Positions 1-64,000 of a stretch of DNA of 64,000 nt are shown one piece after another (the stretch's first letter is position 1; the number at the start of each line of letters is the position of its first letter). The stretch covers positions 124,001-188,000 of the forward strand of contig NZ_LS422991.1 in assembly GCF_900411375.1 (NCBI RefSeq), in the 5' to 3' direction. The stretch comes from Lentilactobacillus raoultii (GTDB lineage Bacteria > Bacillota > Bacilli > Lactobacillales > Lactobacillaceae). Under the pieces are notes generated by a model, which worked only from the letters and a program-made list of their open reading frames with translations, was not told the origin of the DNA and searched no databases. The position numbers were made by a program, and so were the translations under genes.

Positions 1-429
1 AACGTGGCTAAGAGCAGAATCCGGCAAATCAGCCCACTCATGGCCGATTTCGTGTTGGACAATTTGTTGCAAGGCATGTCGTTTTTCATTTACATCTTCA
101 ATCAGCTCAGCTTTTCCGGTGCCCATCACACTTTGATATTTGAAACTTGGTGTGTGATGAGCAGTATCTTTGGGATATAGAACGTGCCCATCCGTTTCAA
201 TCGCAAACCCAACTCGACCGTCCTTACCAATCAGTTCGCGTTTATAACCAACCGGTGCCCCATGAAGATAAAGGGTGAGGTGATTTTCATTATCAAATTC
301 GTAACCGTAATTGGTTGGCACTACATAGGGATAATCGGGGGTTCGAAGTCCCAAATGAATCACCTCGGCATCAGTTAAAATCGCTTTAATCTGTTGGATA
401 TCCGTTACTTCTCGATCGGTTCGCCGCAT
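1..429 (-). CDS. Pyridoxamine 5'-phosphate oxidase-family flavin-binding protein (NimA-like), 3' end cut by window
   Basis: Reading the minus strand from ATG at 429 gives an uninterrupted frame to the window edge (143 codons, no stop), so the C-terminus lies outside. The N-terminus MRRTDREVTD, followed by HLGLRTPDYPYVVPTNYGY and LYLHGAP, is the typical start of small NimA-like split-barrel proteins that bind FMN. Members are usually about 150-160 residues, so little is missing. A good ribosome site (AGGAG) lies 7-8 bases before the ATG. The family includes nitroimidazole-resistance reductases and uncharacterised flavoproteins; the substrate cannot be told from sequence. It lies upstream of and in the same direction as nothing else visible. 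Confidence 0.8.
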   Translation of the reverse strand, partial: MRRTDREVTDIQQIKAILTDAEVIHLGLRTPDYPYVVPTNYGYEFDNENHLTLYLHGAPVGYKRELIGKDGRVGFAIETDGHVLYPKDTAHHTPSFKYQSVMGTGKAELIEDVNEKRHALQQIVQHEIGHEWADLPDSALSHV

Positions 430-446
430 CAATTTCACTCCTATCC

Positions 447-1439
447 CTAATTGACCTGATGCAATGACTTTTTACCTTTTAGGATAGTATCAACGTCGTT
501 CAACGTAATTTCAACCATATTGGCAACCGCCACTTCAGTGTAAAACCCAATGTGTGGACTCACATTTACGTTAGGCATTGCCAATAGTTTTTCCAGATTA
601 TCATTGTGAAGTGGCTTTCCCGTTAAGTCATGGTTAACAATTGGCGTTTCACCTTCGAAAGTATCGATGGCCGCAGCTGCAATTTCATGATTGTTCAACG
701 CTGCCACTAAATCCTCGGTTTTAACCACTGGCCCTCTGGAGGCGTTGATAAAAATTGCAGTCGGCTTCATCTCTTTGAAAACTCTGGCATTAATCATGTG
801 ATGGGTTTCATCAGTTAGTGGCGTGTGCATCGTCACAATATCCGCAGTTTTATAAACCGTCTCATGATCAACGTAGGTCACCGTATCGTTTAAATCCGGT
901 CGATGAATCGGATCTGCGACAATCACTTTTGCTCCTAAAGCTCGAAAAATTCTGGCAACCGCACTCCCAATTTTGCCGGCACCGATAATGCCAACTGTCA
1001 AGGTATGAATTTCCTTGGCCTCGGTATTTGTCCAGGTGAAATCACCATGCATTTCACGTTCGCGAACCTCGCCTAAGTGGCGTAACAGGTACATCACATC
1101 AGCCAGTACCAATTCACTAACCGACCGAGGCGAGTATCCAGGGACATTGGTTACCGCTAACCCATTCTTAGTTGCTGCCGGTAAATTAATAATTTCATAT
1201 CCGGTACTTCGAAGCGATAATTGTTTAATCCCAAATTCCTTTAATTTTTGGTAAACCACTGGATCTGGAATTGAAGCGTGCTGTAAAATGGCTACCCCAT
1301 CGTATCCCTTTGCCAAGTCAACTGTCTCAACATTCAGTGGGACCGAGTTGGTATCAATGTGGTATTCGGGATGTTGCTTAACCCAGTCGTTAATCGGGCC
1401 TTGTTCATCAGGTCGAACAGTATACATTAGAATTTTCAT
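447..1439 (-). CDS. D-2-hydroxyacid dehydrogenase (D-lactate / D-hydroxyisocaproate dehydrogenase family)
   Basis: 330 residues, the usual length of NAD-dependent D-lactate and D-2-hydroxyisocaproate dehydrogenases. The Rossmann motif VGIIGAGKIGSAV is near residue 148, and the catalytic Arg, Glu and His are visible in INASRGPVV, DTFEGE and SPHIGFYT. The cytosolic enzyme reduces 2-keto acids to D-2-hydroxy acids with NADH. It lies 54 bases behind an aminotransferase in the same direction with no terminator between, so the two are probably cotranscribed from the aromatic attenuator at about 2.7-2.9 kb. That context suggests aromatic keto acids such as phenylpyruvate as substrates, giving phenyllactate, rather than bulk pyruvate reduction. 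Substrate choice is inference; family assignment is firm. Confidence 0.85.
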   Translation of the reverse strand: MKILMYTVRPDEQGPINDWVKQHPEYHIDTNSVPLNVETVDLAKGYDGVAILQHASIPDPVVYQKLKEFGIKQLSLRSTGYEIINLPAATKNGLAVTNVPGYSPRSVSELVLADVMYLLRHLGEVREREMHGDFTWTNTEAKEIHTLTVGIIGAGKIGSAVARIFRALGAKVIVADPIHRPDLNDTVTYVDHETVYKTADIVTMHTPLTDETHHMINARVFKEMKPTAIFINASRGPVVKTEDLVAALNNHEIAAAAIDTFEGETPIVNHDLTGKPLHNDNLEKLLAMPNVNVSPHIGFYTEVAVANMVEITLNDVDTILKGKKSLHQVN

Positions 1440-1493
1440 AATAGTTAATTACCTCGTTTTCAATTAATTTAAAATCAGTCTTCAGATAATTTA

Positions 1494-2672
1494 TCAGGCT
1501 TGGACCCTTTCAGCCACAAACTTTTGAATTCGGTCAATGGCTTTCTTCAAGTCGGCTTCACTGGCTGCGTAACTAATTCGAACATAACCTTCACCACCAG
1601 GGCCAAATGATGCTCCCGGCACAACCGCAACTTTCGCCTCATCAGCCAATTGGTTACAAAATTCGACACTGTTTTGGTTAAGCCCCGCTGGAATTTTAGC
1701 AAAAATATAAAAGGCACCGTTTGGATGTGGACAGGAGAAGCCGGCTTTTGATAACCCATCAATCAATAAATCGCGTCGCTTCATATACTCAGCTTTCATT
1801 GGCTGAGCATCATCCATTCCATTTTTAAAAGCTTCTTCAGCGGCCGCCTGCGCGTTGGTGGTCGCTGACGTAATTGTAAATTCGCTGACTTTGCCAACTT
1901 CATTGATCACGTCGGCTGGACCACAGATCATCCCGATGCGCCAACCCGTCATAGCGTGTGATTTAGAAACGCCATTCATGACAAGTGTTTGTTCAGGTAA
2001 AATTGCCCCCATCGACACATGGGTTCCGTCATAAGTTAATTCACTATAAATTTCATCGCTTAACACAAAAATATCGTAGTTGGCAATGACATCGGCTAAT
2101 TTTTGCAAATCCGCTTTATGGTAGGTAACACCGGTTGGATTTGTTGGGTAGTTTAGAATAATGGCTTTAACCGTGTCCTTATTTTCCTCAATCACCCGCT
2201 GAAGCTTTTCAGGGGACAAAATAAATCCATTATCAGATGTGTCAACAAAGATTGGCTTAGCGCCACCCAGCATCGCAATCGGAATGTAAAGTGGAAAAAT
2301 CGGGGTGGGGATAATAACCGTATCCCCCGGATTTAGCATGGCAGTTAACGCTGAATAAATTGCACCGGTTGCGCCGGCCGTAATTAAAATCTGGGTTGCC
2401 GGATCATACGTAACGCCATACTTTTGATGGAGATAGTTGGTGGCCGCCCGACGTAATCCAAGTGTCCCCCGAGAGTTCGTGTAGTGGCTTTCGTTATCAT
2501 TGATTGCCTTAATCGCCGCTGCTTTTACATGATCCGGTGTATTAAAATCCGGTTCGCCCAACGTTAGTTTAACAATATCGGGAATCTTGGAAACCCGTTG
2601 ATTAAACATTAAAATTGACGAAGGCGTTAACGCCGCCACTCGTTTATTCATTCGATTCGATAAATGACTCAT
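1494..2672 (-). CDS. Class I PLP aminotransferase, probably aromatic amino-acid aminotransferase
   Basis: 392 residues of the fold-type I aminotransferase family (AspC/PatA/AraT-like). The PLP lysine is in NGVSKSHAMTGWRIGM, the conserved NYPTNPTG block binds the cofactor and substrate, and the C-terminal arginine is in YVRISYA. Homologues are annotated both as aromatic aminotransferase and as N-acetyl-diaminopimelate aminotransferase (patA). The leader upstream encodes YYFWFF followed by a terminator, which argues for a role in Phe/Tyr formation from phenylpyruvate and 4-hydroxyphenylpyruvate. The gene starts at ATG 2672 behind AGGAGG just after the leader terminator. The dehydrogenase follows by 54 bases. 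Family certain; aromatic specificity inferred from the leader. Confidence 0.85.
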   Translation of the reverse strand: MSHLSNRMNKRVAALTPSSILMFNQRVSKIPDIVKLTLGEPDFNTPDHVKAAAIKAINDNESHYTNSRGTLGLRRAATNYLHQKYGVTYDPATQILITAGATGAIYSALTAMLNPGDTVIIPTPIFPLYIPIAMLGGAKPIFVDTSDNGFILSPEKLQRVIEENKDTVKAIILNYPTNPTGVTYHKADLQKLADVIANYDIFVLSDEIYSELTYDGTHVSMGAILPEQTLVMNGVSKSHAMTGWRIGMICGPADVINEVGKVSEFTITSATTNAQAAAEEAFKNGMDDAQPMKAEYMKRRDLLIDGLSKAGFSCPHPNGAFYIFAKIPAGLNQNSVEFCNQLADEAKVAVVPGASFGPGGEGYVRISYAASEADLKKAIDRIQKFVAERVQA

Positions 2673-2686
2673 ACCAAATTCCTCCT

Positions 2687-2909
2687 AAAAAATAAGTCCT
2701 CCCAGCCACGATTGACTGAGAGGACCCACCTTAATTGGTTTTATCCCGCACAGTCAATTGCTTGATCTGCGCGGCCTTTTAATTTCCATCACGAAATTCT
2801 TTTGGCTTAACACAGATCAAATCTGGAAAAACCAAAAGTAATAACGGCAAGTATTCAATTGAGTTTTACCCATAATTGGCATTATTAAAAACTCCTTAGA
2901 ATATCTGAT
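2687..2909 (-). promoter_or_regulatory. Attenuator leader RNA of the aminotransferase operon
   Basis: An intrinsic terminator (arms GTCCTCTCAG at 2716-2725 and CTGGGAGGAC at 2696-2705, then TTATTTTTT) stands directly before the aminotransferase ribosome site. Its 5' arm overlaps CAGTCAAT (2711-2718), which pairs with ATTGACTG (2751-2758) to give an antiterminator. An upstream hairpin, CCGCGCAG with CTGTGCGG, and the TTGATCTG/CAGATCAA pair around the leader stop codon compete for the same bases. Pairings were made by hand, without energies. The string AAGGTGGGTCC faintly recalls a T-box, but the ACCGCG part of the motif is missing. Confidence 0.75.
2817..2882 (-). CDS. Aromatic leader peptide of the aminotransferase operon (21 aa)
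   Basis: A short ORF opens at ATG 2882, nine bases after AAGGAG, and ends at TGA 2817-2819. The peptide begins MPIMGKTQLNTC and continues RYYFWFFQI, so six consecutive codons are Tyr, Tyr, Phe, Trp, Phe, Phe. A promoter (TTGCTT, 17 bases, TATGAT at 2916-2944) lies just upstream. The stop codon sits inside TTGATCTG (2813-2820), which can pair with CAGATCAA (2762-2769). This is the architecture of a ribosome-mediated transcription attenuator: starvation for aromatic aminoacyl-tRNA would stall the ribosome on the YYFWFF run. Function is inferred from layout; the ORF, ribosome site and terminator are directly visible. Confidence 0.8.
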   Translation of the reverse strand: MPIMGKTQLNTCRYYFWFFQI

Positions 2910-3063
2910 ACATTTATCATAGCCGTTTTAATCATTGAAAGCAAGGCCTGTTTTGGACGGTTTGAAAAGTCACCAGCAATTCATATGGTGCCTCAACGTT
3001 AAACTGATTATCACATTAAGATCGTTAGGGCTTGCACTTATATTAAAAGCTGTTAAACTAGTG

Positions 3064-3081
3064 AGTGAGTAATTACTCACT
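3064..3081. promoter_or_regulatory. Perfect palindromic operator, likely for the TetR regulator of this operon
   Basis: AGTGAGTAATTACTCACT is an exact 18-base palindrome between a weak promoter (TTGCAC at about 3033, TAAACT at about 3055) and the AAGGAGG ribosome site of the ABC transporter. A TetR-family gene is the last gene of the same operon, so autoregulation through this site is the simplest reading. Confidence 0.65.
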
Positions 3082-3099
3082 AAAAGGAGGCTGGCTTTT

Positions 3100-3840
3100 A
3101 TGTCAATTACGATTCAAGTTACCAATCTCCAACAAGGATACGGTAAAAACGTTGTCTTGAGAGATATCAATTTAACTGTTAAGGGCGGTGAAATCGTTGG
3201 TCTGATTGGCCCCAGTGGTGCAGGAAAAACCACCTTGGTCAGCACGATCATGGGCATGCTAAAACCACAAAAAGGCACCGTCACCGTTCTACAACAAAGA
3301 ATGCCCAATCGGAAACTATTAGGCAAGATCGGTTATATGGCCCAAACAGATGCTCTATACAACTCGCTGACCGCTCGAGAAAACCTTAAATTTTTTGGCG
3401 CCATGCAAGGCCTTTCTGTGGCTGAACTTAAAAAGCAAATTCCATACGCTGCTGGCATCGTTAATCTAAATGCCGATCTCGATAAATATGTCAAAAACTT
3501 CTCAGGTGGCATGAAAAGGCGGCTATCATTGGCAATCGCACTAGTCTCTAATCCGGAACTATTGATTCTTGATGAACCAACTGTCGGGATCGATCCTGAA
3601 TTACGACAACAAATTTGGCATGAACTTCAGCATCTTGCCAAAGTCGGCAAAACAATTTTGCTAACCACCCACGTCATGGCGGACGCCGAGCAATCCGATC
3701 AGTTGATGATGATTCGAAACGGCGTGGCAATTGCCCAAGGAACCCCAAACCAACTAATTAGAAATTATCAAGTAACATCTGTTGAGGAAGTCTTTTTAAA
3801 AGCAGGGAGGCAGCAAGATGCGCACACTCACAATGGTTAA
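3100..3840 (+). CDS. ABC transporter ATP-binding protein (drug/ABC-2 type exporter)
   Basis: 246 residues with Walker A GPSGAGKTT (about residue 39), signature SGGMKRRLSLA, Walker B LLILDEPTVGID and the switch histidine in LLTTHVM. This is the CcmA/DrrA-like subfamily that partners ABC-2 membrane proteins in exporting drugs, lipids or peptides. It overlaps the following permease gene by 23 bases, indicating translational coupling. The operon is preceded by a palindromic operator and ends with a TetR regulator, typical of inducible efflux systems. The exported compound cannot be deduced. Confidence 0.9.
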   Translation: MSITIQVTNLQQGYGKNVVLRDINLTVKGGEIVGLIGPSGAGKTTLVSTIMGMLKPQKGTVTVLQQRMPNRKLLGKIGYMAQTDALYNSLTARENLKFFGAMQGLSVAELKKQIPYAAGIVNLNADLDKYVKNFSGGMKRRLSLAIALVSNPELLILDEPTVGIDPELRQQIWHELQHLAKVGKTILLTTHVMADAEQSDQLMMIRNGVAIAQGTPNQLIRNYQVTSVEEVFLKAGRQQDAHTHNG

Positions 3841-4987
3841 ACGAATTCTAACTGAAATGCTCAGAGATAAACGTACTTTGGCACTTATGTTTTTAGCACC
3901 GTTACTTATCTTGACACTAATGTACTTTTTGTTTCAATCAAATACAGATCAAACCGCCTCATTAGCTGTTAAAAACGTTTCCCCCACCCTGGTCAAGGCC
4001 ATTAAGAACGACCATATCGTCATTCATCACGTTTCATCAACTGCCAGTGCCAAGCAGATTATCAGGGATCACGATTATGCCGGCTTAATTTCTCAAAGTG
4101 GTGATAAAATAAACTTAACGCTACAGAATAGCGATCAAAGTAAGAGTGCCATTTTAAAGCAATGCTTACAGCAGGCTCAAGTCAAGCTCAAAATGCAGGC
4201 TGCCAAAACGGCCATTAATCAACAGCAAGAAGTGATTAGCCAGCAGCAACGGGCCATCAGACAGTTGCAACAGGCGCTCCATGCAGCACCCAAATCAACA
4301 GCAACGGGTGTGCCTGGCGGACTTAAAGGTTCTTCAAATCAGATAAACGCAATCTCAACTCACTATTTATACGGCAGCAGCCAATCCACCTTTTTTGACA
4401 CACTTCTGCCCATCATGATTGGTTTTGTTGTCTTCTTCTTTGTTTTCTTAATTTCTGGCATTGCACTGTTACGTGAACGCACTACCGGAACGCTTAATCG
4501 TTTGTTAGCAACCCCTATCAAACGAGGCGAAATCATTAGCGGTTATTTGGCTGGCTATGGCATTTTCGCGTTAATTCAGACGCTCTTAATTGTTAGTTTC
4601 ACCATCTTTGCTTTTAACATTCAAATTTTGGGCAGCATCTGGAACATTTTGTTAATTAACATCTTGTTAGCCTTTGTTGCCTTAGCTATGGGGCTGTTTA
4701 TTTCAACGTTTGCCTCTTCCGAATTTCAGATGGTCCAATTTATTCCAATCGTTGTCATTCCCCAAATCTTTTTCTCCGGCATTATTCCAGTCGATCAGAT
4801 GGCTAATTGGTTACAACCAATTGCTAAAATTATGCCACTTTACTACGGTGCCAGTGCGATGAGCAATGTGATTGAAAAGGGCTCTAATTTTATGAAGATC
4901 TTTCCAAATATAAGCATTTTAGTTGGTTTTGCAGCATTATTCTTAATTCTAAACATCTTTTCTATGCGTCGATATCGTCAAGTATAA
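3818..4987 (+). CDS. ABC-2 type membrane permease of the exporter
   Basis: 389 residues. One N-terminal membrane helix (LALMFLAPLLILTLMYFLF) is followed by an extracytoplasmic region of about 170 residues with a Gln-rich coiled-coil stretch (QQQEVISQQQRAIRQLQQ), then five membrane segments from about residue 195. RERTTGTLNRLLATP is the classical ABC-2 signature of the YhgE/DrrB-like exporters. It overlaps the ATPase gene and precedes the TetR gene by 18 bases. It forms the transmembrane half of the exporter encoded with the upstream ATPase. Confidence 0.88.
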   Translation: MRTLTMVKRILTEMLRDKRTLALMFLAPLLILTLMYFLFQSNTDQTASLAVKNVSPTLVKAIKNDHIVIHHVSSTASAKQIIRDHDYAGLISQSGDKINLTLQNSDQSKSAILKQCLQQAQVKLKMQAAKTAINQQQEVISQQQRAIRQLQQALHAAPKSTATGVPGGLKGSSNQINAISTHYLYGSSQSTFFDTLLPIMIGFVVFFFVFLISGIALLRERTTGTLNRLLATPIKRGEIISGYLAGYGIFALIQTLLIVSFTIFAFNIQILGSIWNILLINILLAFVALAMGLFISTFASSEFQMVQFIPIVVIPQIFFSGIIPVDQMANWLQPIAKIMPLYYGASAMSNVIEKGSNFMKIFPNISILVGFAALFLILNIFSMRRYRQV

Positions 4988-5005
4988 GGAGGAAATCAAA
5001 CCAAA

Positions 5006-5653
5006 ATGGCCAATCAACACCTGCAGGCACTGTTTGCCGAAAGTTTGAATGAACTTAAATTAACCGATAAACAAAAAGCGGTACTCAATGCCAGCCTGAC
5101 GCTCTTTGCTCAAAAAGGCTTTGACAGCACAAGCACCAGTGACATTGCCAACTTAGCCGGCGTTTCAGAAGGAACCGTTTATAAACAATTCAAAACTAAG
5201 GAGGGCATTTTAATTGCTATTTTAGGCCCCTTTGTTCAAAAGGTGATCCCTAAAGCGGCCACCGAATTCACCAACGACATCATGCATACCTCATTTCCAA
5301 ATTTTGGCGATTTTCTTTATGCAATCGTTAAAAATCGGATGACCTTTGCTTTTGATAATATGCCACAATTAAAAATTATTTTGCATGAAGCAACCACCAA
5401 TCAAGAAATCGTGACGGGATTCGGCAACCTCTTTAAAACATTGATTGCCGGTCCACTTGGCAATAATTTTAAACATTATCAAGAAAACGGCCAACTGGTG
5501 AACTGGCCCTTGCCGCGAATTGTCCGTTACATCACCGTTACCGTTTTAGGATACGTTATTCCGGCAACCCTGACAAAACAACCAATCGACATTGAGCAGG
5601 CTAGTCATGAAGCCACCGAATTTTTGTTGAAGGGTCTGCAAGCAGATAAATAA
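5006..5653 (+). CDS. TetR/AcrR family transcriptional regulator
   Basis: 215 residues. The N-terminal TetR helix-turn-helix is clear: FAQKGFDSTSTSDIANLAGVS and then EGTVYKQFKTKEGIL at roughly residues 33-70. The C-terminal ligand domain is not recognisable further. The gene sits 18 bases behind the ABC permease with its own AGGAGG site, so it is the third gene of the exporter operon. The perfect palindrome at 3064-3081 before the first gene is its probable operator, giving negative feedback relieved by an exported compound. Ligand unknown. Confidence 0.88.
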   Translation: MANQHLQALFAESLNELKLTDKQKAVLNASLTLFAQKGFDSTSTSDIANLAGVSEGTVYKQFKTKEGILIAILGPFVQKVIPKAATEFTNDIMHTSFPNFGDFLYAIVKNRMTFAFDNMPQLKIILHEATTNQEIVTGFGNLFKTLIAGPLGNNFKHYQENGQLVNWPLPRIVRYITVTVLGYVIPATLTKQPIDIEQASHEATEFLLKGLQADK

Positions 5654-5758
5654 TTTTTGGCTTCACCTATCAGACTGGAAGGATTTTAAACTATCAAAAT
5701 GCCAGTTGTTATCTTTTTGTTTTGTCATTAATTTGGTTAATTGTTGACCTATTCCACC

Positions 5759-5808
5759 ACAAAAAGCCAGAAGTATTCCTAATAGTCGTATTGGGAACTT
5801 CTGGCTTA
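5759..5808 (-). terminator. Intrinsic terminator after ridA
   Basis: AAGCCAGAAGT and ACTTCTGGCTT form a long stem followed by TTTTT in the minus direction. In the plus direction it may also stop read-through from the TetR gene. Confidence 0.7.
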
Positions 5809-5896
5809 CTGCTCATATTTGTTTGGCTAACCATTGCCAACAGACTCTGAGATCAGTGGCTGTTTATAAGTTCTTCTTAATAATCAGCTGATATTA

Positions 5897-6286
5897 TCAG
5901 TTGGCCTTAGAGGCAATAGCTTCAATTTCTACCTGGGCTCCTAACGGCAAACCCGCAATTCCAACTGCTGAACGGGCCGGTAACACCTTCGCCTTACCAA
6001 AGAACTGGTCATAAACCTGGTTAACTTTGCTGAAATCAGCTACATTAGCCATGAAAACCGTGACTTTAACCACTTCATCAAACTCAAACCCGGCCGCTTT
6101 GACAACTTCCTGCAAGTTATGTAACGCTTGGGTTGCCTGATCGACGACATCCCCACTGACTAATTTCCCGGTAGCGGGATCCAAGCCGATCTGACCTGAG
6201 CAATATAGGGTATTGCCGGTTTGAACCGCCTGTGAATACGGCCCAACCGCATTGGGGGCCTTTGGAGTTGCAACTTCTTTTGCCAT
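5897..6286 (-). CDS. ridA: RidA/YjgF-family reactive imine/enamine deaminase
   Basis: 129 residues, the standard RidA length. Landmarks are the N-terminal APNAVGPYSQAV, YCSGQIGLDPATGKL, the VTVFM strand with FSKVNQVY, and PARSAVGIAGLPLGAQVEIEAIA, which contains the conserved Arg and Glu of the active cleft. The family hydrolyses 2-aminoacrylate and related enamines released by PLP enzymes, protecting PLP-dependent transaminases and isoleucine synthesis. It forms a trimer in the cytosol. It is a single-gene unit between a minus-strand terminator and the broken menG. Confidence 0.92.
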   Translation of the reverse strand: MAKEVATPKAPNAVGPYSQAVQTGNTLYCSGQIGLDPATGKLVSGDVVDQATQALHNLQEVVKAAGFEFDEVVKVTVFMANVADFSKVNQVYDQFFGKAKVLPARSAVGIAGLPLGAQVEIEAIASKAN

Positions 6287-6394
6287 GTAATCATCTTCTC
6301 TTTCGAATTGAAAATTTCACCTGCTTCAGTTTCCACAGGATTGCAGAAATTATATCATAAGAGAGCTGACTTGAATATTAGGAAATTGACTATT

Positions 6395-7089
6395 TTAAGC
6401 TCTTCCCAAATGCAAAGCTGCCGCACCTAAAGTAAACGTTCGATAAGTGACGTTGTGCATCCCTGCGTCTTCAAACATCTTGGCCAACTTCTCAGCCGAA
6501 ACAAACTGCTTGGTTGTTCGCTCAAGATAGTTATACTCACGGTACTTATTAACCGCCAATTTAGCCATTACAGGTACTGTTTTAAAATATGCTTCCCAAC
6601 CAATCTTAACCGCTGGATTGGTGGGTTGAGAGGTTTCCAAACACGCGATTTTGCCATTTGTCCTCACAACGCGAACCATTTCGCGAAGCACCTGATCAGC
6701 ATCGGGAACGTTTCGCAAACCAAAGCCGATTGTGGCAACGTCAAATCGATTTTCATCGTAGGGTAACTGCATAGCATCGCCTTTAACTAAGGTTACCCGA
6801 TCAGAAACACCGGCTGCCCTTACTTTTTTGGCAGCAATTTTCAACATTTCCTGACTAAAGTCCAAACCAATCACTTGGCCTGCTGGTCCGACAGCTTTAG
6901 CGAGGGCAATTGTCCAATCACCTGTGCCGCAGCAAACATCAATGGCAAAATCTCCAGGCTGGACCTCCAGTCGCTGCATCGCAACTTTCCGCCAAGGCTG
7001 ATGAGTGAATTCATTTTATCGTAGTTGGGGGCAATTTGATTAAATAATGATGCCACTTTCGATTCAGGAGTTTGATTGGTTCTGGTCAT
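6395..7089 (-). pseudogene. menG: menG/ubiE demethylmenaquinone methyltransferase, broken by a frameshift
   Basis: Two overlapping frames together make one UbiE/MenG protein. The N-terminal piece (ATG at 7089, MTRTNQTPESKVASLF, NQIAPNYDKMNSLISLG) runs out of frame at about 7000. The main domain resumes in another frame before AMQRLEVQPGDFAIDVCCGTGDW (SAM motif I), with IGFGLRNVPD and the normal C-terminus LGAAALHLGRA. MenG proteins usually have about ten residues ending in WRK between SLG and the following methionine. Here CTTGGCGGAAAGTTGCGATG appears to lack some 14-17 bases, perhaps lost between short repeats containing CTTGG. Either quinone methylation is lost or the assembly has an error. 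An internal ATG at 6979 could give a domain without its N-terminal helix. Confidence 0.75.
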
Positions 7090-7188
7090 TTTTGGTTCCT
7101 CACTTTCTGACCGCTTGTTATATAATTAATGATGACTGGTTTTTATCAGTTAACCCGCTTTTAATTATTTTCATTATGGAGGATCTAG

Positions 7189-8100
7189 ATGAGTTTAGCA
7201 AATTTCTTAGAGTTGGTTGAGTTTAAGGCTAAATCAGCAAGTGTTTTCCCATTTATCGTTGGGCTATTTTTTAGTTGGTATTTCTTAAACTCAGTTAACG
7301 CAGTTAACGCAACATTGTTCTTTATTGCCATGTTTTTATTCAATATGTTCGTCGATATTTGGGATAATTATAGTGATTACCGCCATTCCGATCAAGAAAT
7401 TTATAAATCCGGCACCAATATTATTGGCCGCGAGCACCTTTCGATTCGCTTAATCGAAACGATGATGATCGCCATGTTTGGCACCGCAATGGTAATTGGT
7501 ATTTATTTGACAGTCCAAGTTGGTTGGCCTCTGTTGTGGATGGGCATTTTTTGCTTTTTGATCGGTTTACTTTATGCAGGCGGCCCAGTACCAATTTCAA
7601 GTACCCCCTTTGGCGAACTGGCTTCCGGTTTTACAATGGGCGTCATGATTACATTGATTTCAGTTTACATAAATTCCTACCAAATTTTCCAGTGGCATTC
7701 TCAATTATTATTAGAAATTTTACTTGCCGCGTCACCGGAATTTGTCTGGATTGCCAACATTATGTTTGCTAACAATATTTGTGATGCTCATGAGGATGAG
7801 ATGAATCACCGACACACCATTGTTCACTATTTAGGTGTTAGAAATTCAGTGGTTATTTGGAATCTATTTAACATTTTAGCAATTCTTCTGGTATTTCTGG
7901 CAATTTATGTTGGTGTCTATCCGGCCGCATTAATTACAATTGTTCTACCACTCCCATTTATCATCAAACAAATGCGTCTGTTTACTCATAAACAGGTCAA
8001 GCGGGAGACTTTCGTTTGTGCTGTTAAAATCTTAATTACCGGATCACTGGGCCTGTGCCTGGGCTTTTTACTTTACTGGATCTACGCCAGCTTCCGATAA
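7189..8100 (+). CDS. menA: MenA-type UbiA prenyltransferase (1,4-dihydroxy-2-naphthoate polyprenyltransferase)
   Basis: 303 residues with about eight membrane segments. The first Asp-rich motif is NMFVDIWDNYSDYRHSD (about residue 52) and the second is NNICDAHEDEMNHRHT (about residue 198); these bind the Mg-prenyl diphosphate in UbiA enzymes. MenA joins a polyprenyl chain to dihydroxynaphthoate in the membrane, making demethylmenaquinone. It is transcribed divergently from the broken menG, with 99 bases between. No other men gene is in the window. Many lactobacilli keep menA and menG without the upstream pathway and may use external quinone precursors. It starts at ATG 7189 behind GGAGG. Confidence 0.85.
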   Translation: MSLANFLELVEFKAKSASVFPFIVGLFFSWYFLNSVNAVNATLFFIAMFLFNMFVDIWDNYSDYRHSDQEIYKSGTNIIGREHLSIRLIETMMIAMFGTAMVIGIYLTVQVGWPLLWMGIFCFLIGLLYAGGPVPISSTPFGELASGFTMGVMITLISVYINSYQIFQWHSQLLLEILLAASPEFVWIANIMFANNICDAHEDEMNHRHTIVHYLGVRNSVVIWNLFNILAILLVFLAIYVGVYPAALITIVLPLPFIIKQMRLFTHKQVKRETFVCAVKILITGSLGLCLGFLLYWIYASFR

Positions 8101-8118
8101 TCGCCCATTATCCAATTA

Positions 8119-8174
8119 AAATCGACCCGATTAAGTTCCAAATGTGAACATCTGGAATTTAATCGGGTCGATTT
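8119..8174. terminator. Bidirectional intrinsic terminator between menA and the nickel transporter
   Basis: AAATCGACCCGATTAA pairs almost fully with TTAATCGGGTCGATTT, with additional pairing of GTTCCA and TGGAA towards the loop. It separates two convergent genes. Confidence 0.75.
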
Positions 8175-8197
8175 AACGTCTTTTAACTACTGATCGA

Positions 8198-9196
8198 TTA
8201 AGAATTCAACCGACTGGTTGGGTTTATTCGTCGATTCCAATAAAGATAGGCGATTAGCCAAAATATCGCAAAAAATGCAACCAGCCCATATCCCAGCCAA
8301 CCTAAGTCAATTGTTGCTACCCATTTTTCAATGGGATGTGGCAACCGAACAACCTGTAACAATTCAAAAACGCCGATTCCAAAAGCCGTGGTTGCCGAAA
8401 TACTCGTCATCACAATGTTATAACTCAACTTTTTCTCTGGGGTGTCAAATGCCCAGCTATAGGCATATAACATCATCGTTGAATCGATAGTATCCATCAG
8501 ATTCATCCCAGCCGCAAACAGAATTGGCAGGGCAAAGAGACCGTAGACAATGGTATTTTGACTCACCGTTACAGCGGACAATGCAATCATGGCAATCTCA
8601 CTAGCTGTATCAAACCCCAGCCCGAAAATAAAGCCAATGAAATACATTTGCCAATCATGACGAATCCACTTAAATAACGGCATTAAGAGTCGCGATAAGG
8701 GTCCTCGCGATAATAGCAGTGTGTCCATTTGAGATTGGCTTAATTTTTTTCGAGACAAGCGTTGACGGCGAATCAGTGTCCCCAGAATCAAGAAACTGCT
8801 CAAAGAAATTAATAACAGGAAGGTTCCGGAAACCCAGGTGCCAACTTTTCCACCAATCGTATTTAAAGTTACCAACTCATTTTTAGCCCATCCCAGGGAA
8901 TACCGAACCGCAACAATCATTAGAAACACCACTGTTGAATGGCCAATCGAAAAATACCACCCAACGCCATAAGCTGGTTTAGCTTGATTCAATAAGCGTC
9001 TCACCGTATTATCGATTGCTGAAATATGATCCGCATCGAATGCATGACGGAGTCCCAAAGTGTAAGCCAATACTCCGAGTCCCCAAAATTTTGGTGAAGA
9101 TAATCCCGCCATCACAAGTAACAGCAATCCTAAACCGTGAATAACAAGCGTTAATGTATAAAATGGCAGTATTTTGGTAAAACGTACTTGTTTCAT
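8198..9196 (-). CDS. NiCoT family nickel/cobalt permease linked to lactate racemase
   Basis: About 332 residues with eight or so membrane helices. NiCoT signatures are present in order: RHAFDADHISAIDNT in helix 2 (metal binding), LGFDTASEI, and AGMNLMDTIDS. The family imports Ni or Co by secondary transport. It is the last gene of the lar operon, whose product LarA needs a nickel-pincer cofactor, so nickel is the likely substrate. The frame is open from a TTG at 9226 overlapping larE, but ATG 9196 has GAAGGG upstream and begins MKQVRFTK, so I prefer it. A different nickel importer type may occur in other species. Confidence 0.87.
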   Translation of the reverse strand: MKQVRFTKILPFYTLTLVIHGLGLLLLVMAGLSSPKFWGLGVLAYTLGLRHAFDADHISAIDNTVRRLLNQAKPAYGVGWYFSIGHSTVVFLMIVAVRYSLGWAKNELVTLNTIGGKVGTWVSGTFLLLISLSSFLILGTLIRRQRLSRKKLSQSQMDTLLLSRGPLSRLLMPLFKWIRHDWQMYFIGFIFGLGFDTASEIAMIALSAVTVSQNTIVYGLFALPILFAAGMNLMDTIDSTMMLYAYSWAFDTPEKKLSYNIVMTSISATTAFGIGVFELLQVVRLPHPIEKWVATIDLGWLGYGLVAFFAIFWLIAYLYWNRRINPTSRLNS

Positions 9197-9218
9197 CAAA
9201 GGATTCCCTTCAAAACTG

Positions 9219-10046
9219 TTAGTCAACTAGAGCAGCTTTTTCTTCAACATCCAAACGTTCATTCATTCGACCAGATTTAAAGCCTTCCAGATCCACAGTC
9301 ACATATGTGAACCCTAGCCCCTTCAGCGTCGTGTTAATTGTTGACATTTGCATGACCAAGTCGTTTATTTGATCTTTCATGACTTCAATTCGGGCCAGCT
9401 TATCTAAAACACGGACCCGAACGGTTGCGAATCCCAGACTACGTAAATAGGCCTCAGCTTGCATGACCATTTGAATTTTTTCAACTGTGATAATTGAATT
9501 ATATTCAAATCTGGACGAAAGAGAGCAACTAGCCACTTTATTCCAGTTAGTTAGGCCCGCCTCACGGGCAATCTGTCGAACATCAACTTTATAAATATCG
9601 GCATGCTGCAAGATGGAAACGGCACCTTCTTCATCGCGTGCGCGAAGGCCTGGCCGAAAGTCAAGATTGTCGTCCATGATCATGCCATCAAGCACGACAT
9701 CATAACCGTATGCCGTCTTCAGTTCATTCATCCGTTGGTAAAACATTTTTTTCATCCAATACCATGAGCTAACGCGATTATGGCGAACATTGTCGTTTGT
9801 CAGATAATTTAACGTAATGCCCTTAACGTTAGCCCCTAATTTTTTAGCCAACCTAATCGCTTTAGCATACTCTTCATTCGTGAAAAGTTCAGAGTTAGCC
9901 ACAACCGCTAAAACATTTTCTTTTCCTAAAGTCTTTAGAGCTGCAGCCAATACAACCGTCGAATCAATCCCACCGGAAAAAGCAACCATTACTTTAGAAT
10001 ACGCTGACAATTCATTGATTAGCAACTCTTTTTTTGTTAATGTCAT
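9219..10046 (-). CDS. larE: LarE, ATP-dependent sulfur-insertion enzyme for the nickel-pincer cofactor
   Basis: 275 residues. The PP-loop ATP pyrophosphatase motif AFSGGIDSTVV is at about residue 22, and ASCSLSSRFEY around residue 175 contains a cysteine matching the region of the sacrificial cysteine of L. plantarum LarE. LarE adenylates the carboxylates of pyridinium-3,5-biscarboxylate mononucleotide and donates sulfur from its own cysteine. It lies 22 bases behind larD and its TAA comes just before the nickel transporter. Function is known from L. plantarum; the motif and operon position make the assignment firm. Confidence 0.9.
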   Translation of the reverse strand: MTLTKKELLINELSAYSKVMVAFSGGIDSTVVLAAALKTLGKENVLAVVANSELFTNEEYAKAIRLAKKLGANVKGITLNYLTNDNVRHNRVSSWYWMKKMFYQRMNELKTAYGYDVVLDGMIMDDNLDFRPGLRARDEEGAVSILQHADIYKVDVRQIAREAGLTNWNKVASCSLSSRFEYNSIITVEKIQMVMQAEAYLRSLGFATVRVRVLDKLARIEVMKDQINDLVMQMSTINTTLKGLGFTYVTVDLEGFKSGRMNERLDVEEKAALVD

Positions 10047-10068
10047 CTTAATAACTTCCTTTTTTTAG

Positions 10069-10779
10069 TTAGAATCCCAGATAATATTTACTAAATAGTG
10101 CGGCTGCCAACGCCCCAAAGAACGGGGCAAGCCCTGGCACCAATAACCCATACTGCCAATCAGCAGCCGCCTTATTTTTAATTGGTAAGATTGCAAACGC
10201 AATCCGCGGGCCAAGATCACGGGCCTGATTCATCGCGAACCCGGTTGGCCCACCCAATCCCATTCCGATAGCCCAAACCAGTAAGCCAACACCAATTGGC
10301 AAAACTCCCGGCGTCTTAACAGCCGCAATAGCCATAATACTGGTTAGAAAAATAAAAGTATCAAAAAACTCCACGAAAAAGTTCCTTGGTAAATTCCGAA
10401 TGCCTGGTGATGTCGAAAAAATATTCCTGATAGTCACATTATCAATTTTGTCACAGGAACGTTTAAACTGATCAGCGTACATCACATAGACAATCACGCC
10501 ACCAACTATTCCACCGATCATCTGAAAAATAGCAGTTTCAATAAAGATCACAAAGGTCATATTCCCCATCAAAAATTGGGCAAACGCCATCGCTGGATTA
10601 ATCGTGACATTTTTAAATATAAATAACACCATTGAAATTCCAAATGCCCAGGTTGTAATCGCAAACAAATGCCCCGAGCCGTGGTACTTGGTATCATTCA
10701 AGACCGTATCGGCATGAACACCGACACCAAAAATAATCATGAGGGCTGTCCCCATAAACTCTGCAAGTAATTGATGCAT
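10069..10779 (-). CDS. larD: LarD, GlpF-type lactic acid channel
   Basis: 236 residues of the major intrinsic protein family. INPAMAFA replaces the first NPA box (residues about 64-71), and TGFAMNQARDLGPR provides the second NPA-like box as AMNQA. Six helices are evident. The L. plantarum homologue transports D/L-lactic acid. The frame extends upstream into larC, but MHQLLAEFMGTALMIIFGVG at 10779 matches the expected LarD N-terminus, and this ATG begins one base after the larC stop, so I use it. Non-canonical NPA boxes are usual for this subfamily. Confidence 0.88.
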   Translation of the reverse strand: MHQLLAEFMGTALMIIFGVGVHADTVLNDTKYHGSGHLFAITTWAFGISMVLFIFKNVTINPAMAFAQFLMGNMTFVIFIETAIFQMIGGIVGGVIVYVMYADQFKRSCDKIDNVTIRNIFSTSPGIRNLPRNFFVEFFDTFIFLTSIMAIAAVKTPGVLPIGVGLLVWAIGMGLGGPTGFAMNQARDLGPRIAFAILPIKNKAAADWQYGLLVPGLAPFFGALAAALFSKYYLGF

Positions 10780-10780
10780 T

Positions 10781-12073
10781 TCAAGCCATCCCATCTTCTT
10801 TGTTATAAGCCAGCAGTGCTGCTTGTTGCACCTGTTCAAGACTAACATGGTGCTGATTTGCAAGAATTGCCGCCCTGTCATATTCAACTGTTACTTTTTT
10901 CGATGACTTAATCATCCCAATTTTTAAAGTCACTTCGCCAAATTTCGTGCAAACTTTTTTAAACGTTCTTGGCAGGATTGTCCGCTTTAGATTGACATAG
11001 CGAATGCCAAAGGTTGTGGTGTGCTGAAACAAAAGATCAGCCATTATCCGACATTTCTGTTTCGGCGTTATGACCGTCATCTGGTAAGCCGGTCGGCCCT
11101 TTTTCATATAAATTGGCGTAAAGTAGGCATCATATGCACCTGCCTCCAAAAGTTTGCCAATCACAAACCCTAGGCCTTCCCCGGGCTGGTCATCAAGATT
11201 GGCGTGAATCTCAACAATTTCATCACCAGTAGTTCGCCCTTCCTTATGACTGGGTGAAGCCGTTAATAAAAGCCCCCGTAAAGCATTTAAATGGCCTGTC
11301 TGTCGGGTACCAAAGCCATAGCCAATTTTTTCAATCTGCATCTCTTCAGGGATTGGACCGAAAAAACTAACAACCCGCTTAACAATCGCAAAGCCAGTGG
11401 GTGTCACCAGCTCTGTGCGCACGTCTTCTCGTTGGTGAACCGGTATACCACTGTTTTTTCTCATTTGCATTACTGCCGGTACAGGGACGGGCATTGTTCC
11501 GTGGGCAACTTTGATTAACCCCGACCCATCAACCAGTGGTCCACTGATCACTTTAGTAATTCCCAACAGATCCAAGCCGATAAAAAAACCTAAAATATCA
11601 ATGATCGAATCTAACGCGCCAACTTCATGAAAATGAACTTTGTCTAACGGAAGCCGGTGCACACTAGCTTCAGCTCGGGCAATTTCGTCAAAAACACCAA
11701 TTGCTTGAGTTTTAATGGCTGATTTTAAGTCAGCTTGCGAAATGATCCTTTTAATTTCCGCCAAATTGCGACCATGGTGATGATGACTAGTTTTCTCATT
11801 ATCATTTATACCCGCCGGATAATCATTTTTCTGAACTTCCTTAGCCGTTAAACTTTCATCAACATGATGGTTGGCATCTTCAAGTTTTACATCAAATAAC
11901 TTGCCACCAATGGCCGAGCGCCGAGTTGACTCAAGTGTTAGATGATAACCAGCGAGGTTTAGTTTTTTTAGTTCATTTTGAAACTGATCATAATCCAAAC
12001 CTAGGTCAAATAACATGCCAAGCAACATATTGCCACTAATTCCTGAAAAAGGGTCTAAATATAAACAGGTCAT
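10781..12073 (-). CDS. larC: LarC, nickel insertase of the lactate racemase cofactor, single uninterrupted ORF
   Basis: 430 residues in one frame. The N-terminus [21 protein letters not shown] and the [17 protein letters not shown] block are typical of LarC. A His-rich segment (TSHHHHGR, about residue 95) fits metal handling. LarC inserts Ni into the dithiolated pyridinium mononucleotide in a CTP-dependent reaction. In L. plantarum LarC is made from larC1 and larC2 by a programmed ribosomal frameshift; here both halves are fused in frame. The start at ATG 12073 overlaps the larB stop by four bases. Confidence 0.9.
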
Positions 12074-12831
12074 TGTTCACTCTCCACTAAATGGTTAATT
12101 TGACTGGCACTGTAGCCAGCACCAAAGCCGTTGTCGATGTTAACAACTGTGATGCCTGACGCACAGCTATTAAGCATCGTCAGTAACGCCGAAAGCCCAT
12201 TAAAACTGGCTCCATACCCAACACTGGTGGGCACAGCAATCACGGGCTTGTCTACCAAGCCACCGATGACAGAAGCCAAAGCCCCTTCCATACCGGCCAC
12301 TACAACCACCACCGTTGCGGAACGAATGGCATCCAATTCAGCAAATAAGCGATGAATGCCGGCAACTCCGACATCGTAAATTCGCGAAACCCGATTACCA
12401 AAAGCTTCTGCTGTTACAGCAGCTTCCTCGGCAATTTTCAAATCCGAAGTTCCAGCAGTGACTATCGCAATAGTATTGTTTGTCTGTTCAGGTATATTTT
12501 GCTGCCACAACATAATCCGAGATTTCTTTAAATAAACCATCTTAGGGTAAACTCGGCTTATCTTCTGGGCTTTTTTCGGAGACACTCGAGTGACCAAGAT
12601 ATTGGTATTGGTAGTCAGCATCACTTGAATAATCCCGATAATTTGCGCTGTCGTTTTGCCTTCTCCGTAAATCACTTCAGAATAACCGGTCCGACGTTGC
12701 CGATCCGTATCAACTTTGGCGTAATCCAGATCGATAAAACCGGCTTGATTCAGTTGCTTAAATGCTTGTTCTGTAGTAATTTCATGGCTGGCAACTTGAT
12801 TAAGTAAATTTGTTAAATGTTCATTTGCCAT
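12070..12831 (-). CDS. larB: LarB, NaAD carboxylase/hydrolase for nickel-pincer cofactor synthesis
   Basis: 253 residues with a C-terminal AIR carboxylase (PurE)-like domain: [50 protein letters not shown] and the glycine-rich end [12 protein letters not shown]. LarB carboxylates nicotinic acid adenine dinucleotide and cleaves the phosphoanhydride, giving pyridinium-3,5-biscarboxylate mononucleotide, the first step of the LarA cofactor. It lies 6 bases behind larA and overlaps larC by four. The family and operon position agree completely. Confidence 0.92.
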
Positions 12832-12837
12832 CTTAAG

Positions 12838-14121
12838 TTAATTCCTCTTTTTAACAATGACACCCAAGCCATCAGGGATGACGGTAACTTTGGCCTCCCG
12901 ACCTTCGCGCTGATAAGCTTTTTCCAACGCTTCATCTAAACTCTTTGCCAATTCCATATGCATATCCGTAACTAAATTTGGCTGCACCAAATCGGATACC
13001 ATAATCACGTGATGATTGGTCAAAATTCTGGCTAAAATTTGAGCCGTCCATTGATCGGGAATCGTCTCCAGCCTTGGCGTATTAGTTGCCTGATCTAAAA
13101 AGTCTTTTGGATTGTTAACATCTGCTAAGTTATGATAGAAGCCCTCTCCACCATGACCATCCCGACAGCCGGCAACCATGATAATCGTCCCGTTTAACTT
13201 ATTAGTTGCTTCAGCCGCCGTCATTCCTTTAACAGCCTGATAGATATTTTGATCCAGCGGGTAACCACCATTTGTTGAAATTGTAATATCTGATTCAATA
13301 GCCGGTACTTGAGACAGCGAAGCAACAAAGTCAGTCCCTTTTTGATGCGCTTTTTCGAGATCACCGGCAAACGAAGCAATGATCTTTTTATTTTCATCCA
13401 AGACCACGTTCAAAATAAATTTTAAGTGAACAGCCTTGGCAGCATATACCATATCTTCATGAATCAGATTATGTTGCAGGTTGCCGGTTCGCGAATGACG
13501 ATCGGCAATAAATTCGCCTGAATGATTGGCCATAATCGTTTTATATGACGCAATTCCGGGTAAAATAGATTTTCTACCACCCGAAAAGCCGGCGAAAAAA
13601 TGTGATTCAATAAACCCTTCCGAAATCAACAGATCGGCTTCCACCGCCAGTCTGTTTAAAATCAGATCACCACCGGAAGGCAACTTGCCGAGAGTGACCA
13701 TGTCTTGATCGCGCTGAGAATAGTGCATCACAATTTCTTCATTATCAACAATCTCTCGGCCATATTTATTAACCAATTCTTCCCGACTTGAAGGCCTATG
13801 AAATCCAGTGGCCACTAAAATTCGAATGCGGGCATTCGGTGAAACAGATCGGATTCGTCGTAACAGGATCGGTGTGATAATGTGTGATGGTACCGGTCTG
13901 GTATGGTCAGAAGAAATAATCACAATATTTTTCTTACCACGTGCCAACTCCTCCAACTTTGGTGAATCAACAGGATTATCCAACGAATGCTCAACGGTCT
14001 CATGCTCTGAAATTGGATTTTGATAATCAGCAGCTTGCGAAACTAATTTTCCAGCAAAATTTTTATCAGGAATACAGGCCGTCACTTTCTTTTTATCATA
14101 AGGCAATTCAATATTTGTCAC
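12838..14121 (-). CDS. larA: LarA, nickel-dependent lactate racemase
   Basis: 427 residues, the standard LarA length. The N-terminal domain carries SSDHTRPVPSHII. SHFFAGFSGGRKSILPG contains the lysine that covalently holds the nickel-pincer nucleotide (Lys184 in L. plantarum), and MANHSGEF carries the following conserved histidine. LarA interconverts D- and L-lactate in the cytosol; in L. plantarum this supplies D-lactate for cell-wall precursors ending in D-Ala-D-Lac. First gene of the lar operon, divergent from larR, with a 233-base shared control region containing a long palindrome. Confidence 0.93.
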   Translation of the reverse strand: MTNIELPYDKKKVTACIPDKNFAGKLVSQAADYQNPISEHETVEHSLDNPVDSPKLEELARGKKNIVIISSDHTRPVPSHIITPILLRRIRSVSPNARIRILVATGFHRPSSREELVNKYGREIVDNEEIVMHYSQRDQDMVTLGKLPSGGDLILNRLAVEADLLISEGFIESHFFAGFSGGRKSILPGIASYKTIMANHSGEFIADRHSRTGNLQHNLIHEDMVYAAKAVHLKFILNVVLDENKKIIASFAGDLEKAHQKGTDFVASLSQVPAIESDITISTNGGYPLDQNIYQAVKGMTAAEATNKLNGTIIMVAGCRDGHGGEGFYHNLADVNNPKDFLDQATNTPRLETIPDQWTAQILARILTNHHVIMVSDLVQPNLVTDMHMELAKSLDEALEKAYQREGREAKVTVIPDGLGVIVKKRN

Positions 14122-14265
14122 GTCAACCCTTCCTTTCCTTAGAAACTAATTAATATTTTATTCTTTTGCTTTTTCAAAAATACTCTGAATAATGCACCAA
14201 TCTATATGTCAAATGTGAATGTATGATATGTTACATAATAAAAATTTAAATCCTGATAGCCAAAG

Positions 14266-14300
14266 AGTATGATAAAATACTAAATGTATTAAATCATACT
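14266..14300. promoter_or_regulatory. Long imperfect palindrome in the larA-larR intergenic region, candidate LarR (Lar box) operator
   Basis: AGTATGAT at 14266-14273 is matched by ATCATACT at 14293-14300, and an inner pair AATAC/GTATT is nested inside. It lies between the divergent larA and larR genes, where LarR is known to bind in L. plantarum. A second, weaker repeat TATGT...ACATA lies at about 14203-14237. The assignment is positional; the exact published Lar box was not compared. Confidence 0.5.
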
Positions 14301-14354
14301 TCTAAGTCATCTGGTTTTGCACTAATTTACTACCATATTGAGGATCTGTTAGAC

Positions 14355-15026
14355 ATGGTCATGAATCGAACCGAATACTTATTAAATCAAATGAAAGCCG
14401 CAAACGTTCCCGTTATTACAAAGAAACGTCACACTTATTTAACCTATCACGGGCTTGAGGAAACAAATACCTACATTCTTAAACGTGGCATTGTCAAAAA
14501 TTCAATTATCCTACAGGATGGTCGGGAATTTAATCTGTCATATATTACCAAACCAGACGTTATCAGCTTATTGCGGGATGAGATTTCTAAAAACACAGAT
14601 CAACCATTTAATGTTCGTATCGAATCAGACACCGCCGAATTTTATAAAATTAATCGGGTTGATTTCTGGCAAATGGTTAATCAAGATCGCGAACTTAATA
14701 ATTACGTTAAGGAATACTACCGCACCAAACTGACCGAGAATATTGTCCGATCTCAACGAATGCTGATGGGCAGTAAACACGATGTGGTTTGCACGTTTTT
14801 GAACCAACTGGTTGATCTATTTGGCAAACGTCTTCCCGGACACCGTGGTATCTTAATTGATTTTGTTGTGACTAACTTGGATATTGCGGGATTTTGTGGC
14901 ATCAACTCACGATCTTCAGTTACCCGAATTCTCAGTGATTTAAGAGCTGAAGGCATTATTGAAATTGTCGATCACAAGTTTGTTGTCAAAAATATCAGCT
15001 ATTTAAGAGATTACGTGCCCATTTAA
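14355..15026 (+). CDS. larR: LarR, Crp/Fnr-family activator of the lar operon
   Basis: 223 residues. The N-terminal half has the cyclic-nucleotide-binding-like beta roll (TYLTYHGLEETNTYILKRGI) and the C-terminal half a Crp helix-turn-helix, CGINSRSSVTRILSDLRAEG. LarR activates the lar operon in response to the L-/D-lactate ratio in L. plantarum. It is divergent from larA, as there. A second ATG at 14361 is possible. A terminator follows at 15045. No Fnr-type iron-sulfur cysteine cluster is visible at the N-terminus. Confidence 0.88.
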   Translation: MVMNRTEYLLNQMKAANVPVITKKRHTYLTYHGLEETNTYILKRGIVKNSIILQDGREFNLSYITKPDVISLLRDEISKNTDQPFNVRIESDTAEFYKINRVDFWQMVNQDRELNNYVKEYYRTKLTENIVRSQRMLMGSKHDVVCTFLNQLVDLFGKRLPGHRGILIDFVVTNLDIAGFCGINSRSSVTRILSDLRAEGIIEIVDHKFVVKNISYLRDYVPI

Positions 15027-15044
15027 AAATAGCAGTTCAAAATA

Positions 15045-15075
15045 AAACGTCCTCAACCAGTAATTGAGGACGTTT
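15045..15075 (+). terminator. Terminator after larR
   Basis: AAACGTCCTCAA and TTGAGGACGTTT form a 12-pair stem with a 7-base loop 18 bases past the larR stop. The T-run is short. Confidence 0.75.
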
Positions 15076-15145
15076 CCGTTATTAGCAGTTATTAGATTTT
15101 CAGAAAAATGATCATTCAATCTCTAATCTCTTGCAACAATTTTAT

Positions 15146-16795
15146 TTATTTTTTGTAGGCATACTTATAACTCCACTGCGTGCCGGCTGTATTATGAACA
15201 ATGCCCTTTAAGTTCGAACGCTGCAAATAAGAAGTGACTTGTTGATACAACGGGGTCATTCCTTGATCACGATTGAATAATCGAATGGCTTGAACCAGAT
15301 CCTGCCAACGCTTATCGGCATTATTGGCATCCTGATTCTGAGCCCGCTTAATCAACGCATCATATTTCGCATTCGAATACTTGCCATAATTATATGACGT
15401 ATTAGTTTGTGGAATTTGAAGGAAAGTGATTGGATCGTTAAAATCGCCGCCCCAACCAGCCAGATAAATGTCAAAGTCGCCTTTCAAAGCATTTTGTTGA
15501 GCATTTTGACCTGGAATATTCCGAATTTGAAGATTGAATCCCGGAAGAACTTTTGCGTATTGAGCCTTTAAATATTGAGTAATTGCACTGGTTGCCGGGT
15601 CATCAGCGTCATCATTTGCGCCCATAATGGCAACCGTGAGCTTTTTCCGGCCGATTTGTTTCAATCCCTTTTCCCAATACTCTCTAGCCAGCTTAGGATT
15701 ATAGTCAACCGTTCCTTTGACATATTGCTGCTTGGCAAAATCTTCTCCTGTTTTAGGATCATGGGCCAAACCGGAAGCCACAAACCCCTTAGGTGTATTT
15801 GAGCCATTCCCCATGACTTTCTTAGTCAAAACGGACCTATTAATGGCCAATGACATGGCAAGCCGGATATTTTTATTGTTGAAAGCCGCTCGTTTAACGC
15901 GATTACTATCTTTGAAGTTATATTGCAAATAACCCACAAAAGAATACGGATATTGTTTGAATTGTGCATTATGCTGATAATTCTTAATTTGTTGGTTGGA
16001 CAACGGTGTTAGATCAAGTTTACCTTGTTGATACAATTCCAAACCGGTCGTGGGGCTGCCAACGACCGTATAGTTAATTTTTTGCAATTTAACAACCCGC
16101 TTATCCCAATACTGATTATTTTTTACAAATTGCCATTTATTGCCGGTTCCATTCCAGTTCTGGATTTTAAACGGTCCTGAATAAACCATATATTGGGATT
16201 TGGTCCCATATTTTTTGCCATATTTTTCAACAATCTTCTGGTTCTGAGGGCCAAAAAGTGGATATGACATCAACACTTTAAAATAGGCAATCGGTTTGGC
16301 CAACTTAATGACAACCGTTTTACTATTGGGTGCTGAAATGCCAACCGAACTCGGCGACTTTTTACCAGCATTTACGGCATCCGCATTTTTAATACCGCTA
16401 AATAAATAGGCATAGGTCGACTTAGTTTTAGGATTTAACGTCCGGCGCCACGAATAAACAAAATCCTGAGCGGTAATTGGATTCCCATTGCTCCACTTGG
16501 CGTTACGTAATTTAAACGTCCAGGTTTTACCATCTTTTGAAACTTGACCGCTTTTAGCCAGTCCAGCCGTTGGTTTTCCATTCTTACCCAACCGATAAAA
16601 GCTTTCGAACACGTTTCCGGTTTGACCATAACCGGATGATTTTGAAATATCAATGGTGTCAAGTGGTGCACTTGTACTTAAGTTTAATACCTGTTTTTTC
16701 GATGATTGGTTACTGGTCGATTTACCACAAGCAGCCAGTGTTAATCCTAATATTCCCACAACCACCAGTAGTAATGCCGATTTAAATTGACGCAT
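15146..16795 (-). CDS. Oligopeptide ABC transporter substrate-binding lipoprotein (OppA/SBP family 5)
   Basis: 549 residues. A lipoprotein signal ends at LTLAACGKS (Cys about residue 23), so it is anchored outside the membrane. GKTWTFKLRNAKWSNGNPITAQDFVYSW is the family-5 solute-binding signature (quoted as two adjoining parts GKTWTFKLRN and AKWSNGNPITAQDFVYSW). It binds peptides for an Opp-type importer; no permease or ATPase genes are adjacent, so it is an orphan binding protein. It is preceded by a leader ORF with MCCSMC and an intrinsic terminator, suggesting induction when cysteine (or methionine) is short. Cys-containing peptides are therefore a plausible ligand, by inference only. Confidence 0.88.
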   Translation of the reverse strand: MRQFKSALLLVVVGILGLTLAACGKSTSNQSSKKQVLNLSTSAPLDTIDISKSSGYGQTGNVFESFYRLGKNGKPTAGLAKSGQVSKDGKTWTFKLRNAKWSNGNPITAQDFVYSWRRTLNPKTKSTYAYLFSGIKNADAVNAGKKSPSSVGISAPNSKTVVIKLAKPIAYFKVLMSYPLFGPQNQKIVEKYGKKYGTKSQYMVYSGPFKIQNWNGTGNKWQFVKNNQYWDKRVVKLQKINYTVVGSPTTGLELYQQGKLDLTPLSNQQIKNYQHNAQFKQYPYSFVGYLQYNFKDSNRVKRAAFNNKNIRLAMSLAINRSVLTKKVMGNGSNTPKGFVASGLAHDPKTGEDFAKQQYVKGTVDYNPKLAREYWEKGLKQIGRKKLTVAIMGANDDADDPATSAITQYLKAQYAKVLPGFNLQIRNIPGQNAQQNALKGDFDIYLAGWGGDFNDPITFLQIPQTNTSYNYGKYSNAKYDALIKRAQNQDANNADKRWQDLVQAIRLFNRDQGMTPLYQQVTSYLQRSNLKGIVHNTAGTQWSYKYAYKK

Positions 16796-16897
16796 TTTTG
16801 ATCGTCCTCCAATTGAAACTGAATTTTTTGGTTAAAAATTTGCATCTGACATTCGGAACTCAAGTAATCGCCACCTCATTTTAAATTCAAAGTAACC

Positions 16898-16945
16898 AAA
16901 AAAGTGCCCCAATCCCAGCTTTAACGCTGAAATTAGGACACTTTT
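16898..16945 (-). terminator. Attenuator terminator before the OppA-like gene
   Basis: In the minus direction AAAAGTGTCCTAATTTCAGC pairs with GCTGGGATTGGGGCACTTTT, with a six-base loop and a T-run, about 100 bases before the gene it would control. It is in the leader, not after a gene, so it acts as an attenuator. Upstream, AGTCT inside the leader ORF end can pair with AGACT about 35 bases on, a possible competing hairpin. Confidence 0.75.
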
Positions 16946-16981
16946 CGGTAGTCTGGTCACAGTTTTTCCCAAAACCGGAAA

Positions 16982-17086
16982 TTACACAAGACTGCAAACC
17001 AACTCGTTACCAAAGAAGCCACCATCAGCGCTAAACTGAGCTGGACACATTGAACAACACATTCGTTTAACGGCTGATAATTGCAT
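16982..17086 (-). CDS. Cys/Met-rich leader peptide before the OppA-like gene (34 aa)
   Basis: ATG at 17086 follows AGGAGG by eight bases; the ORF ends at TAA 16982-16984. The peptide starts MQLSAVKR and continues MCCSMCPAQF, with another Cys near the end (ELVCSLV): four Cys and three Met in 34 residues, with TGT TGT in tandem. It lies between a near-consensus promoter and an intrinsic terminator and has no homologue I recognise. The expected role is ribosome-mediated attenuation sensing cysteinyl-tRNA. An alternative is a small functional Cys-rich peptide, which I consider less likely because of the terminator behind it. Confidence 0.7.
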   Translation of the reverse strand: MQLSAVKRMCCSMCPAQFSADGGFFGNELVCSLV

Positions 17087-17118
17087 GGTGGTTTCCTCCT
17101 TCGTTACTTAGTGACATT

Positions 17119-17147
17119 AATATAGCGGAATTATGAATGATTGTCAA
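17119..17147 (-). promoter_or_regulatory. Near-consensus promoter of the Cys/Met leader and OppA-like gene
   Basis: TTGACA (17142-17147), 17 bases, TATATT (17119-17124). A strong constitutive-looking promoter, as expected when control is exerted later by attenuation. It lies just upstream of the AGGAGG of the leader ORF. Confidence 0.8.
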
Positions 17148-17153
17148 ACAATA

Positions 17154-17783
17154 TTAGAAACGAGCACCAACTACCCGATTATAGTATCGCAAGTAATAGT
17201 CAGCTGACTGCGAAACACGGGTGATTTTAGTAATGCTCAAATTATCTGGTTCTTCAATCACCATCGGATTATCGGGACGGCCTAAAGCTGCTAATACCGC
17301 CGCTTTGATCGTAAAACCATGAGTAACAATAATTAATTTTTGATCAGGAAATTGTTCGGTTAACTTAGTCATAAACTGGTCAGCCCGATCCATAACATGG
17401 GTAAAAGTTTCGCCATGAGCAAGCGGCGCATAGGATGGCAGAACGTCGTGCAAGACATGATCAAAAACGTCCGGATACTTTGCCTCAAGTTCACTATTCT
17501 TTGACCCATCCCATTTTCCATATGAAATTTCGAGAAGTAGTTTGTCATAGGTTATCGGTAAGTGTGCACTCTGATTTAAAATTTCTGCAGTCTCTTTTGT
17601 CCGATTTAACGGGCTTGCAATGATTTGATCCGCAAATGAGATGTCAAACTGTTCGTGAACCGTTTGCGCTTGTTTCTTTCCAGTTTCTGTTAAATAAGTT
17701 AGTTCTGTGTTAATTGTGCCCTGTTTTAACCCGGCAGCGTTAGCAGTCGTTTGGCCGTGTCGGACAAAATAAAAATTCGTCAT
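17154..17783 (-). CDS. Histidine phosphatase superfamily (phosphoglycerate mutase-like) protein
   Basis: 209 residues. FYFVRHGQTTANAAG carries the phospho-accepting histidine, SPLNRTKETAEIL the second Arg, LLEISYGKWDG the acidic region, and IIVTHGFT the second histidine. This branch contains broad phosphatases, cofactor-dependent mutases and, in some bacteria, phosphoserine phosphatases. It is divergent from serC-serA, and no SerB is visible, so it is a candidate for the missing phosphoserine phosphatase. That is inference from position only. The start at ATG 17783 follows a GGAGG site. Confidence 0.82.
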   Translation of the reverse strand: MTNFYFVRHGQTTANAAGLKQGTINTELTYLTETGKKQAQTVHEQFDISFADQIIASPLNRTKETAEILNQSAHLPITYDKLLLEISYGKWDGSKNSELEAKYPDVFDHVLHDVLPSYAPLAHGETFTHVMDRADQFMTKLTEQFPDQKLIIVTHGFTIKAAVLAALGRPDNPMVIEEPDNLSITKITRVSQSADYYLRYYNRVVGARF

Positions 17784-17975
17784 TTAAAAGTTCCTCCGCA
17801 ATGGTTTGAAAATATTATCGCACATTTATCAAAAAAGACAAAGCCCATCTTTTTTAGCAAATCCCGAATAATAACCTTAAATAAGTAAATTTTATTTACC
17901 TATTACACAAATTTGGGTTGCTTTTCTGTCACTGTTCTGTTAGATTTTAATTAGAAAGAAAGGGAGGTTATTTCA

Positions 17976-18044
17976 ATGAACGTCATTTTCAGTAGTTTTG
18001 AATACGTTACCTCATCCTCCTGGTCTACAGTGACATCTGTGTAG
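17976..18044 (+). CDS. Serine-rich leader peptide of serC-serA (22 aa)
   Basis: ATG 17976 lies eight bases after GGGAGG; TAG ends it at 18042-18044. The peptide contains FSSFEYVTSSSWSTVTS, with seven Ser (AGT, AGT, TCA, TCC, TCC, TCT, TCT) and three Thr in 22 residues. A promoter TTGCTT, 17 bases, TAGATT (17918-17946) lies just upstream. The leader is followed by nested hairpins and a terminator, then serC. This is a textbook layout for serine-responsive attenuation: stalling at Ser codons should favour antitermination. The ORF and structures are visible; function is inferred. Confidence 0.8.
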   Translation: MNVIFSSFEYVTSSSWSTVTSV

Positions 18045-18174
18045 GCCATCTTTTGCAATGAATTAACTAACAAAGGCCTCGCATAGATGAACTTCAACAT
18101 CACTGTGAGGCCATAAAAAAGCACTACCAGCCCTCACAGCCTTTTCATCATCAACTGTGAGGGCTATCTTTTTT
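18039..18174 (+). promoter_or_regulatory. Serine attenuator with mutually exclusive hairpins and terminator
   Basis: Segment GGCCTCGCA (18075-18083) pairs with TGTGAGGCC (18104-18112). CTGTGAGG of that second arm (18103-18110) pairs equally with CCTCACAG (18132-18139), the 5' half of the terminator AGCCCTCACAG / CTGTGAGGGCT (18129-18165) followed by ATCTTTTTT. AGGCC at the leader stop (18043-18047) can capture GGCCT of the first arm. Translation to the stop frees that arm, and the terminator forms. Stalling upstream gives the antiterminator. Pairing was done by hand. Confidence 0.78.
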
Positions 18175-18193
18175 GAAAGGGAGTTTTTAGCAC

Positions 18194-19270
18194 ATGACGG
18201 TATATAATTTTGCAGCAGGTCCGGCAACGCTTCCCGACCCGGTCATTAAACAGATTCAAGAGGAATTGCCATCTCTTCAGGGATCCGGCATGAGTATTCT
18301 TGAAATTTCTCACCGTTCTCAAATGTTCGACAATATCATCAATACCGCAAAGCAGGATATTAAGGACTTGATGCATGTTCCTGATAATTATCACATTTTA
18401 TTTTTTCAAGGTGGTGGAACGGGTCAATTTGCAGCGGTTCCGATGAACTTGGCAACCAACCACCATCGAATTGCCCTTTTAGACAGTGGTCATTGGGCCA
18501 CCCGAGCAGGCGATGAAGCTGCCAATCTCGGTGTGAAAGTTGACGTTTTAGATTCCACCAAGGATCAGCATTATCAGGAACTGCCGCATATGCCACATGC
18601 CATTTCCGCTGATAACTATGATTATCTTCACATCACAACCAATAACACCATCGAGGGCACCGCTTATCATCAATTACCGGAACACGGTAACGTCACACTG
18701 GTTGGCGACTTATCTTCAAATTTTATGGCTGAAGAATATCGCGTCGAAGATTTTGGCCTTATTTTTGGTGGTGTTCAAAAAAACTTGGGTCCAGCTGGCG
18801 TAACGGTTGTGATTGTTCGTGATGATCTGGTCAAACACGTTGATCACATCCCAAGCATTTTAAATTATGAACTCTTTATTAAGAAGAATTCGATGTTTAA
18901 TACGCCGCCCGTTTTCGCAATCTACGCTACTGGTTTAGTTCTCAAATGGTTAAAACAACAAGGTGGCATTGCTGGCATTGAAGCACTCAACCAAAAGAAA
19001 TCCTCGCTACTTTATGATTTTTTGGATGAGTCCAAACTCTTTCACAATAACATTAAAAAATCAGATCGATCATTAACAAATATTCCGTTCAAGACCGATG
19101 ATCCGGACCTGGATAAACAAGTCATTGCTGCCGCGGATCAAGCCGGTTTAAAGAACCTGAAAGGTCATCGAAGTGTCGGTGGTCTACGAGCCAGTCTATA
19201 CAACGCAATGCCGTTAGCAGGTGTTTCGGCACTGGTTGATTTCTTGCATCACTTCGAAAAACAACATTAG
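18194..19270 (+). CDS. serC: Phosphoserine aminotransferase
   Basis: 358 residues, normal for SerC. The N-terminus YNFAAGPATLPDPVI and SGMSILEISHRS are diagnostic, and the PLP lysine is in FGGVQKNLGPAGV. It converts 3-phosphohydroxypyruvate to 3-phosphoserine with glutamate. serA follows after 12 bases with its own GGAGG. Both are controlled by the serine leader and attenuator directly upstream. Start ATG 18194 follows GAAAGGGAG. Serine starvation is the likely inducing signal. Confidence 0.95.
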   Translation: MTVYNFAAGPATLPDPVIKQIQEELPSLQGSGMSILEISHRSQMFDNIINTAKQDIKDLMHVPDNYHILFFQGGGTGQFAAVPMNLATNHHRIALLDSGHWATRAGDEAANLGVKVDVLDSTKDQHYQELPHMPHAISADNYDYLHITTNNTIEGTAYHQLPEHGNVTLVGDLSSNFMAEEYRVEDFGLIFGGVQKNLGPAGVTVVIVRDDLVKHVDHIPSILNYELFIKKNSMFNTPPVFAIYATGLVLKWLKQQGGIAGIEALNQKKSSLLYDFLDESKLFHNNIKKSDRSLTNIPFKTDDPDLDKQVIAAADQAGLKNLKGHRSVGGLRASLYNAMPLAGVSALVDFLHHFEKQH

Positions 19271-19282
19271 GAGGACTTTAAA

Positions 19283-20452
19283 ATGTATCAAGTTAAGACT
19301 TACAACGCAATTGCCCAAGCAGGATTAGATGAATTTACAGATCAATACCAAATCAACCAGACTGACGATGCGGATGCTTACCTGATCAGATCGGTTAATC
19401 TTCATGAAGCGACTTTCCCAAAGAGTCTTAAAATAATCGCCCGCGCCGGTGCCGGCTTCAATAACATCCCTTTAGATCGGGCAACTCAGGCCGGAATTGC
19501 GGTCTTCAACACCCCCGGCAGTAATGCGAATGCCGTCAAGGAACTGATCATTTCCCTTTTGGTAGCCAGTTCGCGGAACTTGTTCGATGCAGCTGCCTAC
19601 TCAGCTCATAATAGCGGTGCCGATATTTCCCTGCGGACCGAACATGATAAAACCAAATTTAAAGGCACCGAATTGACAGGTAAGACACTGGCCGTCGTGG
19701 GAGTTGGCCATGTTGGTTCATTAGTAGCCAATGCCGCAAGTGCGCTTGGCATGAATGTGATTGGTTACGACCCATACCTATCGTCAGATGCTGCTTGGCA
19801 TATTTCCACGACAATTACCCGGGCACGAACGTTGGCAAATGCTTTAAAGAATGCAGACTACGTGACTGTTCATGTCCCAAAGAATGAGGAAACCACCGGC
19901 TTAATTGGCAAAGAACAGTTTGACGTTATGAAAGACGGCGTTCACCTGTTTAATTACTCCAGAGGCGGCATTGTCGATAACCAAGCGGCGGTTGACGCAC
20001 TCGATGCACACCACCTCAAAACATATATGACTGATTTTGGTGAAGATATCCTATTAAATCGTGATGATGTCGTGGTAACCCCCCATATCGGTGGTTCAAC
20101 GGATGAAGCGGAAGTTAACGGCGCTACTCAGGGTGCCCATACTATCATGACCTATTTGGAAACCGGAAATATTCAAAATTCCGTCAATTTACCTAATCTT
20201 CAAGTGCCGTTCCAGGCTCCTTACCGAATCACGCTAATCCATAAAAACATTCCCAACATGGTTGGCCAAATTGCCACTGCTTTAGCAAATGCCGGTATTA
20301 ACATTGAAAGTATGAGCAACGCTGCCAGAAAAGACGTTGCCTACACCATGATTGATCTTGATAATCTAAAGAACGAAGAGGATAACAAACTAATTGCCAC
20401 CTTGAGTCGAATTGAAGCAGTCTTCAGGGTTCGCGTGTTGAAGCATGCGTAA
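19283..20452 (+). CDS. serA: D-3-phosphoglycerate dehydrogenase
   Basis: 389 residues: catalytic domain, Rossmann fold with LAVVGVGHVGSLVANAA, catalytic Arg in NYSRGGIVDN and His in VTPHIGGST, then a C-terminal ACT domain (RITLIHKNIPNMVGQIATAL), which in relatives binds serine. It oxidises 3-phosphoglycerate, the first step of serine synthesis. It is the second gene of the serC-serA operon and ends before a good terminator. The length without an extra ASB domain matches the short SerA type. Confidence 0.92.
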   Translation: MYQVKTYNAIAQAGLDEFTDQYQINQTDDADAYLIRSVNLHEATFPKSLKIIARAGAGFNNIPLDRATQAGIAVFNTPGSNANAVKELIISLLVASSRNLFDAAAYSAHNSGADISLRTEHDKTKFKGTELTGKTLAVVGVGHVGSLVANAASALGMNVIGYDPYLSSDAAWHISTTITRARTLANALKNADYVTVHVPKNEETTGLIGKEQFDVMKDGVHLFNYSRGGIVDNQAAVDALDAHHLKTYMTDFGEDILLNRDDVVVTPHIGGSTDEAEVNGATQGAHTIMTYLETGNIQNSVNLPNLQVPFQAPYRITLIHKNIPNMVGQIATALANAGINIESMSNAARKDVAYTMIDLDNLKNEEDNKLIATLSRIEAVFRVRVLKHA

Positions 20453-20467
20453 CCCATAAAATGAATG

Positions 20468-20507
20468 AAAAGTTGAGATAAATTTGCTAATATCTCAACT
20501 TTTTTTA
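20468..20507 (+). terminator. Terminator of serC-serA
   Basis: AAAGTTGAGATA and TATCTCAACTTT with a ten-base loop, followed by TTTTATTTTTT. Confidence 0.85.
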
Positions 20508-20667
20508 TTTTTTATGGGAAATAACCAGCTATCTCTCAATTGGAACCACTTATTACAAAAACATTTTTAAAAAGTACTCGGATTGTTAAGATCTTTATTA
20601 GGAGGTGCAGCAAAATTGGACATTAAAGTAAGAATTATTAAAGTAACTCTACTGGCAAGTAATACCC

Positions 20668-20781
20668 AGATGTGATATTCTAGATAGTAATCAAATACGA
20701 CTGCCACCGGGTAGCAATTTTTCAGGTACACTTTTCAATTCCATTAGGTCTCAGAAGGAATTGCAAAGGCGTACCTTTTTT
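20668..20781 (+). promoter_or_regulatory. Structured leader with terminator before the SMR exporter; ligand unknown
   Basis: An extended -10 TGATATTCT (about 20673-20681) is followed by a small hairpin CTGCC-ACCG-GGTAG (20701-20714). A strong terminator follows: AGGTAC (20724-20729) with GTACCT (20771-20776), inner stem CAATTCC/GGAATTG, then TTTTTT. The SMR gene begins 20 bases later. A terminator placed before a Gdx-type guanidinium exporter suggests a riboswitch or attenuator. The sequence does not show the motifs I know for guanidine-I, II or III riboswitches. Confidence 0.5.
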
Positions 20782-20801
20782 CGTACGAGGAGGACATTTT
20801 T

Positions 20802-21116
20802 ATGAATTGGGTAACATTAATTATCGCTGGGCTGTTTGAGGTAGTTTGGGCAATTTCAATGAAGTTTAGTCACGGCTTCACTAAGTTGGATTGGACAATC
20901 GTTACCATCGTTGGCATGATCATCAGCTTTTTACTACTGGCCCACGCCACTAAATCATTACCAATTGGCATCGCTTATCCAGTCTGGACTGGAATCGGGG
21001 CGGTTGGCACCGTCATTGCCGGCATCATTTTATTTGGCGACAAGCTCTCGATGATGACCTGGCTGTTTGTTGTCCTATTATTAATCAGCATTGTCGGTAT
21101 CAAATTGACCAGTTAA
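20802..21116 (+). CDS. SMR family exporter, Gdx/SugE type (guanidinium exporter)
   Basis: 104 residues with four membrane helices. AGLFEVVWAISMKFSHGF holds the essential Glu in helix 1 and the Trp-Ala pattern of SugE/Gdx, and YPVWTGIGAVGTVIAGI is the helix 3-4 region of that subtype. Gdx proteins act as dual-topology dimers exchanging guanidinium for protons. The helix-1 glutamate is intact. It starts at ATG 20802 behind GAGGAGG, directly after the leader terminator. Quaternary-ammonium export remains an alternative activity. Confidence 0.87.
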   Translation: MNWVTLIIAGLFEVVWAISMKFSHGFTKLDWTIVTIVGMIISFLLLAHATKSLPIGIAYPVWTGIGAVGTVIAGIILFGDKLSMMTWLFVVLLLISIVGIKLTS

Positions 21117-21173
21117 TTTAATACGGATATGCTATGATCAAAGTAACAAATTCGCTAAGGGAGAATGAGAAAA

Positions 21174-21725
21174 ATGTTTAACACTTGTCATCGACCGGGG
21201 AAAATTCTCGACCGCAAATCCGTCTACACAGGTCGGGTTTTTTCTGTCGATCAGTTACACGTTCAAACACCCGACGGCCTAAAAGTTGAACGAGATTTGA
21301 TCAAAACAGATCCGACTATCACCATTTTGGCAATGACAGCTGATAAAGAAGTGGTGATGACCAGTGAATATCGTGTCGGCGTTAACAGTGAGTCGGTTTC
21401 AGTTCCAGCTGGGATTGTAAATCCGGGTGAGACCAGCGAACAGGCCGCCAAACGAGAACTTCAAGAGGAAACTGGTTATATCGCCGATTCGGTGACCAAA
21501 ATGACTCGCATTACGTCTTCAGAAGGGTTTATGGATCAATTTGCCGATTTAATGCTAATCAAATTTGATCCTCGAAAACGGGTCCGCCAACATTTTGACT
21601 CTGATGAGTTCGTTAACAGTCAACTGGTCCCTTTAACACAAGTTCTCAATTGGATCAAACTTGGGAAAGTTAATACGGCTCAAGCGGTTTCAGCTTTAAG
21701 TTATTATGAATTATTCATCGACTAA
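21174..21725 (+). CDS. NUDIX hydrolase, ADP-ribose pyrophosphatase type
   Basis: 183 residues from ATG 21174. The Nudix box is complete: GIVNPGETSEQAAKRELQEE followed by TGY. The surrounding VSVPAG and FMDQFADLML fit ADP-ribose/sugar-nucleotide pyrophosphatases that release AMP and ribose-5-phosphate. An upstream in-frame ATG at 21165 is only one base from the AAGGGAG site, so the ATG ten bases downstream is preferred. It stands alone, with a terminator behind it. Confidence 0.87.
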   Translation: MFNTCHRPGKILDRKSVYTGRVFSVDQLHVQTPDGLKVERDLIKTDPTITILAMTADKEVVMTSEYRVGVNSESVSVPAGIVNPGETSEQAAKRELQEETGYIADSVTKMTRITSSEGFMDQFADLMLIKFDPRKRVRQHFDSDEFVNSQLVPLTQVLNWIKLGKVNTAQAVSALSYYELFID

Positions 21726-21729
21726 ACTA

Positions 21730-21786
21730 AAACCGGGATGTTAAGTAATCGAATTTTTCGGTTACTCAGCATCCCGGCTTTTTTAT
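21730..21786. terminator. Terminator after the NUDIX gene
   Basis: CCGGGATG pairs with CATCCCGG, with an inner GTAATCG/CGGTTAC stem, then TTTTTTA. It also faces the end of pyrC in the opposite direction. Confidence 0.8.
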
Positions 21787-21848
21787 TTTTTACTGCTTAA
21801 TTGAAATTCACTTGTTAATGACTCAAACCCGTTTATGAGTCATTTAAG

Positions 21849-23132
21849 TTAAAAATTCTTTTGATACGCGATTTGACCGTCTACCAACGTCATCACAGTA
21901 TCACCTAAAACCGTCCGGCCGGTAAATGGCGAATTCTTACCTTTAGAAAGATATTCGCTGGCTTTAATGACATGTTCGTTATCCAGATCAAAGATCGCAA
22001 TATCTGCCGGTTTGCCAACTTTAAGGCTACCGGCATTCGTCATGTTAAAAATAGCAGCCGGCTTTTTGGCCATCCAATCTATCAATTGTGAAAGTGTAAA
22101 CCGACCAGTCTTTACAAACGTTGTATACAGGGTACTAAAGGCCGTTTCGCTCCCAGTAATCCCAAACGCTGCATGTGCAATTGATTTCGCCTTGTCGGCT
22201 TCAGTATGGGGTGCGTGATCCGTCGCAATCATGTCGATCGTCCCATCAAGTAACCCGTCGATTAATGCTTGGCGATCATCCTCGCCCCGCAACGGTGGAT
22301 TCATCTTGTAGTTCGAATTATCAGTTTGAATATCGTCATCCGAAAGCAGCAAATGATGCGGTGTGACTTCTGCGGTCACATGAATTCCGGCTCGCTTGGC
22401 CGCTCTAATTTGTTCAACCGTATGCTTTGATGACACGTGACAAATATGATAATGAACCCCGGTCGCTTGAGCCAGTACGATGTCCCTGGCAGCTTGCGCT
22501 GTTTCACTCACCCAAGGCATCTCTTTTACATGCAACCGTCTTGCCGCACCAGTGTGTAACACGCCGCCATCCGACAATTCGTCATCTTGAACGTGCTCAA
22601 CAATTGCCATATTCAATTCAGCAGCCCGTTTCATTGCTTCAAACATCGTGCTGCTTTTTTGAATGCCGTTTCCATCATTACTGAATGCAAACGCGCCAGC
22701 TTTTTTTAGCGCCGCAAAATCAACTAATTCATCATCTTTACGATCAGTTGTAATTGTCGCATACTGCTTGATATGAACAACCCCATCTGATTGATTTAAC
22801 TTAATCAGATCTTTCAGATAAGAAGGCCGATCAGGTGCCGGCATTAAATTGGGCATCGCGCAAACCGTTGTAAAGCCACCATGTGCAGCGGCCAAACTAC
22901 CGGTCTTAATCGTTTCTTTAGCTTCCTGACCTGGTTGTCGATAATGAACATGGACATCGACTAATCCTGGGCTGACAAAATGATTGCCAGCATCGATCAC
23001 TTCTGCTCCTTGGCGATCACCTGCCGAAATTGAAGGCTCAATTTGTTTAACAAGCCCATCCTCGATTAAAATATCGCGTTTAACCAGCTGATTACCGTCA
23101 AGAAGCCGGCCGTTCACAATTACACGTTTCAT
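21849..23132 (-). CDS. pyrC: Dihydroorotase
   Basis: 427 residues, the class I (PyrC, Bacillus-type) length. VSPGLVDVHVHYRQPGQEAKET contains the metal-binding HxH (here DVHVHYR), CHVSSKHT and TPHHLLL give further ligands, and ATDHAPH carries the catalytic Asp. It cyclises carbamoyl aspartate to dihydroorotate in pyrimidine synthesis. It lies 76 bases behind pyrB in the same direction. The pair is controlled by the PyrR leader upstream of pyrB. Confidence 0.95.
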   Translation of the reverse strand: MKRVIVNGRLLDGNQLVKRDILIEDGLVKQIEPSISAGDRQGAEVIDAGNHFVSPGLVDVHVHYRQPGQEAKETIKTGSLAAAHGGFTTVCAMPNLMPAPDRPSYLKDLIKLNQSDGVVHIKQYATITTDRKDDELVDFAALKKAGAFAFSNDGNGIQKSSTMFEAMKRAAELNMAIVEHVQDDELSDGGVLHTGAARRLHVKEMPWVSETAQAARDIVLAQATGVHYHICHVSSKHTVEQIRAAKRAGIHVTAEVTPHHLLLSDDDIQTDNSNYKMNPPLRGEDDRQALIDGLLDGTIDMIATDHAPHTEADKAKSIAHAAFGITGSETAFSTLYTTFVKTGRFTLSQLIDWMAKKPAAIFNMTNAGSLKVGKPADIAIFDLDNEHVIKASEYLSKGKNSPFTGRTVLGDTVMTLVDGQIAYQKNF

Positions 23133-23208
23133 TTTATGTCAAAATCCCTTCACTTATAAGGTTAGATTATTGAATCACTGGTGCTGCCTAATATATAGGA
23201 AGTTGTTT

Positions 23209-24156
23209 TTAATATTCGCTCTTTACCAAGCCTCGGTACCGGAGCATGCTGGTCATAATTGCCATTCTGACAAAAACACCGTTTTCCATTTGACGGAAGA
23301 TGCGGGATTTATCACATTCAACCAATTCATCAGCGATTTCAACACCCCGGTTAACTGGTGCCGGATGCATGATAATTGAGTGTTCAGGCATTCGTTGTTC
23401 GCGTTCACGTGTCAAACCATAAACTTGATGATACCGTTCTGCCGAGAAACTGCCATTTTCATCAGGTGCAATTCGTTCGTGTTGAACCCGTAGAAACATC
23501 ATAACGTCCATCTGAGAAACCAGTTCATCAATTGGCATCCAATCACCGTACTTCTGGAAGTCTTCCGTGTACCATTCTTTCGGGCCGCCAAAGAAGACGT
23601 GTGCACCCAACTTAGTCAAAACTTCCATATTTGATCGGGCAACCCGTGAATGAGTCAAGTCACCAACGATTGCCACATTCAAACCTTCAAAATGGCCAAA
23701 CTCTTCGTAAATCGTCATCATATCAAGCAATGATTGTGAAGGATGTTGCCCTGAGCCATCGCCGCCATTGGCAATTCCTAAATGAATGTTAGGATCCTGG
23801 ATTAAATCCTTGTAGTATTCGTTTTTCTTATCGCGAATGGCAACAACATCTGCTCCAATTGCTTGGAATGTCTTAACTGTATCGCCCATTGATTCACCTT
23901 TATTCAACGAGCTATTTGATGGATCAAAGTTTAGTACTTGAAGGCCAAGCTTTCGTTCAGCCATTTCAAAACTGGTGTGGGTTCGCGTGCTGCTTTCAAA
24001 GAACAAGTTAGCAGCAAAAGCTGGGCGGGTGAGTTCAATTTGTTTGCCCTGTTTAAACTCAATGGCCTCATGAATAAATGACATTACATCTTCTGCGGAA
24101 AGGTCTTCCATGCTGACAACATTTTCAAAATTAACGGGTTTGGTAATTTGCATCAT
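23209..24156 (-). CDS. pyrB: Aspartate carbamoyltransferase
   Basis: 315 residues. The carbamoyl-phosphate motif [13 protein letters not shown] (about residue 53) and the HPAPVNRG loop near residue 266 are complete. It condenses carbamoyl phosphate with aspartate. No regulatory PyrI chain is present, as in other Firmicutes. Start either ATG 24156 or 24153, behind TTAGGAGG. First gene of pyrB-pyrC, after a PyrR attenuator. Confidence 0.95.
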
Positions 24157-24174
24157 AGTGAATTCCTCCTAAAA

Positions 24175-24412
24175 AATTAAGCGCCTTGCCGTTTTCGCAA
24201 AGCGCCCTTTAAGTGGAGTGAAATCACTTTTTTGACGTTTTGCTCTCACGGAAACAATTAAATCGTCATTACAGTCAATCTATTAGCATTAAAAAACCTC
24301 TTTACCGCCGTTGGGTAAAGAGGTTGTCATTTCTCCCAAGACACACTTGGGTTCATCGATTCCTTCTTAACCTCACGGGGTTAATCTTAAAGGCTCTTCA
24401 ATTCGTTGTTAA
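24175..24412 (-). promoter_or_regulatory. PyrR-responsive attenuator of pyrB-pyrC
   Basis: In the minus direction CCTTTAAGATTAACCCCGTG and then AGGTTAAGAAGG (24363-24394) form the PyrR-binding hairpin: lower stem CCTT/AAGG, upper stem TTAACC/GGTTAA, loop CCGTGA. It is followed by a terminator with arms AACCTCTTTACC and GGTAAAGAGGTT plus TTTTTT (about 24293-24325). A second hairpin with T-run, GCGCTTTGC/GCAAGGCGC, sits right before the pyrB ribosome site (about 24174-24205). PyrR bound to UMP is expected to favour termination. Confidence 0.8.
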
Positions 24413-24625
24413 AAGCATATGACATTTTCGAGAAAAACACAAGTCTATTTCAAAAAAAGTTTTAAAATGTTTATTTATCCAAGAATCGAGAGTTTCTGAA
24501 TATTGACCATTTTCTTATGTATATAGCCTGCGATTTACAAGCATTCTTACATTTTTATATATATTCACAATAAAAATAAATTACCTATAAAAATCCATAT
24601 AAAGCCATATTTTGCATAAATTGAC

Positions 24626-24654
24626 TTGACATTTCCTCTAAAAGCTTCTATCTT
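24626..24654 (+). promoter_or_regulatory. Promoter of carA-carB
   Basis: TTGACA (24626-24631), 17 bases, TATCTT (24649-24654). The following leader of about 60 bases has no PyrR motif that I can find, unlike the divergent pyrB leader. The AT-rich stretch 24425-24620 between the two promoters holds no gene. Confidence 0.65.
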
Positions 24655-24719
24655 TATGTATCAAAAGCGTTAGCTGCGCATGCCACTTGCATGTTAGGGA
24701 AAAATTAGGAGGTTCGGAA

Positions 24720-25781
24720 ATGAAAAAATATCTCACTCTTGAAAATGGAGACGTCTTTGTTGGCGAAGCCTGTGGCGACCTGGGCACCGAAATTGAAGGT
24801 GAACTGGTCTTCACAACCAACATGACAGGTTATCAAGAAAACCTGACGGACCCATCTTACAAAAATCAAATCATCACTTTTACTTATCCGTTAATTGGCA
24901 ACTATGGCATTTCACTTGGAACCAGTCAATCCGATAAAGTTCAGGCTTCTGCTGTTGTTGTTCGGGAAATGACCGATGAGGTTTATCATTATCAAAGCGT
25001 CATTTCACTAGACGCATTTCTGAAACAACAAAAGGTTCCCGCCATTAGTGGTATTGATACTCGGCAGCTAACTAAAATTATTCGTCAGTACGGAACAATG
25101 AAAGCCAGTTTAACCAACCAACCGATTGACCAAAAGGAAGCCGAAATGGCCCATCAATCCGCAATTGTTAAATCGGCAACCCGCTCTGTTACGGACGGCC
25201 AAGAGAATGAACACGTTGTGGTTGTTGACTTTGGTGTCAAATCCAACATTGTAAGATCGTTACAGCGCCCCGGAATTGACGTTACGGTTGTGACACCAGA
25301 ATCCACTGTTTCGGATATTAACGAGTTACATCCAACCGGCATTCTACTTTCAAACGGCCCTGGTGATCCGACCGACTATTCAGACTTTCTACCCGTCATT
25401 CAAAAACTCCAAGATCAATATCCCATTTTTGGCATTTGTTTAGGCCACCAGCTGCTGGCATTGGCAAACGGAGCCAAGACTTACAAAATGACATTTGGTC
25501 ATCGTGGTAGTAATCATCCAGTAAAGAATTTGATGACAGGCGAGATTTACATGACTTCTCAAAACCATGGGTATGCCGTTGAGATTGAGTCAGTAAAATC
25601 AACACCTCTTGAAGTCACCGCAATTGAAGTTAATGATAAAACGTGTGAAGGATTACGCTATCCCGGTAAACCGGTCTTCTCGGTTCAATACCATCCCGAA
25701 GCTGCACCGGGACCACACGATGCAAAACCATTATTTGATAAATTTATCGAGCTAATGCATGTCAATGGAGGGGTTCAGTAA
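24720..25781 (+). CDS. carA: Carbamoyl-phosphate synthase small (glutaminase) subunit
   Basis: 353 residues from ATG 24720, which follows TTAGGAGG; the longer frame from 24687 lacks a ribosome site. The C-terminal class I glutamine amidotransferase has the nucleophile in [12 protein letters not shown] and the His-Glu pair in [13 protein letters not shown]. It hydrolyses glutamine to supply ammonia to CarB. The stop overlaps the carB start (TAATG), so the two are translationally coupled. It may serve arginine, pyrimidines or both; divergence from pyrBC favours pyrimidines. Confidence 0.94.
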
Positions 25782-28700
25782 TGCCAAAGAGAGAAGATAT
25801 TAAAAAAGTACTCATTATTGGTTCCGGTCCAATTGTGATCGGCCAAGCCGCAGAATTCGATTATGCCGGCAGTCAAGCCTGCTTGAGCTTACGTGAAGAA
25901 GGTTATTCCGTTATCTTAGTCAACTCTAATCCAGCCACAATTATGACGGATGATGAGATTGCTGACAAGGTATACTTAGAGCCATTAACAGTCCCAAGTC
26001 TTAAGAAAATTCTTGAAAAAGAACATCCGGATGCTATTTTACCAACCCTTGGTGGTCAAACCGGCCTTAATTTAGCCGTTGAACTCGCAAAGGATGGTAT
26101 TTTGGACAAGCTGGGTATCGAATTGCTGGGGACCAGCCTTCATACTATTAATCAGGCCGAAGACCGAGAACAATTTAAAGACTTGATGAAGCAACTTCAC
26201 CAACCAATTCCAGCATCTAAGACCGTTTATGACTTGGAAGATGGCTTGGCTTTCGCGCATGAAATTGACTATCCGGTTATCATTCGACCTGCCTACACAC
26301 TTGGTGGAACTGGTGGTGGCATTGCCCACAACGATGATGAAATGAAAGTGATTTTGAACCGTGGTCTAACCATGTCACCTTCAACCGAATGCCTGGTTGA
26401 AAAAAGTATCGCCGGCTATAAGGAAATTGAATTCGAAGTCATGCGTGACCATCATGGCAGTTCAATCATCGTTACTGGCATGGAAAACTTTGATCCAGTC
26501 GGTGTGCACACGGGCGACTCAATCGTGTTTGCCCCAACGCAAACCCTGACTGATAAAGAATACCAGCGACTTCGTGACGCTTCACTCACGATCGTTAACG
26601 CCTTAAAAATTGAAGGTGGCTGCAACGTTCAATTGGCACAAGATCCAAACAGCGAAAACTACTATGTGATTGAAGTTAATCCCCGGGTTAGTCGGTCATC
26701 AGCTTTAGCCTCAAAGGCAACTGGCTATCCAATTGCCAAAATTGCGGCTAAAATTGCGGTTGGCCTGAATCTTGATGAAATTATCAACCCAATTACGCAA
26801 ACTACCTATGCCATGTTTGAGCCCGCTCTGGATTACGTGGTTGCTAAGATTCCCCGTTTTGCCTTTGACAAATTCACAAACGCTGATCGAAAACTGGGAA
26901 CCCAAATGAAAGCCACTGGTGAAGTCATGGCCATTGGTGGCACAATTGAAGAGTCTCTCCTCAAAGCTGTTCAATCATTGGAGTTGGATAAACAGGCGCA
27001 GCGGGACTTGATTCCTAACTACACTCGTCAACTATCCCTTGGTGACTTAATTGAAAAGATTAAAACCCCGACTGATTACCGTCTATTTGAATTATTTGCG
27101 GCGATTGGTAAGGGCGCCACGATTGAACAAATTCATCGTTCGACTAAGATTGATCTCTACTTCCTGTCAAAACTTGAGAACATTATCAAAATGCAACAAC
27201 AGTTGACCGATGGGCTACTAAGCGCCGACCTAGTTTTGAAGGCTCGCAAAATGGGCTTCAATAACACCATGATCAAAGCAGTTCATCACGCAACCGACCA
27301 CGAACTTGAAAAGCTGGATCAAATGGCCGATCAGCACTTGGTTTACAAAATGGTTGATACCTGTGCCGCTGAATTTGAAAGTGAAACACCTTATTTCTAC
27401 AGTACTGTTGGCACCGAGAACGAGAGTCATCCAATCGGTAACAGCATTCTAGTAATCGGTGCCGGTCCAATCCGAATTGGCCAAGGTGTTGAGTTCGACT
27501 ATGCCACAGTCCACTGCGTTAAGGCCATTCAGGCAGCTGGTAAAAACGCCATTATCATTAATAATAACCCGGAAACAGTCTCAACCGATTTCTCTATCTC
27601 AGATAAACTGTACTTTGAACCATTGGATATTGATAGTGTCATGAACGTCATTAAACTTGAAAAGCCGATTGGTGTTATCGTTGAATTTGGTGGTCAAACT
27701 GCCATTAACCTCACCGAAGAGCTAACAAAACACGGTGTCAAGATCCTTGGAACCTCAATGAACGGCATTGAAGAAACCGAAAACCGGCATGATTTTGAAA
27801 ACCTACTGATTGATCAAGGAATTGCTCATCCGCAAGGCGACACCGCCATGAACGGTCAAGAAGCCCATGCAATTGCCAATAAACTCGGTTATCCAGTCTT
27901 AGTTCGCCCAAGTTTTGTTCTTGGTGGCAAAGGCATGGCAGTTGTACATGACGATGCAGAATTAGATGAATATCTGGTACCGGCTCTTAAAGCCAGTGCC
28001 GGTCAACCAATTCTAATCGATCAATATATCCCGGGAACTGAGTGCGAAGTTGATATTCTAAGTGATGGTCAAGATGTCTTTGTTCCAGGAATTATGGAAC
28101 ATTTGGAAGGTTCCGGCATTCATTCCGGTGACTCAATCGCCATGTACCCACCTCAGCACCTGACTGAAGATCAAAAGGAAAAGATTGTAGCAATTGCCAC
28201 TAAAATTGGTAAAAAAGTCCACGCTGTCGGCATGATGAATATCCAATTTATCTGTGCCGATGATGTCTATGTGATTGAAGTAAATCCTCGAGCTTCCAGA
28301 ACGGTCCCGTTCATGAGTAAGATCACCAAGATGCATCTTGCTCAATTGGCGACCCAACTAATCCTTGGTAAATCATTAGCTGAAATTGGTCTGACACCGG
28401 GCCTTTATCCGGAACCAACCAAAGTTTACGTCAAAGCACCGGTCTTCTCATTTGCTAAGCTACCGGGCGCACCAACTGCTCTTAGTCCAGAAATGAAATC
28501 AACCGGTGAGGATATTGGCAGCGGTGATACGCTACAGACAGCTCTGCATAATGCCCTGTTTGACAGCTACCACATTAATACCGATACCGTTTCCGGCACG
28601 GTTTTAATTTCAAAAGTCGACGCCGAAAACAATTCCCTGATGTCGAAGTTAACCGGCAGTGACTTTGATGTACAGGTATATGAAGAGAATATGGCATGGC

Positions 28701-28846
28701 CTGATAAGCTTGCTTTCGTTTTAAGCTCACAGGACGAAACTGATGATGAAAAGCAACTGGTTGCTAAAGCTTTGAGTCACGAAGTACCAGTCTTCACCGC
28801 TCAGGATACCGTGATGGGCATCTTTCAACCACAATTAATTAAATAA
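25781..28846 (+). CDS. carB: Carbamoyl-phosphate synthase large subunit, short C-terminal domain
   Basis: 1021 residues with two homologous ATP-grasp halves: [20 protein letters not shown] at residue 14 and [19 protein letters not shown] near residue 560. The metal-binding motif [20 protein letters not shown] in the first half is mirrored by [19 protein letters not shown] in the second. The region after SPEMKSTGE, the MGS-like allosteric domain, is only about 110 residues against about 140 in E. coli, so UMP/ornithine control may differ. It makes carbamoyl phosphate from bicarbonate, ammonia and two ATP. A terminator follows. Confidence 0.94.
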
Positions 28847-28864
28847 AAACAGTAATCCAAAATT

Positions 28865-28907
28865 AAAAAGAGATCTGGAGCTTAAAAATTGCTTTAGATC
28901 TCTTTTT
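28865..28907 (+). terminator. Terminator of carA-carB
   Basis: AAAAAGAGATCT and AGATCTCTTTTT form the stem, with a further GGAGC/GCTTT pairing towards the loop; ends in TTTTT. Confidence 0.8.
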
Positions 28908-28927
28908 AGTCTCAATAATCACGAAAT

Positions 28928-29503
28928 TTACGGGATCCACCGATCATCTTTCATACTTAGTCTGGAAGGTCCGGTAGTTGCATCGTTCTTGGGTGATGAT
29001 TTCGAGTTTGCTGCCTTTCCTGATTTAGTTGTGTCACCAGATTGATGACTTGAGGCGCCCGTTGAAGCGTCTTGATTCCAAACTCCAGAATCAATCAATT
29101 TTTTTAAATGGTTGATAGCCATTGTGCATTCCATGGTTCCAAGATAGTGGCCGTTTGAATCACGAACTGCGTAATAATTAATATCAATCATTTGATCATT
29201 AACTTTTAGAGGAATTTTGACATGTTCTTTTTCGCCCTTTTTAAAAGCTGTAATCACTGCCTCAGCTTGATCCGCTGCTTTTCCCGGATGTAGCTCACGA
29301 ATCGTTTCCTGTAACTGTGATGTTGTTCGTGGATGAACTCGCTTATGTTGATTGGAAAACCAGGTAAAACGATCACTTGTATCAATAAAATCAATCTCAA
29401 ATGGTAACGCATCGAAAATGGCTTCGATTTGGGGCAAGGAAAGTGTGCCAGTCTTAAACTGCACAGTTGCTTCTTTAATAATCGGATTTAATTCTGCCAT
29501 CAT
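28928..29503 (-). CDS. PAS-domain protein with disordered Ser/Lys-rich tail
   Basis: 191 residues. Residues about 25-135 (FEIDFIDTSDRFTWFSNQHK, then RVHPRTTSQLQETIRELHPG) match the PAS domain found at the C-terminus of DUF438 proteins, with the DINYYAVRDSNGHYLGTMECT strand pair. The last 55 residues are Ser/Lys/Thr rich and low complexity. Relatives sense redox state or ligands such as haem, but no effector domain is attached here, so the output is unknown. It stands alone, convergent with carB. Confidence 0.75.
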   Translation of the reverse strand: MMAELNPIIKEATVQFKTGTLSLPQIEAIFDALPFEIDFIDTSDRFTWFSNQHKRVHPRTTSQLQETIRELHPGKAADQAEAVITAFKKGEKEHVKIPLKVNDQMIDINYYAVRDSNGHYLGTMECTMAINHLKKLIDSGVWNQDASTGASSHQSGDTTKSGKAANSKSSPKNDATTGPSRLSMKDDRWIP

Positions 29504-29584
29504 CCAGCCGTCTCCTTCCAGTAGTTGGTACTAAACGTTCTAACGACCCCATTATACGGCAATTCACTGATCAAACACAGTATC

Positions 29585-29618
29585 AAAAAACCGGCACTCA
29601 GTTAAGGGCACCGGTTCA
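29585..29618 (-). terminator. Terminator after the SDR gene
   Basis: AACCGGTGCCC and GTGCCGGTT followed by TTTTTT in the minus direction, 35 bases past the stop. Confidence 0.75.
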
Positions 29619-29652
29619 GAAAATAGTGAAATTATCATTGAATGACTACTTT

Positions 29653-30426
29653 TTAAACATATTTAATACCACCATCGACCATAATTGCCTGGCCAGTGAT
29701 ATAATTAGCTTTTTCGCTTGCTAAAAATGACACAAGGCTAGCCACATCCTGTGGTTCTTCACCACGTCCAAGCGCAATTCCTGATAGATATTGCTTCAAA
29801 GATTCCCCTTTAGCAACGTGGTTTACCTGACCCATTTCCTCATCGATTTGATCCCACATTGGTGTCAACACAATTCCTGGGCAGTAAGCATTTACCGTAA
29901 TTTGATAGCGAGCTAATTCTTTGGCAGCTGCTTGGGTTAAACCACGAATTGCAAACTTGGTTGCCGAATAAGCGCCTAATAATTCAAACCCTTCATGACC
30001 GGCAATTGAAGAAGCGTTGATAATCTTTCCCGGTGTTCCCTGCTTGCGGAACTGGGCGGCAGCAGCTTGAATGCCAAAGAAGGTGCCTTTAACGTTAATA
30101 TCAAGCAACTTATCCAAATCAGCTTCTTGGGTGTTGCAGACTTGAGCAACATGCGCAATTCCGGCATTATTAACAAAAGCATCCAAATGGTCAAAATGAT
30201 CAACTGTTTGTTTAACTGAATCGAAAACCTGATCGCGATACTGAACGTCTGCTTCGATTGCAAAAGCCCGGCCACCATTTTTTTCGATATCATCTGCCAC
30301 CCGTTGAACCTTATCCAAATGTCGGCCTGATAGGGCAACTGAAAAGCCATCATTTGCCAACTGACGGGCAATCCCTTCGCCAATTCCCTGCCCTGCACCG
30401 GTTACCAACGCTACTTTTTCTGACAT
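29653..30426 (-). CDS. Short-chain dehydrogenase, diacetyl/acetoin reductase type
   Basis: 257 residues of the classical SDR family. The cofactor motif TGAGQGIGEGIA, NNAGIAH, catalytic Ser in NASSIAGHEG and YSATKFAIRG (Tyr/Lys) are all present. YCPGIVLTPMWDQIDEEMG is typical of acetoin-forming diacetyl reductases and meso-2,3-butanediol dehydrogenases. It would reduce diacetyl to acetoin or acetoin to butanediol with NADH. The stereochemistry cannot be read from sequence. It starts behind GGAGG and is a single-gene unit. Confidence 0.85.
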   Translation of the reverse strand: MSEKVALVTGAGQGIGEGIARQLANDGFSVALSGRHLDKVQRVADDIEKNGGRAFAIEADVQYRDQVFDSVKQTVDHFDHLDAFVNNAGIAHVAQVCNTQEADLDKLLDINVKGTFFGIQAAAAQFRKQGTPGKIINASSIAGHEGFELLGAYSATKFAIRGLTQAAAKELARYQITVNAYCPGIVLTPMWDQIDEEMGQVNHVAKGESLKQYLSGIALGRGEEPQDVASLVSFLASEKANYITGQAIMVDGGIKYV

Positions 30427-30775
30427 GTTGTCTCCTCCATTTTTGTGAATTAGTTAACTTTATCATCTCCAAAGATTATATGCTCTTTGGTTGTGAAATA
30501 CAACACAATATTTTTACTAGTAAATTTTCACTAGTTTATTTACTAATAATCAGTGATTTTTCGATTTTGTTATCTTTAATATCTAAAATTGAACGACTTC
30601 TTCGTCTTCCAATAATTGAACAGATAACTCTAATGAAAAATAAGGCACTTTAATTGCGAATCGTTACCAAAAAGTGTTCAATGAGGGTGAAACCGGGTTG
30701 CTGGAAGCGAATTAGCAACTCATGATATTGCCGAAATTTAGAGGAAGTTATGTTTTAAAGGGAGGAATTGTGATT
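30427..30775. other. Intergenic region without a supported gene
   Basis: AT-rich divergent spacer. It contains a repeat pair ACTAGT with eight bases between (about 30517-30536) and a hairpin GTTGCT/AGCAAC (about 30698-30719) ahead of the following small gene. Promoters for both flanking genes must lie here, but none is convincing. Confidence 0.4.
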
Positions 30776-31132
30776 ATGTTAGACGTTAAGAAATCCTTAG
30801 ATCGATTAACCTGGAACACACAACACCACTATGCACATATTGAAGCTCAACATGATTTTATGCGGGCTTGGGCTGTCCAGTTTGAAATGGGATATACCGA
30901 CTTTCGAGTAGTTGAAATGTCGCTTCAACTGGATGGTGGGCAACATGACCTTTTAGCTCGCTTTGCAGCCGCTTATGAAAAAGTCTACGATTATGAGTAT
31001 GATTTTGCAGCAGGCGGCCTAGCTGGTTTTAACGAACAGTTTGGTGATCAGTTACCGGAATACAAAAAAGCAGCAGATAATCTGCTTAAAATTATTGATG
31101 AAATTCGTTCAATTAACGGAACCGTTAAATAA
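30776..31132 (+). CDS. Small hypothetical protein (118 aa), acidic and aromatic-rich
   Basis: I do not recognise this protein. From ATG 30776 (ten bases after GGGAGG) it encodes 118 residues starting MLDVKKSLDRLTWNTQHHY. It is mostly helical in appearance, with VVEMSLQLDGGQHDLLARFAA and KKAADNLLKIIDEIRS, and rich in Tyr, His and Asp. There is no signal peptide or membrane segment. Codon use resembles that of its neighbours. A GTG at 30770 is too close to the ribosome site. It lies divergent to the SDR gene and probably forms its own unit. Confidence 0.65.
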   Translation: MLDVKKSLDRLTWNTQHHYAHIEAQHDFMRAWAVQFEMGYTDFRVVEMSLQLDGGQHDLLARFAAAYEKVYDYEYDFAAGGLAGFNEQFGDQLPEYKKAADNLLKIIDEIRSINGTVK

Positions 31133-31174
31133 GCACTTACTGCAAACATTTCGGAAGTTATTCTCTGAAATGTT

Positions 31175-31462
31175 TCATTGTACAAAACTGAGTGCCCAGC
31201 CAAAACAACTCGCACCTGTCAGGAGCCAAACCAGTCGATCAGTTTTAACATATAGATCATAGCAAATCATAAACGAGAAAAATCCTGCCAGAAAGCCAAG
31301 ATTAATTGTGATCTTTCCGCGAAAGCAATTGCTAATTCCAATAATAGCTAAGCAAAGCCCAACGTTGATAATTGTTGAGGCGATCAACCAGTCACGAAAT
31401 GATAATTCATTGTCTTTCTTAGTGAATTTTTTAAAAAAGTTGATATGAAAGCGTCCCTTCAA
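31175..31462 (-). CDS. Possible small membrane protein or gene remnant (95 aa)
   Basis: The frame runs from a TTG at 31462, immediately after an in-frame stop and with no ribosome site, to 31175. It encodes about three hydrophobic segments (LIASTIINVGLCLAIIGIS, LGFLAGFFSFMICYDLY, LVWLLTGASCFGWALSFV), which suggests real coding history. The poor start could mean a gene fragment whose 5' end is lost. It follows another membrane protein gene by about 46 bases in the same direction. I cannot assign a family. Confidence 0.4.
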   Translation of the reverse strand: MKGRFHINFFKKFTKKDNELSFRDWLIASTIINVGLCLAIIGISNCFRGKITINLGFLAGFFSFMICYDLYVKTDRLVWLLTGASCFGWALSFVQ

Positions 31463-31508
31463 CTAAATTTAGTTTTTTTCTGCAAATATCCGGCTAATAG
31501 ACTAATGC

Positions 31509-32009
31509 CTACTTGATGGGTTTCTTCTTTCGCCTATTCAAAATAATCGTTTCAATCATGAATGCTAAGAAGAAAATCGCAAATGCAATCGTGCAGATGG
31601 CTAATAAAAGATAGTGAAGAAGATCATCCGCAAAGAAGGCAATCATATAAGCTAGAATAGTTAAGTCCGCTAGATAAACCACAATGTTAAACCACCTGGG
31701 ATAATCGCTGAATTTTAATCTATTGGCACCCCAACGATTACTCTCCGGGAAATCATTTTTGGTGAGCTTACCAGACCTTTTGCCACGTCTAATAATGACC
31801 GTTGTTTGAAAAATGAAAACCGCGGCGTAAATAACATCAATCAGACCACAAATGAGAATGATTATGTTACTCAAAAGTTGATGGTGCTTTAGCAAATAAG
31901 CTAAAAGATAGGTTGGCAGGCTTAACCACCATACAAATGTCATTTTATAGAACCAGTTTGGATAACTTAAAGGCGAAACGATTCGACTAACAAACCATCT
32001 GCTTTGCAT
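31509..32009 (-). CDS. Hypothetical membrane protein (166 aa)
   Basis: Four hydrophobic segments (FVWWLSLPTYLLAYLL, IIILICGLIDVIYAAVFIF, WFNIVVYLADLTILAYMIAFF, LLLAICTIAFAIFFLAFMI) with a basic C-terminus NRRKKKPIK. The start at ATG 32009 follows AGAAGGAA by a few bases. I do not recognise a family or function. It shares direction with the uncertain 95-residue frame downstream, and the two may have been one locus. Confidence 0.65.
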   Translation of the reverse strand: MQSRWFVSRIVSPLSYPNWFYKMTFVWWLSLPTYLLAYLLKHHQLLSNIIILICGLIDVIYAAVFIFQTTVIIRRGKRSGKLTKNDFPESNRWGANRLKFSDYPRWFNIVVYLADLTILAYMIAFFADDLLHYLLLAICTIAFAIFFLAFMIETIILNRRKKKPIK

Positions 32010-32271
32010 TGAATTCCTTCTTTCCTAAATCCGACAATTCAATTTTTGGATATTTAACCTAGTTGACCACTTTACTTTACCAAAGGAAAAGACTGTTTTT
32101 TAGTACATTCTTGTTTACAAGTGGTTTACATATTTTTTAATTAACGCTTTTTAAAGTTCGATAATGGCCACTGTCACCACACAATTTCGATAAAATGAAA
32201 CTGTTTTGATTTCTAAATAGTGCAAACCTTAATTTGATCGATTGCGATTGCGTTCTCGAAATCGAGAAAAT
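32010..32271. other. Intergenic region with a compact palindrome
   Basis: No gene is supported. TTCTCGA-AA-TCGAGAA at 32253-32268 is a short perfect inverted repeat next to the terminator of the PTS IIC-like gene. Together with 32272-32339 the gene-free stretch is 330 bases. Confidence 0.4.
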
Positions 32272-32325
32272 TAAAAAGCTGGCAAAATCCTTTTCTACAG
32301 AATTTTGCCAGCTTTTTAATTTTGA
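32272..32325. terminator. Terminator after the PTS IIC-like gene
   Basis: AAAAGCTGGCAAAAT pairs with ATTTTGCCAGCTTTT around a short loop; T-runs are present in both directions. Confidence 0.8.
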
Positions 32326-32339
32326 TCTTAGCGACGCAA

Positions 32340-33434
32340 CTAAACAATCTCCAAGTGCAATTGTTCGTTCTTAACCCATTTCAAACCGAGCAATACTCGA
32401 TAAACCACAATTGAGATAATTGCTGGAACAACAATGCCCATTAACAGGTAGGCCACCAGCATTGGCATACTGGTTGAGGCCAACGTAATCGGTGCAATCA
32501 GTGAATTCAAGCCTAACCCGCCTAATGTGAACGGTACTTTAAAGCCAAAAAACAGAGTCGCAATTGGTGCAGCAACCACTGCCGCAATCATCGATGGTAA
32601 TGCTAATCTTGGATTTGCTAAGAGATTCGGGAACTGCACTTTAGGTGTGATCACCCCTTGTGCAATATTGGCACCCAAGTCATTTTGCCGCCATGAAATT
32701 ACCGTAAACCCAACAAATTGAGCGGTGGTGCCAATTAACGCAGCACCTGAAGATAGTGGATCCAACATAACCGCAACTGCCAGTGCCGCCGAAGATGCCG
32801 GCGTCATCAAGAAAATTGACCAGGCTAACGAGACACACATTGAACCAAGCAGTGGATTAACTTTCATCGATTCAGCAATGAACGCACTCAGCCAGTTTAA
32901 GGCTGGTGTGGTCACACTTGCGAGCCCCAAACCAACAATCGACCCGATCAATGTTGCCGCAAGTGGTACCAACATCATATCCAAGGGCGTCTTTCCAGTT
33001 AAGTATTTACCAACTAAAGCGGCAACTAATCCTGCTGCCACAGCACTAATCGGCTGACCGGTCGTGAAGACCCCGGCTTGGGCAGCTTGAAACATTTGAT
33101 TCCCGGTTGCGGTGGCAGCGTGAACGCCATTTGCGATAAAGTAAACAGCGTTAGCCCCAACAGTTGCCGAAATCATTGAACTGAATAATACCAGAGTATT
33201 TGTCTTTAATTGTGATGCAACAGCAGCGCCAAATGCCGGTGCCAATAACCATTGGGCAATTGCCCCGACTTGATGTAATTGTGGCCAATGGACGAAATTG
33301 GCAATCGACTGAGTCAGTAACCCAATTCCCAACATGACCAAAACAGCGTTAGAAACGCCAGCTGAAACTAAGTATACGTAATCCTTAACCGACAATTTGG
33401 CTGCCGGCTTATTAGCAGAAACATCCATAGGCAA
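32340..33434 (-). CDS. PTS EIIC-like membrane protein (PTS_EIIC_2 family)
   Basis: 364 residues, about ten membrane helices. LSVKDYVYLVSAGVSNAVLVMLGIGLL, written here as the two parts LSVKDYVYLVSAG and VSNAVLVMLGIGLL, the glycine-rich GLGLNSLIAPI and long small-residue helices match the PF13303 group of predicted EIIC-like membrane proteins. These lack fused IIA/IIB domains and their substrate is mostly unknown, though the fold is that of sugar permeases. It stands alone without other PTS genes. A weak cre-like string (TGTAAACGTGGTTA, near 33515) lies upstream, hinting at catabolite control. Confidence 0.75.
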   Translation of the reverse strand: MPMDVSANKPAAKLSVKDYVYLVSAGVSNAVLVMLGIGLLTQSIANFVHWPQLHQVGAIAQWLLAPAFGAAVASQLKTNTLVLFSSMISATVGANAVYFIANGVHAATATGNQMFQAAQAGVFTTGQPISAVAAGLVAALVGKYLTGKTPLDMMLVPLAATLIGSIVGLGLASVTTPALNWLSAFIAESMKVNPLLGSMCVSLAWSIFLMTPASSAALAVAVMLDPLSSGAALIGTTAQFVGFTVISWRQNDLGANIAQGVITPKVQFPNLLANPRLALPSMIAAVVAAPIATLFFGFKVPFTLGGLGLNSLIAPITLASTSMPMLVAYLLMGIVVPAIISIVVYRVLLGLKWVKNEQLHLEIV

Positions 33435-33901
33435 AACCTCGTTTTCTTATTTATTTAAAATTTAATGAAAGTTAAATGATAAAAATGAAATTGCCTTAAT
33501 ATAACCACGTTTACATGATGATGTCAATACTCTTTAATGTATTTTCACAAGTAAACGATTTCTTGAACCTTGTGGCTTTTAAAATCCTATTCTAATAAGA
33601 TTTTAGTTTTTACATATTAACAACGAGATTGCTCAACTTACTTTCTACAGCGTTAACTTTCTAGATTAAATGTTGAGTTTGAAAACGAAGCCAGGCAATT
33701 TTCACCCTTGATTCTCTCATAATTTTCTTTTTGTTACCCACCGTTTTCACAAAAACAACTTAGTTCGACCTATGGTATACTTTCTATGAGGGAATCAACA
33801 TAAAAATTAGTCAGCCCAATGGTTTAAGAATTGCCTGGGTTAGACTGTCATTTATTCAAATAAAGACAGGAAATCGTTTGCTTTTGAAGGGAGCTAAGCA
33901 C
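33435..33901. other. Divergent control region before the 615-aa membrane protein
   Basis: Holds an extended -10 promoter TGGTATACT (33773-33781) for the rightward gene. Its leader of about 110 bases can form AGCCCA/TGGGTT (33813-33841) and CTGTC/GACAG (33845-33869) hairpins. The remainder is AT-rich and shows no gene. Confidence 0.45.
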
Positions 33902-35749
33902 ATGCTGGGTTATTTTGCACTTATTACCCTGGTTGAAATTTCAGGGTTAATTATTCCATATATCTGGTTGATGGTGATTGCCAGCCGTCGTGGACGGGTC
34001 TGGTCAACTGTCGCCATACTAATTCTTTTTATCATTAGCTACATTAATACTTACTTTAACTTGCCGGACTTGGCTTATCCGTCCCTAATCGACGGTTGGC
34101 TGATGTGGTTAATCGGCGGATTAATCGTTGTCGCCGTTTTAAGACGGTTTGTCTTTTATGGTGGCAACCCACCAGCACGTTCAGATCAAGATGACGGCAT
34201 CATCAGCCAAACCATTTCACGCTTTACCGGTGCATTCGGTTGGCTTGGAAAATTAGCGGTTGGTGTTGTGATGGCGGTAGTCGTTTTCATTATTCTTGGA
34301 AGCATCACTCAGTTAGTCACCAAGATGAATCCACGACCAGCCGTTCAATCTATCAAAACCGATATTAACAATGATACAAAAGATGCGCCAATGCCGGTCA
34401 TTAAGAACAGTTCGGAAACCCCAGTGGTCAATGCACCGCAAACTGTACAAACCGATATGAACAACTCGCTAAACAGTTTTAAAAATTCAAACGTTTATGA
34501 TTTAAACCACATGCGAGTCCAAATATACCGCAAAAAGATGGTTTACGTCGCACCAGTCGAATTTTCCGGTGGCTTTTGGCGATACATTCACTATTTGAAA
34601 GTACCAGGTTACTTTAGAACTGATGCGACTGATAAAAACGCAGATCCAAAGTTTGTCAGCCGACCAATGAAATACACGCCGAGCGCTTATTTCAACAGCG
34701 ACGCTGATCGTCGAATTAGTGCCCACAGTTTGGGTTATTCAATGGTTGGATCGACTTCTCAGTTGGAAATCGATGATAAAGGAACGCCTTACTATGTTCG
34801 AACATTAGCAAAGCCAATTTCTTATTTAAACCGGAATTATGACTATAAGCACTATAAAGTGGCCGTTTTGAATACAATTACCGGTAAGGTAAAGGTTTAC
34901 TCGCCTAATAATGTCCCGAAGTTTGTTGACATTGCGGTTTCACCCGAATTGGTTTCTCAAGAAGTTAACCTGTTTGGCCGTTACCGTCACGGCTTTTGGA
35001 ACGCTACCAGCTTTGGTGGTCATAGTGGTGTCATGCAGCCAACCAAAGCCGGCACTGAAGGTGGCGATCACTTGACACCATATGCTTACAAAGGTCGAGT
35101 TTACTACTTCACCGGAATGACCAGTGTCAACGCTCATCAAAGTTCGATTTTGGGCTATGCCTTCGTTGATGCACGCACCAATACCCTCCACTACTACAGG
35201 GAGCACGGGAACGTTATGACTCCTGAGCGGGCAATTTCATATGCTCAACAGGATATTAACCCTCAGAACTATCGAGGGACGCTACCGTTACTTTATCGGA
35301 TCAACGGTGATCCAACATGGGTTGTTTCAATGCTTGATCGTGATAATAACTCCTTTATGAAATTTGTTTACCTCCTTGCTGACGGTAACAACCAAAGCGG
35401 CACTTATGCGGTTGGTGACGATGCCCAAAGCACCTTGGCCTTGTTTAATCAACGACTGGAAGCCAAAACCGGTGTCACCGTTGCTCAGCCAAGTGGTAAA
35501 ACTATTTCCGGAACAATTAACCGAATTGTGAGAACCAACGACAATAAGCTAATGTTTATCTTGAAGAATAGTTCACAGGTCTATCAACTAGATACTTCCG
35601 CTAAGGGCTTCAAGCCAATTTACGAATTTATTGCTGAAGGCGATAAAGTTAGCTTTAAGGCTGAACCCGGAAGCAATGACGGTTTAGCGACCGCCAACGT
35701 TTCACTATCTACCTTTAAAGATCAGTCTTTAAAGGCCTCAACGAAATAG
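33902..35749 (+). CDS. Large membrane-anchored protein of unknown function (615 aa)
   Basis: Start ATG 33902 lies eight bases after AAGGGAG; a TTG 24 bases upstream is unlikely. Three or four N-terminal hydrophobic segments within about 150 residues (ITLVEISGLIIPYIWLMVIA, VAILILFIISYI, LMWLIGGLIVVAVL, LAVGVVMAVVVFIILGSI) are followed by about 460 soluble residues, probably outside the cell. These contain YFRTDATDKNADPKFVSRPM, KVAVLNTITGKVKVYSPNN and ATSFGGHSGVMQPTKAGTEG. The C-terminal 70 residues look like a small beta domain. I recognise no enzyme motif. A single-gene unit with its own promoter and terminator. Confidence 0.75.
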   Translation: MLGYFALITLVEISGLIIPYIWLMVIASRRGRVWSTVAILILFIISYINTYFNLPDLAYPSLIDGWLMWLIGGLIVVAVLRRFVFYGGNPPARSDQDDGIISQTISRFTGAFGWLGKLAVGVVMAVVVFIILGSITQLVTKMNPRPAVQSIKTDINNDTKDAPMPVIKNSSETPVVNAPQTVQTDMNNSLNSFKNSNVYDLNHMRVQIYRKKMVYVAPVEFSGGFWRYIHYLKVPGYFRTDATDKNADPKFVSRPMKYTPSAYFNSDADRRISAHSLGYSMVGSTSQLEIDDKGTPYYVRTLAKPISYLNRNYDYKHYKVAVLNTITGKVKVYSPNNVPKFVDIAVSPELVSQEVNLFGRYRHGFWNATSFGGHSGVMQPTKAGTEGGDHLTPYAYKGRVYYFTGMTSVNAHQSSILGYAFVDARTNTLHYYREHGNVMTPERAISYAQQDINPQNYRGTLPLLYRINGDPTWVVSMLDRDNNSFMKFVYLLADGNNQSGTYAVGDDAQSTLALFNQRLEAKTGVTVAQPSGKTISGTINRIVRTNDNKLMFILKNSSQVYQLDTSAKGFKPIYEFIAEGDKVSFKAEPGSNDGLATANVSLSTFKDQSLKASTK

Positions 35750-35765
35750 TTTCTGGATTTAAGGA

Positions 35766-35817
35766 AAGAGCGGCATTCGCAAACCAATTGTTAAAGGTTT
35801 GCGAATGCCGCTCTTTT
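35766..35817. terminator. Strong bidirectional terminator
   Basis: AAAGAGCGGCATTCGCAAACC pairs almost perfectly with GGTTTGCGAATGCCGCTCTTT, written here as arms of about 20 bases with a ten-base loop. It ends both convergent neighbours. Confidence 0.88.
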
Positions 35818-35820
35818 ATT

Positions 35821-37326
35821 TTAATTACTGGTTGTTTGCGCAGCACCAGCGTGTTTTAGCTGATACTTCTCGCGCTCCAACTTTTGTGCCCAAAGATTGA
35901 TGGCCAACGAGACCAACATCAGGCCCAAAGATAGAATCATGATATTATGTAGGCCGTTAAATAGAATAACCCGCATTTGTGGAATTAAGTTGTGAGGTAG
36001 CGAACTGATATTAGTAGCATCACTTAATTTGTTCATCATTTGCATCGTAATTCGGCCACCTGATCGCAGAACCCCATTGCTTAAAGCGTGATTTAAAATA
36101 ATACCAAAAATCGACGCGGTAAACGTCTGACTCAACATTCGAATTAGAAAGCTAAAAGACGTGGCAATCGGAACGTCCTGCGTATCGGCATCCTGTTGGA
36201 CCTTAATTTGTAACTCATTGAAACAAGCGCCATTACCGAAGCCTTCAAAGGCACCGGCAATCAATAAAATCCAATAAGGCGTTTTAATCCCGGCAAAGAC
36301 CAGAAGTGCAAAGGCAATGATTAACGTTATAATACCAACTGCCACAACTCGCTGAGGCGTTAAAAACCGTCTCATTGGTGCAACCGTACCGGATCCTAAG
36401 AAGTCCGTAATTGAGCCCGGAATTTGAGTTGCACCACCAATTAAAGCACTTGTCCCGAGTAGGCCCTGAGCCCACATTGGACTGTAAATTAAGAACCCAA
36501 TAAAAGCGCCCCAAATCAAAGTAAATAATACAAAGTCAATCATCAATGGGCGATTTTTAAACAATCGATTAGGAATAATCGGATCTTCGACTCGGTTTTC
36601 GATTTGAAACATGACTGTCAACGTAACAGCAGCTGCACCAATTAAAACAGCAACGATGATCCAGTTAACTGTCCCAATTAATTCAATGCCCGTCAGTAGC
36701 AACACCAGCCCAACAGTCATTAAAGAAGCTCCGGCATAATCGACTGAATTGGTTTTCGGTTTGCGTTCTGCCATCCGATCATAAACCTGAACAAAGAAGA
36801 TTGAAATCAAACCGATTGGCACATTTAAGTAAAAGACCCAGTGCCAACTGAACGTATCAACAATATAGCCACCAACTAATGGGCCAATGATGGTTGCCAT
36901 ACTGTAACTGGCCGAAACAAACCCTAGGACCTGCATCCGTTTACGCGGGTTAGTGTACATCCGAGCGTAGATGATGTACGGCAACGAAATCATCCCGCCA
37001 TTACCGATTCCCATTAAGGTCCGCGCACAAATCAGAAAAACCATGTTCGGCGACATTCCTTGAAGCAATGAACCAAGGACAAAGAAAGTCGCTGCGAGTT
37101 GATAGCTTTTTTTATTACCGACATGTTCGCCAAGCTTACTCCACAGCGGTGTGCTAACCGCTGTTCCAAGGAGAAAGACTGCGACGATCCATCCAATCAA
37201 CTCAATGCCATGAAGATCAGAAATAATGGCTGGCAATGCGGTGTTGATAATCGTGCTATCAAGTCCACCCATTGCATTTGATAAAAGTAATGCACATGTG
37301 ACGATCAAAACATCTCGTTTTGACAC
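35821..37326 (-). CDS. MFS multidrug exporter, DHA2 (EmrB/QacA) type
   Basis: 501 residues, fourteen predicted helices. GGLDSTIINTALPAI in helix 1 is the DHA2 motif D1, LWSKLGEHVGNKKSYQ is motif A, and GFVSASYSMATIIGPLVGGY is motif C, the antiporter signature. It exports drugs by proton antiport; no substrate can be named. The start is at ATG 37326 behind GAGGGGG. No adjacent regulator is visible. Confidence 0.87.
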   Translation of the reverse strand: MSKRDVLIVTCALLLSNAMGGLDSTIINTALPAIISDLHGIELIGWIVAVFLLGTAVSTPLWSKLGEHVGNKKSYQLAATFFVLGSLLQGMSPNMVFLICARTLMGIGNGGMISLPYIIYARMYTNPRKRMQVLGFVSASYSMATIIGPLVGGYIVDTFSWHWVFYLNVPIGLISIFFVQVYDRMAERKPKTNSVDYAGASLMTVGLVLLLTGIELIGTVNWIIVAVLIGAAAVTLTVMFQIENRVEDPIIPNRLFKNRPLMIDFVLFTLIWGAFIGFLIYSPMWAQGLLGTSALIGGATQIPGSITDFLGSGTVAPMRRFLTPQRVVAVGIITLIIAFALLVFAGIKTPYWILLIAGAFEGFGNGACFNELQIKVQQDADTQDVPIATSFSFLIRMLSQTFTASIFGIILNHALSNGVLRSGGRITMQMMNKLSDATNISSLPHNLIPQMRVILFNGLHNIMILSLGLMLVSLAINLWAQKLEREKYQLKHAGAAQTTSN

Positions 37327-37417
37327 AGCATCCCCCTCTTTCTATTTTTTGACTACCTTTCTATATTACATCTTTTATTGAAATTTCAAAATGATTAATT
37401 GATTGGTGAAAAACAAA

Positions 37418-37471
37418 CAAAAATCCCCTTACAACCAACTGGCCAAGTTTTTGGTCAATGTCATAAGGGAA
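37418..37471 (-). terminator. Terminator after the GPH symporter
   Basis: TTCCCTTA/TAAGGGGA outer stem and TTGACC/GGCCAG inner pairing, then TTTTTG in the minus direction. Confidence 0.65.
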
Positions 37472-37512
37472 TTTAAAACTTTTAATTTACATTATAATCA
37501 ATTTAACACATT

Positions 37513-39480
37513 TTATGATTGTGAATCATCCTTAGTTTCCGGTTTGGACAAGTTCAACACTTCATCACCGTGAGTAATATCACCGGCTTCTTTAATATAG
37601 TTGAAGTCCTTGATGTCTTTGTAATTTGTTACAACAACCATCACGGTATCGTCAAACCCGGCTTTCTTAATCGCAGGTTGCCAGAATTCGATTAATTCCT
37701 GTCCCTGTTTGACGTGCTGTCCCTTGTCAACGTACTGAACGAAGCCGGTACCTTGCATTTTAACAGTGCCAATTCCGATGTGAATCAGTGTCAAAATGCC
37801 GTCATCAGAACGTAAACCAATTGCGTGACGGGTTGGGAAGGTTGCCTCAACAGTCCCGTCAAATGGCGCGAAGACTTTACCATCAGTTGGTTTAATCGCA
37901 AATCCTTTCCCCATGTTTCCTGAAGCAAAGTTCTCATCGGAAACACTTGTGAGTGGTACTAGGGTTCCGCTAATCGGTGCTTTATACGAAGTCGTCGTTG
38001 CAGCAACTTTCTTTTCAATTTCCTGCATGGACTCTTCACCATTGGTTTCCAAGTGCTCGTTCCAAGTTTTTTCAAGTTCATCAACAATTTTAGCATGCTC
38101 TTTTTCATCCAACGTAACTTTCTTAAAGAAGATAAAGCTTCCCAAAATCATTAAGATGGCTGGCACACCAAACATAAAGAGCTTGAATATAATGTTGCCT
38201 TGGGTTGTGATATTGCCTGCCGTGGCACCTGCGGTCATCCCTGCAAGAACAGCAGCTGGTCCAACAACCCAGTTTGAAACGGCCCCACCTAATTTATCCA
38301 ACAGTGGTCGAACCGCCAAGGTCAGTGATTCATCACGGTGACCAAATTTCAACTGGCCATACTCAACTGAATCACTAATAATCATCAAAACAACCAGAAA
38401 GACAAGTGGTTGTGGAACATAGAAGAGAACCGCCGCAATTAAGACAAGAATCAATGACGAACCGGCAAACGCAAAGATTAGCATTGCCAAAAGCATTAAT
38501 CCAATGCAGTAGAAGAAGACATTTCGCCGACTAAACTTTTGGGCAAGTGGCGGAAATAGCAAAACTGCAACGATTCCGGCAGCCATATTGAGTGACATTA
38601 GCCAAGAGTATTGACCTGGTTTCCCCATGATGTAAGTAAAATAATAGAGTTCGGAAGCGTTCGTAATTTGAATTCCCGCCGTATACAGTCCATAGGTTAA
38701 TGATAACCACATCAGCTGATCGTTACGTCCTAAGACTCTAAAGACATCCCGCAGACGAGTCTTCTCAGTGTTCTTTCGAAGCAATGAATCGTTTTCTTTT
38801 GTCCCAATTGACACAATGACCGCTGAGAACCATGAGATAAACGCAATCGTCGCCGCAAACAAGAACCAGCCTCTCAGATCCCCTTGACCGTGGTTGGCAT
38901 TGATTGAGAAGAAGACAACCAATGGCATGACGATAACCCCAACAATATTTTGACCGATGTTGGAGCCAACCCGGGCATAGGTAGCCGTCTTTTCACGTTC
39001 AGCTGAATCAAATGAAATTGCCGGAATCATTGACCAAAAACCGACATCTTTAAATGAATAAAAAATATCCATCGTGATATATAAAATAGCAAAGAAAATT
39101 AAATAAAGAATGGGATTAGACGTGTTTAACCCAAACATATTGCTAAAAAGAATTGTGATCGCAATTGAACCAATCGTTCCACCAGCCAGAATCCAAGGTT
39201 TAAAGTGGCCCCATTTGGTATTAGTATTATCAATTGCATTACCGATTAACGGATCAATCAGCAATTCAACCACTCGCAAGCAGCCGATGATCAGCGTAAT
39301 CACAAAGATCATTCGGTCATTGCTGGCACTGCTGCTCTTATCAAACAAGTGAGAAGTAATGAAAATCATAAAATAAGTGGACAGAGTCGCATAGAACATG
39401 TCGTGGCCAAACGCACCAAACGAATATGACAACCGCGACACAATCTTACGACCTGTGGATTCACTTGTATTACTTGCCAT
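37513..39480 (-). CDS. GPH family glycoside:cation symporter with C-terminal EIIA domain (LacS/RafP type)
   Basis: 655 residues. The N-terminal 480 residues form a twelve-helix GPH permease (SRLSYSFGAFGHDMFYATLS, DPLIGNAIDNTNTKWGHFKPW). The last 150 residues are a glucose-type PTS IIA domain with ISGTLVPLTSV, GFAIKPTDGKVFAPFDG and the phospho-histidine in LTLIHIGIGTVKMQG. HPr(His~P) phosphorylation of this domain modulates transport in LacS. A perfect cre lies upstream, so catabolite control is likely. The divergent LacI regulator may supply specific control. The sugar (beta-galactoside, raffinose or pentoside) is not determinable. No glycosidase is adjacent. Confidence 0.87.
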   Translation of the reverse strand: MASNTSESTGRKIVSRLSYSFGAFGHDMFYATLSTYFMIFITSHLFDKSSSASNDRMIFVITLIIGCLRVVELLIDPLIGNAIDNTNTKWGHFKPWILAGGTIGSIAITILFSNMFGLNTSNPILYLIFFAILYITMDIFYSFKDVGFWSMIPAISFDSAEREKTATYARVGSNIGQNIVGVIVMPLVVFFSINANHGQGDLRGWFLFAATIAFISWFSAVIVSIGTKENDSLLRKNTEKTRLRDVFRVLGRNDQLMWLSLTYGLYTAGIQITNASELYYFTYIMGKPGQYSWLMSLNMAAGIVAVLLFPPLAQKFSRRNVFFYCIGLMLLAMLIFAFAGSSLILVLIAAVLFYVPQPLVFLVVLMIISDSVEYGQLKFGHRDESLTLAVRPLLDKLGGAVSNWVVGPAAVLAGMTAGATAGNITTQGNIIFKLFMFGVPAILMILGSFIFFKKVTLDEKEHAKIVDELEKTWNEHLETNGEESMQEIEKKVAATTTSYKAPISGTLVPLTSVSDENFASGNMGKGFAIKPTDGKVFAPFDGTVEATFPTRHAIGLRSDDGILTLIHIGIGTVKMQGTGFVQYVDKGQHVKQGQELIEFWQPAIKKAGFDDTVMVVVTNYKDIKDFNYIKEAGDITHGDEVLNLSKPETKDDSQS

Positions 39481-39531
39481 AAATTGTACCTCCAGTTAAA
39501 ACGAATTTAATAAAATAATTGCTAATTTGAA

Positions 39532-39545
39532 TGTAAACGTTTACA
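39532..39545. promoter_or_regulatory. Perfect cre / LacI-type operator
   Basis: TGTAAACGTTTACA is an exact palindrome matching the CcpA cre consensus, 52 bases before the GPH symporter start. Another LacI family member could bind it. ACTAAA-AA-TTTAGT near 39767 is a second palindrome closer to the LacI gene. Confidence 0.8.
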
Positions 39546-39826
39546 GTATAAATGTCAACTATTATTATTAAAGAATTTAGTCACCTCGCAAACTTATTTA
39601 ATAAAGTTGCATAAAATTTAGTTTTGTTTCATTCATTTATTATACAATAGTTAACGTGAAAAGCTTTATCTTAAGCCTTTATCGAGCATCTCTTGCATCC
39701 GACGAATTTTGACCAATCAAAAGTTGCTAAGATTATTAATTCAAATAAATAATAAAATATTTTTACTAAAAATTTAGTTTAGTTCTGAGCAAACTATCAT
39801 TCTTAAATAAGGGAGACGTGATTAAT

Positions 39827-40849
39827 ATGACAACAATTAAAGATATATCAAAAGCTGCCGGAGTTTCTGCCGGCACCGTTTCTAGAGCACTTAGCCCTGA
39901 TAAGAGTCAATACGTGGCTAAGGCTACTCGGGAAAAGATCCAAAGCGTGGCGAAACACCTCGGCTATGATTATGAGAGCCAAATCAAAAATGCCACTCGA
40001 ACAGCAACAATTGCTCTTCTGACAACCATGACGTTGGAAGAAGAGACTCGGGATGAATATTGGCGGTTCATTCGTCGCGGTATGTATGAAGCTGCTGAAA
40101 AATTAACTATTAACCTTAAAACTATGATTCGCCTCGAAGACGGTCTTAATTTACAAGACTTGGCCAACGCTGATGCGGTCATTACCGTTGGCACACTTAC
40201 CGAAGATGCCGTCAAACAGATCAAGCAAGTCAATTCAAACTTGATTATTGTCGATGGTGGTGGCAATTACCATGGCACGGTAGATATCATTGACACAAAT
40301 TTGTCAGAACTGACCGTCAATGCCTTAGATCAATTGAATGCCCATACAACTGGAACAATCGCCTTCATTGGCTGTAGCAGACGACAAGTCGATTTAGCCG
40401 GTCAACTGGTCAAAAAAATTCCTGACGCGCGTTCTAAAGCTTATCATCAATGGACGGCTCTTCATCAAAAACCGGTTGCGTATAAAGAAATTGAACCCGA
40501 TACCGAAGCTGCGATGAAGGCTACCGAAGCCTTAATTTCGGAGTATGGTCACCAACTTTCTGCTATCTTAATCTGGTCGGATCCGTTTGCCATCGGTGTC
40601 ATGCGGGCACTTAATAAACATCACCTGACGCCAGGAAAAGATCTGGCCTTGATGAGCTTTGATGATTTGGAGTTTGCTTCCTTCTTAACCCCTTCCCTCT
40701 CCAGTATTTGGCTTCCAAAAACCGAACTTGGTTTTCAGGCTATTTTACATGCCCAGGCTTTAATCAACCTTAAACCCAGTTGGACTGTCAGAAACATTAT
40801 TCCCGGAAAAATTAATTATCGAGAAACTTTTAATCCGACTCAAAATTAA
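39827..40849 (+). CDS. LacI family transcriptional regulator
   Basis: 340 residues from ATG 39827; a GTG at 39818 is only two bases from the GGGAG site. The helix-turn-helix TTIKDISKAAGVSAGTVSRAL is at the N-terminus with the hinge following, then a periplasmic-binding-protein-like effector domain with ALMSFDDLEFASFLTPSLSS. It lies between the divergent GPH symporter and rbsD with the sugar permease, so it may control either; proximity to rbsD makes an RbsR role plausible. Operator candidates are the two palindromes in the 346-base spacer before it. Confidence 0.87.
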   Translation: MTTIKDISKAAGVSAGTVSRALSPDKSQYVAKATREKIQSVAKHLGYDYESQIKNATRTATIALLTTMTLEEETRDEYWRFIRRGMYEAAEKLTINLKTMIRLEDGLNLQDLANADAVITVGTLTEDAVKQIKQVNSNLIIVDGGGNYHGTVDIIDTNLSELTVNALDQLNAHTTGTIAFIGCSRRQVDLAGQLVKKIPDARSKAYHQWTALHQKPVAYKEIEPDTEAAMKATEALISEYGHQLSAILIWSDPFAIGVMRALNKHHLTPGKDLALMSFDDLEFASFLTPSLSSIWLPKTELGFQAILHAQALINLKPSWTVRNIIPGKINYRETFNPTQN

Positions 40850-40865
40850 CTTAGCGCCGCCGTTG

Positions 40866-40902
40866 CCCAACATCTTGTAAAAAAGTTGTTGGGATTTTTT
40901 TA
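40866..40902 (+). terminator. Terminator after the LacI regulator
   Basis: CCCAACA and TGTTGGG with a T-run of seven. Confidence 0.8.
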
Positions 40903-41015
40903 ATTTAGCAAAGTTTTTCTTGAAAGCCTTTGCAAAAAATGGTAAGCTACAACTATAAAATTTAAGTAAAACCTTTTATTAAATCGTTAAAGCTTTAAAG
41001 GAGAATTTATTAAAA

Positions 41016-41411
41016 ATGAAAAAAACAACCGTTATTAATTCTGAATTATCAAGCCTGATTGCCAATATGGGCCACATGGATTGGCTGAGCATTGGTGATG
41101 CCGGCATGCCGGTTCCCATAGGCACTAAAAAAATCGACTTGGCGCTATCCAAGAATCTTCCCAGCTTCCAGCAGGTTTTAAAGAATATTTTAAGTGAATT
41201 AGCTGTTCAAAAGATTTACTTGGCTGAAGAAATCAAAACGCAAAACCCTGACCAACTGGCTGCCATTAAATCACTCTTACCGGACGTGGCAATTGAATAC
41301 GTCCCCCATCGTCAACTAAAACAGGATTTAGCCAAAACCCACGCCTTTGTTCGAACCGGCGAAATGACCCCATTCTCAAACATCATTTTAGAATCCGGCG
41401 TCACTTTTTAA
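41016..41411 (+). CDS. rbsD: D-ribose pyranase
   Basis: 131 residues, standard RbsD length. [40 protein letters not shown] and the C-terminal [20 protein letters not shown] match the family; the conserved HMD and final Thr-rich block form the active site. It interconverts pyranose and furanose forms of ribose before phosphorylation. It lies 47 bases before a permease gene with which it is probably cotranscribed. No ribokinase is in the window. TTAAATCGTTAAAG just upstream may be a LacI-type site. Confidence 0.93.
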
Positions 41412-41458
41412 TTTTTTAAAAATAAAACGTTTTTTCACTTGATTTCAGGAGGATAATT

Positions 41459-42823
41459 ATGGAACTCACAACAGCAAAAAAGACCCATCGCTGGACCCAA
41501 CTCTCGGATGGGTACCTCAGCAAAACACCCGTTTTTCAATTCTTATTGGTTTCAATGATCTTTCCACTTTGGGGAGCAGCCGCCAGTTTGAACGATATTT
41601 TAATCACCCAGTTCAAAACAGTCTTTATGCTCAATGATGCCGCAACTGCCTTTGTCCAAAGTGCTTTTTATGGTGGATACTTTTTAATTGCTATCCCGGC
41701 CTCGTTAATTATTAAAAAACAAAGTTATAAATTTGCCATTATGACTGGGCTGATCTTTTACATTCTAGGATGTGCGCTCTTCTTCCCTGCTTCAAGAGTG
41801 GCTACTTATTCGATGTTTCTAGTCGCAATTTTTGCGATTGCGATTGGCCTTAGTTTCTTGGAAACGTCATGCGATACTTACAGTTCGATGCTGGGGCCTA
41901 AGAAATATTCAACTATGCGACTTAACTTTTCACAAACTTTAGTGCCATTAGGCGATATCGCCGGTATCTTACTTGGTAAATACCTGATTTTCGGCAGCGT
42001 GGGCAACCTTGCTGAAAAGATGAGTGCCATGCACGGGACTGAACGAATCGCTTACGGCGAACAAATGCTTCAGTTGACCTTACGCCCCTACAAATATATC
42101 TTAGCTGTTTTGGTCATCATGCTGATTGTCTTCGCACTTTCACCAATGCCGCGGGCAAAGGCAACTTCTGAACCAGTCGAAGAAGGCATGGAAGCGCAAG
42201 AAGAAAAGCCAAGTTTAGTTGAAACAATTAAGTATCTCTGGGGCAATGCCCGCTTTAAAAAAGGCGTCCTCACTCAATTTATTTATGCTGGTCTTCAAAC
42301 CACCGTTTGGTCATTTACTATCCGGTTAGCCTTGAACTTAAACGATAAAATCAGCGATAGTGCTGCTTCGACTTTCATGATCTACAGCTACATTGCTTGG
42401 TTCGTTGGTAAATTAATCGCAAACATCTTTATGAGCAGGTTTTCGATTACCGGTGTGCTTACCACTTATTCACTGCTGGGAACTCTCTCATTGGTCATCA
42501 CCTTTACCGTGCCAAATATGACCGCTGTTTACGCAGCTATCATGACCAGTTTCTTCTTTGGCCCGGAATGGCCAACCATCTACACGCATACACTCGATGC
42601 CGTTACGGAGAAAAAATACACCGAAACGGCTGGTGCCATTATTGTCATGTCGTTAATTGGTGGCGCCATCATTCCTGCCATTCAAGGATTGGTTTCCGAT
42701 TTCAGCGGTTCAATGCAACTATCCTTCATCGTGCCGGCTGTTTGCTACCTACTAATCACGGCTTACTTCTATTTTGAATACCGTTTCGAAAAGAAACATC
42801 CGGAAGCGGTAGCCGAACACTAA
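41459..42823 (+). CDS. FucP-like MFS sugar:proton symporter, probably ribose
   Basis: 454 residues with twelve helices. FPLWGAAASLNDILITQFKTVF, in two parts FPLWGAAASLNDIL and ITQFKTVF, together with AFYGGYFLIAIPASLIIKK and ETSCDTYSSMLGP, is the FucP family pattern (fucose/glucose/galactose:H+ symporters). The genetic link to rbsD suggests ribose. Start ATG 41459 follows AGGAGG. A terminator follows. The link to ribose is inference. Confidence 0.82.
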   Translation: MELTTAKKTHRWTQLSDGYLSKTPVFQFLLVSMIFPLWGAAASLNDILITQFKTVFMLNDAATAFVQSAFYGGYFLIAIPASLIIKKQSYKFAIMTGLIFYILGCALFFPASRVATYSMFLVAIFAIAIGLSFLETSCDTYSSMLGPKKYSTMRLNFSQTLVPLGDIAGILLGKYLIFGSVGNLAEKMSAMHGTERIAYGEQMLQLTLRPYKYILAVLVIMLIVFALSPMPRAKATSEPVEEGMEAQEEKPSLVETIKYLWGNARFKKGVLTQFIYAGLQTTVWSFTIRLALNLNDKISDSAASTFMIYSYIAWFVGKLIANIFMSRFSITGVLTTYSLLGTLSLVITFTVPNMTAVYAAIMTSFFFGPEWPTIYTHTLDAVTEKKYTETAGAIIVMSLIGGAIIPAIQGLVSDFSGSMQLSFIVPAVCYLLITAYFYFEYRFEKKHPEAVAEH

Positions 42824-42828
42824 CCAAA

Positions 42829-42874
42829 AATGACTCAGCGCTAATCAACAAGCGTTGGGCCATTTTTTTATTTA
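42829..42874. terminator. Terminator between the sugar permease and thiW
   Basis: AATGACTCAGCGCT pairs with AGCGTTGGGCCATT (with wobble and one bulge), followed by TTTTTTTATTT. Confidence 0.7.
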
Positions 42875-42875
42875 A

Positions 42876-43388
42876 TCATGATCGATTTATTTTCCTTAAC
42901 TGTGGCGCAATCAATTGCCGCCACATGCTTAACAAAATGACATAGCCGGCAACGACCCCAACCAGCGCACTCAAAAAGAAACTTGGGACAAATAGCCAAA
43001 GTGCGCCATTTGTGCCCATTAGCCATTTGGCAACCGGATAGGCTACAATCGCGCCAAGGATTCCGGTGCCGATTAATTCACCCAAAGCCGCCATCAGCAG
43101 GCTTTTTGTTTTTTGGAATAACCAGCCGACACAAAAAGCCCCGATCATACTGCCGGGAAAGGCTAAGACCGTCCCGGTTCCTAAAATATTTCGAATAAGT
43201 GAAGTCATAAAGGCTTGTGTCACTGCCCACCAAGGACCAACTAACACGCCGGAAATCAAATTAATTAAATGTTGCATTGGTGCGACTTTTGCAACCCCGA
43301 TGGTAAACTCAAACAAACTGCCGCCGACCACTCCCAAGGCGGATAACAACGCTGTTAAAATCATTTTATAGGTCGCCGATCGATTCAA
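42876..43388 (-). CDS. thiW: ThiW, thiamine-precursor ECF transporter S component
   Basis: 170 residues, five to six membrane helices. The pattern SLFEFTIGVAKVAPMQHLIN, PGSMIGAFCVGWLFQ and GELIGTGILGAIVAYPVAKW is characteristic of ThiW, thought to import the thiazole moiety with a shared ECF module encoded elsewhere. The start codon is TTG at 43388, five to six bases after GGAGGAG; no ATG is available in frame. The TPP riboswitch upstream supports the role. A hairpin CAGTC/GACTG lies just before the ribosome site and may act as the expression platform. Confidence 0.87.
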   Translation of the reverse strand: MNRSATYKMILTALLSALGVVGGSLFEFTIGVAKVAPMQHLINLISGVLVGPWWAVTQAFMTSLIRNILGTGTVLAFPGSMIGAFCVGWLFQKTKSLLMAALGELIGTGILGAIVAYPVAKWLMGTNGALWLFVPSFFLSALVGVVAGYVILLSMWRQLIAPQLRKINRS

Positions 43389-43485
43389 TAAAAACTCCTC
43401 CAGTCATTCAACAACAATGAGACTGCTACCGGAAATGAAACGTGTGGCAACCCACTTTGTCGAAAAAAGAAAAGACAAGCTTCAT

Positions 43486-43572
43486 CGGCAGTTTCCCTCC
43501 GCTGGGTTTAACCAGATCAGGTTCAAAGGGTTCGCAAATGATATGCGTCTCAGCCAGCAGCACCCCTAATGT
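43486..43572 (-). ncRNA. TPP riboswitch (THI element) of thiW
   Basis: In the minus direction GGGGTGCTGCTGGCTGAGA, GAACCCTTTGAACCTGATC and TGGTTAAACC followed by AGCGGAGGGAA give the complete thi box: the CTGAGA and ACCTGATCTGG core elements are exact. It represses thiW when thiamine diphosphate is plentiful. No strong terminator follows, so translational control is likely. Confidence 0.92.
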
Positions 43573-43665
43573 CATCATTTTTAATCATCGTTATTTAACG
43601 AATCGTTCAAATCATACCACCAAATCATCCAAAGCAACAGTCGGACTACCAGGTAAGCAACTTGT

Positions 43666-44553
43666 TCACCCAGATTGATCCTGAATCCGTTTGGCTACCG
43701 CCCGCTTTACCTTGGCCATGACTGTCTCAACCGGCATTTTTTGTCCGGTCCATTGCCTAAAGGAGCCGGCAGCTTGATGAACCAGCATCCCGACTCCATT
43801 AAACGTCCGACAACCGCGCTTCTTCGCTGCTGCTACCAGTGGCGTTTCAAGTGGAAAATAAATCGCATCGACTACCACGTGTTGAGGAGTTAATTGAGTT
43901 AACACCGTCTGGCTTATTGGTAAGAGCTGGTTTTCACCCATGCCAAGATTGGTGGCATTGACGATGATTTGACTATCAGCCACCGATTTTGCCATTGCAT
44001 GATCATCGCCGTACGGTATCACTGTAATAACGGTCGACCAACTTTCCAATAATTTTTTTCGTGACATAAAAGTGGCATTTTCTCGTTTAAAAACTGTGAT
44101 CTTTGCCGCCCCTGCCTCAATGGCCGCAGCGATGATTGATCGACCTGCGCCACCGGCACCCAAAATGGTTATTTTTTGATTTTTGACAGTAATGCCCGCA
44201 GATTCCAACGCATCGATAAACCCCTGCCCATCCGTAGTATCGCCAATCAAGCGGCCGGCATGGTTAGTAATGGTATTAACTGCCCTTAGCCGAGTCGCAC
44301 GAGGCGTCACCTCATCAAGAAGCGGTAACACTTCCGTTTTTAAGGGCATTGACAGGTTCACCCCGCCGATATTCATGGCGCGCATTGCCTCAATGCTTGG
44401 CTTTAAATTGTCAGGTATGACGTCAAAGGCTAAGTAAACGCCATTAATTCCGGTTACCTCAAAACTTGTATTGTGAATTAATGGCGAAAGGCTGTGGGCG
44501 GCTGGATGGGCCAATAAGCCATACAATTTAGTGTGTCCGTTAATCATTTTCAC
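43666..44553 (-). CDS. aroE: Shikimate dehydrogenase
   Basis: 295 residues. The substrate motif AHPAAHSLSPLIHN and SMPLKTEV, with the catalytic Lys in MPLKTEV, are in the N-terminal half. ITILGAGGAGRSIIAAAI is the NADP Rossmann loop. It reduces 3-dehydroshikimate to shikimate. Last gene of the aromatic operon; 22 bases behind aroK. Some paralogues prefer quinate, but position in the aro operon favours AroE. Confidence 0.92.
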   Translation of the reverse strand: MKMINGHTKLYGLLAHPAAHSLSPLIHNTSFEVTGINGVYLAFDVIPDNLKPSIEAMRAMNIGGVNLSMPLKTEVLPLLDEVTPRATRLRAVNTITNHAGRLIGDTTDGQGFIDALESAGITVKNQKITILGAGGAGRSIIAAAIEAGAAKITVFKRENATFMSRKKLLESWSTVITVIPYGDDHAMAKSVADSQIIVNATNLGMGENQLLPISQTVLTQLTPQHVVVDAIYFPLETPLVAAAKKRGCRTFNGVGMLVHQAAGSFRQWTGQKMPVETVMAKVKRAVAKRIQDQSG

Positions 44554-44575
44554 CCTCGTTTCTGCTTGTAACCAA

Positions 44576-45085
44576 CTAATTCAAAACTGATAAGGCCTGC
44601 CTGATTTCATTCACGACCTGTTCAGGTGTTAAATGATCCGTTGCAATTCGGATATCACTAACCTGACGATAACGATCATCCCGTTGACGTTTTAATTCAA
44701 CTAACCCCTCCAGCCCCAATTTCTTAGCCAGTGGCCGATCATGATCGTTTTTTAACTGTGTTAAGATCGTTTCCGGCAAAACATCCAGCAGAATAACCGG
44801 AACCGTTGTCTGACATAATAATTCAAAGTTAGCAGGTTGAATTGGCGTACCGCCCCCTGTCCCTAAAATACCAGCATCCCCGAGTGAATTCATTAACGCG
44901 TCGTGTTCCAACATTCGAAACATCGCTTCACCTTCATCATCGAAGATCTGCTGAATAGATTTACCCGCCCGATTAATCACGACATCATCTAAATCGTGAT
45001 AAGGAACTTGAATTTGATTTGCGAGTAGTCGGCCAACAGTGGTTTTGCCGCTGCCCATAAACCCAACCAAAATTGCTCTCATCAT
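44576..45085 (-). CDS. aroK: Shikimate kinase
   Basis: About 169 residues, the usual size. P-loop ILVGFMGSGKTTVGR; the shikimate-binding DDVV and TGGGTPI are present, and the lid arginines are in RQRDDRYRQV. It phosphorylates shikimate at O3. The frame extends to 45103 over the tyrA stop, but MMRAILVG at 45085/45082, behind AAGGA/GAGGG, is the expected N-terminus. Part of the aro operon. Confidence 0.92.
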   Translation of the reverse strand: MMRAILVGFMGSGKTTVGRLLANQIQVPYHDLDDVVINRAGKSIQQIFDDEGEAMFRMLEHDALMNSLGDAGILGTGGGTPIQPANFELLCQTTVPVILLDVLPETILTQLKNDHDRPLAKKLGLEGLVELKRQRDDRYRQVSDIRIATDHLTPEQVVNEIRQALSVLN

Positions 45086-45089
45086 ACCC

Positions 45090-45947
45090 TCATTTCCTTT
45101 CATCCACTGATTTCCGACTTGTCCGAGCCCGTTTCAAAAATTGTTTAATCGTCGACTCATCGTGTGCTGTCAGTGCTTTTTGGAACTGCGCCAAATGCTG
45201 CTGAAACTGTGTTAAAGACTGATTGATTCGATCAGTATTATTCATCATAATGGCTGTCCACATGGTTGGATCAGCAGCTGCAATTCTGGTCGTATCTTTA
45301 AAACCACCAGCAGCCGCCCGCAAGCCAAGTGGTTCTCCTTCTAAATCATCAACAGCCGTATTAACCAACGTGGTCGCAATAACGTGTGGCAAATGACTCA
45401 GTTCACAGACCAATTGATCGTGTGAAGAAGAAGAAATCGGTTGCCAATGGATCGCTGCTTTACTTAATAGTTGCTGAAACTGTGCAAGTTTGCGATTGTT
45501 CTTTGTTTGACCAACAATAAAATAAGTCGCGTTATTAAATAATTCAGAAGATCCGAATCGACTGCCCGATCGATCGGAACCCGCCATTGGATGGCCACCA
45601 ATGAAGTTAATATCATTTTGAATTAGTTGGTTTGCGGTTTTCATAATGGTTTCCTTGGTGCTGCCAACGTCAGTCACCAAAACATCCGACTTCAATGACA
45701 AGGTCGCCAACACGTTAATTTGTTCAAGAATCACGGAGACCGGCCCTGCCAAAATAATAAAGTCAGCAAGCGGGGCAGCCTCCGAAAACGTCTGTCTGCG
45801 ATCAATCAGTTGATGATTAAGCAAAAACTGAGCAGTTTCATCATCCGGGTCACTGCCAATAATGGTTAGTTCCCGATGATCCTGTTTAATCATCCGAGCA
45901 ATTGAGCTCCCAATTAATCCCAGGCCACTAATTAAGACTGTGGCCAT
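45090..45947 (-). CDS. tyrA: Prephenate dehydrogenase
   Basis: 285 residues. Rossmann motif ISGLGLIGSSIARMI at the start, GGHPMAGSDRSG with the catalytic histidine near residue 121, and the helical dimerisation domain (CELSHLPHVIATTLVN, GGFKDTTRIA). It makes 4-hydroxyphenylpyruvate, the direct precursor of tyrosine. No ACT domain, so feedback control would differ from B. subtilis TyrA. It lies 15 bases behind aroA and overlaps the extended aroK frame. Confidence 0.93.
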   Translation of the reverse strand: MATVLISGLGLIGSSIARMIKQDHRELTIIGSDPDDETAQFLLNHQLIDRRQTFSEAAPLADFIILAGPVSVILEQINVLATLSLKSDVLVTDVGSTKETIMKTANQLIQNDINFIGGHPMAGSDRSGSRFGSSELFNNATYFIVGQTKNNRKLAQFQQLLSKAAIHWQPISSSSHDQLVCELSHLPHVIATTLVNTAVDDLEGEPLGLRAAAGGFKDTTRIAAADPTMWTAIMMNNTDRINQSLTQFQQHLAQFQKALTAHDESTIKQFLKRARTSRKSVDERK

Positions 45948-45962
45948 ATTTTTTCACCTCAA

Positions 45963-47264
45963 TTAAGAATCGATTTCAACGCTTGTCACACTGGCTAAAT
46001 CATCAAAAAATTCCGGATACGAAATATTAACGCTCTCTGCGCCATCTAATTGAAGTGGCTCATCAACTAATAGTGATGCAATCGCTAATGTCATCCCGAT
46101 TCGATGATCACCGTGACTATCCAGCTTTGGCTTATTCACCTGCCAAGGCTGGCGGCCATCAATCATAAACCCATCCGGTAGTTCCCGAATAGCAATCCCA
46201 AGCTTGGAAAATTCTCGAACTACTGCAGCAATCCGATCAGTCTCTTTCACCCGCAACTCACCCGCACCGGTTATCCTACTAATACCGTTTGCTTTGGCAG
46301 CCAATAAAGCCACTAATGGTAGTTCATCAATCACCGCTGGGATATCAGCTTCACCGATTTCAATCGGTTTTAAAGCCGCACTGGTCACAACCAGATCAGC
46401 TGTGGGTTCGCCTCGATCCTGTCGATGGCGTTCAACGACATTGCCACCCATCCTTTTTAGGATTTTTAACAAACCGGTCCGAGTTTCATTGATTCCGACA
46501 TTTTTCAACGTCACTTTTGAGTGAGGAACCAAGGTTGCCGCTACCAGAAAAAAGGCGGCTGAAGACATGTCACCCGGCACTGTTAACTCAACGCCTTTTA
46601 ATGCGGGTTGGGGGGCAACGTGAATGGTCAGCTTATCCGATTCTGTTTGAATATCGGCGCCAAAAGCGTTTAACATTTTCTCTGTATGGTTTCGAGTCGG
46701 TAATTTCTCAATCAGGGTTGACGGTTGGTCTGCTTGAATAGCGGCCAAAATTAAGGCACTTTTAACTTGGGCACTGGCAACTTGTAATTGATAATTAACC
46801 GCGTGAAGATGGTGTCCCCGAATTCTTGCCGGTAAATGGCCCTCCGTCACACAAATGTCAGCGCCCATTTTGGCTAACGGTTCACTGACCCGCCTCATGG
46901 GTCGATTGGACAAGGAGGCATCTCCAAAAAGGGTGGTTTCAAAGCGCTGCCCTGCCAACAACCCCATGATGAGTCGGGTCGTTGTGCCTGAGTTGCCCAT
47001 GTCTAATGGTTTGCCGGGATATTTTAGGCCATGAAGCCCAACACCATGAATCATAACCGTTGTGCCGTCCCGTTCGATCGGCACCCCGAGCTGCTGAAAG
47101 GCCGTCAACGTCGATAGACAATCTGCCGCTGTCAAAAAGTGGTGAAGAACCGTGTCTCCTTCGCTAATTGCCCCGAGGATAATACCGCGATGAGAAATAC
47201 TTTTGTCACCGGGAACCGTTAGTTCACCGTGTAAACCGGCTACCGGCCTAGCTGCTAATTGCAT
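45963..47264 (-). CDS. aroA: 3-phosphoshikimate 1-carboxyvinyltransferase (EPSP synthase)
   Basis: 433 residues. LTVPGDKSISHRGIILGAI at the N-terminus, GNSGTTTRLIMGLL, SAQVKSALILAA and the C-terminal GDHRIGMTLAIAS mark the complete two-domain enzyme. GNSGTT and the residues around it resemble class II enzymes of Gram-positive bacteria (class not tested). It joins phosphoenolpyruvate to shikimate-3-phosphate. It lies 15 bases behind aroC, with AGGAGG. Confidence 0.95.
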   Translation of the reverse strand: MQLAARPVAGLHGELTVPGDKSISHRGIILGAISEGDTVLHHFLTAADCLSTLTAFQQLGVPIERDGTTVMIHGVGLHGLKYPGKPLDMGNSGTTTRLIMGLLAGQRFETTLFGDASLSNRPMRRVSEPLAKMGADICVTEGHLPARIRGHHLHAVNYQLQVASAQVKSALILAAIQADQPSTLIEKLPTRNHTEKMLNAFGADIQTESDKLTIHVAPQPALKGVELTVPGDMSSAAFFLVAATLVPHSKVTLKNVGINETRTGLLKILKRMGGNVVERHRQDRGEPTADLVVTSAALKPIEIGEADIPAVIDELPLVALLAAKANGISRITGAGELRVKETDRIAAVVREFSKLGIAIRELPDGFMIDGRQPWQVNKPKLDSHGDHRIGMTLAIASLLVDEPLQLDGAESVNISYPEFFDDLASVTSVEIDS

Positions 47265-47279
47265 ATAATGATCGACCTC

Positions 47280-48449
47280 CTAAAAATCTTTTAGTTCTTC
47301 TCGGTAGGCTCTTACCTGTTCTTGAAGCCGGCTCACATTATCACCGTCAAATTTGTCAAGCACTGCTTTAGCCAATTCAATGGCAATCACACTTTCAATC
47401 ACAATTGAAGCCGGCACAATCGCCGTGGTATCTGAACGCTCAACGTTCGCCTTCTTGACAACTTTCGTCTTAATATCAACACTTTGCAATGGCTTATATA
47501 ACGTTGGGATTGGTTTCATTGCCGCTTTTACAATAATTGGCATCCCATTGGTCATACCACCTTCAAAACCACCCAAGTGATCCGTATTCCTAAAGAAGCC
47601 GGCTTCCTGATGCCAGTCAATTTCATCCATGACTTGACTACCGTAACTGGTGGCAGCTTTAAAGCCGTCCCCAATTTCAACGCCCTTCATCGCATTGACG
47701 CCCATCACAGCTGCCGCTAACTTTGCATCCAGCTTAGTATCCCAGCTGATGTAGCTGCCCAGTCCGGCTGGGACATTGGTTGCAACAACCCGAATAATCC
47801 CGCCCAATGTATCCCCGGCTTTTCTGGTTCGATCAATCAACTCATGAATCTGGTCAACTTTTGTTTGATCAATCAGCCGCAAATCATTTTTCTCAATGGC
47901 CGTTTCGATCTTGGAAACATTCAATTCAGGTTGGCTATCAGTTGAGATTGGGCCAACCTGTTCAACGTATCCGACCAATTGAATGTCGACTTGAGCTAAA
48001 AGTTGTTTGCAAACCGCCCCAATGGCCACTCGTATGGCTGTTTCTCTTGCTGAGGAGCGTTCGAGCACATTTCTTAAATCACGATGCCGATATTTCATCC
48101 CACCAACCAAATCGGCGTGACCAGGTCGGGGCCGTTCAACCTTTCTTAATGTATTTTCAGGAGTCTCTTGAGTGACTGGATCCATAATTTCATTCCAGTG
48201 TGCGTGATCCCGATTATTAACAACCAATGCAATCGGCGACCCTAACGTGATGCTATGGCGAACACCCCCGACAATGGCTACTTGGTCATGTTCAATTTTT
48301 TGGCGGTTGCCCCGACCATAACCTCCCTGACGTTTTTTAAGTTGTTGGTTAATCTTCTCGACGTCTAAATGTAACCCTGAAGGAATTCCTTCAATAATCC
48401 CAGTTAGTTGGGGGCCATGTGATTCTCCTGCAGTTAAATAGTTCAGCAC
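47280..48449 (-). CDS. aroC: Chorismate synthase
   Basis: 389 residues from GTG 48449 (LNYLTAGESHGPQLTGIIEG), seven bases after AGGAGG; the longer frame to 48566 overlaps aroQ and lacks support. RPGHADLVGGMKYRHRDLRN with the SSARETA block forms the FMN and substrate site. Reduced FMN is required to convert EPSP to chorismate. It begins at the aroQ stop, so the two are coupled. The length fits the Bacillus-type family. Confidence 0.95.
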   Translation of the reverse strand: MLNYLTAGESHGPQLTGIIEGIPSGLHLDVEKINQQLKKRQGGYGRGNRQKIEHDQVAIVGGVRHSITLGSPIALVVNNRDHAHWNEIMDPVTQETPENTLRKVERPRPGHADLVGGMKYRHRDLRNVLERSSARETAIRVAIGAVCKQLLAQVDIQLVGYVEQVGPISTDSQPELNVSKIETAIEKNDLRLIDQTKVDQIHELIDRTRKAGDTLGGIIRVVATNVPAGLGSYISWDTKLDAKLAAAVMGVNAMKGVEIGDGFKAATSYGSQVMDEIDWHQEAGFFRNTDHLGGFEGGMTNGMPIIVKAAMKPIPTLYKPLQSVDIKTKVVKKANVERSDTTAIVPASIVIESVIAIELAKAVLDKFDGDNVSRLQEQVRAYREELKDF

Positions 48450-48450
48450 G

Positions 48451-48774
48451 TTATTTCCTCCTATCGGTTCTATTTTCTTGTGAATCACGTTCAAAATCTC
48501 TGGTATTTTCCATAATGGTCCGATAAATGTTCCAGATATACTGGCGTGTCTGCTGATTAGCATCAAGCGCCGTCACTCTTTCTAAAACCCCTTCTTCACG
48601 AGTGGGGTCAAAAACCGGCAACCCCTGTTTCTCTTTAATTTTGCCAATCTTGGCTGCTGTTTCAAAGCGTTTGGCTAGTAACGAAACGATCGCTTCATCA
48701 AGCTGATTAATTTGTTTTCTGGCAGCAGTTAATTTCTTGGAGCTGTCCCATGCTGGATCCGTTTTTATCAACAC
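48451..48774 (-). CDS. aroQ: Chorismate mutase, AroQ class
   Basis: 107 residues, all-helical AroQ. LTAARKQINQLDEAIVSLLA, KRFETAAKIGKIKEKQ and VFDPTREEGVLERV hold the conserved Arg, Lys, Asp-x-x-Arg-Glu ligands. It converts chorismate to prephenate. First gene of the operon, starting at GTG or TTG (48774/48771) behind GAGGTGG, right after the attenuator terminator. There is no prephenate dehydratase in the window, so phenylalanine synthesis needs pheA from elsewhere. Confidence 0.88.
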   Translation of the reverse strand: MLIKTDPAWDSSKKLTAARKQINQLDEAIVSLLAKRFETAAKIGKIKEKQGLPVFDPTREEGVLERVTALDANQQTRQYIWNIYRTIMENTRDFERDSQENRTDRRK

Positions 48775-48800
48775 TTATCCCACCTCATCTTTTTTAAATG

Positions 48801-48834
48801 AAAAAACCGGCTAGAATGATATCCAGCCGGTTTA
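48801..48834 (-). terminator. Attenuator terminator of the aro operon
   Basis: AAACCGGCTGGAT and ATTCTAGCCGGTTT with a short loop and TTTTTT, 27 bases before aroQ. Its 5' arm CCGGCTGGA can instead pair over nine positions with TCTGGCTGG (48863-48871). Confidence 0.85.
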
Positions 48835-48958
48835 CTAAACTCGTAAAGAATTGGTAATTGACCCAGCCAGACTTTTGCGTCTAGCGGCCAATAACAAAGC
48901 ATTGACTCTGCACCACTTAGACGCGAACGCGTGAATTGCGCCCGCATCACTGCGGACA
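48835..48958 (-). promoter_or_regulatory. Attenuator core RNA of the aro operon, homologous to that of the MFS gene
   Basis: After the leader stop come CCGCA/TGCGG, the hairpin ACGCG-TT-CGCGT, then GCGTCTA (48918-48924), which can pair with TAGACGC (48877-48883). That segment also pairs as GCTAGAC with GTCTGGC, which otherwise joins the terminator. Blocks GATGCGGGCGC and ACGCGTTCGCGTCTAA (48917-48932) occur identically in the leader at 52.6 kb. Four mutually exclusive segments fit an attenuator. Pairing by hand. Confidence 0.75.
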
Positions 48959-49018
48959 CTACATAAAGTAGGCATAGCCAAAATAAAAGTTGTTAACTTG
49001 AGAGATTTGCTTTGTCAT
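48959..49018 (-). CDS. Aromatic leader peptide of the aro operon (19 aa)
   Basis: ATG 49018 to TAG 48959-48961, with AGAAGG about ten bases upstream. The peptide reads MTKQISQVNN then FYFGYAYFM: six of nine terminal residues are Phe or Tyr. It lies eleven to twelve bases ahead of the hairpins of the attenuator core and downstream of promoter 49050-49078. Phe/Tyr starvation would stall the ribosome near the end, leaving the stop-proximal hairpin uncovered. Homology with the leader at 52618-52683 (N-x-x-Y-x-GYA-x-F) supports selection on the peptide. Confidence 0.82.
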   Translation of the reverse strand: MTKQISQVNNFYFGYAYFM

Positions 49019-49049
49019 TGATATCAATCCTTCTCATTAGATTGATATC

Positions 49050-49078
49050 ATTAAACCATATTAGGGAAATTCCGTCAA
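49050..49078 (-). promoter_or_regulatory. Promoter of the aro operon leader
   Basis: TTGACG (49073-49078), 17 bases containing CTAATATG, TTTAAT (49050-49055). The same layout and the CTAATATG string occur in the promoter at 52709-52737. Confidence 0.75.
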
Positions 49079-49250
49079 CCCTAATAATTCTCTCATCGAC
49101 TTCTAATCGCACCGGCCATTCTACTTTTACTGCCAGTATTATTTTATTTTTATTAGTTGCCACTATCGTTGACATCTCTTAAACGGCATGTAAAAATAAA
49201 TTGATTATTAAAAACGGGATTCAGTCAGTTATGCACTGGGGGCATTAGTA

Positions 49251-50297
49251 ATGATTCGAAAACATTTATTCATAAAAGTTGGTATGATCACGCTATTTGG
49301 TTTTACTCTAGGATTAATGGCTACACAATCGGCAACACCGACTTTAGCCAAAACAACGCCTACAACTACTCACTCAGCTGAGCATTTAACCTATGGTGAT
49401 ATCACAAACCAAAACGAAAACCGTTTGGGAACCATTCGCCAATTGACCCGTTCAACTTTAGCCGAAACCCACCATTTAACGGGTAAACAGGTCCAAAAAC
49501 TGGTTTATTTACCACTGCCAAGACACTTAAGTGCAAAAAACTTTACCCTGGATAATGAACACTTAACGATTCATCTTACTAAGAACGCTTACGGTGTTAA
49601 AAATGTCGCTATTCCACTCAGCAAATTAACCGGCATTCTTTTAAACCGCTACATGCCGACCAAGTATGATTTTACCAAGCCCACTTCACCAAGGAAGGTC
49701 GTTTCTTTAACATTTGATGACGGGCCAGACCCAACTTTGACCCCCAGATTATTAAAAACGCTCAAGAAGTACCACGTTCCAGCCACTTTCTTTGAAGTCG
49801 GTACCAGTGTCATGCGGTATCCATCCATCAGCCGATTAGTCCTTAAATACGGCAACCAGATTGGCAATCACTCATGGAGCCATCCACAGTTAACCAGTCT
49901 CACCAGCCCAAAGGCTCTTCGACAAATTTCATTAACTGATGCTGCTATTTACAAAGCAACTGGGACGATACCGACTTATATTCGACCACCATACGGCGAC
50001 GTTAACGCCAGGATTGGCCATTTGTATGATCGCCCGATTGTTCGTTGGTCCGTTGATTCCAGAGATTGGGCCTACCTTAATACGGCTAAAACTGTCCATC
50101 ACGTCCTTTCAACTACAACCAATGGCTCGATTATTTTAATGCATGATATTCACGCGACGTCCGTGGCAGCCGTTCCTCAAATTATCCGATCATTAAAGAA
50201 ACGGGGCTACAACTTTGTTACTTTGGAACAATTAAACGAAAAACCGTTACTGGCAAACCTCCAATATTTTGGCAGAAATGACTACCGCGGATTCTAA
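49251..50297 (+). CDS. Secreted polysaccharide deacetylase (NodB domain), probably peptidoglycan deacetylase
   Basis: 348 residues. A signal peptide or anchor (FIKVGMITLFGFTLGLMATQ) is followed by about 110 residues of unknown N-terminal domain. The NodB catalytic domain starts at about 145: SLTFDDGPDPTLTPRLLKTL (Asp pair), GNQIGNHSWSHPQL (His pair), IRPPYGDVN and WSVDSRDW. It would deacetylate N-acetylglucosamine residues of the cell wall, giving lysozyme resistance. aroD follows after nine bases, an unexpected partner. The start at 49251 has only a weak GGGG site. It is divergent from the aro leader. Confidence 0.87.
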   Translation: MIRKHLFIKVGMITLFGFTLGLMATQSATPTLAKTTPTTTHSAEHLTYGDITNQNENRLGTIRQLTRSTLAETHHLTGKQVQKLVYLPLPRHLSAKNFTLDNEHLTIHLTKNAYGVKNVAIPLSKLTGILLNRYMPTKYDFTKPTSPRKVVSLTFDDGPDPTLTPRLLKTLKKYHVPATFFEVGTSVMRYPSISRLVLKYGNQIGNHSWSHPQLTSLTSPKALRQISLTDAAIYKATGTIPTYIRPPYGDVNARIGHLYDRPIVRWSVDSRDWAYLNTAKTVHHVLSTTTNGSIILMHDIHATSVAAVPQIIRSLKKRGYNFVTLEQLNEKPLLANLQYFGRNDYRGF

Positions 50298-50306
50298 GGA
50301 GAGACT

Positions 50307-51059
50307 ATGCTAAAAGTCAAAACGACCATTTTTAAAGCTGGTCACACAAACATCGCCGTTCCAATTACCGGCACAACTGCCACCGAAATTTTTGCTCAGG
50401 CACTCCAAGCACTCACTTATCATCCCGACGTCATTGAGTGGCGAATCGATTATTATCAACAGGTGTCGAACCAAAAAGCCTACTTAGCCACAGTTAATCA
50501 TCTGCGATCCTTACTGGGTGAAACTGTTCTTTTGACAACATTTAGAACCCAACACGAAGGTGGCGTTGCTAAGCTAGCTGACTCGGACTATTTTTCGATT
50601 TATCGATGGCTCCTGGAAAATAAACTAACGGATATGCTGGATATTGAATTAAATCGCAATAAAGCAACTGGTAACTTTTTAATTCAACTGGCTCATCAGC
50701 AACAAATTCCCGTTATTTTAAGCCAACATGACTTCCAAGCGACGCCCACTGAAGCCGAAATCGTTTCCAGATTGAAACGGATGCAGGAGAGAAACGCTGA
50801 TATCGGTAAGATTGCTGTAATGCCTCAGAGCGCCCAGGATGTTTTAGATTTGTTAAATGCAACGGAAAAAGCCACTCATGAGCTTGAAATTCCCTTAATC
50901 ACCATGTCAATGGGAGAGTTGGGTAAAGTTAGCCGAATCTCCGGTCCGTTATTTGGCTCCACCTTAACGTTTGCGTCAGTCAGTGATGCTTCAGCACCAG
51001 GCCAGTTAACAGTCGCGGACGTTAGAACCGCCATGGCGATGATTTCACCCAAGAAATAG
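50307..51059 (+). CDS. aroD: 3-dehydroquinate dehydratase, type I
   Basis: 250 residues. VIEWRIDYY (about residue 40), TFRTQHEGG and VILSQHDFQATPT contain the type I active-site Glu, Arg and His. The Schiff-base lysine is in IGKIAVMPQSAQD, and ITMSMGELGKVSRISGPLFGS with the terminal ASVSDASAPGQL completes the barrel. It dehydrates 3-dehydroquinate to dehydroshikimate. It sits behind a deacetylase gene, not in the aro operon, with GGAGAG as ribosome site. It could serve biosynthesis or quinate use. Confidence 0.93.
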   Translation: MLKVKTTIFKAGHTNIAVPITGTTATEIFAQALQALTYHPDVIEWRIDYYQQVSNQKAYLATVNHLRSLLGETVLLTTFRTQHEGGVAKLADSDYFSIYRWLLENKLTDMLDIELNRNKATGNFLIQLAHQQQIPVILSQHDFQATPTEAEIVSRLKRMQERNADIGKIAVMPQSAQDVLDLLNATEKATHELEIPLITMSMGELGKVSRISGPLFGSTLTFASVSDASAPGQLTVADVRTAMAMISPKK

Positions 51060-51068
51060 TTGTTTTTG

Positions 51069-51113
51069 AGACGATCAAAGCAAAGGCGATGCACACCTTG
51101 TTTTGATCGTTTT
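51069..51113. terminator. Terminator after aroD
   Basis: ACGATCAAAGCAAAGG pairs with CCTTGTTTTGATCGT; T-run TTTTT follows. Confidence 0.8.
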
Positions 51114-51151
51114 TAATTTCAATCACCCGGTAACCCAATTACAACTTAAAT

Positions 51152-52426
51152 CTAGCTATCCTTGCTTTGGTTACTGGAAATAATTGTTCTCCCTGAATGA
51201 TTGAGGCCATTTATTGCGTGCTCGTGCTGTTTAGATGTAACAGCCGGGTTAACACTTAAGCAAAATGTTGCCAATACAACCAACACCGTGCCGATCAGCT
51301 CGATTATCACATCAAAATTCATCACCAGCTGAAGGTTCGTCTTAGAGAGCCAGCCTGTAACAATTGGGATGGTAAAGGTTGCAATGCTCCCAAAAGTAAA
51401 GTAGGTCCCGGTGATTAGCCCTTTATGTCTGGGGAACATTTTAAGCAGAATATTTAAAGCGATCTGCATTACCCCACCGGCAGCTGTGACGCCAAATGTA
51501 AAGGCAGCAATTGACGTTATCATAACGGTTGAGGTATGACCAACAACGTAAATTGCCAGCAAGGAAAGGGTGTTCATCGTAACCAATAGTTTTGTTTCTG
51601 ACACCCGCATCTTCAATAAAATAAAATTGAGGATAACGCCACTAATCGAGCCAATACTATATAACGATAGTAGGCCGTGGGAAATCAATGAACTGAAGCC
51701 AAGATTATTTGTGGCAAACAGACTGATCCACTGAGTAAATAAAATCATAATCGCCATGGTTGTGTAACCATAAATCGCTAACGAGACTGTGGCAAGTGAC
51801 TTCCGGACCTTGGAAATTGCCTCATGAGTTACTACAAACGCTGAATCAACATGATTCTGTTCAGGGAACTTAACATCGCGAAGGATGACAAGATTAGCGA
51901 CTAAGACCAGCAACGTGCCGATAAACGACCAACCAAACCACATTTGCTTGGCTTCCAGCATCGCAACCACTAATGGTAATACAAACTCCCCCAGCGACAT
52001 AAATGCCTTAATAAAAACGTTGGAAGCGCTGGAACTACCACCCATTTCCACAAAGGTCGGATATGTTCCGGAATCAAGTGCGGAGTTGGCGATCCCGGCA
52101 ACGATAGCGAATAAATAGGCTAACACAATGTTATGCGTAAACGGAATTCCGATAAAAAATGCCATGTAACTGAAGACGCCGGCCAAGACTAATTGTCGTC
52201 GACCAAATCGATCAGATAAATAGCCAAACAGAAAATAAGCAATGAGTTTACCAATTCCAATCCCTGAAATCACATATGAAACTGTCGCAATCGGAACTTT
52301 CCAAAAATTTCCTAAAGCCTGCATATTTTGAGTTAAGATAATCAAGCCAATCCCATGAACCAGATAGTTCAGGTAAAGGCTAAGCGAAAGTTTTCGTTTG
52401 TTTGAATTCGTCATTTCATTCGTCAC
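51152..52426 (-). CDS. MFS transporter under aromatic attenuation, candidate shikimate/quinate or aromatic-compound permease
   Basis: 424 residues from GTG 52426 (VTNEMTNSNKRKLSLSL), nine bases after GGAG; the longer frame would start inside the terminator hairpin. Twelve helices, with GYLSDRFGRRQLVLAG as MFS motif A between helices 2 and 3. It resembles organic-acid/sugar-type MFS permeases rather than drug exporters, and I cannot name the subfamily. Its leader is homologous to that of the aro operon, so it is expressed when aromatic amino acids run short. aroB and a DAHP synthase are not in the window. Import of a shikimate-pathway intermediate or an aromatic amino acid is inferred, not shown. 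Confidence 0.8.
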   Translation of the reverse strand: MTNEMTNSNKRKLSLSLYLNYLVHGIGLIILTQNMQALGNFWKVPIATVSYVISGIGIGKLIAYFLFGYLSDRFGRRQLVLAGVFSYMAFFIGIPFTHNIVLAYLFAIVAGIANSALDSGTYPTFVEMGGSSSASNVFIKAFMSLGEFVLPLVVAMLEAKQMWFGWSFIGTLLVLVANLVILRDVKFPEQNHVDSAFVVTHEAISKVRKSLATVSLAIYGYTTMAIMILFTQWISLFATNNLGFSSLISHGLLSLYSIGSISGVILNFILLKMRVSETKLLVTMNTLSLLAIYVVGHTSTVMITSIAAFTFGVTAAGGVMQIALNILLKMFPRHKGLITGTYFTFGSIATFTIPIVTGWLSKTNLQLVMNFDVIIELIGTVLVVLATFCLSVNPAVTSKQHEHAINGLNHSGRTIISSNQSKDS

Positions 52427-52453
52427 AATATCACACTCCAATTTCAAAGTATT

Positions 52454-52490
52454 AAAAAAAGCCAGCCGGATTTGAGAATCCAACTGGCTA
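52454..52490 (-). terminator. Attenuator terminator of the MFS transporter
   Basis: AGCCAGTTGGATT and AATCCGGCTGGCT with TTTTTTT, 28 bases before the start codon. Its 5' arm CCAGTTGGA can pair over nine positions with TCTAGCTGG (52529-52537) as antiterminator. Confidence 0.85.
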
Positions 52491-52617
52491 ATTTTTTACT
52501 CGTCATTCGTGTAAAAGAATTATCCTATCCAGCTAGACTCTGACGTCTAGCTGGCAACAACCAATCACGGCTTTGCGGTTAGACGCGAACGCGTAGGCGC
52601 CCGCATCTTAACGGGCG
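52491..52617 (-). promoter_or_regulatory. Attenuator core RNA of the MFS transporter
   Basis: Hairpin GCGCCCG/CGGGCGC (52597-52618) overlaps the leader stop. ACGCG-TT-CGCGT follows, with identical block ACGCGTTCGCGTCTAA (52579-52594). CCAGCTAGAC/GTCTAGCTGG (52529-52554) forms a ten-pair anti-antiterminator. The order of elements equals that of the aro leader at 48.8-49.0 kb. Confidence 0.75.
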
Positions 52618-52683
52618 CTATCTAAACCAGGCATAGCCGTAATAATAGGCATTCAGTTGTTGGACAAGTTTTGTCATAGTCAT
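52618..52683 (-). CDS. Aromatic leader peptide of the MFS transporter (21 aa)
   Basis: ATG 52683 (or 52677) to TAG 52618-52620, behind AAAGGAA. The peptide reads MTMTKLVQQLNA then YYYGYAWFR: four Tyr, one Trp and one Phe in the last nine. It aligns with the aro leader FYFGYAYFM, and the DNA shares GGCTATGCC. Promoter TTGACG, 17 bases, TTTAAT at 52709-52737. Stalling for aromatic aminoacyl-tRNA is the expected signal. Confidence 0.82.
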   Translation of the reverse strand: MTMTKLVQQLNAYYYGYAWFR

Positions 52684-52708
52684 AATTCCTTTCCTGTGAT
52701 TTGAGTAT

Positions 52709-52737
52709 ATTAAAACATATTAGAACTAATCCGTCAA
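52709..52737 (-). promoter_or_regulatory. Promoter of the MFS leader
   Basis: TTGACG (52732-52737), 17 bases with CTAATATG, TTTAAT (52709-52714); near duplicate of the aro leader promoter. Confidence 0.75.
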
Positions 52738-52848
52738 TATTAAAATATTTTTAATTCTAAGGCTTATGCATCATTATTTAAACGATTCATTCAGCATAAT
52801 TGCAAACTAAGGCAAAAGGTTCCCGATTTGGTTCTCGGTTTTTAACCC

Positions 52849-53697
52849 TTACTTTGTTGGTAAAACGATATCAGACGGCTTAACTTCCTTACCAAAGTAT
52901 GGCTTTAATTCTGTGTTGTAATCAGTAACGAAGAAACTCTTTTTCGTTAATTTGTTGATCTCTTTATTGGTCCAATTAAGAAGTGATTTATTGCCCTTCT
53001 TAACCGCTGGTGCGATATACGATTTAGGACCGATGCTCTTGATACCAACCGTATACTTCGGATTACTCTTAGACCAAGCATAGAGGTAAGAATTATCGTC
53101 AGCCAAGGCGACACCACGACCGTTCTTTAAAGCATTAAACTGTTGAGTTTTTGAATCAAATTTTAGCAAGTTGACATTTGGTTGTTTTGAAGTGAAGTAA
53201 TTCTCAGCCGTCGTTCCCTTTGTCACAATCAAGTTTTTGTTTTGCAGCTGACTGGCCTTGGTAACTGGTTTGTTCTTAGGTGAAACCACCCCAACGGAAA
53301 CCTTCATATACGGCTTGGCAAAGCTCACCACCTGTTTTCGTTCAGGCGTTACTGTAAAGTTAGCCAAAACCAAATCAACTTTATTGGAATTCAATGCATC
53401 CACCCGGTTATTGGCATTAACTTGAACAAACTTCACTTTAACGCCTAAGTCCTTGGCCACTTGATGAGCCAGTCTAACATCATAGCCCACTCGTTTACCA
53501 TCCTTATTAACCCAGCCATATGGTGGTAGATCACCAAAAACGGCGATACGAATGGTGCCTTTTTTCTTAATTTGAGCGACCGAACTCGGGTTGTTTTCCG
53601 AGCTCTTTTTGCTATTGCCGCAGCCGGTTAAGACCAACAATAAGGCCGCAAACACACTCACGACAGCAATTAATTTTGTTACCCAGTGTTTCTTCAT
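52849..53697 (-). CDS. Amino-acid ABC transporter substrate-binding lipoprotein
   Basis: 282 residues. Lipoprotein signal with lipobox VLTGCGNSK (Cys about 26). SBP family 3 features: GTIRIAVFGDLPPYGWVNKD, KRVGYDVRLAHQVAKDLGVK, VDLVLANFTVTPERKQVVSFAKPYM and the KGTTAENYF hinge. It delivers an amino acid to the permease pair encoded upstream. Last gene of the operon behind the T-box leader. Family 3 proteins bind polar amino acids, cystine and others; the exact ligand is open. Methionine or cystine are possible given the T-box. Confidence 0.9.
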   Translation of the reverse strand: MKKHWVTKLIAVVSVFAALLLVLTGCGNSKKSSENNPSSVAQIKKKGTIRIAVFGDLPPYGWVNKDGKRVGYDVRLAHQVAKDLGVKVKFVQVNANNRVDALNSNKVDLVLANFTVTPERKQVVSFAKPYMKVSVGVVSPKNKPVTKASQLQNKNLIVTKGTTAENYFTSKQPNVNLLKFDSKTQQFNALKNGRGVALADDNSYLYAWSKSNPKYTVGIKSIGPKSYIAPAVKKGNKSLLNWTNKEINKLTKKSFFVTDYNTELKPYFGKEVKPSDIVLPTK

Positions 53698-53728
53698 GAT
53701 TAAAAACCCTCCTCAAAAATTAATTAAT

Positions 53729-54469
53729 CTAAAAATCCATACTATCTAAAAATTCCCTTGCCCGATCCGTTTGTGGATTCGTAAAGAACTGTGATGACGG
53801 CGTTTGTTCTAAGATCCGCCCATCTTGCAGAAATAAAACCCGGTCCGCAATTTGTTTAGCAAAGTTCATTTCATGAGTCACAACGATCATCGTCATATTA
53901 TCCTGATTGGCTAAATTTTCAATAATCGTCAAGACCCCCCGAACCATTTCTGGATCTAGGGACGCTGTCACCTCGTCAAACAACATAAAATCAGGATGCA
54001 ATGCCAGCGCTCTGACAATCGCCACCCGTTGCTTTTGACCCCCGGACAGCTCACGAGGATAAACATTTGCATAATCTGCTAATTCAACACTTTTTAAAAG
54101 TGCCATTGCTTCAGAGCGGGCAGTTGCCCGATCCTTTTTTTGAACTTTCGTTGGTCCAAGTAAAATGTTGTCCATCACGGTCAAATTGGGGAAAAGATCA
54201 TAACTTTGGAAAACCATGCCAATCTTTTGACGAATTTGTTGCCAATTCTTCTCAGTCGGTACGACCTTCTTCCCTTCAAATGTAATTGTGCCTTTTTGGT
54301 AAGCCTCCAACCCATTTAAGCAACGAATCAGCGTACTTTTACCTGAGCCGGACGGTCCCAGCAGTGTCACCACTTCACCCTGTGCAACGGAAAAATTAAT
54401 ATCGTGCAAAACATGCTTCTTTTGATATGATTTCTCTAAGTGCGCTACTTTTAAGATCTGCTCAGCCAT
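53729..54469 (-). CDS. Amino-acid ABC transporter ATP-binding protein (GlnQ type)
   Basis: 246 residues from ATG 54469 (MAEQILKVAHLEKSYQKKHV); the extended frame to 54529 lies in the permease gene. Walker A GPSGSGKSTLIRC, signature LSGGQKQRVAIVRAL, Walker B FMLFDEVTASLDPE and switch VVTHEMNFA. It powers the family-3 amino-acid importer. The start has GGAG at seven bases and overlaps the upstream permease by eight bases. Confidence 0.92.
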   Translation of the reverse strand: MAEQILKVAHLEKSYQKKHVLHDINFSVAQGEVVTLLGPSGSGKSTLIRCLNGLEAYQKGTITFEGKKVVPTEKNWQQIRQKIGMVFQSYDLFPNLTVMDNILLGPTKVQKKDRATARSEAMALLKSVELADYANVYPRELSGGQKQRVAIVRALALHPDFMLFDEVTASLDPEMVRGVLTIIENLANQDNMTMIVVTHEMNFAKQIADRVLFLQDGRILEQTPSSQFFTNPQTDRAREFLDSMDF

Positions 54470-55151
54470 TTGTCCGCTCCAATCTCCTTTTTTCCAATCG
54501 CTTAGCCCACCATGACAGCGGATAATCAATTAGAAAATAAAATAAAAATATCAATCCGTAAACCCAAAAGACGCCAGTTGGATAGGTGTGATTGTTGGCT
54601 TCAATAATTTGCTGCCCAATATTGATCACATCCATTACTGAGATCAATAACAGAATCGACGTCGTTTTGATAACCCGAGTTGCCAGATTAATCGTTGCCG
54701 GTAATTCCAAATTAATCGACTGTGGAATTAAAACGTACCAATAAAGCTGCATTGTACTTAACCCAATTGCTTTACCAGATTCCACTTGGTGTTTAGGAAC
54801 AGAAATCAAAGCGCCACGAACAATATCACTCATTTCAGCGGCGACCCAAAGCGCAAAGACCAGTGTCGCCAATTGCTCGGCCGGTAAATTAAAATTGAGT
54901 TGCCTTGGTAAGATATAATAGAACAAAAACAGCAGTACTGGTGTCGGAATGATTCGGAAAAATTCAAGATAAAGCCGCAACACGACTCTAAGCAGTCGGT
55001 TCTTAAAGGTTCTCAAAACCCCTAAAAGGATTCCGAGAATAATGCCGGCAATTAAAGCAACTGCAGCAATTTTGATTGTCACCCAAAGGCCACCCAGTAG
55101 CCGAACGAAGTTTGTCCCTTCCAGCAGCACATTAATTCCCGAATGAGCCAT
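54462..55151 (-). CDS. Amino-acid ABC transporter permease (HisM type)
   Basis: 229 residues, about five helices. LWVTIKIAAVALIAGIILGI and the EAA loop GKAIGLSTMQLYWYVLIPQS mark the HisMQ family. It forms a heterodimer with the adjacent permease. It overlaps that gene by 20 bases and the ATPase gene by eight. Confidence 0.9.
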   Translation of the reverse strand: MAHSGINVLLEGTNFVRLLGGLWVTIKIAAVALIAGIILGILLGVLRTFKNRLLRVVLRLYLEFFRIIPTPVLLFLFYYILPRQLNFNLPAEQLATLVFALWVAAEMSDIVRGALISVPKHQVESGKAIGLSTMQLYWYVLIPQSINLELPATINLATRVIKTTSILLLISVMDVINIGQQIIEANNHTYPTGVFWVYGLIFLFYFLIDYPLSWWAKRLEKRRLERTNG

Positions 55152-55791
55152 ATCGAACCCTCTTTTCTAATAACGTGAGAATAATTGACAATGGTATCAG
55201 GATAATTGCATAACCAATGACCAACACCAACAGGTATTCATTTGACCGATAATACATCCCAATCAAGTCCAACGCCGTGTTGGTCAACTCGGGAATCGCA
55301 ATCACTGTAAAAATCGAGGTTTCCTTAATCAAAAAGATTACATTTGCGGCCATTGCCGGCACGCTTAATGAAAACCCTTGTGGAAAAACAACGTACCTTG
55401 CCAATTGCCAGCGACTCAATCCAATCGCTTTACCGGATTCCACCTGGCTTTTGGAAACGCCGTTAAAGCCACCAGTAAACCCTTCTGCCATGTAACTACC
55501 GCCTAAAAAGATCAGGCCAATGATGCCACATAATTCGGCACCAAATTTAATACCGATTACTGGAAACGCATAATATAAGAAAAAGAGCTGAATTAAAAGC
55601 GGTGTATTACGCGATACTTCAACGTATACCGATGCAATTTGGTAAAGAAGCGGTATTTTAAAATATTGAAGCAAACTGCAAACCAAGCCAACAATCATTG
55701 AGCCGATAATGCCAACAAAGGAAAGCCACAGTGTTAACATAAATCCCTTTTCAAACATCGGCAGGCTTTGCTGGATAATAGCCCAACTCAT
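55132..55791 (-). CDS. Amino-acid ABC transporter permease (HisQ type), first gene
   Basis: 219 residues, five helices. GFMLTLWLSFVGIIGSMIVG and the EAA loop SGKAIGLSRWQLARYVVFPQ are family hallmarks. It is the first gene after the T-box and is co-translated with its partner permease through a 20-base overlap. The full order is T-box, permease, permease, ATPase, binding protein. Confidence 0.9.
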   Translation of the reverse strand: MSWAIIQQSLPMFEKGFMLTLWLSFVGIIGSMIVGLVCSLLQYFKIPLLYQIASVYVEVSRNTPLLIQLFFLYYAFPVIGIKFGAELCGIIGLIFLGGSYMAEGFTGGFNGVSKSQVESGKAIGLSRWQLARYVVFPQGFSLSVPAMAANVIFLIKETSIFTVIAIPELTNTALDLIGMYYRSNEYLLVLVIGYAIILIPLSIILTLLEKRVRYGSFGN

Positions 55792-55858
55792 TAAAGATCA
55801 TCCCCTCTGTGTCAAAAAATTAATCACCAACAGTTTTTGCGATCAATTATTTCGATAG

Positions 55859-56100
55859 AAAAAACCCTGCCACCTTGAACTGCGCCAAAGTAACAGGGAC
55901 GTTTTTAAACGTGGTTCCACCCTACTTCGTGTTTAACAAACTTAAACACCTTTATAATAAACACTATTTAACTGATCATCATACCCCGTCTTCAACTCAG
56001 AGCGCACTTTCAATCTGCCTGGCCATTCTTTCACTGTCAATGGTCGCTTTCTACCAGGTTTCCGATTTACTCTTCTCATCAACGCTGAAGATTAAAAACT
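55859..56100 (-). ncRNA. T-box leader of the amino-acid ABC transporter
   Basis: AGGGTGGAACCACG (55910-55923) is the canonical T-box antiterminator sequence. The terminator CCCTGTTACTTTG / CAAGGTGGCAGGG plus TTTTTT follows (55859-55900). Upstream GAGAAGAGTAAATCGG (AG-bulge region) and a long stem I are visible. A specifier candidate is ATG (55980-55982, in GGGGTATGATG), which would mean methionine, but TAT or GAT are not excluded because the loop was located by hand. The region 55792-56209 holds no protein gene. Confidence 0.88.
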
Positions 56101-56209
56101 GTCAATCAATTACTAATAAATGTAAAGTTAAATGGCCAAAAAGTCAACTGTTTTTCTCATCATTTTATAATGCCCTTGGTCACTTAACCATCAAGCAGTT
56201 TTAATTAAC

Positions 56210-56968
56210 TTAATCCACCAAGAATCCCTGAGCTTTAATATTGTGCAATAAATCTGATCTGACCCGTCGATCCCGACTTAATTCGGAAATAATATGATGA
56301 CTAAATGTTTCTGCTCGCCGATGGGTACTTCGAGATTGATAGTATTCGGCTAAAAGCTGATCATAATCAACCAAATTAGGCATCTCAGGAGTTAGGTGAT
56401 ACTGATTGTTAAAATGCATCATTGCTTGCGGCAATCGAGGCTTTAACTCCGGCTCATCATCAGGGTACCCAATGGCAATCCCCAAAAGCGGAAAAGTCAG
56501 TTCCGGTAACGACAGCAGTTGAATCATCCGGTTTGAGTCATTTAAAATACTCCCCATGATGGTGGCGCCCAACCCCATACTTTCAGCTGCAATCATGATG
56601 TTTTCGGTCGCAATAGCAGCGTCGAACACCGCTGCCAAAAATTTATCAGTCGTGTGTAAAATAAATGGATCAGCATTGTTGCGTTTAGCAATTTGAAAAT
56701 TGCGAAATTGATCAGCAACCATCACAAAATAGTGACCACTGTTTAGCAACCAAGAATGACCTGTAATCTCGGCAATTTCTGTCAGAACTTTAGGATCGGT
56801 CACACTGATAATTGAATACTGCTGAGAAAAGGTGCTGGTTGAAGCATGCTGAGCAGCTTCAACCAACGTTTCAACCTGTTGGGTCGTCAGTGGTTTTTTC
56901 TTAAACTGGCGAACGCTTCGGTGAGCCAGTAACTGTGCCAAGATCGTCTGTTTATTGAGTGCCATCAC
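56210..56968 (-). CDS. NADPH-dependent nitroreductase / flavin oxidoreductase (NfsA-Frp type)
   Basis: 252 residues. HRSVRQFKKKPLTTQQVETL at the N-terminus, AAQHASTSTFSQQYSII (FMN phosphate region) and AAESMGLGATIMGSI, GIAIGYP and the FNNQYHLTPEMPN are typical of NfsA/Frp. It is an FMN enzyme that reduces nitro groups, quinones or flavin. The C-terminus continues as in the oxygen-insensitive NfsA group. A single-gene unit; start at 56968 or 56965. Confidence 0.85.
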   Translation of the reverse strand: MMALNKQTILAQLLAHRSVRQFKKKPLTTQQVETLVEAAQHASTSTFSQQYSIISVTDPKVLTEIAEITGHSWLLNSGHYFVMVADQFRNFQIAKRNNADPFILHTTDKFLAAVFDAAIATENIMIAAESMGLGATIMGSILNDSNRMIQLLSLPELTFPLLGIAIGYPDDEPELKPRLPQAMMHFNNQYHLTPEMPNLVDYDQLLAEYYQSRSTHRRAETFSHHIISELSRDRRVRSDLLHNIKAQGFLVD

Positions 56969-57080
56969 AAAGTAAATCCTCCTTAAGTGAATCGCTCACC
57001 AGCCTTAAAGTTAACTATTTGGTAAAACTTTAGCAGTGAGCTATGTAATTGTGGCGCTGTAAGTTAAAATTAAGGTACGC

Positions 57081-57127
57081 CAAAATATTTTTTACATAAT
57101 ATTTTGCATTTTGATTTACATATGTAA
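57081..57127. promoter_or_regulatory. Inverted repeats overlapping the promoter of the VIT gene pair
   Basis: CAAAATATT (57081-57089) with AATATTTTG (57098-57106) form a 9-base inverted repeat. TTACATATGTAA (57116-57127) is a perfect palindrome overlapping the -35 (TTTACA; -10 TACAAT 17 bases on). They may bind a metal-dependent regulator, in view of the genes behind, but the factor is unknown. Confidence 0.5.
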
Positions 57128-57195
57128 TGTTTTGAGATACAATAATAACTGGTATTAGATAATAATAATTACAAACTAGAAAGTCGGTGCCCAAT

Positions 57196-57885
57196 ATGTC
57201 TCAAAACGCCAAGAAAAAAACTTTAGCTCAAAAAATTAATGTAATGCGGGCCGCCGTTATGGGGGCCAACGATGGCATCGTTTCAGTTGCCGGAATCGTT
57301 ATCGGGGTTGCAGGTGCAACTTCCAACAACTTTGCTATTTTTATTTCCGGAATTTCCGGTATGCTTGCCGGGACTGTTTCGATGGCCATGGGAGAATTCG
57401 TTTCAGTTAATACCCAAAAGGATTCTCAAAAAAATGCGATTACCCAACAACGTCAAGCTCTTGAAAGCTCATATGACCATGAGTACGGCGCTGTGCGTCA
57501 AAAGCTGGTCTCGGATGGCATTTCAACCGAGCTGGCAGAACAGGCGACTAAGGAAATGATGACGCGTGACCCATTAAAAACTTCGGTTCGTCAAAAATAT
57601 GGTTTTAATGTTGGGGAATTTACCAACCCGTTGTCAGCAGCCGTTGCTTCAATGATCTCATTTCCGACAGGTTCCATTTTACCACTTGTCGCCATTACCA
57701 TGTTTCCCAGATCAATTCGAATTGTCGCAACAGCCATCGCCGTGATCATTGCGCTTGCAATCACGGGTTATTCCGCCGCAAAATTGGGAAATTCCAACAC
57801 TAGTCGCGGTATGCTGCGAAATGTTATCTCAGGAATTTTAACCATGGCGGTCACTTATATTATCGGCACACTAATCGGATCGTAA
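57196..57885 (+). CDS. VIT1/CCC1-family membrane protein 1 (iron/manganese transporter family)
   Basis: 229 residues from ATG 57196; a GTG at 57187 is the alternative, and the ribosome site is weak for both. MRAAVMGANDGIVSVAGIVIGVAGA carries the N-terminal signature (quoted as MRAAVMGANDG and IVSVAGIVIGVAGA). GMLAGTVSMAMGEFVSVNTQ is the second conserved motif, then a hydrophilic helical region and three C-terminal helices. VIT homologues move Fe2+ or Mn2+ out of the cytoplasm. A second paralogue follows by 29 bases. Confidence 0.85.
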   Translation: MSQNAKKKTLAQKINVMRAAVMGANDGIVSVAGIVIGVAGATSNNFAIFISGISGMLAGTVSMAMGEFVSVNTQKDSQKNAITQQRQALESSYDHEYGAVRQKLVSDGISTELAEQATKEMMTRDPLKTSVRQKYGFNVGEFTNPLSAAVASMISFPTGSILPLVAITMFPRSIRIVATAIAVIIALAITGYSAAKLGNSNTSRGMLRNVISGILTMAVTYIIGTLIGS

Positions 57886-57914
57886 TCTTACGATCATTTA
57901 ATCGGGGGAAAATT

Positions 57915-58622
57915 ATGATGAGTATTCGTTCAAAAAAGAAATCCAAATCATCCCAAACGATGGATGAAAAATTAAACTCTTTACGAGCCGGTGTTCTTGG
58001 TTCTAATGACGGTATCCTAACGGTTGTCGGCGTGCTATTCAGTGTTGCCGTTGCAACCACAAATCAGTTTACAATTTTCATTGCTGGCCTCTCTGATTTA
58101 CTGGCTTGTGCGTTTTCCATGGCATCCGGTGAATATGCGTCAGTTAGTACCCAGAAGGATACTGAACAATCGGTGGTTCGAAAAGAAAAGGAATTACTGA
58201 AAACCAACGCTAAACAAAATTTACAGACAGTTTCAGATTACTATGTTGATCAAGGCGTGACAAGAAAAACGGCTGATAAAATTGCCGCTGACCTAATGAA
58301 GAAAAAACCGTTAGAAACTATTATTAACATCAAATATGATTTGCAACTTGGCCATTATATGAATCCATGGAACGCTGCATTTTCTTCATTAGTTTCAGCC
58401 GGTGCCGGTGGTATTTTCCCACTAGTTGCCATGACTTTAAGCCCAGTCGCTTATCAATGGCCCGCAACTATCCTGGCTGTTTGTCTATCAGTTGCACTAA
58501 CCGGTTACATGAGTGCTCGGTTGGGTAATGGGTTAGTGAAAACTGCGGTTATTAGAAATGTGTTAGTTGGCATCATTACGATGATCATTCACTATTCCTT
58601 GGGGATTTTACTTCAAGCTTAA
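57915..58622 (+). CDS. VIT1/CCC1-family membrane protein 2
   Basis: 235 residues, paralogous to the preceding gene: LRAGVLGSNDGILTVVGVLF and ACAFSMASGEYASVSTQKD correspond to its motifs, and KKPLETIINIKYDL to the soluble region. The N-terminus is Lys/Ser rich (SIRSKKKSKSSQ). Start ATG 57915 follows GGGGG. Two VIT genes in tandem may form a heterodimer, since eukaryotic VIT1 is a dimer. A good terminator follows, so the pair is one operon. Confidence 0.85.
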   Translation: MMSIRSKKKSKSSQTMDEKLNSLRAGVLGSNDGILTVVGVLFSVAVATTNQFTIFIAGLSDLLACAFSMASGEYASVSTQKDTEQSVVRKEKELLKTNAKQNLQTVSDYYVDQGVTRKTADKIAADLMKKKPLETIINIKYDLQLGHYMNPWNAAFSSLVSAGAGGIFPLVAMTLSPVAYQWPATILAVCLSVALTGYMSARLGNGLVKTAVIRNVLVGIITMIIHYSLGILLQA

Positions 58623-58647
58623 TTTTAACAGATCAATTAGTTATCGC

Positions 58648-58684
58648 AAACCGGTTTCCTATTTTTTGGAAACCGGTTTTTATA
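58648..58684 (+). terminator. Terminator of the VIT pair
   Basis: AAACCGGTTTCC and GGAAACCGGTTT, eight-base loop, T-run. Confidence 0.88.
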
Positions 58685-58867
58685 TCTTACTGTTAAATAG
58701 CGATTTAATATCATTCTTAGGAAAATGAGATCTAATTAAAAAGCCAGCCCCAATCAGTAAGTTTCTCAGTCCATATTAATAACAGCTACTTGACTCTATC
58801 TTCTGATTAGCAGACAATTTGAAGTGAGGACACTACAATCAACATTAACCAGAGGGGAATTTTAAAA

Positions 58868-59887
58868 ATGGAAACAATCGTTGTTACCGGCGGATCGGGT
58901 TTTGCCGCCAGTTGGATTATTCGAGAACTACTCACTCATGACTACCAAGTAAGGGCTTTTTTACAGAATATGGCTGATGCACATTCCATCAGTCAGGCAA
59001 TTACCCTGTTACAACCACTAACATTGTCGGAAAATCTAACTTTTTACCAATTTAAGCCTAATTCAATGACTCTGGCTGATTGGCAAAAGAGTATGGAGGG
59101 TGCAGATGCTGTCATCTGCTTACCGTTATCTGAATCAATTGACGTTGATCAGAGCCGACCATTAAAAGATGACCCACTCACTATTTTGAAAGCAGGCAAA
59201 AACTGCCATATCAAACGAGTCATCGTGACTAATCCGGCATTTGCTTCATTACCGTTAAGTAGCACCGGAAAAAGGCGTATTAGCGACGAATTTTGGCCAG
59301 ATGCGACCGCTAAGCTAAACGGCGTCGAAAGTCACCTTGTAGAGGCTGAAAAATCTGCCTGGCAATACGCAAAAGAAAACCAACTTGAATTAACAAGTAT
59401 TCTACCTGGCACGACACTTGGCCCCATTCTTTCGCCAACTCATCTAGGAGACAATCAACTCTTACTTTCCTTGTTTAATGATAAAAAAATGGCCCCGAAA
59501 ATTGAATTTAATGTTAGCGATGTTCGCGATTTAGCCATTTTATACCGTTTAGCTCTGGAAAAACAATCAGCCATTGGTCATCGCTTTCCCGCAGCGGATC
59601 AAAAAATTACCTTAGCTGAAATTGCTAAGATTTATCAACGAAAGTATTCAAGATTAAATCTTAATTTTACTTACACACCAAACTGGCTAATCCGGTTAGC
59701 AGCAATCTTTTCTTCATCTTCAAAAGCAACAGCTGCAAAACTAAAAATTGCTGGTTATGACACTCAAAGCACCCGTCAAATACTTGCTTGGAAACAGCGC
59801 CCTGTGAAAGAAACCATTGTTAATGCTGCAGATTTGTTTACTCTAAATGAACTCGTCAAAAATGTTCCTGAAAGGGCATACCGATAA
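58868..59887 (+). CDS. Extended SDR / NAD-dependent epimerase family protein
   Basis: 339 residues. The Rossmann motif VTGGSGFAASWIIRELL is at the start (usual GGxGFxxxx pattern). A substrate half follows with TSILPGTTLGPILSPTHLGD and DVRDLAILYRLALE, typical of dihydroflavonol/cinnamoyl-CoA-reductase-like or NmrA-like proteins. The usual YxxxK is not obvious: the region SHLVEAEKSAWQYAKENQ has Tyr and Lys as YAKE, which is shifted. Catalytic activity is therefore uncertain. Start ATG 58868 behind AGAGGGG. A single gene. Confidence 0.75.
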   Translation: METIVVTGGSGFAASWIIRELLTHDYQVRAFLQNMADAHSISQAITLLQPLTLSENLTFYQFKPNSMTLADWQKSMEGADAVICLPLSESIDVDQSRPLKDDPLTILKAGKNCHIKRVIVTNPAFASLPLSSTGKRRISDEFWPDATAKLNGVESHLVEAEKSAWQYAKENQLELTSILPGTTLGPILSPTHLGDNQLLLSLFNDKKMAPKIEFNVSDVRDLAILYRLALEKQSAIGHRFPAADQKITLAEIAKIYQRKYSRLNLNFTYTPNWLIRLAAIFSSSSKATAAKLKIAGYDTQSTRQILAWKQRPVKETIVNAADLFTLNELVKNVPERAYR

Positions 59888-60566
59888 ATAAATTATCATC
59901 AAGAGATCTCTTACTTAATAGGGATCTTTTTTTTATTGGATCCATACCACTATCCCCTTCAAAATCCAGCAATAATCTATTGCAGCCTCAGGAGTACAAT
60001 ACAAAATTGACGATGAAAAGAATTTTCAATAACTGGAAACCCAACCGCGAACTAGTTTCCTTTTTAAGGTCTAAGATTAACGGGCTGTTTGCTCATGCCG
60101 TTCAATATAATGAACCCCAGCTATTATACTATTAACTTAGCTAACCTAAAAAATGGTCGTGACCTGTATCTGATAACTAACTGATCTTTAAATTTTGTCG
60201 CAACAATAGACTAGTCTCATGGCATAATATGGCATCTAAACCGGGAAACCACCTAAGTTGAATTGCTAAGGCTGCACCTAAAAACACGTGCTCATCTTTC
60301 AGTAGTTCTCGTTTGGAGATTCAAAGAGTCCCCAATAAGCAACGCTACTGATCACTTAATTGACTTAATGTCGCAACCCAAACAAAGTCTAATTAATTTC
60401 AACACTTTAAAAAGTAAACTTAATAAGCCTGCCAATTTGTCAGTTTTTTTAATCGGTTCTCAAATTAAATCTATCTGGGTAGTCGATTACACCACTAAAT
60501 ACCCTTTTAATCTTACTTTTCTAATTCGTTTTATCAGTCACTATCTAATAACATCCCCAGCCAGCT
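59888..60566. other. Gene-free region of 679 bases
   Basis: A weak terminator-like AGATC/GATCT with eight Ts lies at about 59900-59935. Beyond it I see no supported gene or known RNA. A 112-residue frame at 60263-60601 lacks a ribosome site, has unusual composition and runs antisense into the surface-protein gene. Confidence 0.5.
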
Positions 60567-62282
60567 CTATGCGGCAATTCCGGTTCCGTTGGTCATATTA
60601 GCGTTAGATGCAGTTACTGATGTTTGGCCTGCATTTGTCTGCTGAGAAGCTTGTTGAGCCGTTGATTGTGTTGTTGTCGTAGTCGCTGAATCATCGTTTG
60701 TTTCATTGTTTTGAGTTTGATTGTCCGTGGAAGTTGTGGCAGAAGCCGGTTGTGCATTCTGACTATCAGTCGTATTAGTTGAATTCGTTACACTGTTGTT
60801 AGTCGTTGTTGAAGTAGTTGGTGTATTATTCGATTCGCCCGTTGGCGTTGTTGAGTTAGTTGAATCCCCATTGTTGGTACCAGCTTGAGGAACTGTTGGT
60901 TGTGAATTTCCCGAATTATCTTGATCTGACGGTGTTGTTGTCGGTGTCGTAGTTGTTGAGCCTGGCTGATCACCAGTTTGAGAACCACTCTGATCTTGAG
61001 TATCTTCAGAATTTTGATTACTGTTATCTTTATTATTCTTTTGGTCATTCTTGGTTTGTTGATGACGTTGACCAGCGCTCTTCTTATTCTTGTTAGAAGA
61101 AGGTTTGGATTTCTTATGATTGGTAGATTGTGTCAATTTCTGTTTGTTAGCTGATCGGCTAGGGGCTTTTGTCGCTACTTGTCGATTCCCCTTAGCCGCT
61201 TTTGTTTGTCGTTGCCGAGTCCGCTGATGAGTCGTGACACGATGCTTTTTATGATGAGTCGAAGAAGTTTTCTGGTTACTGTTACTCGATCCCGAGTAGG
61301 TCGTGGGTTGCGATGGTGCACTTGAGCTTGATCCGAAATGATAAATTGTTGGCCGGTTCCCACTGCGCCCACTGCTATAATGACCGCTATAATTCTGATT
61401 AGCATTGGAAGTGGTTGACGTGCCTTGATACTGATCCCCTGTCCCGGCTGTTGATGCGCCAGTGGTTGAACCAGCATTAGTGTCAGCATAGCCAGTGTCC
61501 CCGTTGGTAACTTTAGTAGTTACGTTATTTCCAGCTGTTTGACCATATGAGTCCGCATAAGTGGTCGTCTGTGACTCTGCTTGCTGACCAGTATTATTTG
61601 ATGATGCCGAAACAGCCGCCGAATTTTCAGTATCTGTCGATGAATTTGGCTGCTTAGTTGTCGGTTGTGCTTTGGTAGTTGTCTGCTTGGCAGAACGTTG
61701 GCGACTCAACTTATGTCTAAAGTGCCGTTGCTCTTTCTTTGTCGCTGTATCAGCCTGTTTCTGAGCATATTTTCCAGATTTAATTCGATTATTCGTCACT
61801 TTAATCTTTTGTCCCCGATAGGTCGCCTTGATTTTGGTGATTTTAGAAACTTTCTTGGTCGGAATGGCATACGCTTGCCGATAGGTGCCGGACTTAACCC
61901 CTTTATTAAAAGTTAACAAGAGCGTCACATCTTTTTTCGTAGTATGTTTAAACGGCAGATCTTTTTCGACACTTGCTTTCATATTTTTTAAATCAACATT
62001 TTTCTTATCAAACGCAAATTTCAGCTGATCTTTTTTCGCAAAAGCATTAGTCACAGAAGGTTTGATCGTCACTTCCAAAATAGGGACATGCTTAGCATAA
62101 ACAACTTTTGCTTTAATCACTTTATTAACATCAAATCCATTCGCCTTTTTAGCAGCACTGACTGATTGCTGAGCATGGCCAAAGAAACTGTTGGTAACCA
62201 AATTACCAAACAGTGGTATTAATAAAATAATCGTGGCTAATGCCAAAAAAAGTTGTTTAAATCGCTTGTCGGAATGTGCCAT
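60567..62282 (-). CDS. Secreted Ser/Thr/Asn/Gln-rich surface protein (571 aa) without LPXTG
   Basis: N-terminal hydrophobic segment FLALATIILLIPLFGNLVT (residues about 12-30), probably a signal peptide or anchor. Residues about 45-185 form a folded-looking basic domain (NKVIKAKVVYAKHVPILEVT, TYRQAYAIPTKKVSKITKIK). The remaining 380 residues are low complexity, rich in Ser, Thr, Asn, Gln, Gly with Lys/His blocks. The C-terminus NANMTNGTGIAA has no sortase motif or membrane anchor. It may bind cell-wall polymers by charge or stay membrane-anchored by the N-terminus. No homologous family recognised. Confidence 0.75.
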   Translation of the reverse strand: MAHSDKRFKQLFLALATIILLIPLFGNLVTNSFFGHAQQSVSAAKKANGFDVNKVIKAKVVYAKHVPILEVTIKPSVTNAFAKKDQLKFAFDKKNVDLKNMKASVEKDLPFKHTTKKDVTLLLTFNKGVKSGTYRQAYAIPTKKVSKITKIKATYRGQKIKVTNNRIKSGKYAQKQADTATKKEQRHFRHKLSRQRSAKQTTTKAQPTTKQPNSSTDTENSAAVSASSNNTGQQAESQTTTYADSYGQTAGNNVTTKVTNGDTGYADTNAGSTTGASTAGTGDQYQGTSTTSNANQNYSGHYSSGRSGNRPTIYHFGSSSSAPSQPTTYSGSSNSNQKTSSTHHKKHRVTTHQRTRQRQTKAAKGNRQVATKAPSRSANKQKLTQSTNHKKSKPSSNKNKKSAGQRHQQTKNDQKNNKDNSNQNSEDTQDQSGSQTGDQPGSTTTTPTTTPSDQDNSGNSQPTVPQAGTNNGDSTNSTTPTGESNNTPTTSTTTNNSVTNSTNTTDSQNAQPASATTSTDNQTQNNETNDDSATTTTTQSTAQQASQQTNAGQTSVTASNANMTNGTGIAA

Positions 62283-62508
62283 TAAAATACCCTTCCTCGT
62301 TATGTATCGGTGTTAAGTCCGCTAAAATTCTATCTATTATAGGATACCATCTTTAACGGCATTTTTCTATGTTCACCAGGAATTCATCAAGTTAGCAAAA
62401 TTGACGACTTTAACACCCAATAACATCACTAATTTTCCAAAGTAAAGTGGCGATACTTTCTCTCCGATCTTTAAACGACAAAGTATCTCGACCATTCAAA
62501 TCAGTTTA

Positions 62509-62535
62509 TTAGCACTCTCCACTGACGAGTGCTAA
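62509..62535. promoter_or_regulatory. CIRCE element (HrcA operator)
   Basis: TTAGCACTC, nine bases, GAGTGCTAA: exact match to the CIRCE inverted repeat. Lies about 130 bases before the first hsp20 gene; TGGCAT with TAATAT 16 bases on (about 62541-62568) is a possible promoter behind it. Confidence 0.93.
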
Positions 62536-62663
62536 ATACTGGCATTTTTTTCCGAACTGATTAATATAGAAGATGAAAGGTAAAGGAGAGTAAAGAAAGA
62601 TTCACCAGTGGTTCAACAGCCTTTACCAATCATTAAATTTAGAAAACAAGGAGATTGGTTGTT

Positions 62664-63098
62664 ATGGCAAATGACTTAATGAATCGATTTGATGTTGATC
62701 CGTTCTTTGATCGAATGGCACGTCACTTCTTTAGCCCTAGTCGTTTTGATAATGACTATGCTGACTTTGGTAATCTAAAAACAGATATTAACGAAACTGA
62801 TAAAGATTATACATTAAAAGTTGATGTTCCTGGAATTGATAAGCAAAATATCCACCTGGCTTATCAAAATGATACGTTATCGTTAAATATTAACCAAGAA
62901 CAGTCATCAGAACAAAAAGATGAAAACGGTCGAGTGATTGCCAGCGAACGTAGCCACGGCGTTATGTCCAGAAGTTACACATTGCCGGGTGTTGATCGTG
63001 ATCACATCAGTGCATCAGTTAATGATGGTGTTTTGAATGTGACCTTGCCAAAGGTAACGGAAAGTGACGAACACGACGGCCACATTGAAATTGAGTAA
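62664..63098 (+). CDS. Small heat shock protein Hsp20 (first copy)
   Basis: 144 residues from ATG 62664, ten bases after AAGGAG; the frame open from TTG 62655 is unsupported. The alpha-crystallin domain spans about 35-140 with DYTLKVDVPGIDKQNIHLAY, SRSYTLPGVDRDHISASVND and GVLNVTLPKV. It is an ATP-independent holdase that oligomerises. The C-terminal IEIE replaces the usual IXI motif (HIEIE). A CIRCE element upstream predicts repression by HrcA. Confidence 0.92.
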   Translation: MANDLMNRFDVDPFFDRMARHFFSPSRFDNDYADFGNLKTDINETDKDYTLKVDVPGIDKQNIHLAYQNDTLSLNINQEQSSEQKDENGRVIASERSHGVMSRSYTLPGVDRDHISASVNDGVLNVTLPKVTESDEHDGHIEIE

Positions 63099-63211
63099 TT
63101 AACAAAAGATTGTTATTCCTGTTAACGTCCTTGGGGGAATGGGGAGCCAACTCATTTCACCACTTCGAAACGCTTAAAATCCAATAACTTTTAACAGAGG
63201 AGATTGGTATT

Positions 63212-63646
63212 ATGGCAAATGAAATTATGAACCGTTTCGCAATGGATCCGTTCTTTGATCGTTTAGCACGTCGTTTCTTCAGTCCAACTGAATGGGAAAA
63301 TGACACAATCAGTAACGGTGACCTTAAGACTGATATTAAGGAAACCGACAAGGATTACATGCTGAAGGTTGATGTTCCAGGAATCGATAAGAAGAACATT
63401 CACTTGGCTTACAACCACGGCGATCTGGAAATCAACGTTGACCAAGCTCAAGCTTCTGAAAAGAAGGATGAACAAGGTCGAGTAATTGCCAGTGAACGCA
63501 CTCACGGTGTGATGTCCAGAACTTATGAATTACCTGGCGTTGACCGCGATCACATTTCAGCCAAAATCGACAACGGTGTTTTGAACATTGCTTTGCCAAA
63601 GTCAGCTGAAAGTACTGAAAATGGTAACCAAATCGAGATTCAGTAA
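63212..63646 (+). CDS. Small heat shock protein Hsp20 (second copy)
   Basis: 144 residues, closely similar to the first copy throughout (NRFAMDPFFDRLARRFFSP, DYMLKVDVPGIDKKNIHLAY, GVLNIALPKS, IEIQ end). GAGGAGATTGGTATT before ATG also repeats the first gene's ribosome region, so the tandem arose by duplication. No own CIRCE is visible in the 113-base spacer, and no clear terminator, so read-through from the first promoter is likely. Confidence 0.92.
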   Translation: MANEIMNRFAMDPFFDRLARRFFSPTEWENDTISNGDLKTDIKETDKDYMLKVDVPGIDKKNIHLAYNHGDLEINVDQAQASEKKDEQGRVIASERTHGVMSRTYELPGVDRDHISAKIDNGVLNIALPKSAESTENGNQIEIQ

Positions 63647-63683
63647 TTTGTCATAATGAATGGGTTACGCATACCATTTAAAT

Positions 63684-63722
63684 AAGCGCACCAACTTATC
63701 AAAGCTGGTGCGCTTATTTTTG
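63684..63722. terminator. Terminator after the hsp20 pair
   Basis: AAGCGCACCA and TGGTGCGCTT, 12-base loop, then ATTTTTG. Confidence 0.85.
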
Positions 63723-64000
63723 TTAAATTAAATGGGCTTCTTCCAAAAGCTCCCTAATCCAAGTTTTTTCAACCTTTTTCAAACCTAATTTTCGAATCGG
63801 TTTCGGTAATGGTAAGTCAATTTCTTCAAGTTTTTTCTTGTCGTTCATATAATATACTGATTTCAGCAATTCACGAATATCGTAAACTGAGCCAAACACC
63901 TCTGGCACTCCCCGTTCAATGTTTAATAGCATATAGACAGATTCCATAGCTGTTCTAACCGAATATTCCGTTGTGAAAACCGTGTCCCGAGATGGTGATT
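63723..64000 (-). CDS. C-terminal part of an unrecognised protein, 5' end beyond the window
   Basis: The minus frame ending at 63723 stays open to the window edge (92 codons), upstream of an internal ATG at 63947. The visible part includes [40 protein letters not shown] and [20 protein letters not shown], charged and helical. I do not recognise a family. It is convergent with hsp20, separated by a terminator. Confidence 0.55.

Follow-up and report, generated by a model that had tools for sequence, protein, structure and literature searches.

Results

Two leaders of one architecture

The window (the whole 64,000-nucleotide stretch of DNA analysed) carries, on its minus strand, two leaders in front of two different units (Table 1): an aro operon that opens with a chorismate mutase gene and whose genes presumably form a single transcript, and an MFS transporter gene that likely starts with the GTG at 52426, the longest frame in the open reading frame list beginning at 52483, within the terminator. 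The original prediction described the two as homologous aromatic leader-peptide attenuators of one architecture, and the letters of both support that description: the matching peptide ends FYFGYAYFM and YYYGYAWFR are both read in 60-nt minus-strand ORFs; the −35 element lies 60 nt from the ATG in both; the DNA blocks said to be common are present in both; the terminators end 27 nt (aro) and 28 nt (MFS) before the gene; and the nine-position antiterminator partner corresponds, by hand count, to nine pairs in the aro RNA.

Table 1. Features of the two leaders and the genes that follow them, in window positions.
Feature	Position	Strand	Remarks
aro leader promoter	49050..49078	-	−35 TTGACG 49073-49078, 17-nt spacer, −10 TTTAAT 49050-49055; predicted, consensus match
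aro leader Shine-Dalgarno AAGGA	49028..49032	-	read from sequence
aro leader peptide ORF	48959..49018	-	60 nt, 19 aa, C-terminal end FYFGYAYFM, stop TAG; control codons Phe/Tyr
aro leader C0 (control codons)	48965..48981	-	partner X
aro leader S1	48952..48958	-	adjoins stop codon on its 3' side; ON partner S2
aro leader S2	48938..48948	-	partner S1 (ON) or S3 (OFF)
aro leader S3	48918..48931	-	partner S2 (OFF) or S4 (ON)
aro leader X	48902..48918	-	partner C0
aro leader S4	48877..48887	-	partner S3 (ON) or S5 (OFF)
aro leader S5	48863..48872	-	partner S4 (OFF) or S6 (ON, antiterminator)
aro leader intrinsic terminator S6:S7	48801..48833	-	predicted
Chorismate mutase, first aro operon gene	48451..48774	-	Pfam CM_2; start 27 nt after terminator
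Remaining aro operon	43666..48566	-	Pfam: chorismate synthase, EPSP synthase, prephenate dehydrogenase, shikimate kinase, shikimate dehydrogenase
MFS leader promoter	52709..52737	-	−35 TTGACG 52732-52737, 17-nt spacer, −10 TTTAAT 52709-52714; predicted
MFS leader Shine-Dalgarno AAGGA	52687..52691	-	read from sequence
MFS leader peptide ORF	52618..52677	-	60 nt, 19 aa, C-terminal end YYYGYAWFR, stop TAG
MFS leader C0 (control codons)	52621..52640	-	partner X
MFS leader S1	52611..52617	-	
MFS leader S2	52597..52607	-	
MFS leader S3	52579..52593	-	
MFS leader X	52567..52583	-	shares positions with end of S3
MFS leader S4	52544..52554	-	
MFS leader S5	52529..52538	-	
MFS leader intrinsic terminator S6:S7	52454..52488	-	predicted; 28 nt before likely GTG start
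MFS transporter gene	51152..52426	-	Pfam MFS_1

Chance is excluded as the origin of the pair, because searches of the genome returned these two leaders only and such leaders recur across the genus. A pattern search of the genome at up to three mismatches returned the two window leaders alone, and the best further match to the Lactobacillaceae-only covariance model R2 has an E-value of 1.6. By BLAST (E ≤ 0.01), an aro-type leader is present in 16 of 24 Lentilactobacillus genomes, and 12 of the 24 have another leader of the MFS type; the aro leaders read in the genus end in aromatic peptides in 16 of 16 cases, and a genus-derived leader pattern occurs in 11 stretches across named genomes, all of them Lentilactobacillus, L. 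hilgardii DSM 20176 included.

Covariation supports two exclusive folds of the leader RNA

The claim of a homologous core RNA stands, but the core is more than a terminator with an antiterminator partner. That plain reading was replaced when RNAalifold gave a helix over the control codons together with a 2:3 helix; the leaders are now described by seven segments with mutually exclusive pairings (1:2, 3:4 and 5:6 in the ON fold; 2:3, 4:5 and 6:7 in the OFF fold) and an extra helix, C0:X, across the control codons. Antiterminator and terminator folds that exclude each other, as in an attenuator, are present. In a MAFFT alignment of 124 leaders, 93.9% of cells are paired in the ON fold, with double changes in 16 of 23 pairs, and 94.9% in the OFF fold, with double changes in 24 of 30, as against 27–43% in slid controls. 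Covariation, whose absence the original prediction had named as evidence against itself, supports both folds and the helix across the control codons.

Swapping segments among 77 representatives gave the same picture, in statistics that, like those from shuffling, include shared ancestry: own segments beat swapped ones for C0:X (z −11.7) and for each of the six pairs of neighbours (z from −11.1 to −19.7), and of the remaining 15 pairings 12 have z values of −1.2 to +3.0. Two further signals are S4:S7 (z −8.5), which we read as transitivity, and C0:S5 (z −5.5), which is outside the scheme and counts against the seven-segment explanation. In the wider order (34 representatives), the swap test lends 3:4 no support (z −1.5), its segments being almost invariant there.

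Folding 77 leaders with competing structures and a masked ribosome gave a mean P(3:4) of 0.71–0.86 when the A site lay anywhere from codon −10 to codon −4, 0.12–0.15 with the A site at the last sense or stop codon, and 0.19 without a ribosome. P(3:4) was higher at the stall than at the stop codon in 66 of 77 leaders and lower in 6, and the contrast of 0.68 fell to 0.29 when S1, and to 0.32 when S2, was swapped between leaders. An equilibrium run that included S6 gave a weaker contrast (mean P(3:4) 0.38–0.45 when stalled vs. 0.22 at the stop). The model thus predicts ON at a control-codon stall and OFF at the stop codon or in an untranslated leader. This contrast, for which the original prediction proposed such folding, holds on average, but the window leaders each fail one run: with the masked ribosome the aro leader (L003) keeps a P(3:4) of 0.78 at the stop codon and shows no clean switch there, and in the equilibrium run the MFS leader (L026) never exceeds 0.01.

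The leader family extends across Lactobacillales

Homologues, for which a covariance-model search had been suggested, are plentiful. A first model, built from 28 leaders of the genus, has matches in 129 of 397 Lactobacillaceae genomes; a second, run across the order, in 170 of 295, at loose thresholds and with some false matches; and a third, in 3 of 299 genomes of the phylum, all three within the order. The loose-threshold counts are upper bounds, because some weak matches are not leaders. Two of 100 loci from the Lactobacillaceae search (L150 and L156) were rejected on reading; another of the same 100 (L122) has aromatic codons and no stop at the customary place; and five of the six best loci of one weak-match set (L226–L230) were rejected by eye. 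The window leaders are two members of a family of putative switches that is widespread and little described among lactic acid bacteria.

Control codons vary with the target gene

We surveyed 220 leaders, with peptide frames picked partly by composition, one leader (L241) scored in the wrong frame although an aromatic frame exists, and L122 without a frame. The short ORF, whose translation is predicted, is in place, and its control residues fit the target, as in an attenuator. Phe/Tyr codons stand before shikimate genes; nhaC leaders (n = 9) hold on average 4.1 Tyr and 0.2 Phe; a Phe-only type occurs; HTLGP leaders (n = 9) hold zero Tyr; and Ile/Leu/Val leaders precede ilvA, ilvB, ilvE and a binding-protein gene, with such leaders at 10 of 10 branched-chain targets. 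The proteins downstream of the two Trp leaders score 828 and 470 bits against a curated TrpX cut-off of 390, and the two scanned relatives behind Phe/Tyr leaders score 325 and 317, below it. Aromatic specificity, as first proposed, therefore describes the window leaders (Phe/Tyr/Trp) but not the family, whose members in other genera carry control codons for Ile/Leu/Val, or for Trp alone. NhaC genes of several Firmicutes are under Tyr T-boxes (PMC2494555). MFS targets with mixed leaders are fused to chorismate mutase in some species. A relation of HTLGP to prephenate dehydratase was dropped after a weak profile comparison (probability 10.6%).

A gene of a target group lies downstream in 219 of the 220 loci read, the group representatives being drawn from these same loci; the sole exception, L023, is interrupted by an insertion. 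The targets make up 22 groups, of which eight occur a single time or come from a single locus set.

The peptide itself could be the sensor if its conserved end arrested the ribosome in response to the free aromatic amino acid instead of uncharged tRNA, for which TnaC offers a precedent in peptide arrest. Such a role would fit peptide ends that are more alike than the remaining ORF, the Arg that is the last residue in 135 of 220 leaders, and the recurrent Gly/Ser between aromatic residues. However, the C0:X pairing also constrains the peptide end, the last residue is variable (R, K, S, M, L, A and others), and whole residue classes (Phe, Tyr, Trp, Ile/Leu/Val) swap with the target, as fits codon sensing; we regard a nascent-peptide sensor as very improbable. 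Across the first half of the ORF, differences at codon positions 1, 2 and 3 (407, 437 and 488 for aro; 128, 66 and 138 for MFS) give no clear proof of translation.

Relation to known RNA families

Among the Rfam 15 families, only the TPP riboswitch and the PyrR site reach gathering score within the window; neither leader does so for any family, leader families included. The trpB motif (RF04312) scores 25 bits at the aro leader, far below the 59 that its cut-off demands, and we dismissed it as a chance hit resembling a terminator. The T-box model RF00230 has no match at either leader, and 50 matches elsewhere in the genome (E ≤ 0.001) served as positive control. A T-box or metabolite riboswitch that works without translation would suit a genome so rich in T-boxes, and amino acid genes of these bacteria are under T-boxes (PMC2494555); yet neither leader matches T-box or aptamer models, the predicted fold depends on ribosome position, and the codons track the target, so that we give this explanation hardly any credence.

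The original prediction knew of no named family for these RNAs in lactobacilli; one exists for their distant relatives. RF02863, ‘Enterococcus sRNA 2410’, is the same element in the same location, and its model spans leader and terminator of relatives found by R2: 18 of 20 distant relatives match it at E ≤ 0.01 and 7 of the 20 reach its gathering score of 61 bits, whereas the window leaders fall short of that score and do not match even at E ≤ 5. As Rfam types RF02863 as an sRNA gene, the leaders might act mainly in trans, the downstream gene being incidental. These matches, and the discrete RNA of ~200 nt that an attenuated transcript would be, accord with a small RNA; the target-group gene that follows nearly every locus, codons that track that gene, and alternative folds that finish in a terminator before it make this a very unlikely primary function.

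Discussion

From the computed ORF, alternative folds, covariation, distribution and codon–target link, we infer ribosome stalling, readthrough and a response to amino acids: the family appears to sense amino acid shortage through a ribosome stalled on a tiny peptide gene. We hold it highly probable that the mechanism is ribosome-mediated transcription attenuation by one old, conserved RNA scaffold that can be retuned. In the proposed scheme, the leader ORF has 19 codons, the last of them control codons (here Phe/Tyr/Trp) ahead of a stop, and seven segments follow directly, each complementary to the next. When charged aromatic tRNA is scarce, the ribosome would stall on the control codons and cover them, blocking C0:X and leaving S1 free; 1:2, 3:4 and 5:6 would then form, no terminator would arise, and the operon would be read. 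When charged tRNA is ample, the ribosome would reach the stop codon and cover S1, letting 2:3, 4:5 and 6:7 pair and terminating transcription; in an untranslated leader, the C0:X and 2:3 helices would likewise favour termination. Retuning would consist in exchange of the control codons, copies of the scaffold having been placed, throughout Lactobacillales, before many genes for the synthesis and transport of amino acids. We further consider it likely that this one homologous scaffold is a general attenuation system of the order beside the T-box, tuned through codon exchange alone to the supply of Phe, Tyr, Trp, Ile and Leu/Val, that about 22 kinds of gene have taken it up, among them transporters and enzymes whose specificity the codons now reveal, and that the Rfam ‘sRNA’ is one of its branches.

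Proteobacterial trp, his and phe leaders share the control-codon ORF, the exclusive folds and the intrinsic terminator (for his, PMC9413887); the present family differs in its seven segments plus control-codon helix, in lacking a gathering-level match to the Rfam leader families, and in using a single homologous scaffold for several amino acids, with 22 target groups. Like the T-box (RF00230), it would regulate amino acid genes as a module that responds to the level of charged tRNA, with nhaC among the targets of both (PMC2494555), but here the translating ribosome would do the sensing, whereas the T-box binds tRNA directly. The uORFC-13-1 motif, a Phe-coding uORF with a terminator before a shikimate-pathway gene, is set apart by its host range and gene as described in PMC8632094, where it comes from Acholeplasma and environmental sequences alone and precedes aroF only. 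His leaders of bacilli and other Firmicutes also attenuate through a leader peptide but use histidine codons before other genes, and none is named from Lactobacillales in the excerpts of PMC2965389 and PMC9413887. Searches of an open-access library showed no account of this leader family. The treatment of aromatic regulation in low-GC Gram-positives by Panina et al. in 2003 reportedly names no such leader.

Accounts of how lactic acid bacteria control their amino acid genes generally centre on T-boxes and repressors. If our reading is correct, a retunable leader-peptide family spread over many genera would supply a missing part of those accounts, an orphan Rfam sRNA would be explained, and a natural series would be at hand for testing how codon position and the RNA relay affect attenuation. 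Substrates could also be predicted: Phe-rich leaders would mark TrpX-like transporters and the unannotated HTLGP protein family, Ile/Leu/Val leaders a periplasmic-binding-protein gene, and mixed leaders an MFS protein.

The idea of a mobile regulatory cassette holds as regards duplication, but mobility beyond that is unsupported: the aro leader has no plasmid match, and viral contigs contain no exact match to a 20-nt core of the distant relatives. The duplication is old, because the window leaders are 98% and 94% identical to the closest leader that precedes their own gene in other genomes and only 71% identical to each other. Fresher copying is seen in another genome (G224), where the aroA and MFS leaders are 91% identical.

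Two leaders of one family and their exclusive folds

Both leaders of the window, L003 upstream of the aro operon and L026 upstream of an MFS transporter gene, were confirmed on the minus strand at the sites given by the original prediction, as were the features claimed to be common to them: the identical blocks GGCTATGCC, GATGCGGGCGC and ACGCGTTCGCGTCTAA, the same promoter layout (−35 and −10 hexamers, 17-nt spacer), and a terminator that precedes the gene by 27 or 28 nt. In both, the −35 element lies 60 nt from the ATG and the leader ORF measures 60 nt (19 aa). The aro unit comprises genes for chorismate mutase, chorismate synthase, EPSP synthase, prephenate dehydrogenase, shikimate kinase and shikimate dehydrogenase; the second unit is the MFS transporter. 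No third copy was found in the genome by a pattern search (≤3 mismatches), and covariance model R2 also returned these two leaders only (next match E 1.6).

We describe the leader RNA as consecutive segments S1–S7, with C0 the control codons and X the segment pairing with C0; the ON fold pairs 1:2, 3:4 and 5:6, and the OFF fold pairs 2:3, 4:5 and 6:7 (the terminator). RNAalifold on 28 aligned leaders paired the control codons with a stretch downstream of S3 and also returned helix 4:5 and an inner helix, 2:3; two-sided changes occur in 6 of 29 pairs, five of them within the control-codon helix. A MAFFT alignment of 124 leaders, which leaves out L023 (insertion-cut terminator), L149 (shifted stop), and L150 and L156 (not leaders), supports both exclusive folds: 93.9% of cells are paired in the ON helices and 94.9% in the OFF helices, with double changes in 16/23 and 24/30 pairs, respectively. 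Sliding the partners by one to three columns left only 27–43% paired; the observed paired percentage and covariation score were reached by none of 500 shuffles for either fold, and the ON count of double-change pairs by 3 of 500.

Duplex energies of own versus exchanged segments in 77 representatives (<80% identity) gave z-scores of −13.8 (1:2), −11.9 (2:3), −11.1 (3:4), −13.1 (4:5), −12.0 (5:6), −19.7 (6:7) and −11.7 (C0:X). Twelve of 15 other pairings fell between −1.2 and +3.0, the exceptions being S4:S7 (−8.5; S4 resembles S6), C0:S5 (−5.5) and S5:S7 (−2.4). Among 34 representatives from the wider order, 1:2 (−10.4), 2:3 (−5.4), 4:5 (−9.5) and C0:X (−7.8) were supported, and 3:4 was not (−1.5). 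Pieces of both window leaders lacking the ORF fold with the OFF pairs 2:3 and 4:5.

Predicted response to ribosome position

The RNA ahead of the ribosome was folded codon by codon, with the leading edge 12 nt past the first base of the A-site codon. Across 77 leaders, with RNA to S4, the mean P(3:4) was 0.75, 0.79, 0.82, 0.85, 0.86, 0.80 and 0.71 with the A site at −10 to −4, then 0.34 and 0.12, reaching 0.15 at the stop codon; it was 0.19 without a ribosome. P(3:4) was higher stalled than at stop in 66/77 leaders and lower in 6/77, and the contrast of 0.68 fell to 0.29 or 0.32 when S1 or S2 was taken from a different leader. At equilibrium, with RNA to S6, the contrast was smaller (P(5:6) 0.38–0.45 stalled, 0.22 at stop, 0.13 without ribosome). 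Each of the window leaders switched as expected in one of these two tests: P(5:6) of the aro leader was 0.90–0.91 for A-site positions −8 to −5 and dropped to 0.05 at the stop codon, but its P(3:4) was still 0.78 there; P(3:4) of the MFS leader was 0.68–0.96 for positions −10 to −4 and dropped to 0.17 at the stop codon, but its P(5:6) was at most 0.01 in every state. The family would work like classical leader-peptide attenuators, with putative ribosome stalling and a putative response to amino acid supply.

Relation to known RNA families

The original prediction knew of no named RNA family for these leaders in lactobacilli. This holds for the window leaders, which have no Rfam match at gathering level, but not for distant relatives: the cut-off of RF02863 (“Enterococcus sRNA 2410”) was passed by 2/20 in one scan and 7/20 in another, the latter matching 18/20 at E ≤ 0.01. 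Rfam types RF02863 as an sRNA gene, whereas in our reading this RNA would be a cis-acting attenuator. Searches of a mainly open-access library turned up no description of the family, and a term search of PMC3166299 had no hits; the literature covered also comprised PMC2965389, PMC9413887, PMC2494555 and PMC8632094. The leaders form a largely undescribed RNA family that is well supported by computation: sequence, covariation, distribution, and control codons that agree with the target genes.

At E ≤ 0.001 the genome contains 50 T-box matches, of which 18 exceed the cut-off and none lies at either window leader; the aro operon and MFS gene therefore appear to be differently controlled.

Coordinates of neighboring and additional features
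Feature	Sequence	Position	Strand
PyrR-binding site	window	24288-24397	-
ThiW-type transporter gene	window	42876-43388	
TPP riboswitch ahead of it	window	43476-43577	-
Small extra hairpin, often between S5 and S6 (e.g. UUUAC...GUAAA)	window	48834-48862; 52489-52528	-
Polysaccharide deacetylase and type I 3-dehydroquinase (shikimate pathway) genes, between leader units	window	49251-51059	+
Apparent amino acid ABC transporter operon (by eye)	window	52849-55791	
T-box match upstream of it (64.8 bits; cut-off 93)	window	55892-56091	-
MFS transporter fused to C-terminal chorismate mutase domain (Pfam CM_2)	L095	662-2110	-
Same fusion	L290	585-2051	+
Tandem leader matches, about 1.2 kb apart	L248	351-488; 1691-1829	+

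Distribution

All 11 stretches found by scanning named genomes with a leader pattern belong to Lentilactobacillus species (Lactobacillaceae, Lactobacillales). BLAST with the aro leader matched 16/24 genomes of the genus (doubly in 12), and all 28 genus leaders have an aromatic-rich peptide end. Covariance models recovered the homologues expected of a family. R1, built from these 28, matched 129/397 Lactobacillaceae genomes (23/40 genera) at E ≤ 0.1, about 101 of them at E ≤ 1e-5; 97 of 100 retrieved loci have an ORF with start, control codons and stop in place (exceptions L122, L150, L156). R2, built from 77 representatives, matched 170/295 genomes of the order (57/74 genera) at E ≤ 0.05, about 140 at E ≤ 1e-5, with such an ORF in 80/80 retrieved loci, in frames selected partly by composition. 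When six weak-match genomes were re-searched, one of the six best loci, all judged by eye, was a leader (L225) and five were not. R3, built from 101 leaders, matched 27/299 genomes of the class (E ≤ 0.001), five outside the order, and 3/299 of the phylum, all within the order. Three of those five were examined and all carry leaders (L287–L292); the others are G799 and G809.

Codon content and targets

Targets were assigned to 220 leaders by BLAST against representatives drawn from the same loci.

Mean Phe and Tyr counts in the nine C-terminal residues of the leader peptide
Target	Leaders	Phe	Tyr
MFS	69	1.93	3.59
TrpX-like binding proteins	57	3.18	1.67
Chorismate mutase	23	1.91	3.70
aroE	23	1.83	3.43
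HTLGP	9	3.44	0
nhaC	9	0.22	4.11
ilvA (3), Peripla_BP_6 periplasmic-binding “livJ-like” (3), ilvB (2), ilvE (2)	10	Ile/Leu/Val; one Phe in all ten	

With frames picked partly by composition, three or more aromatic residues occur in 206/220 leaders and three or more Ile/Leu/Val in 12: the ten at branched-chain genes, L241 (frame misread) and L122 (no proper frame). Because the models include codon columns, the finding of aromatic leaders was favored. The remaining two are Trp leaders (TWQNWRR, AWQNWRR), and the proteins behind both score above the curated TrpX cut-off; two scanned relatives with Phe/Tyr leaders score below it, and L287 holds a third TrpX-grouped protein with a Phe/Tyr leader.

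HTLGP proteins, a family without annotation (178–207 aa, HTLGPxxTDS start), follow a Tyr-free Phe leader in 9/9 loci found (L088, L091, L126, L143, L145, L152, L155, L157, L262); neither of the two scanned, L088 and L126, matched a Pfam or NCBIfam model, and the family weakly resembles prephenate dehydratase. The MFS–CM_2 fusions in L095 and L290 hint that the leader-controlled transporter handles a compound of the shikimate pathway; transporter and chorismate mutase are separate genes in the window. At L289, outside the order, the aromatic leader RYYYFGWFS precedes a gene for transketolase, a source of the shikimate precursor erythrose-4-phosphate.

Evolution of the leaders

The window leaders share 71% identity with one another, against 98% and 94% with the nearest same-gene leader elsewhere, so that their duplication is old. 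In genome G224, identity between the aroA leader and the MFS leader is 91%, which points to a more recent copy or conversion. Judged by such comparisons, the leader is a cassette occasionally copied upstream of new genes; there is no evidence here for the mobile element implied by the “mobile” cassette originally proposed. In L023 (G001) an insertion has removed the terminator arm of an MFS-type leader, and a transposase-like ORF (by eye) follows where the MFS start is expected. L061 (G206, another genus) has a leader and MFS gene that closely resemble their counterparts in the genus of the window (86% to L026); it occurs alongside a second copy, L090, and was probably acquired by transfer.
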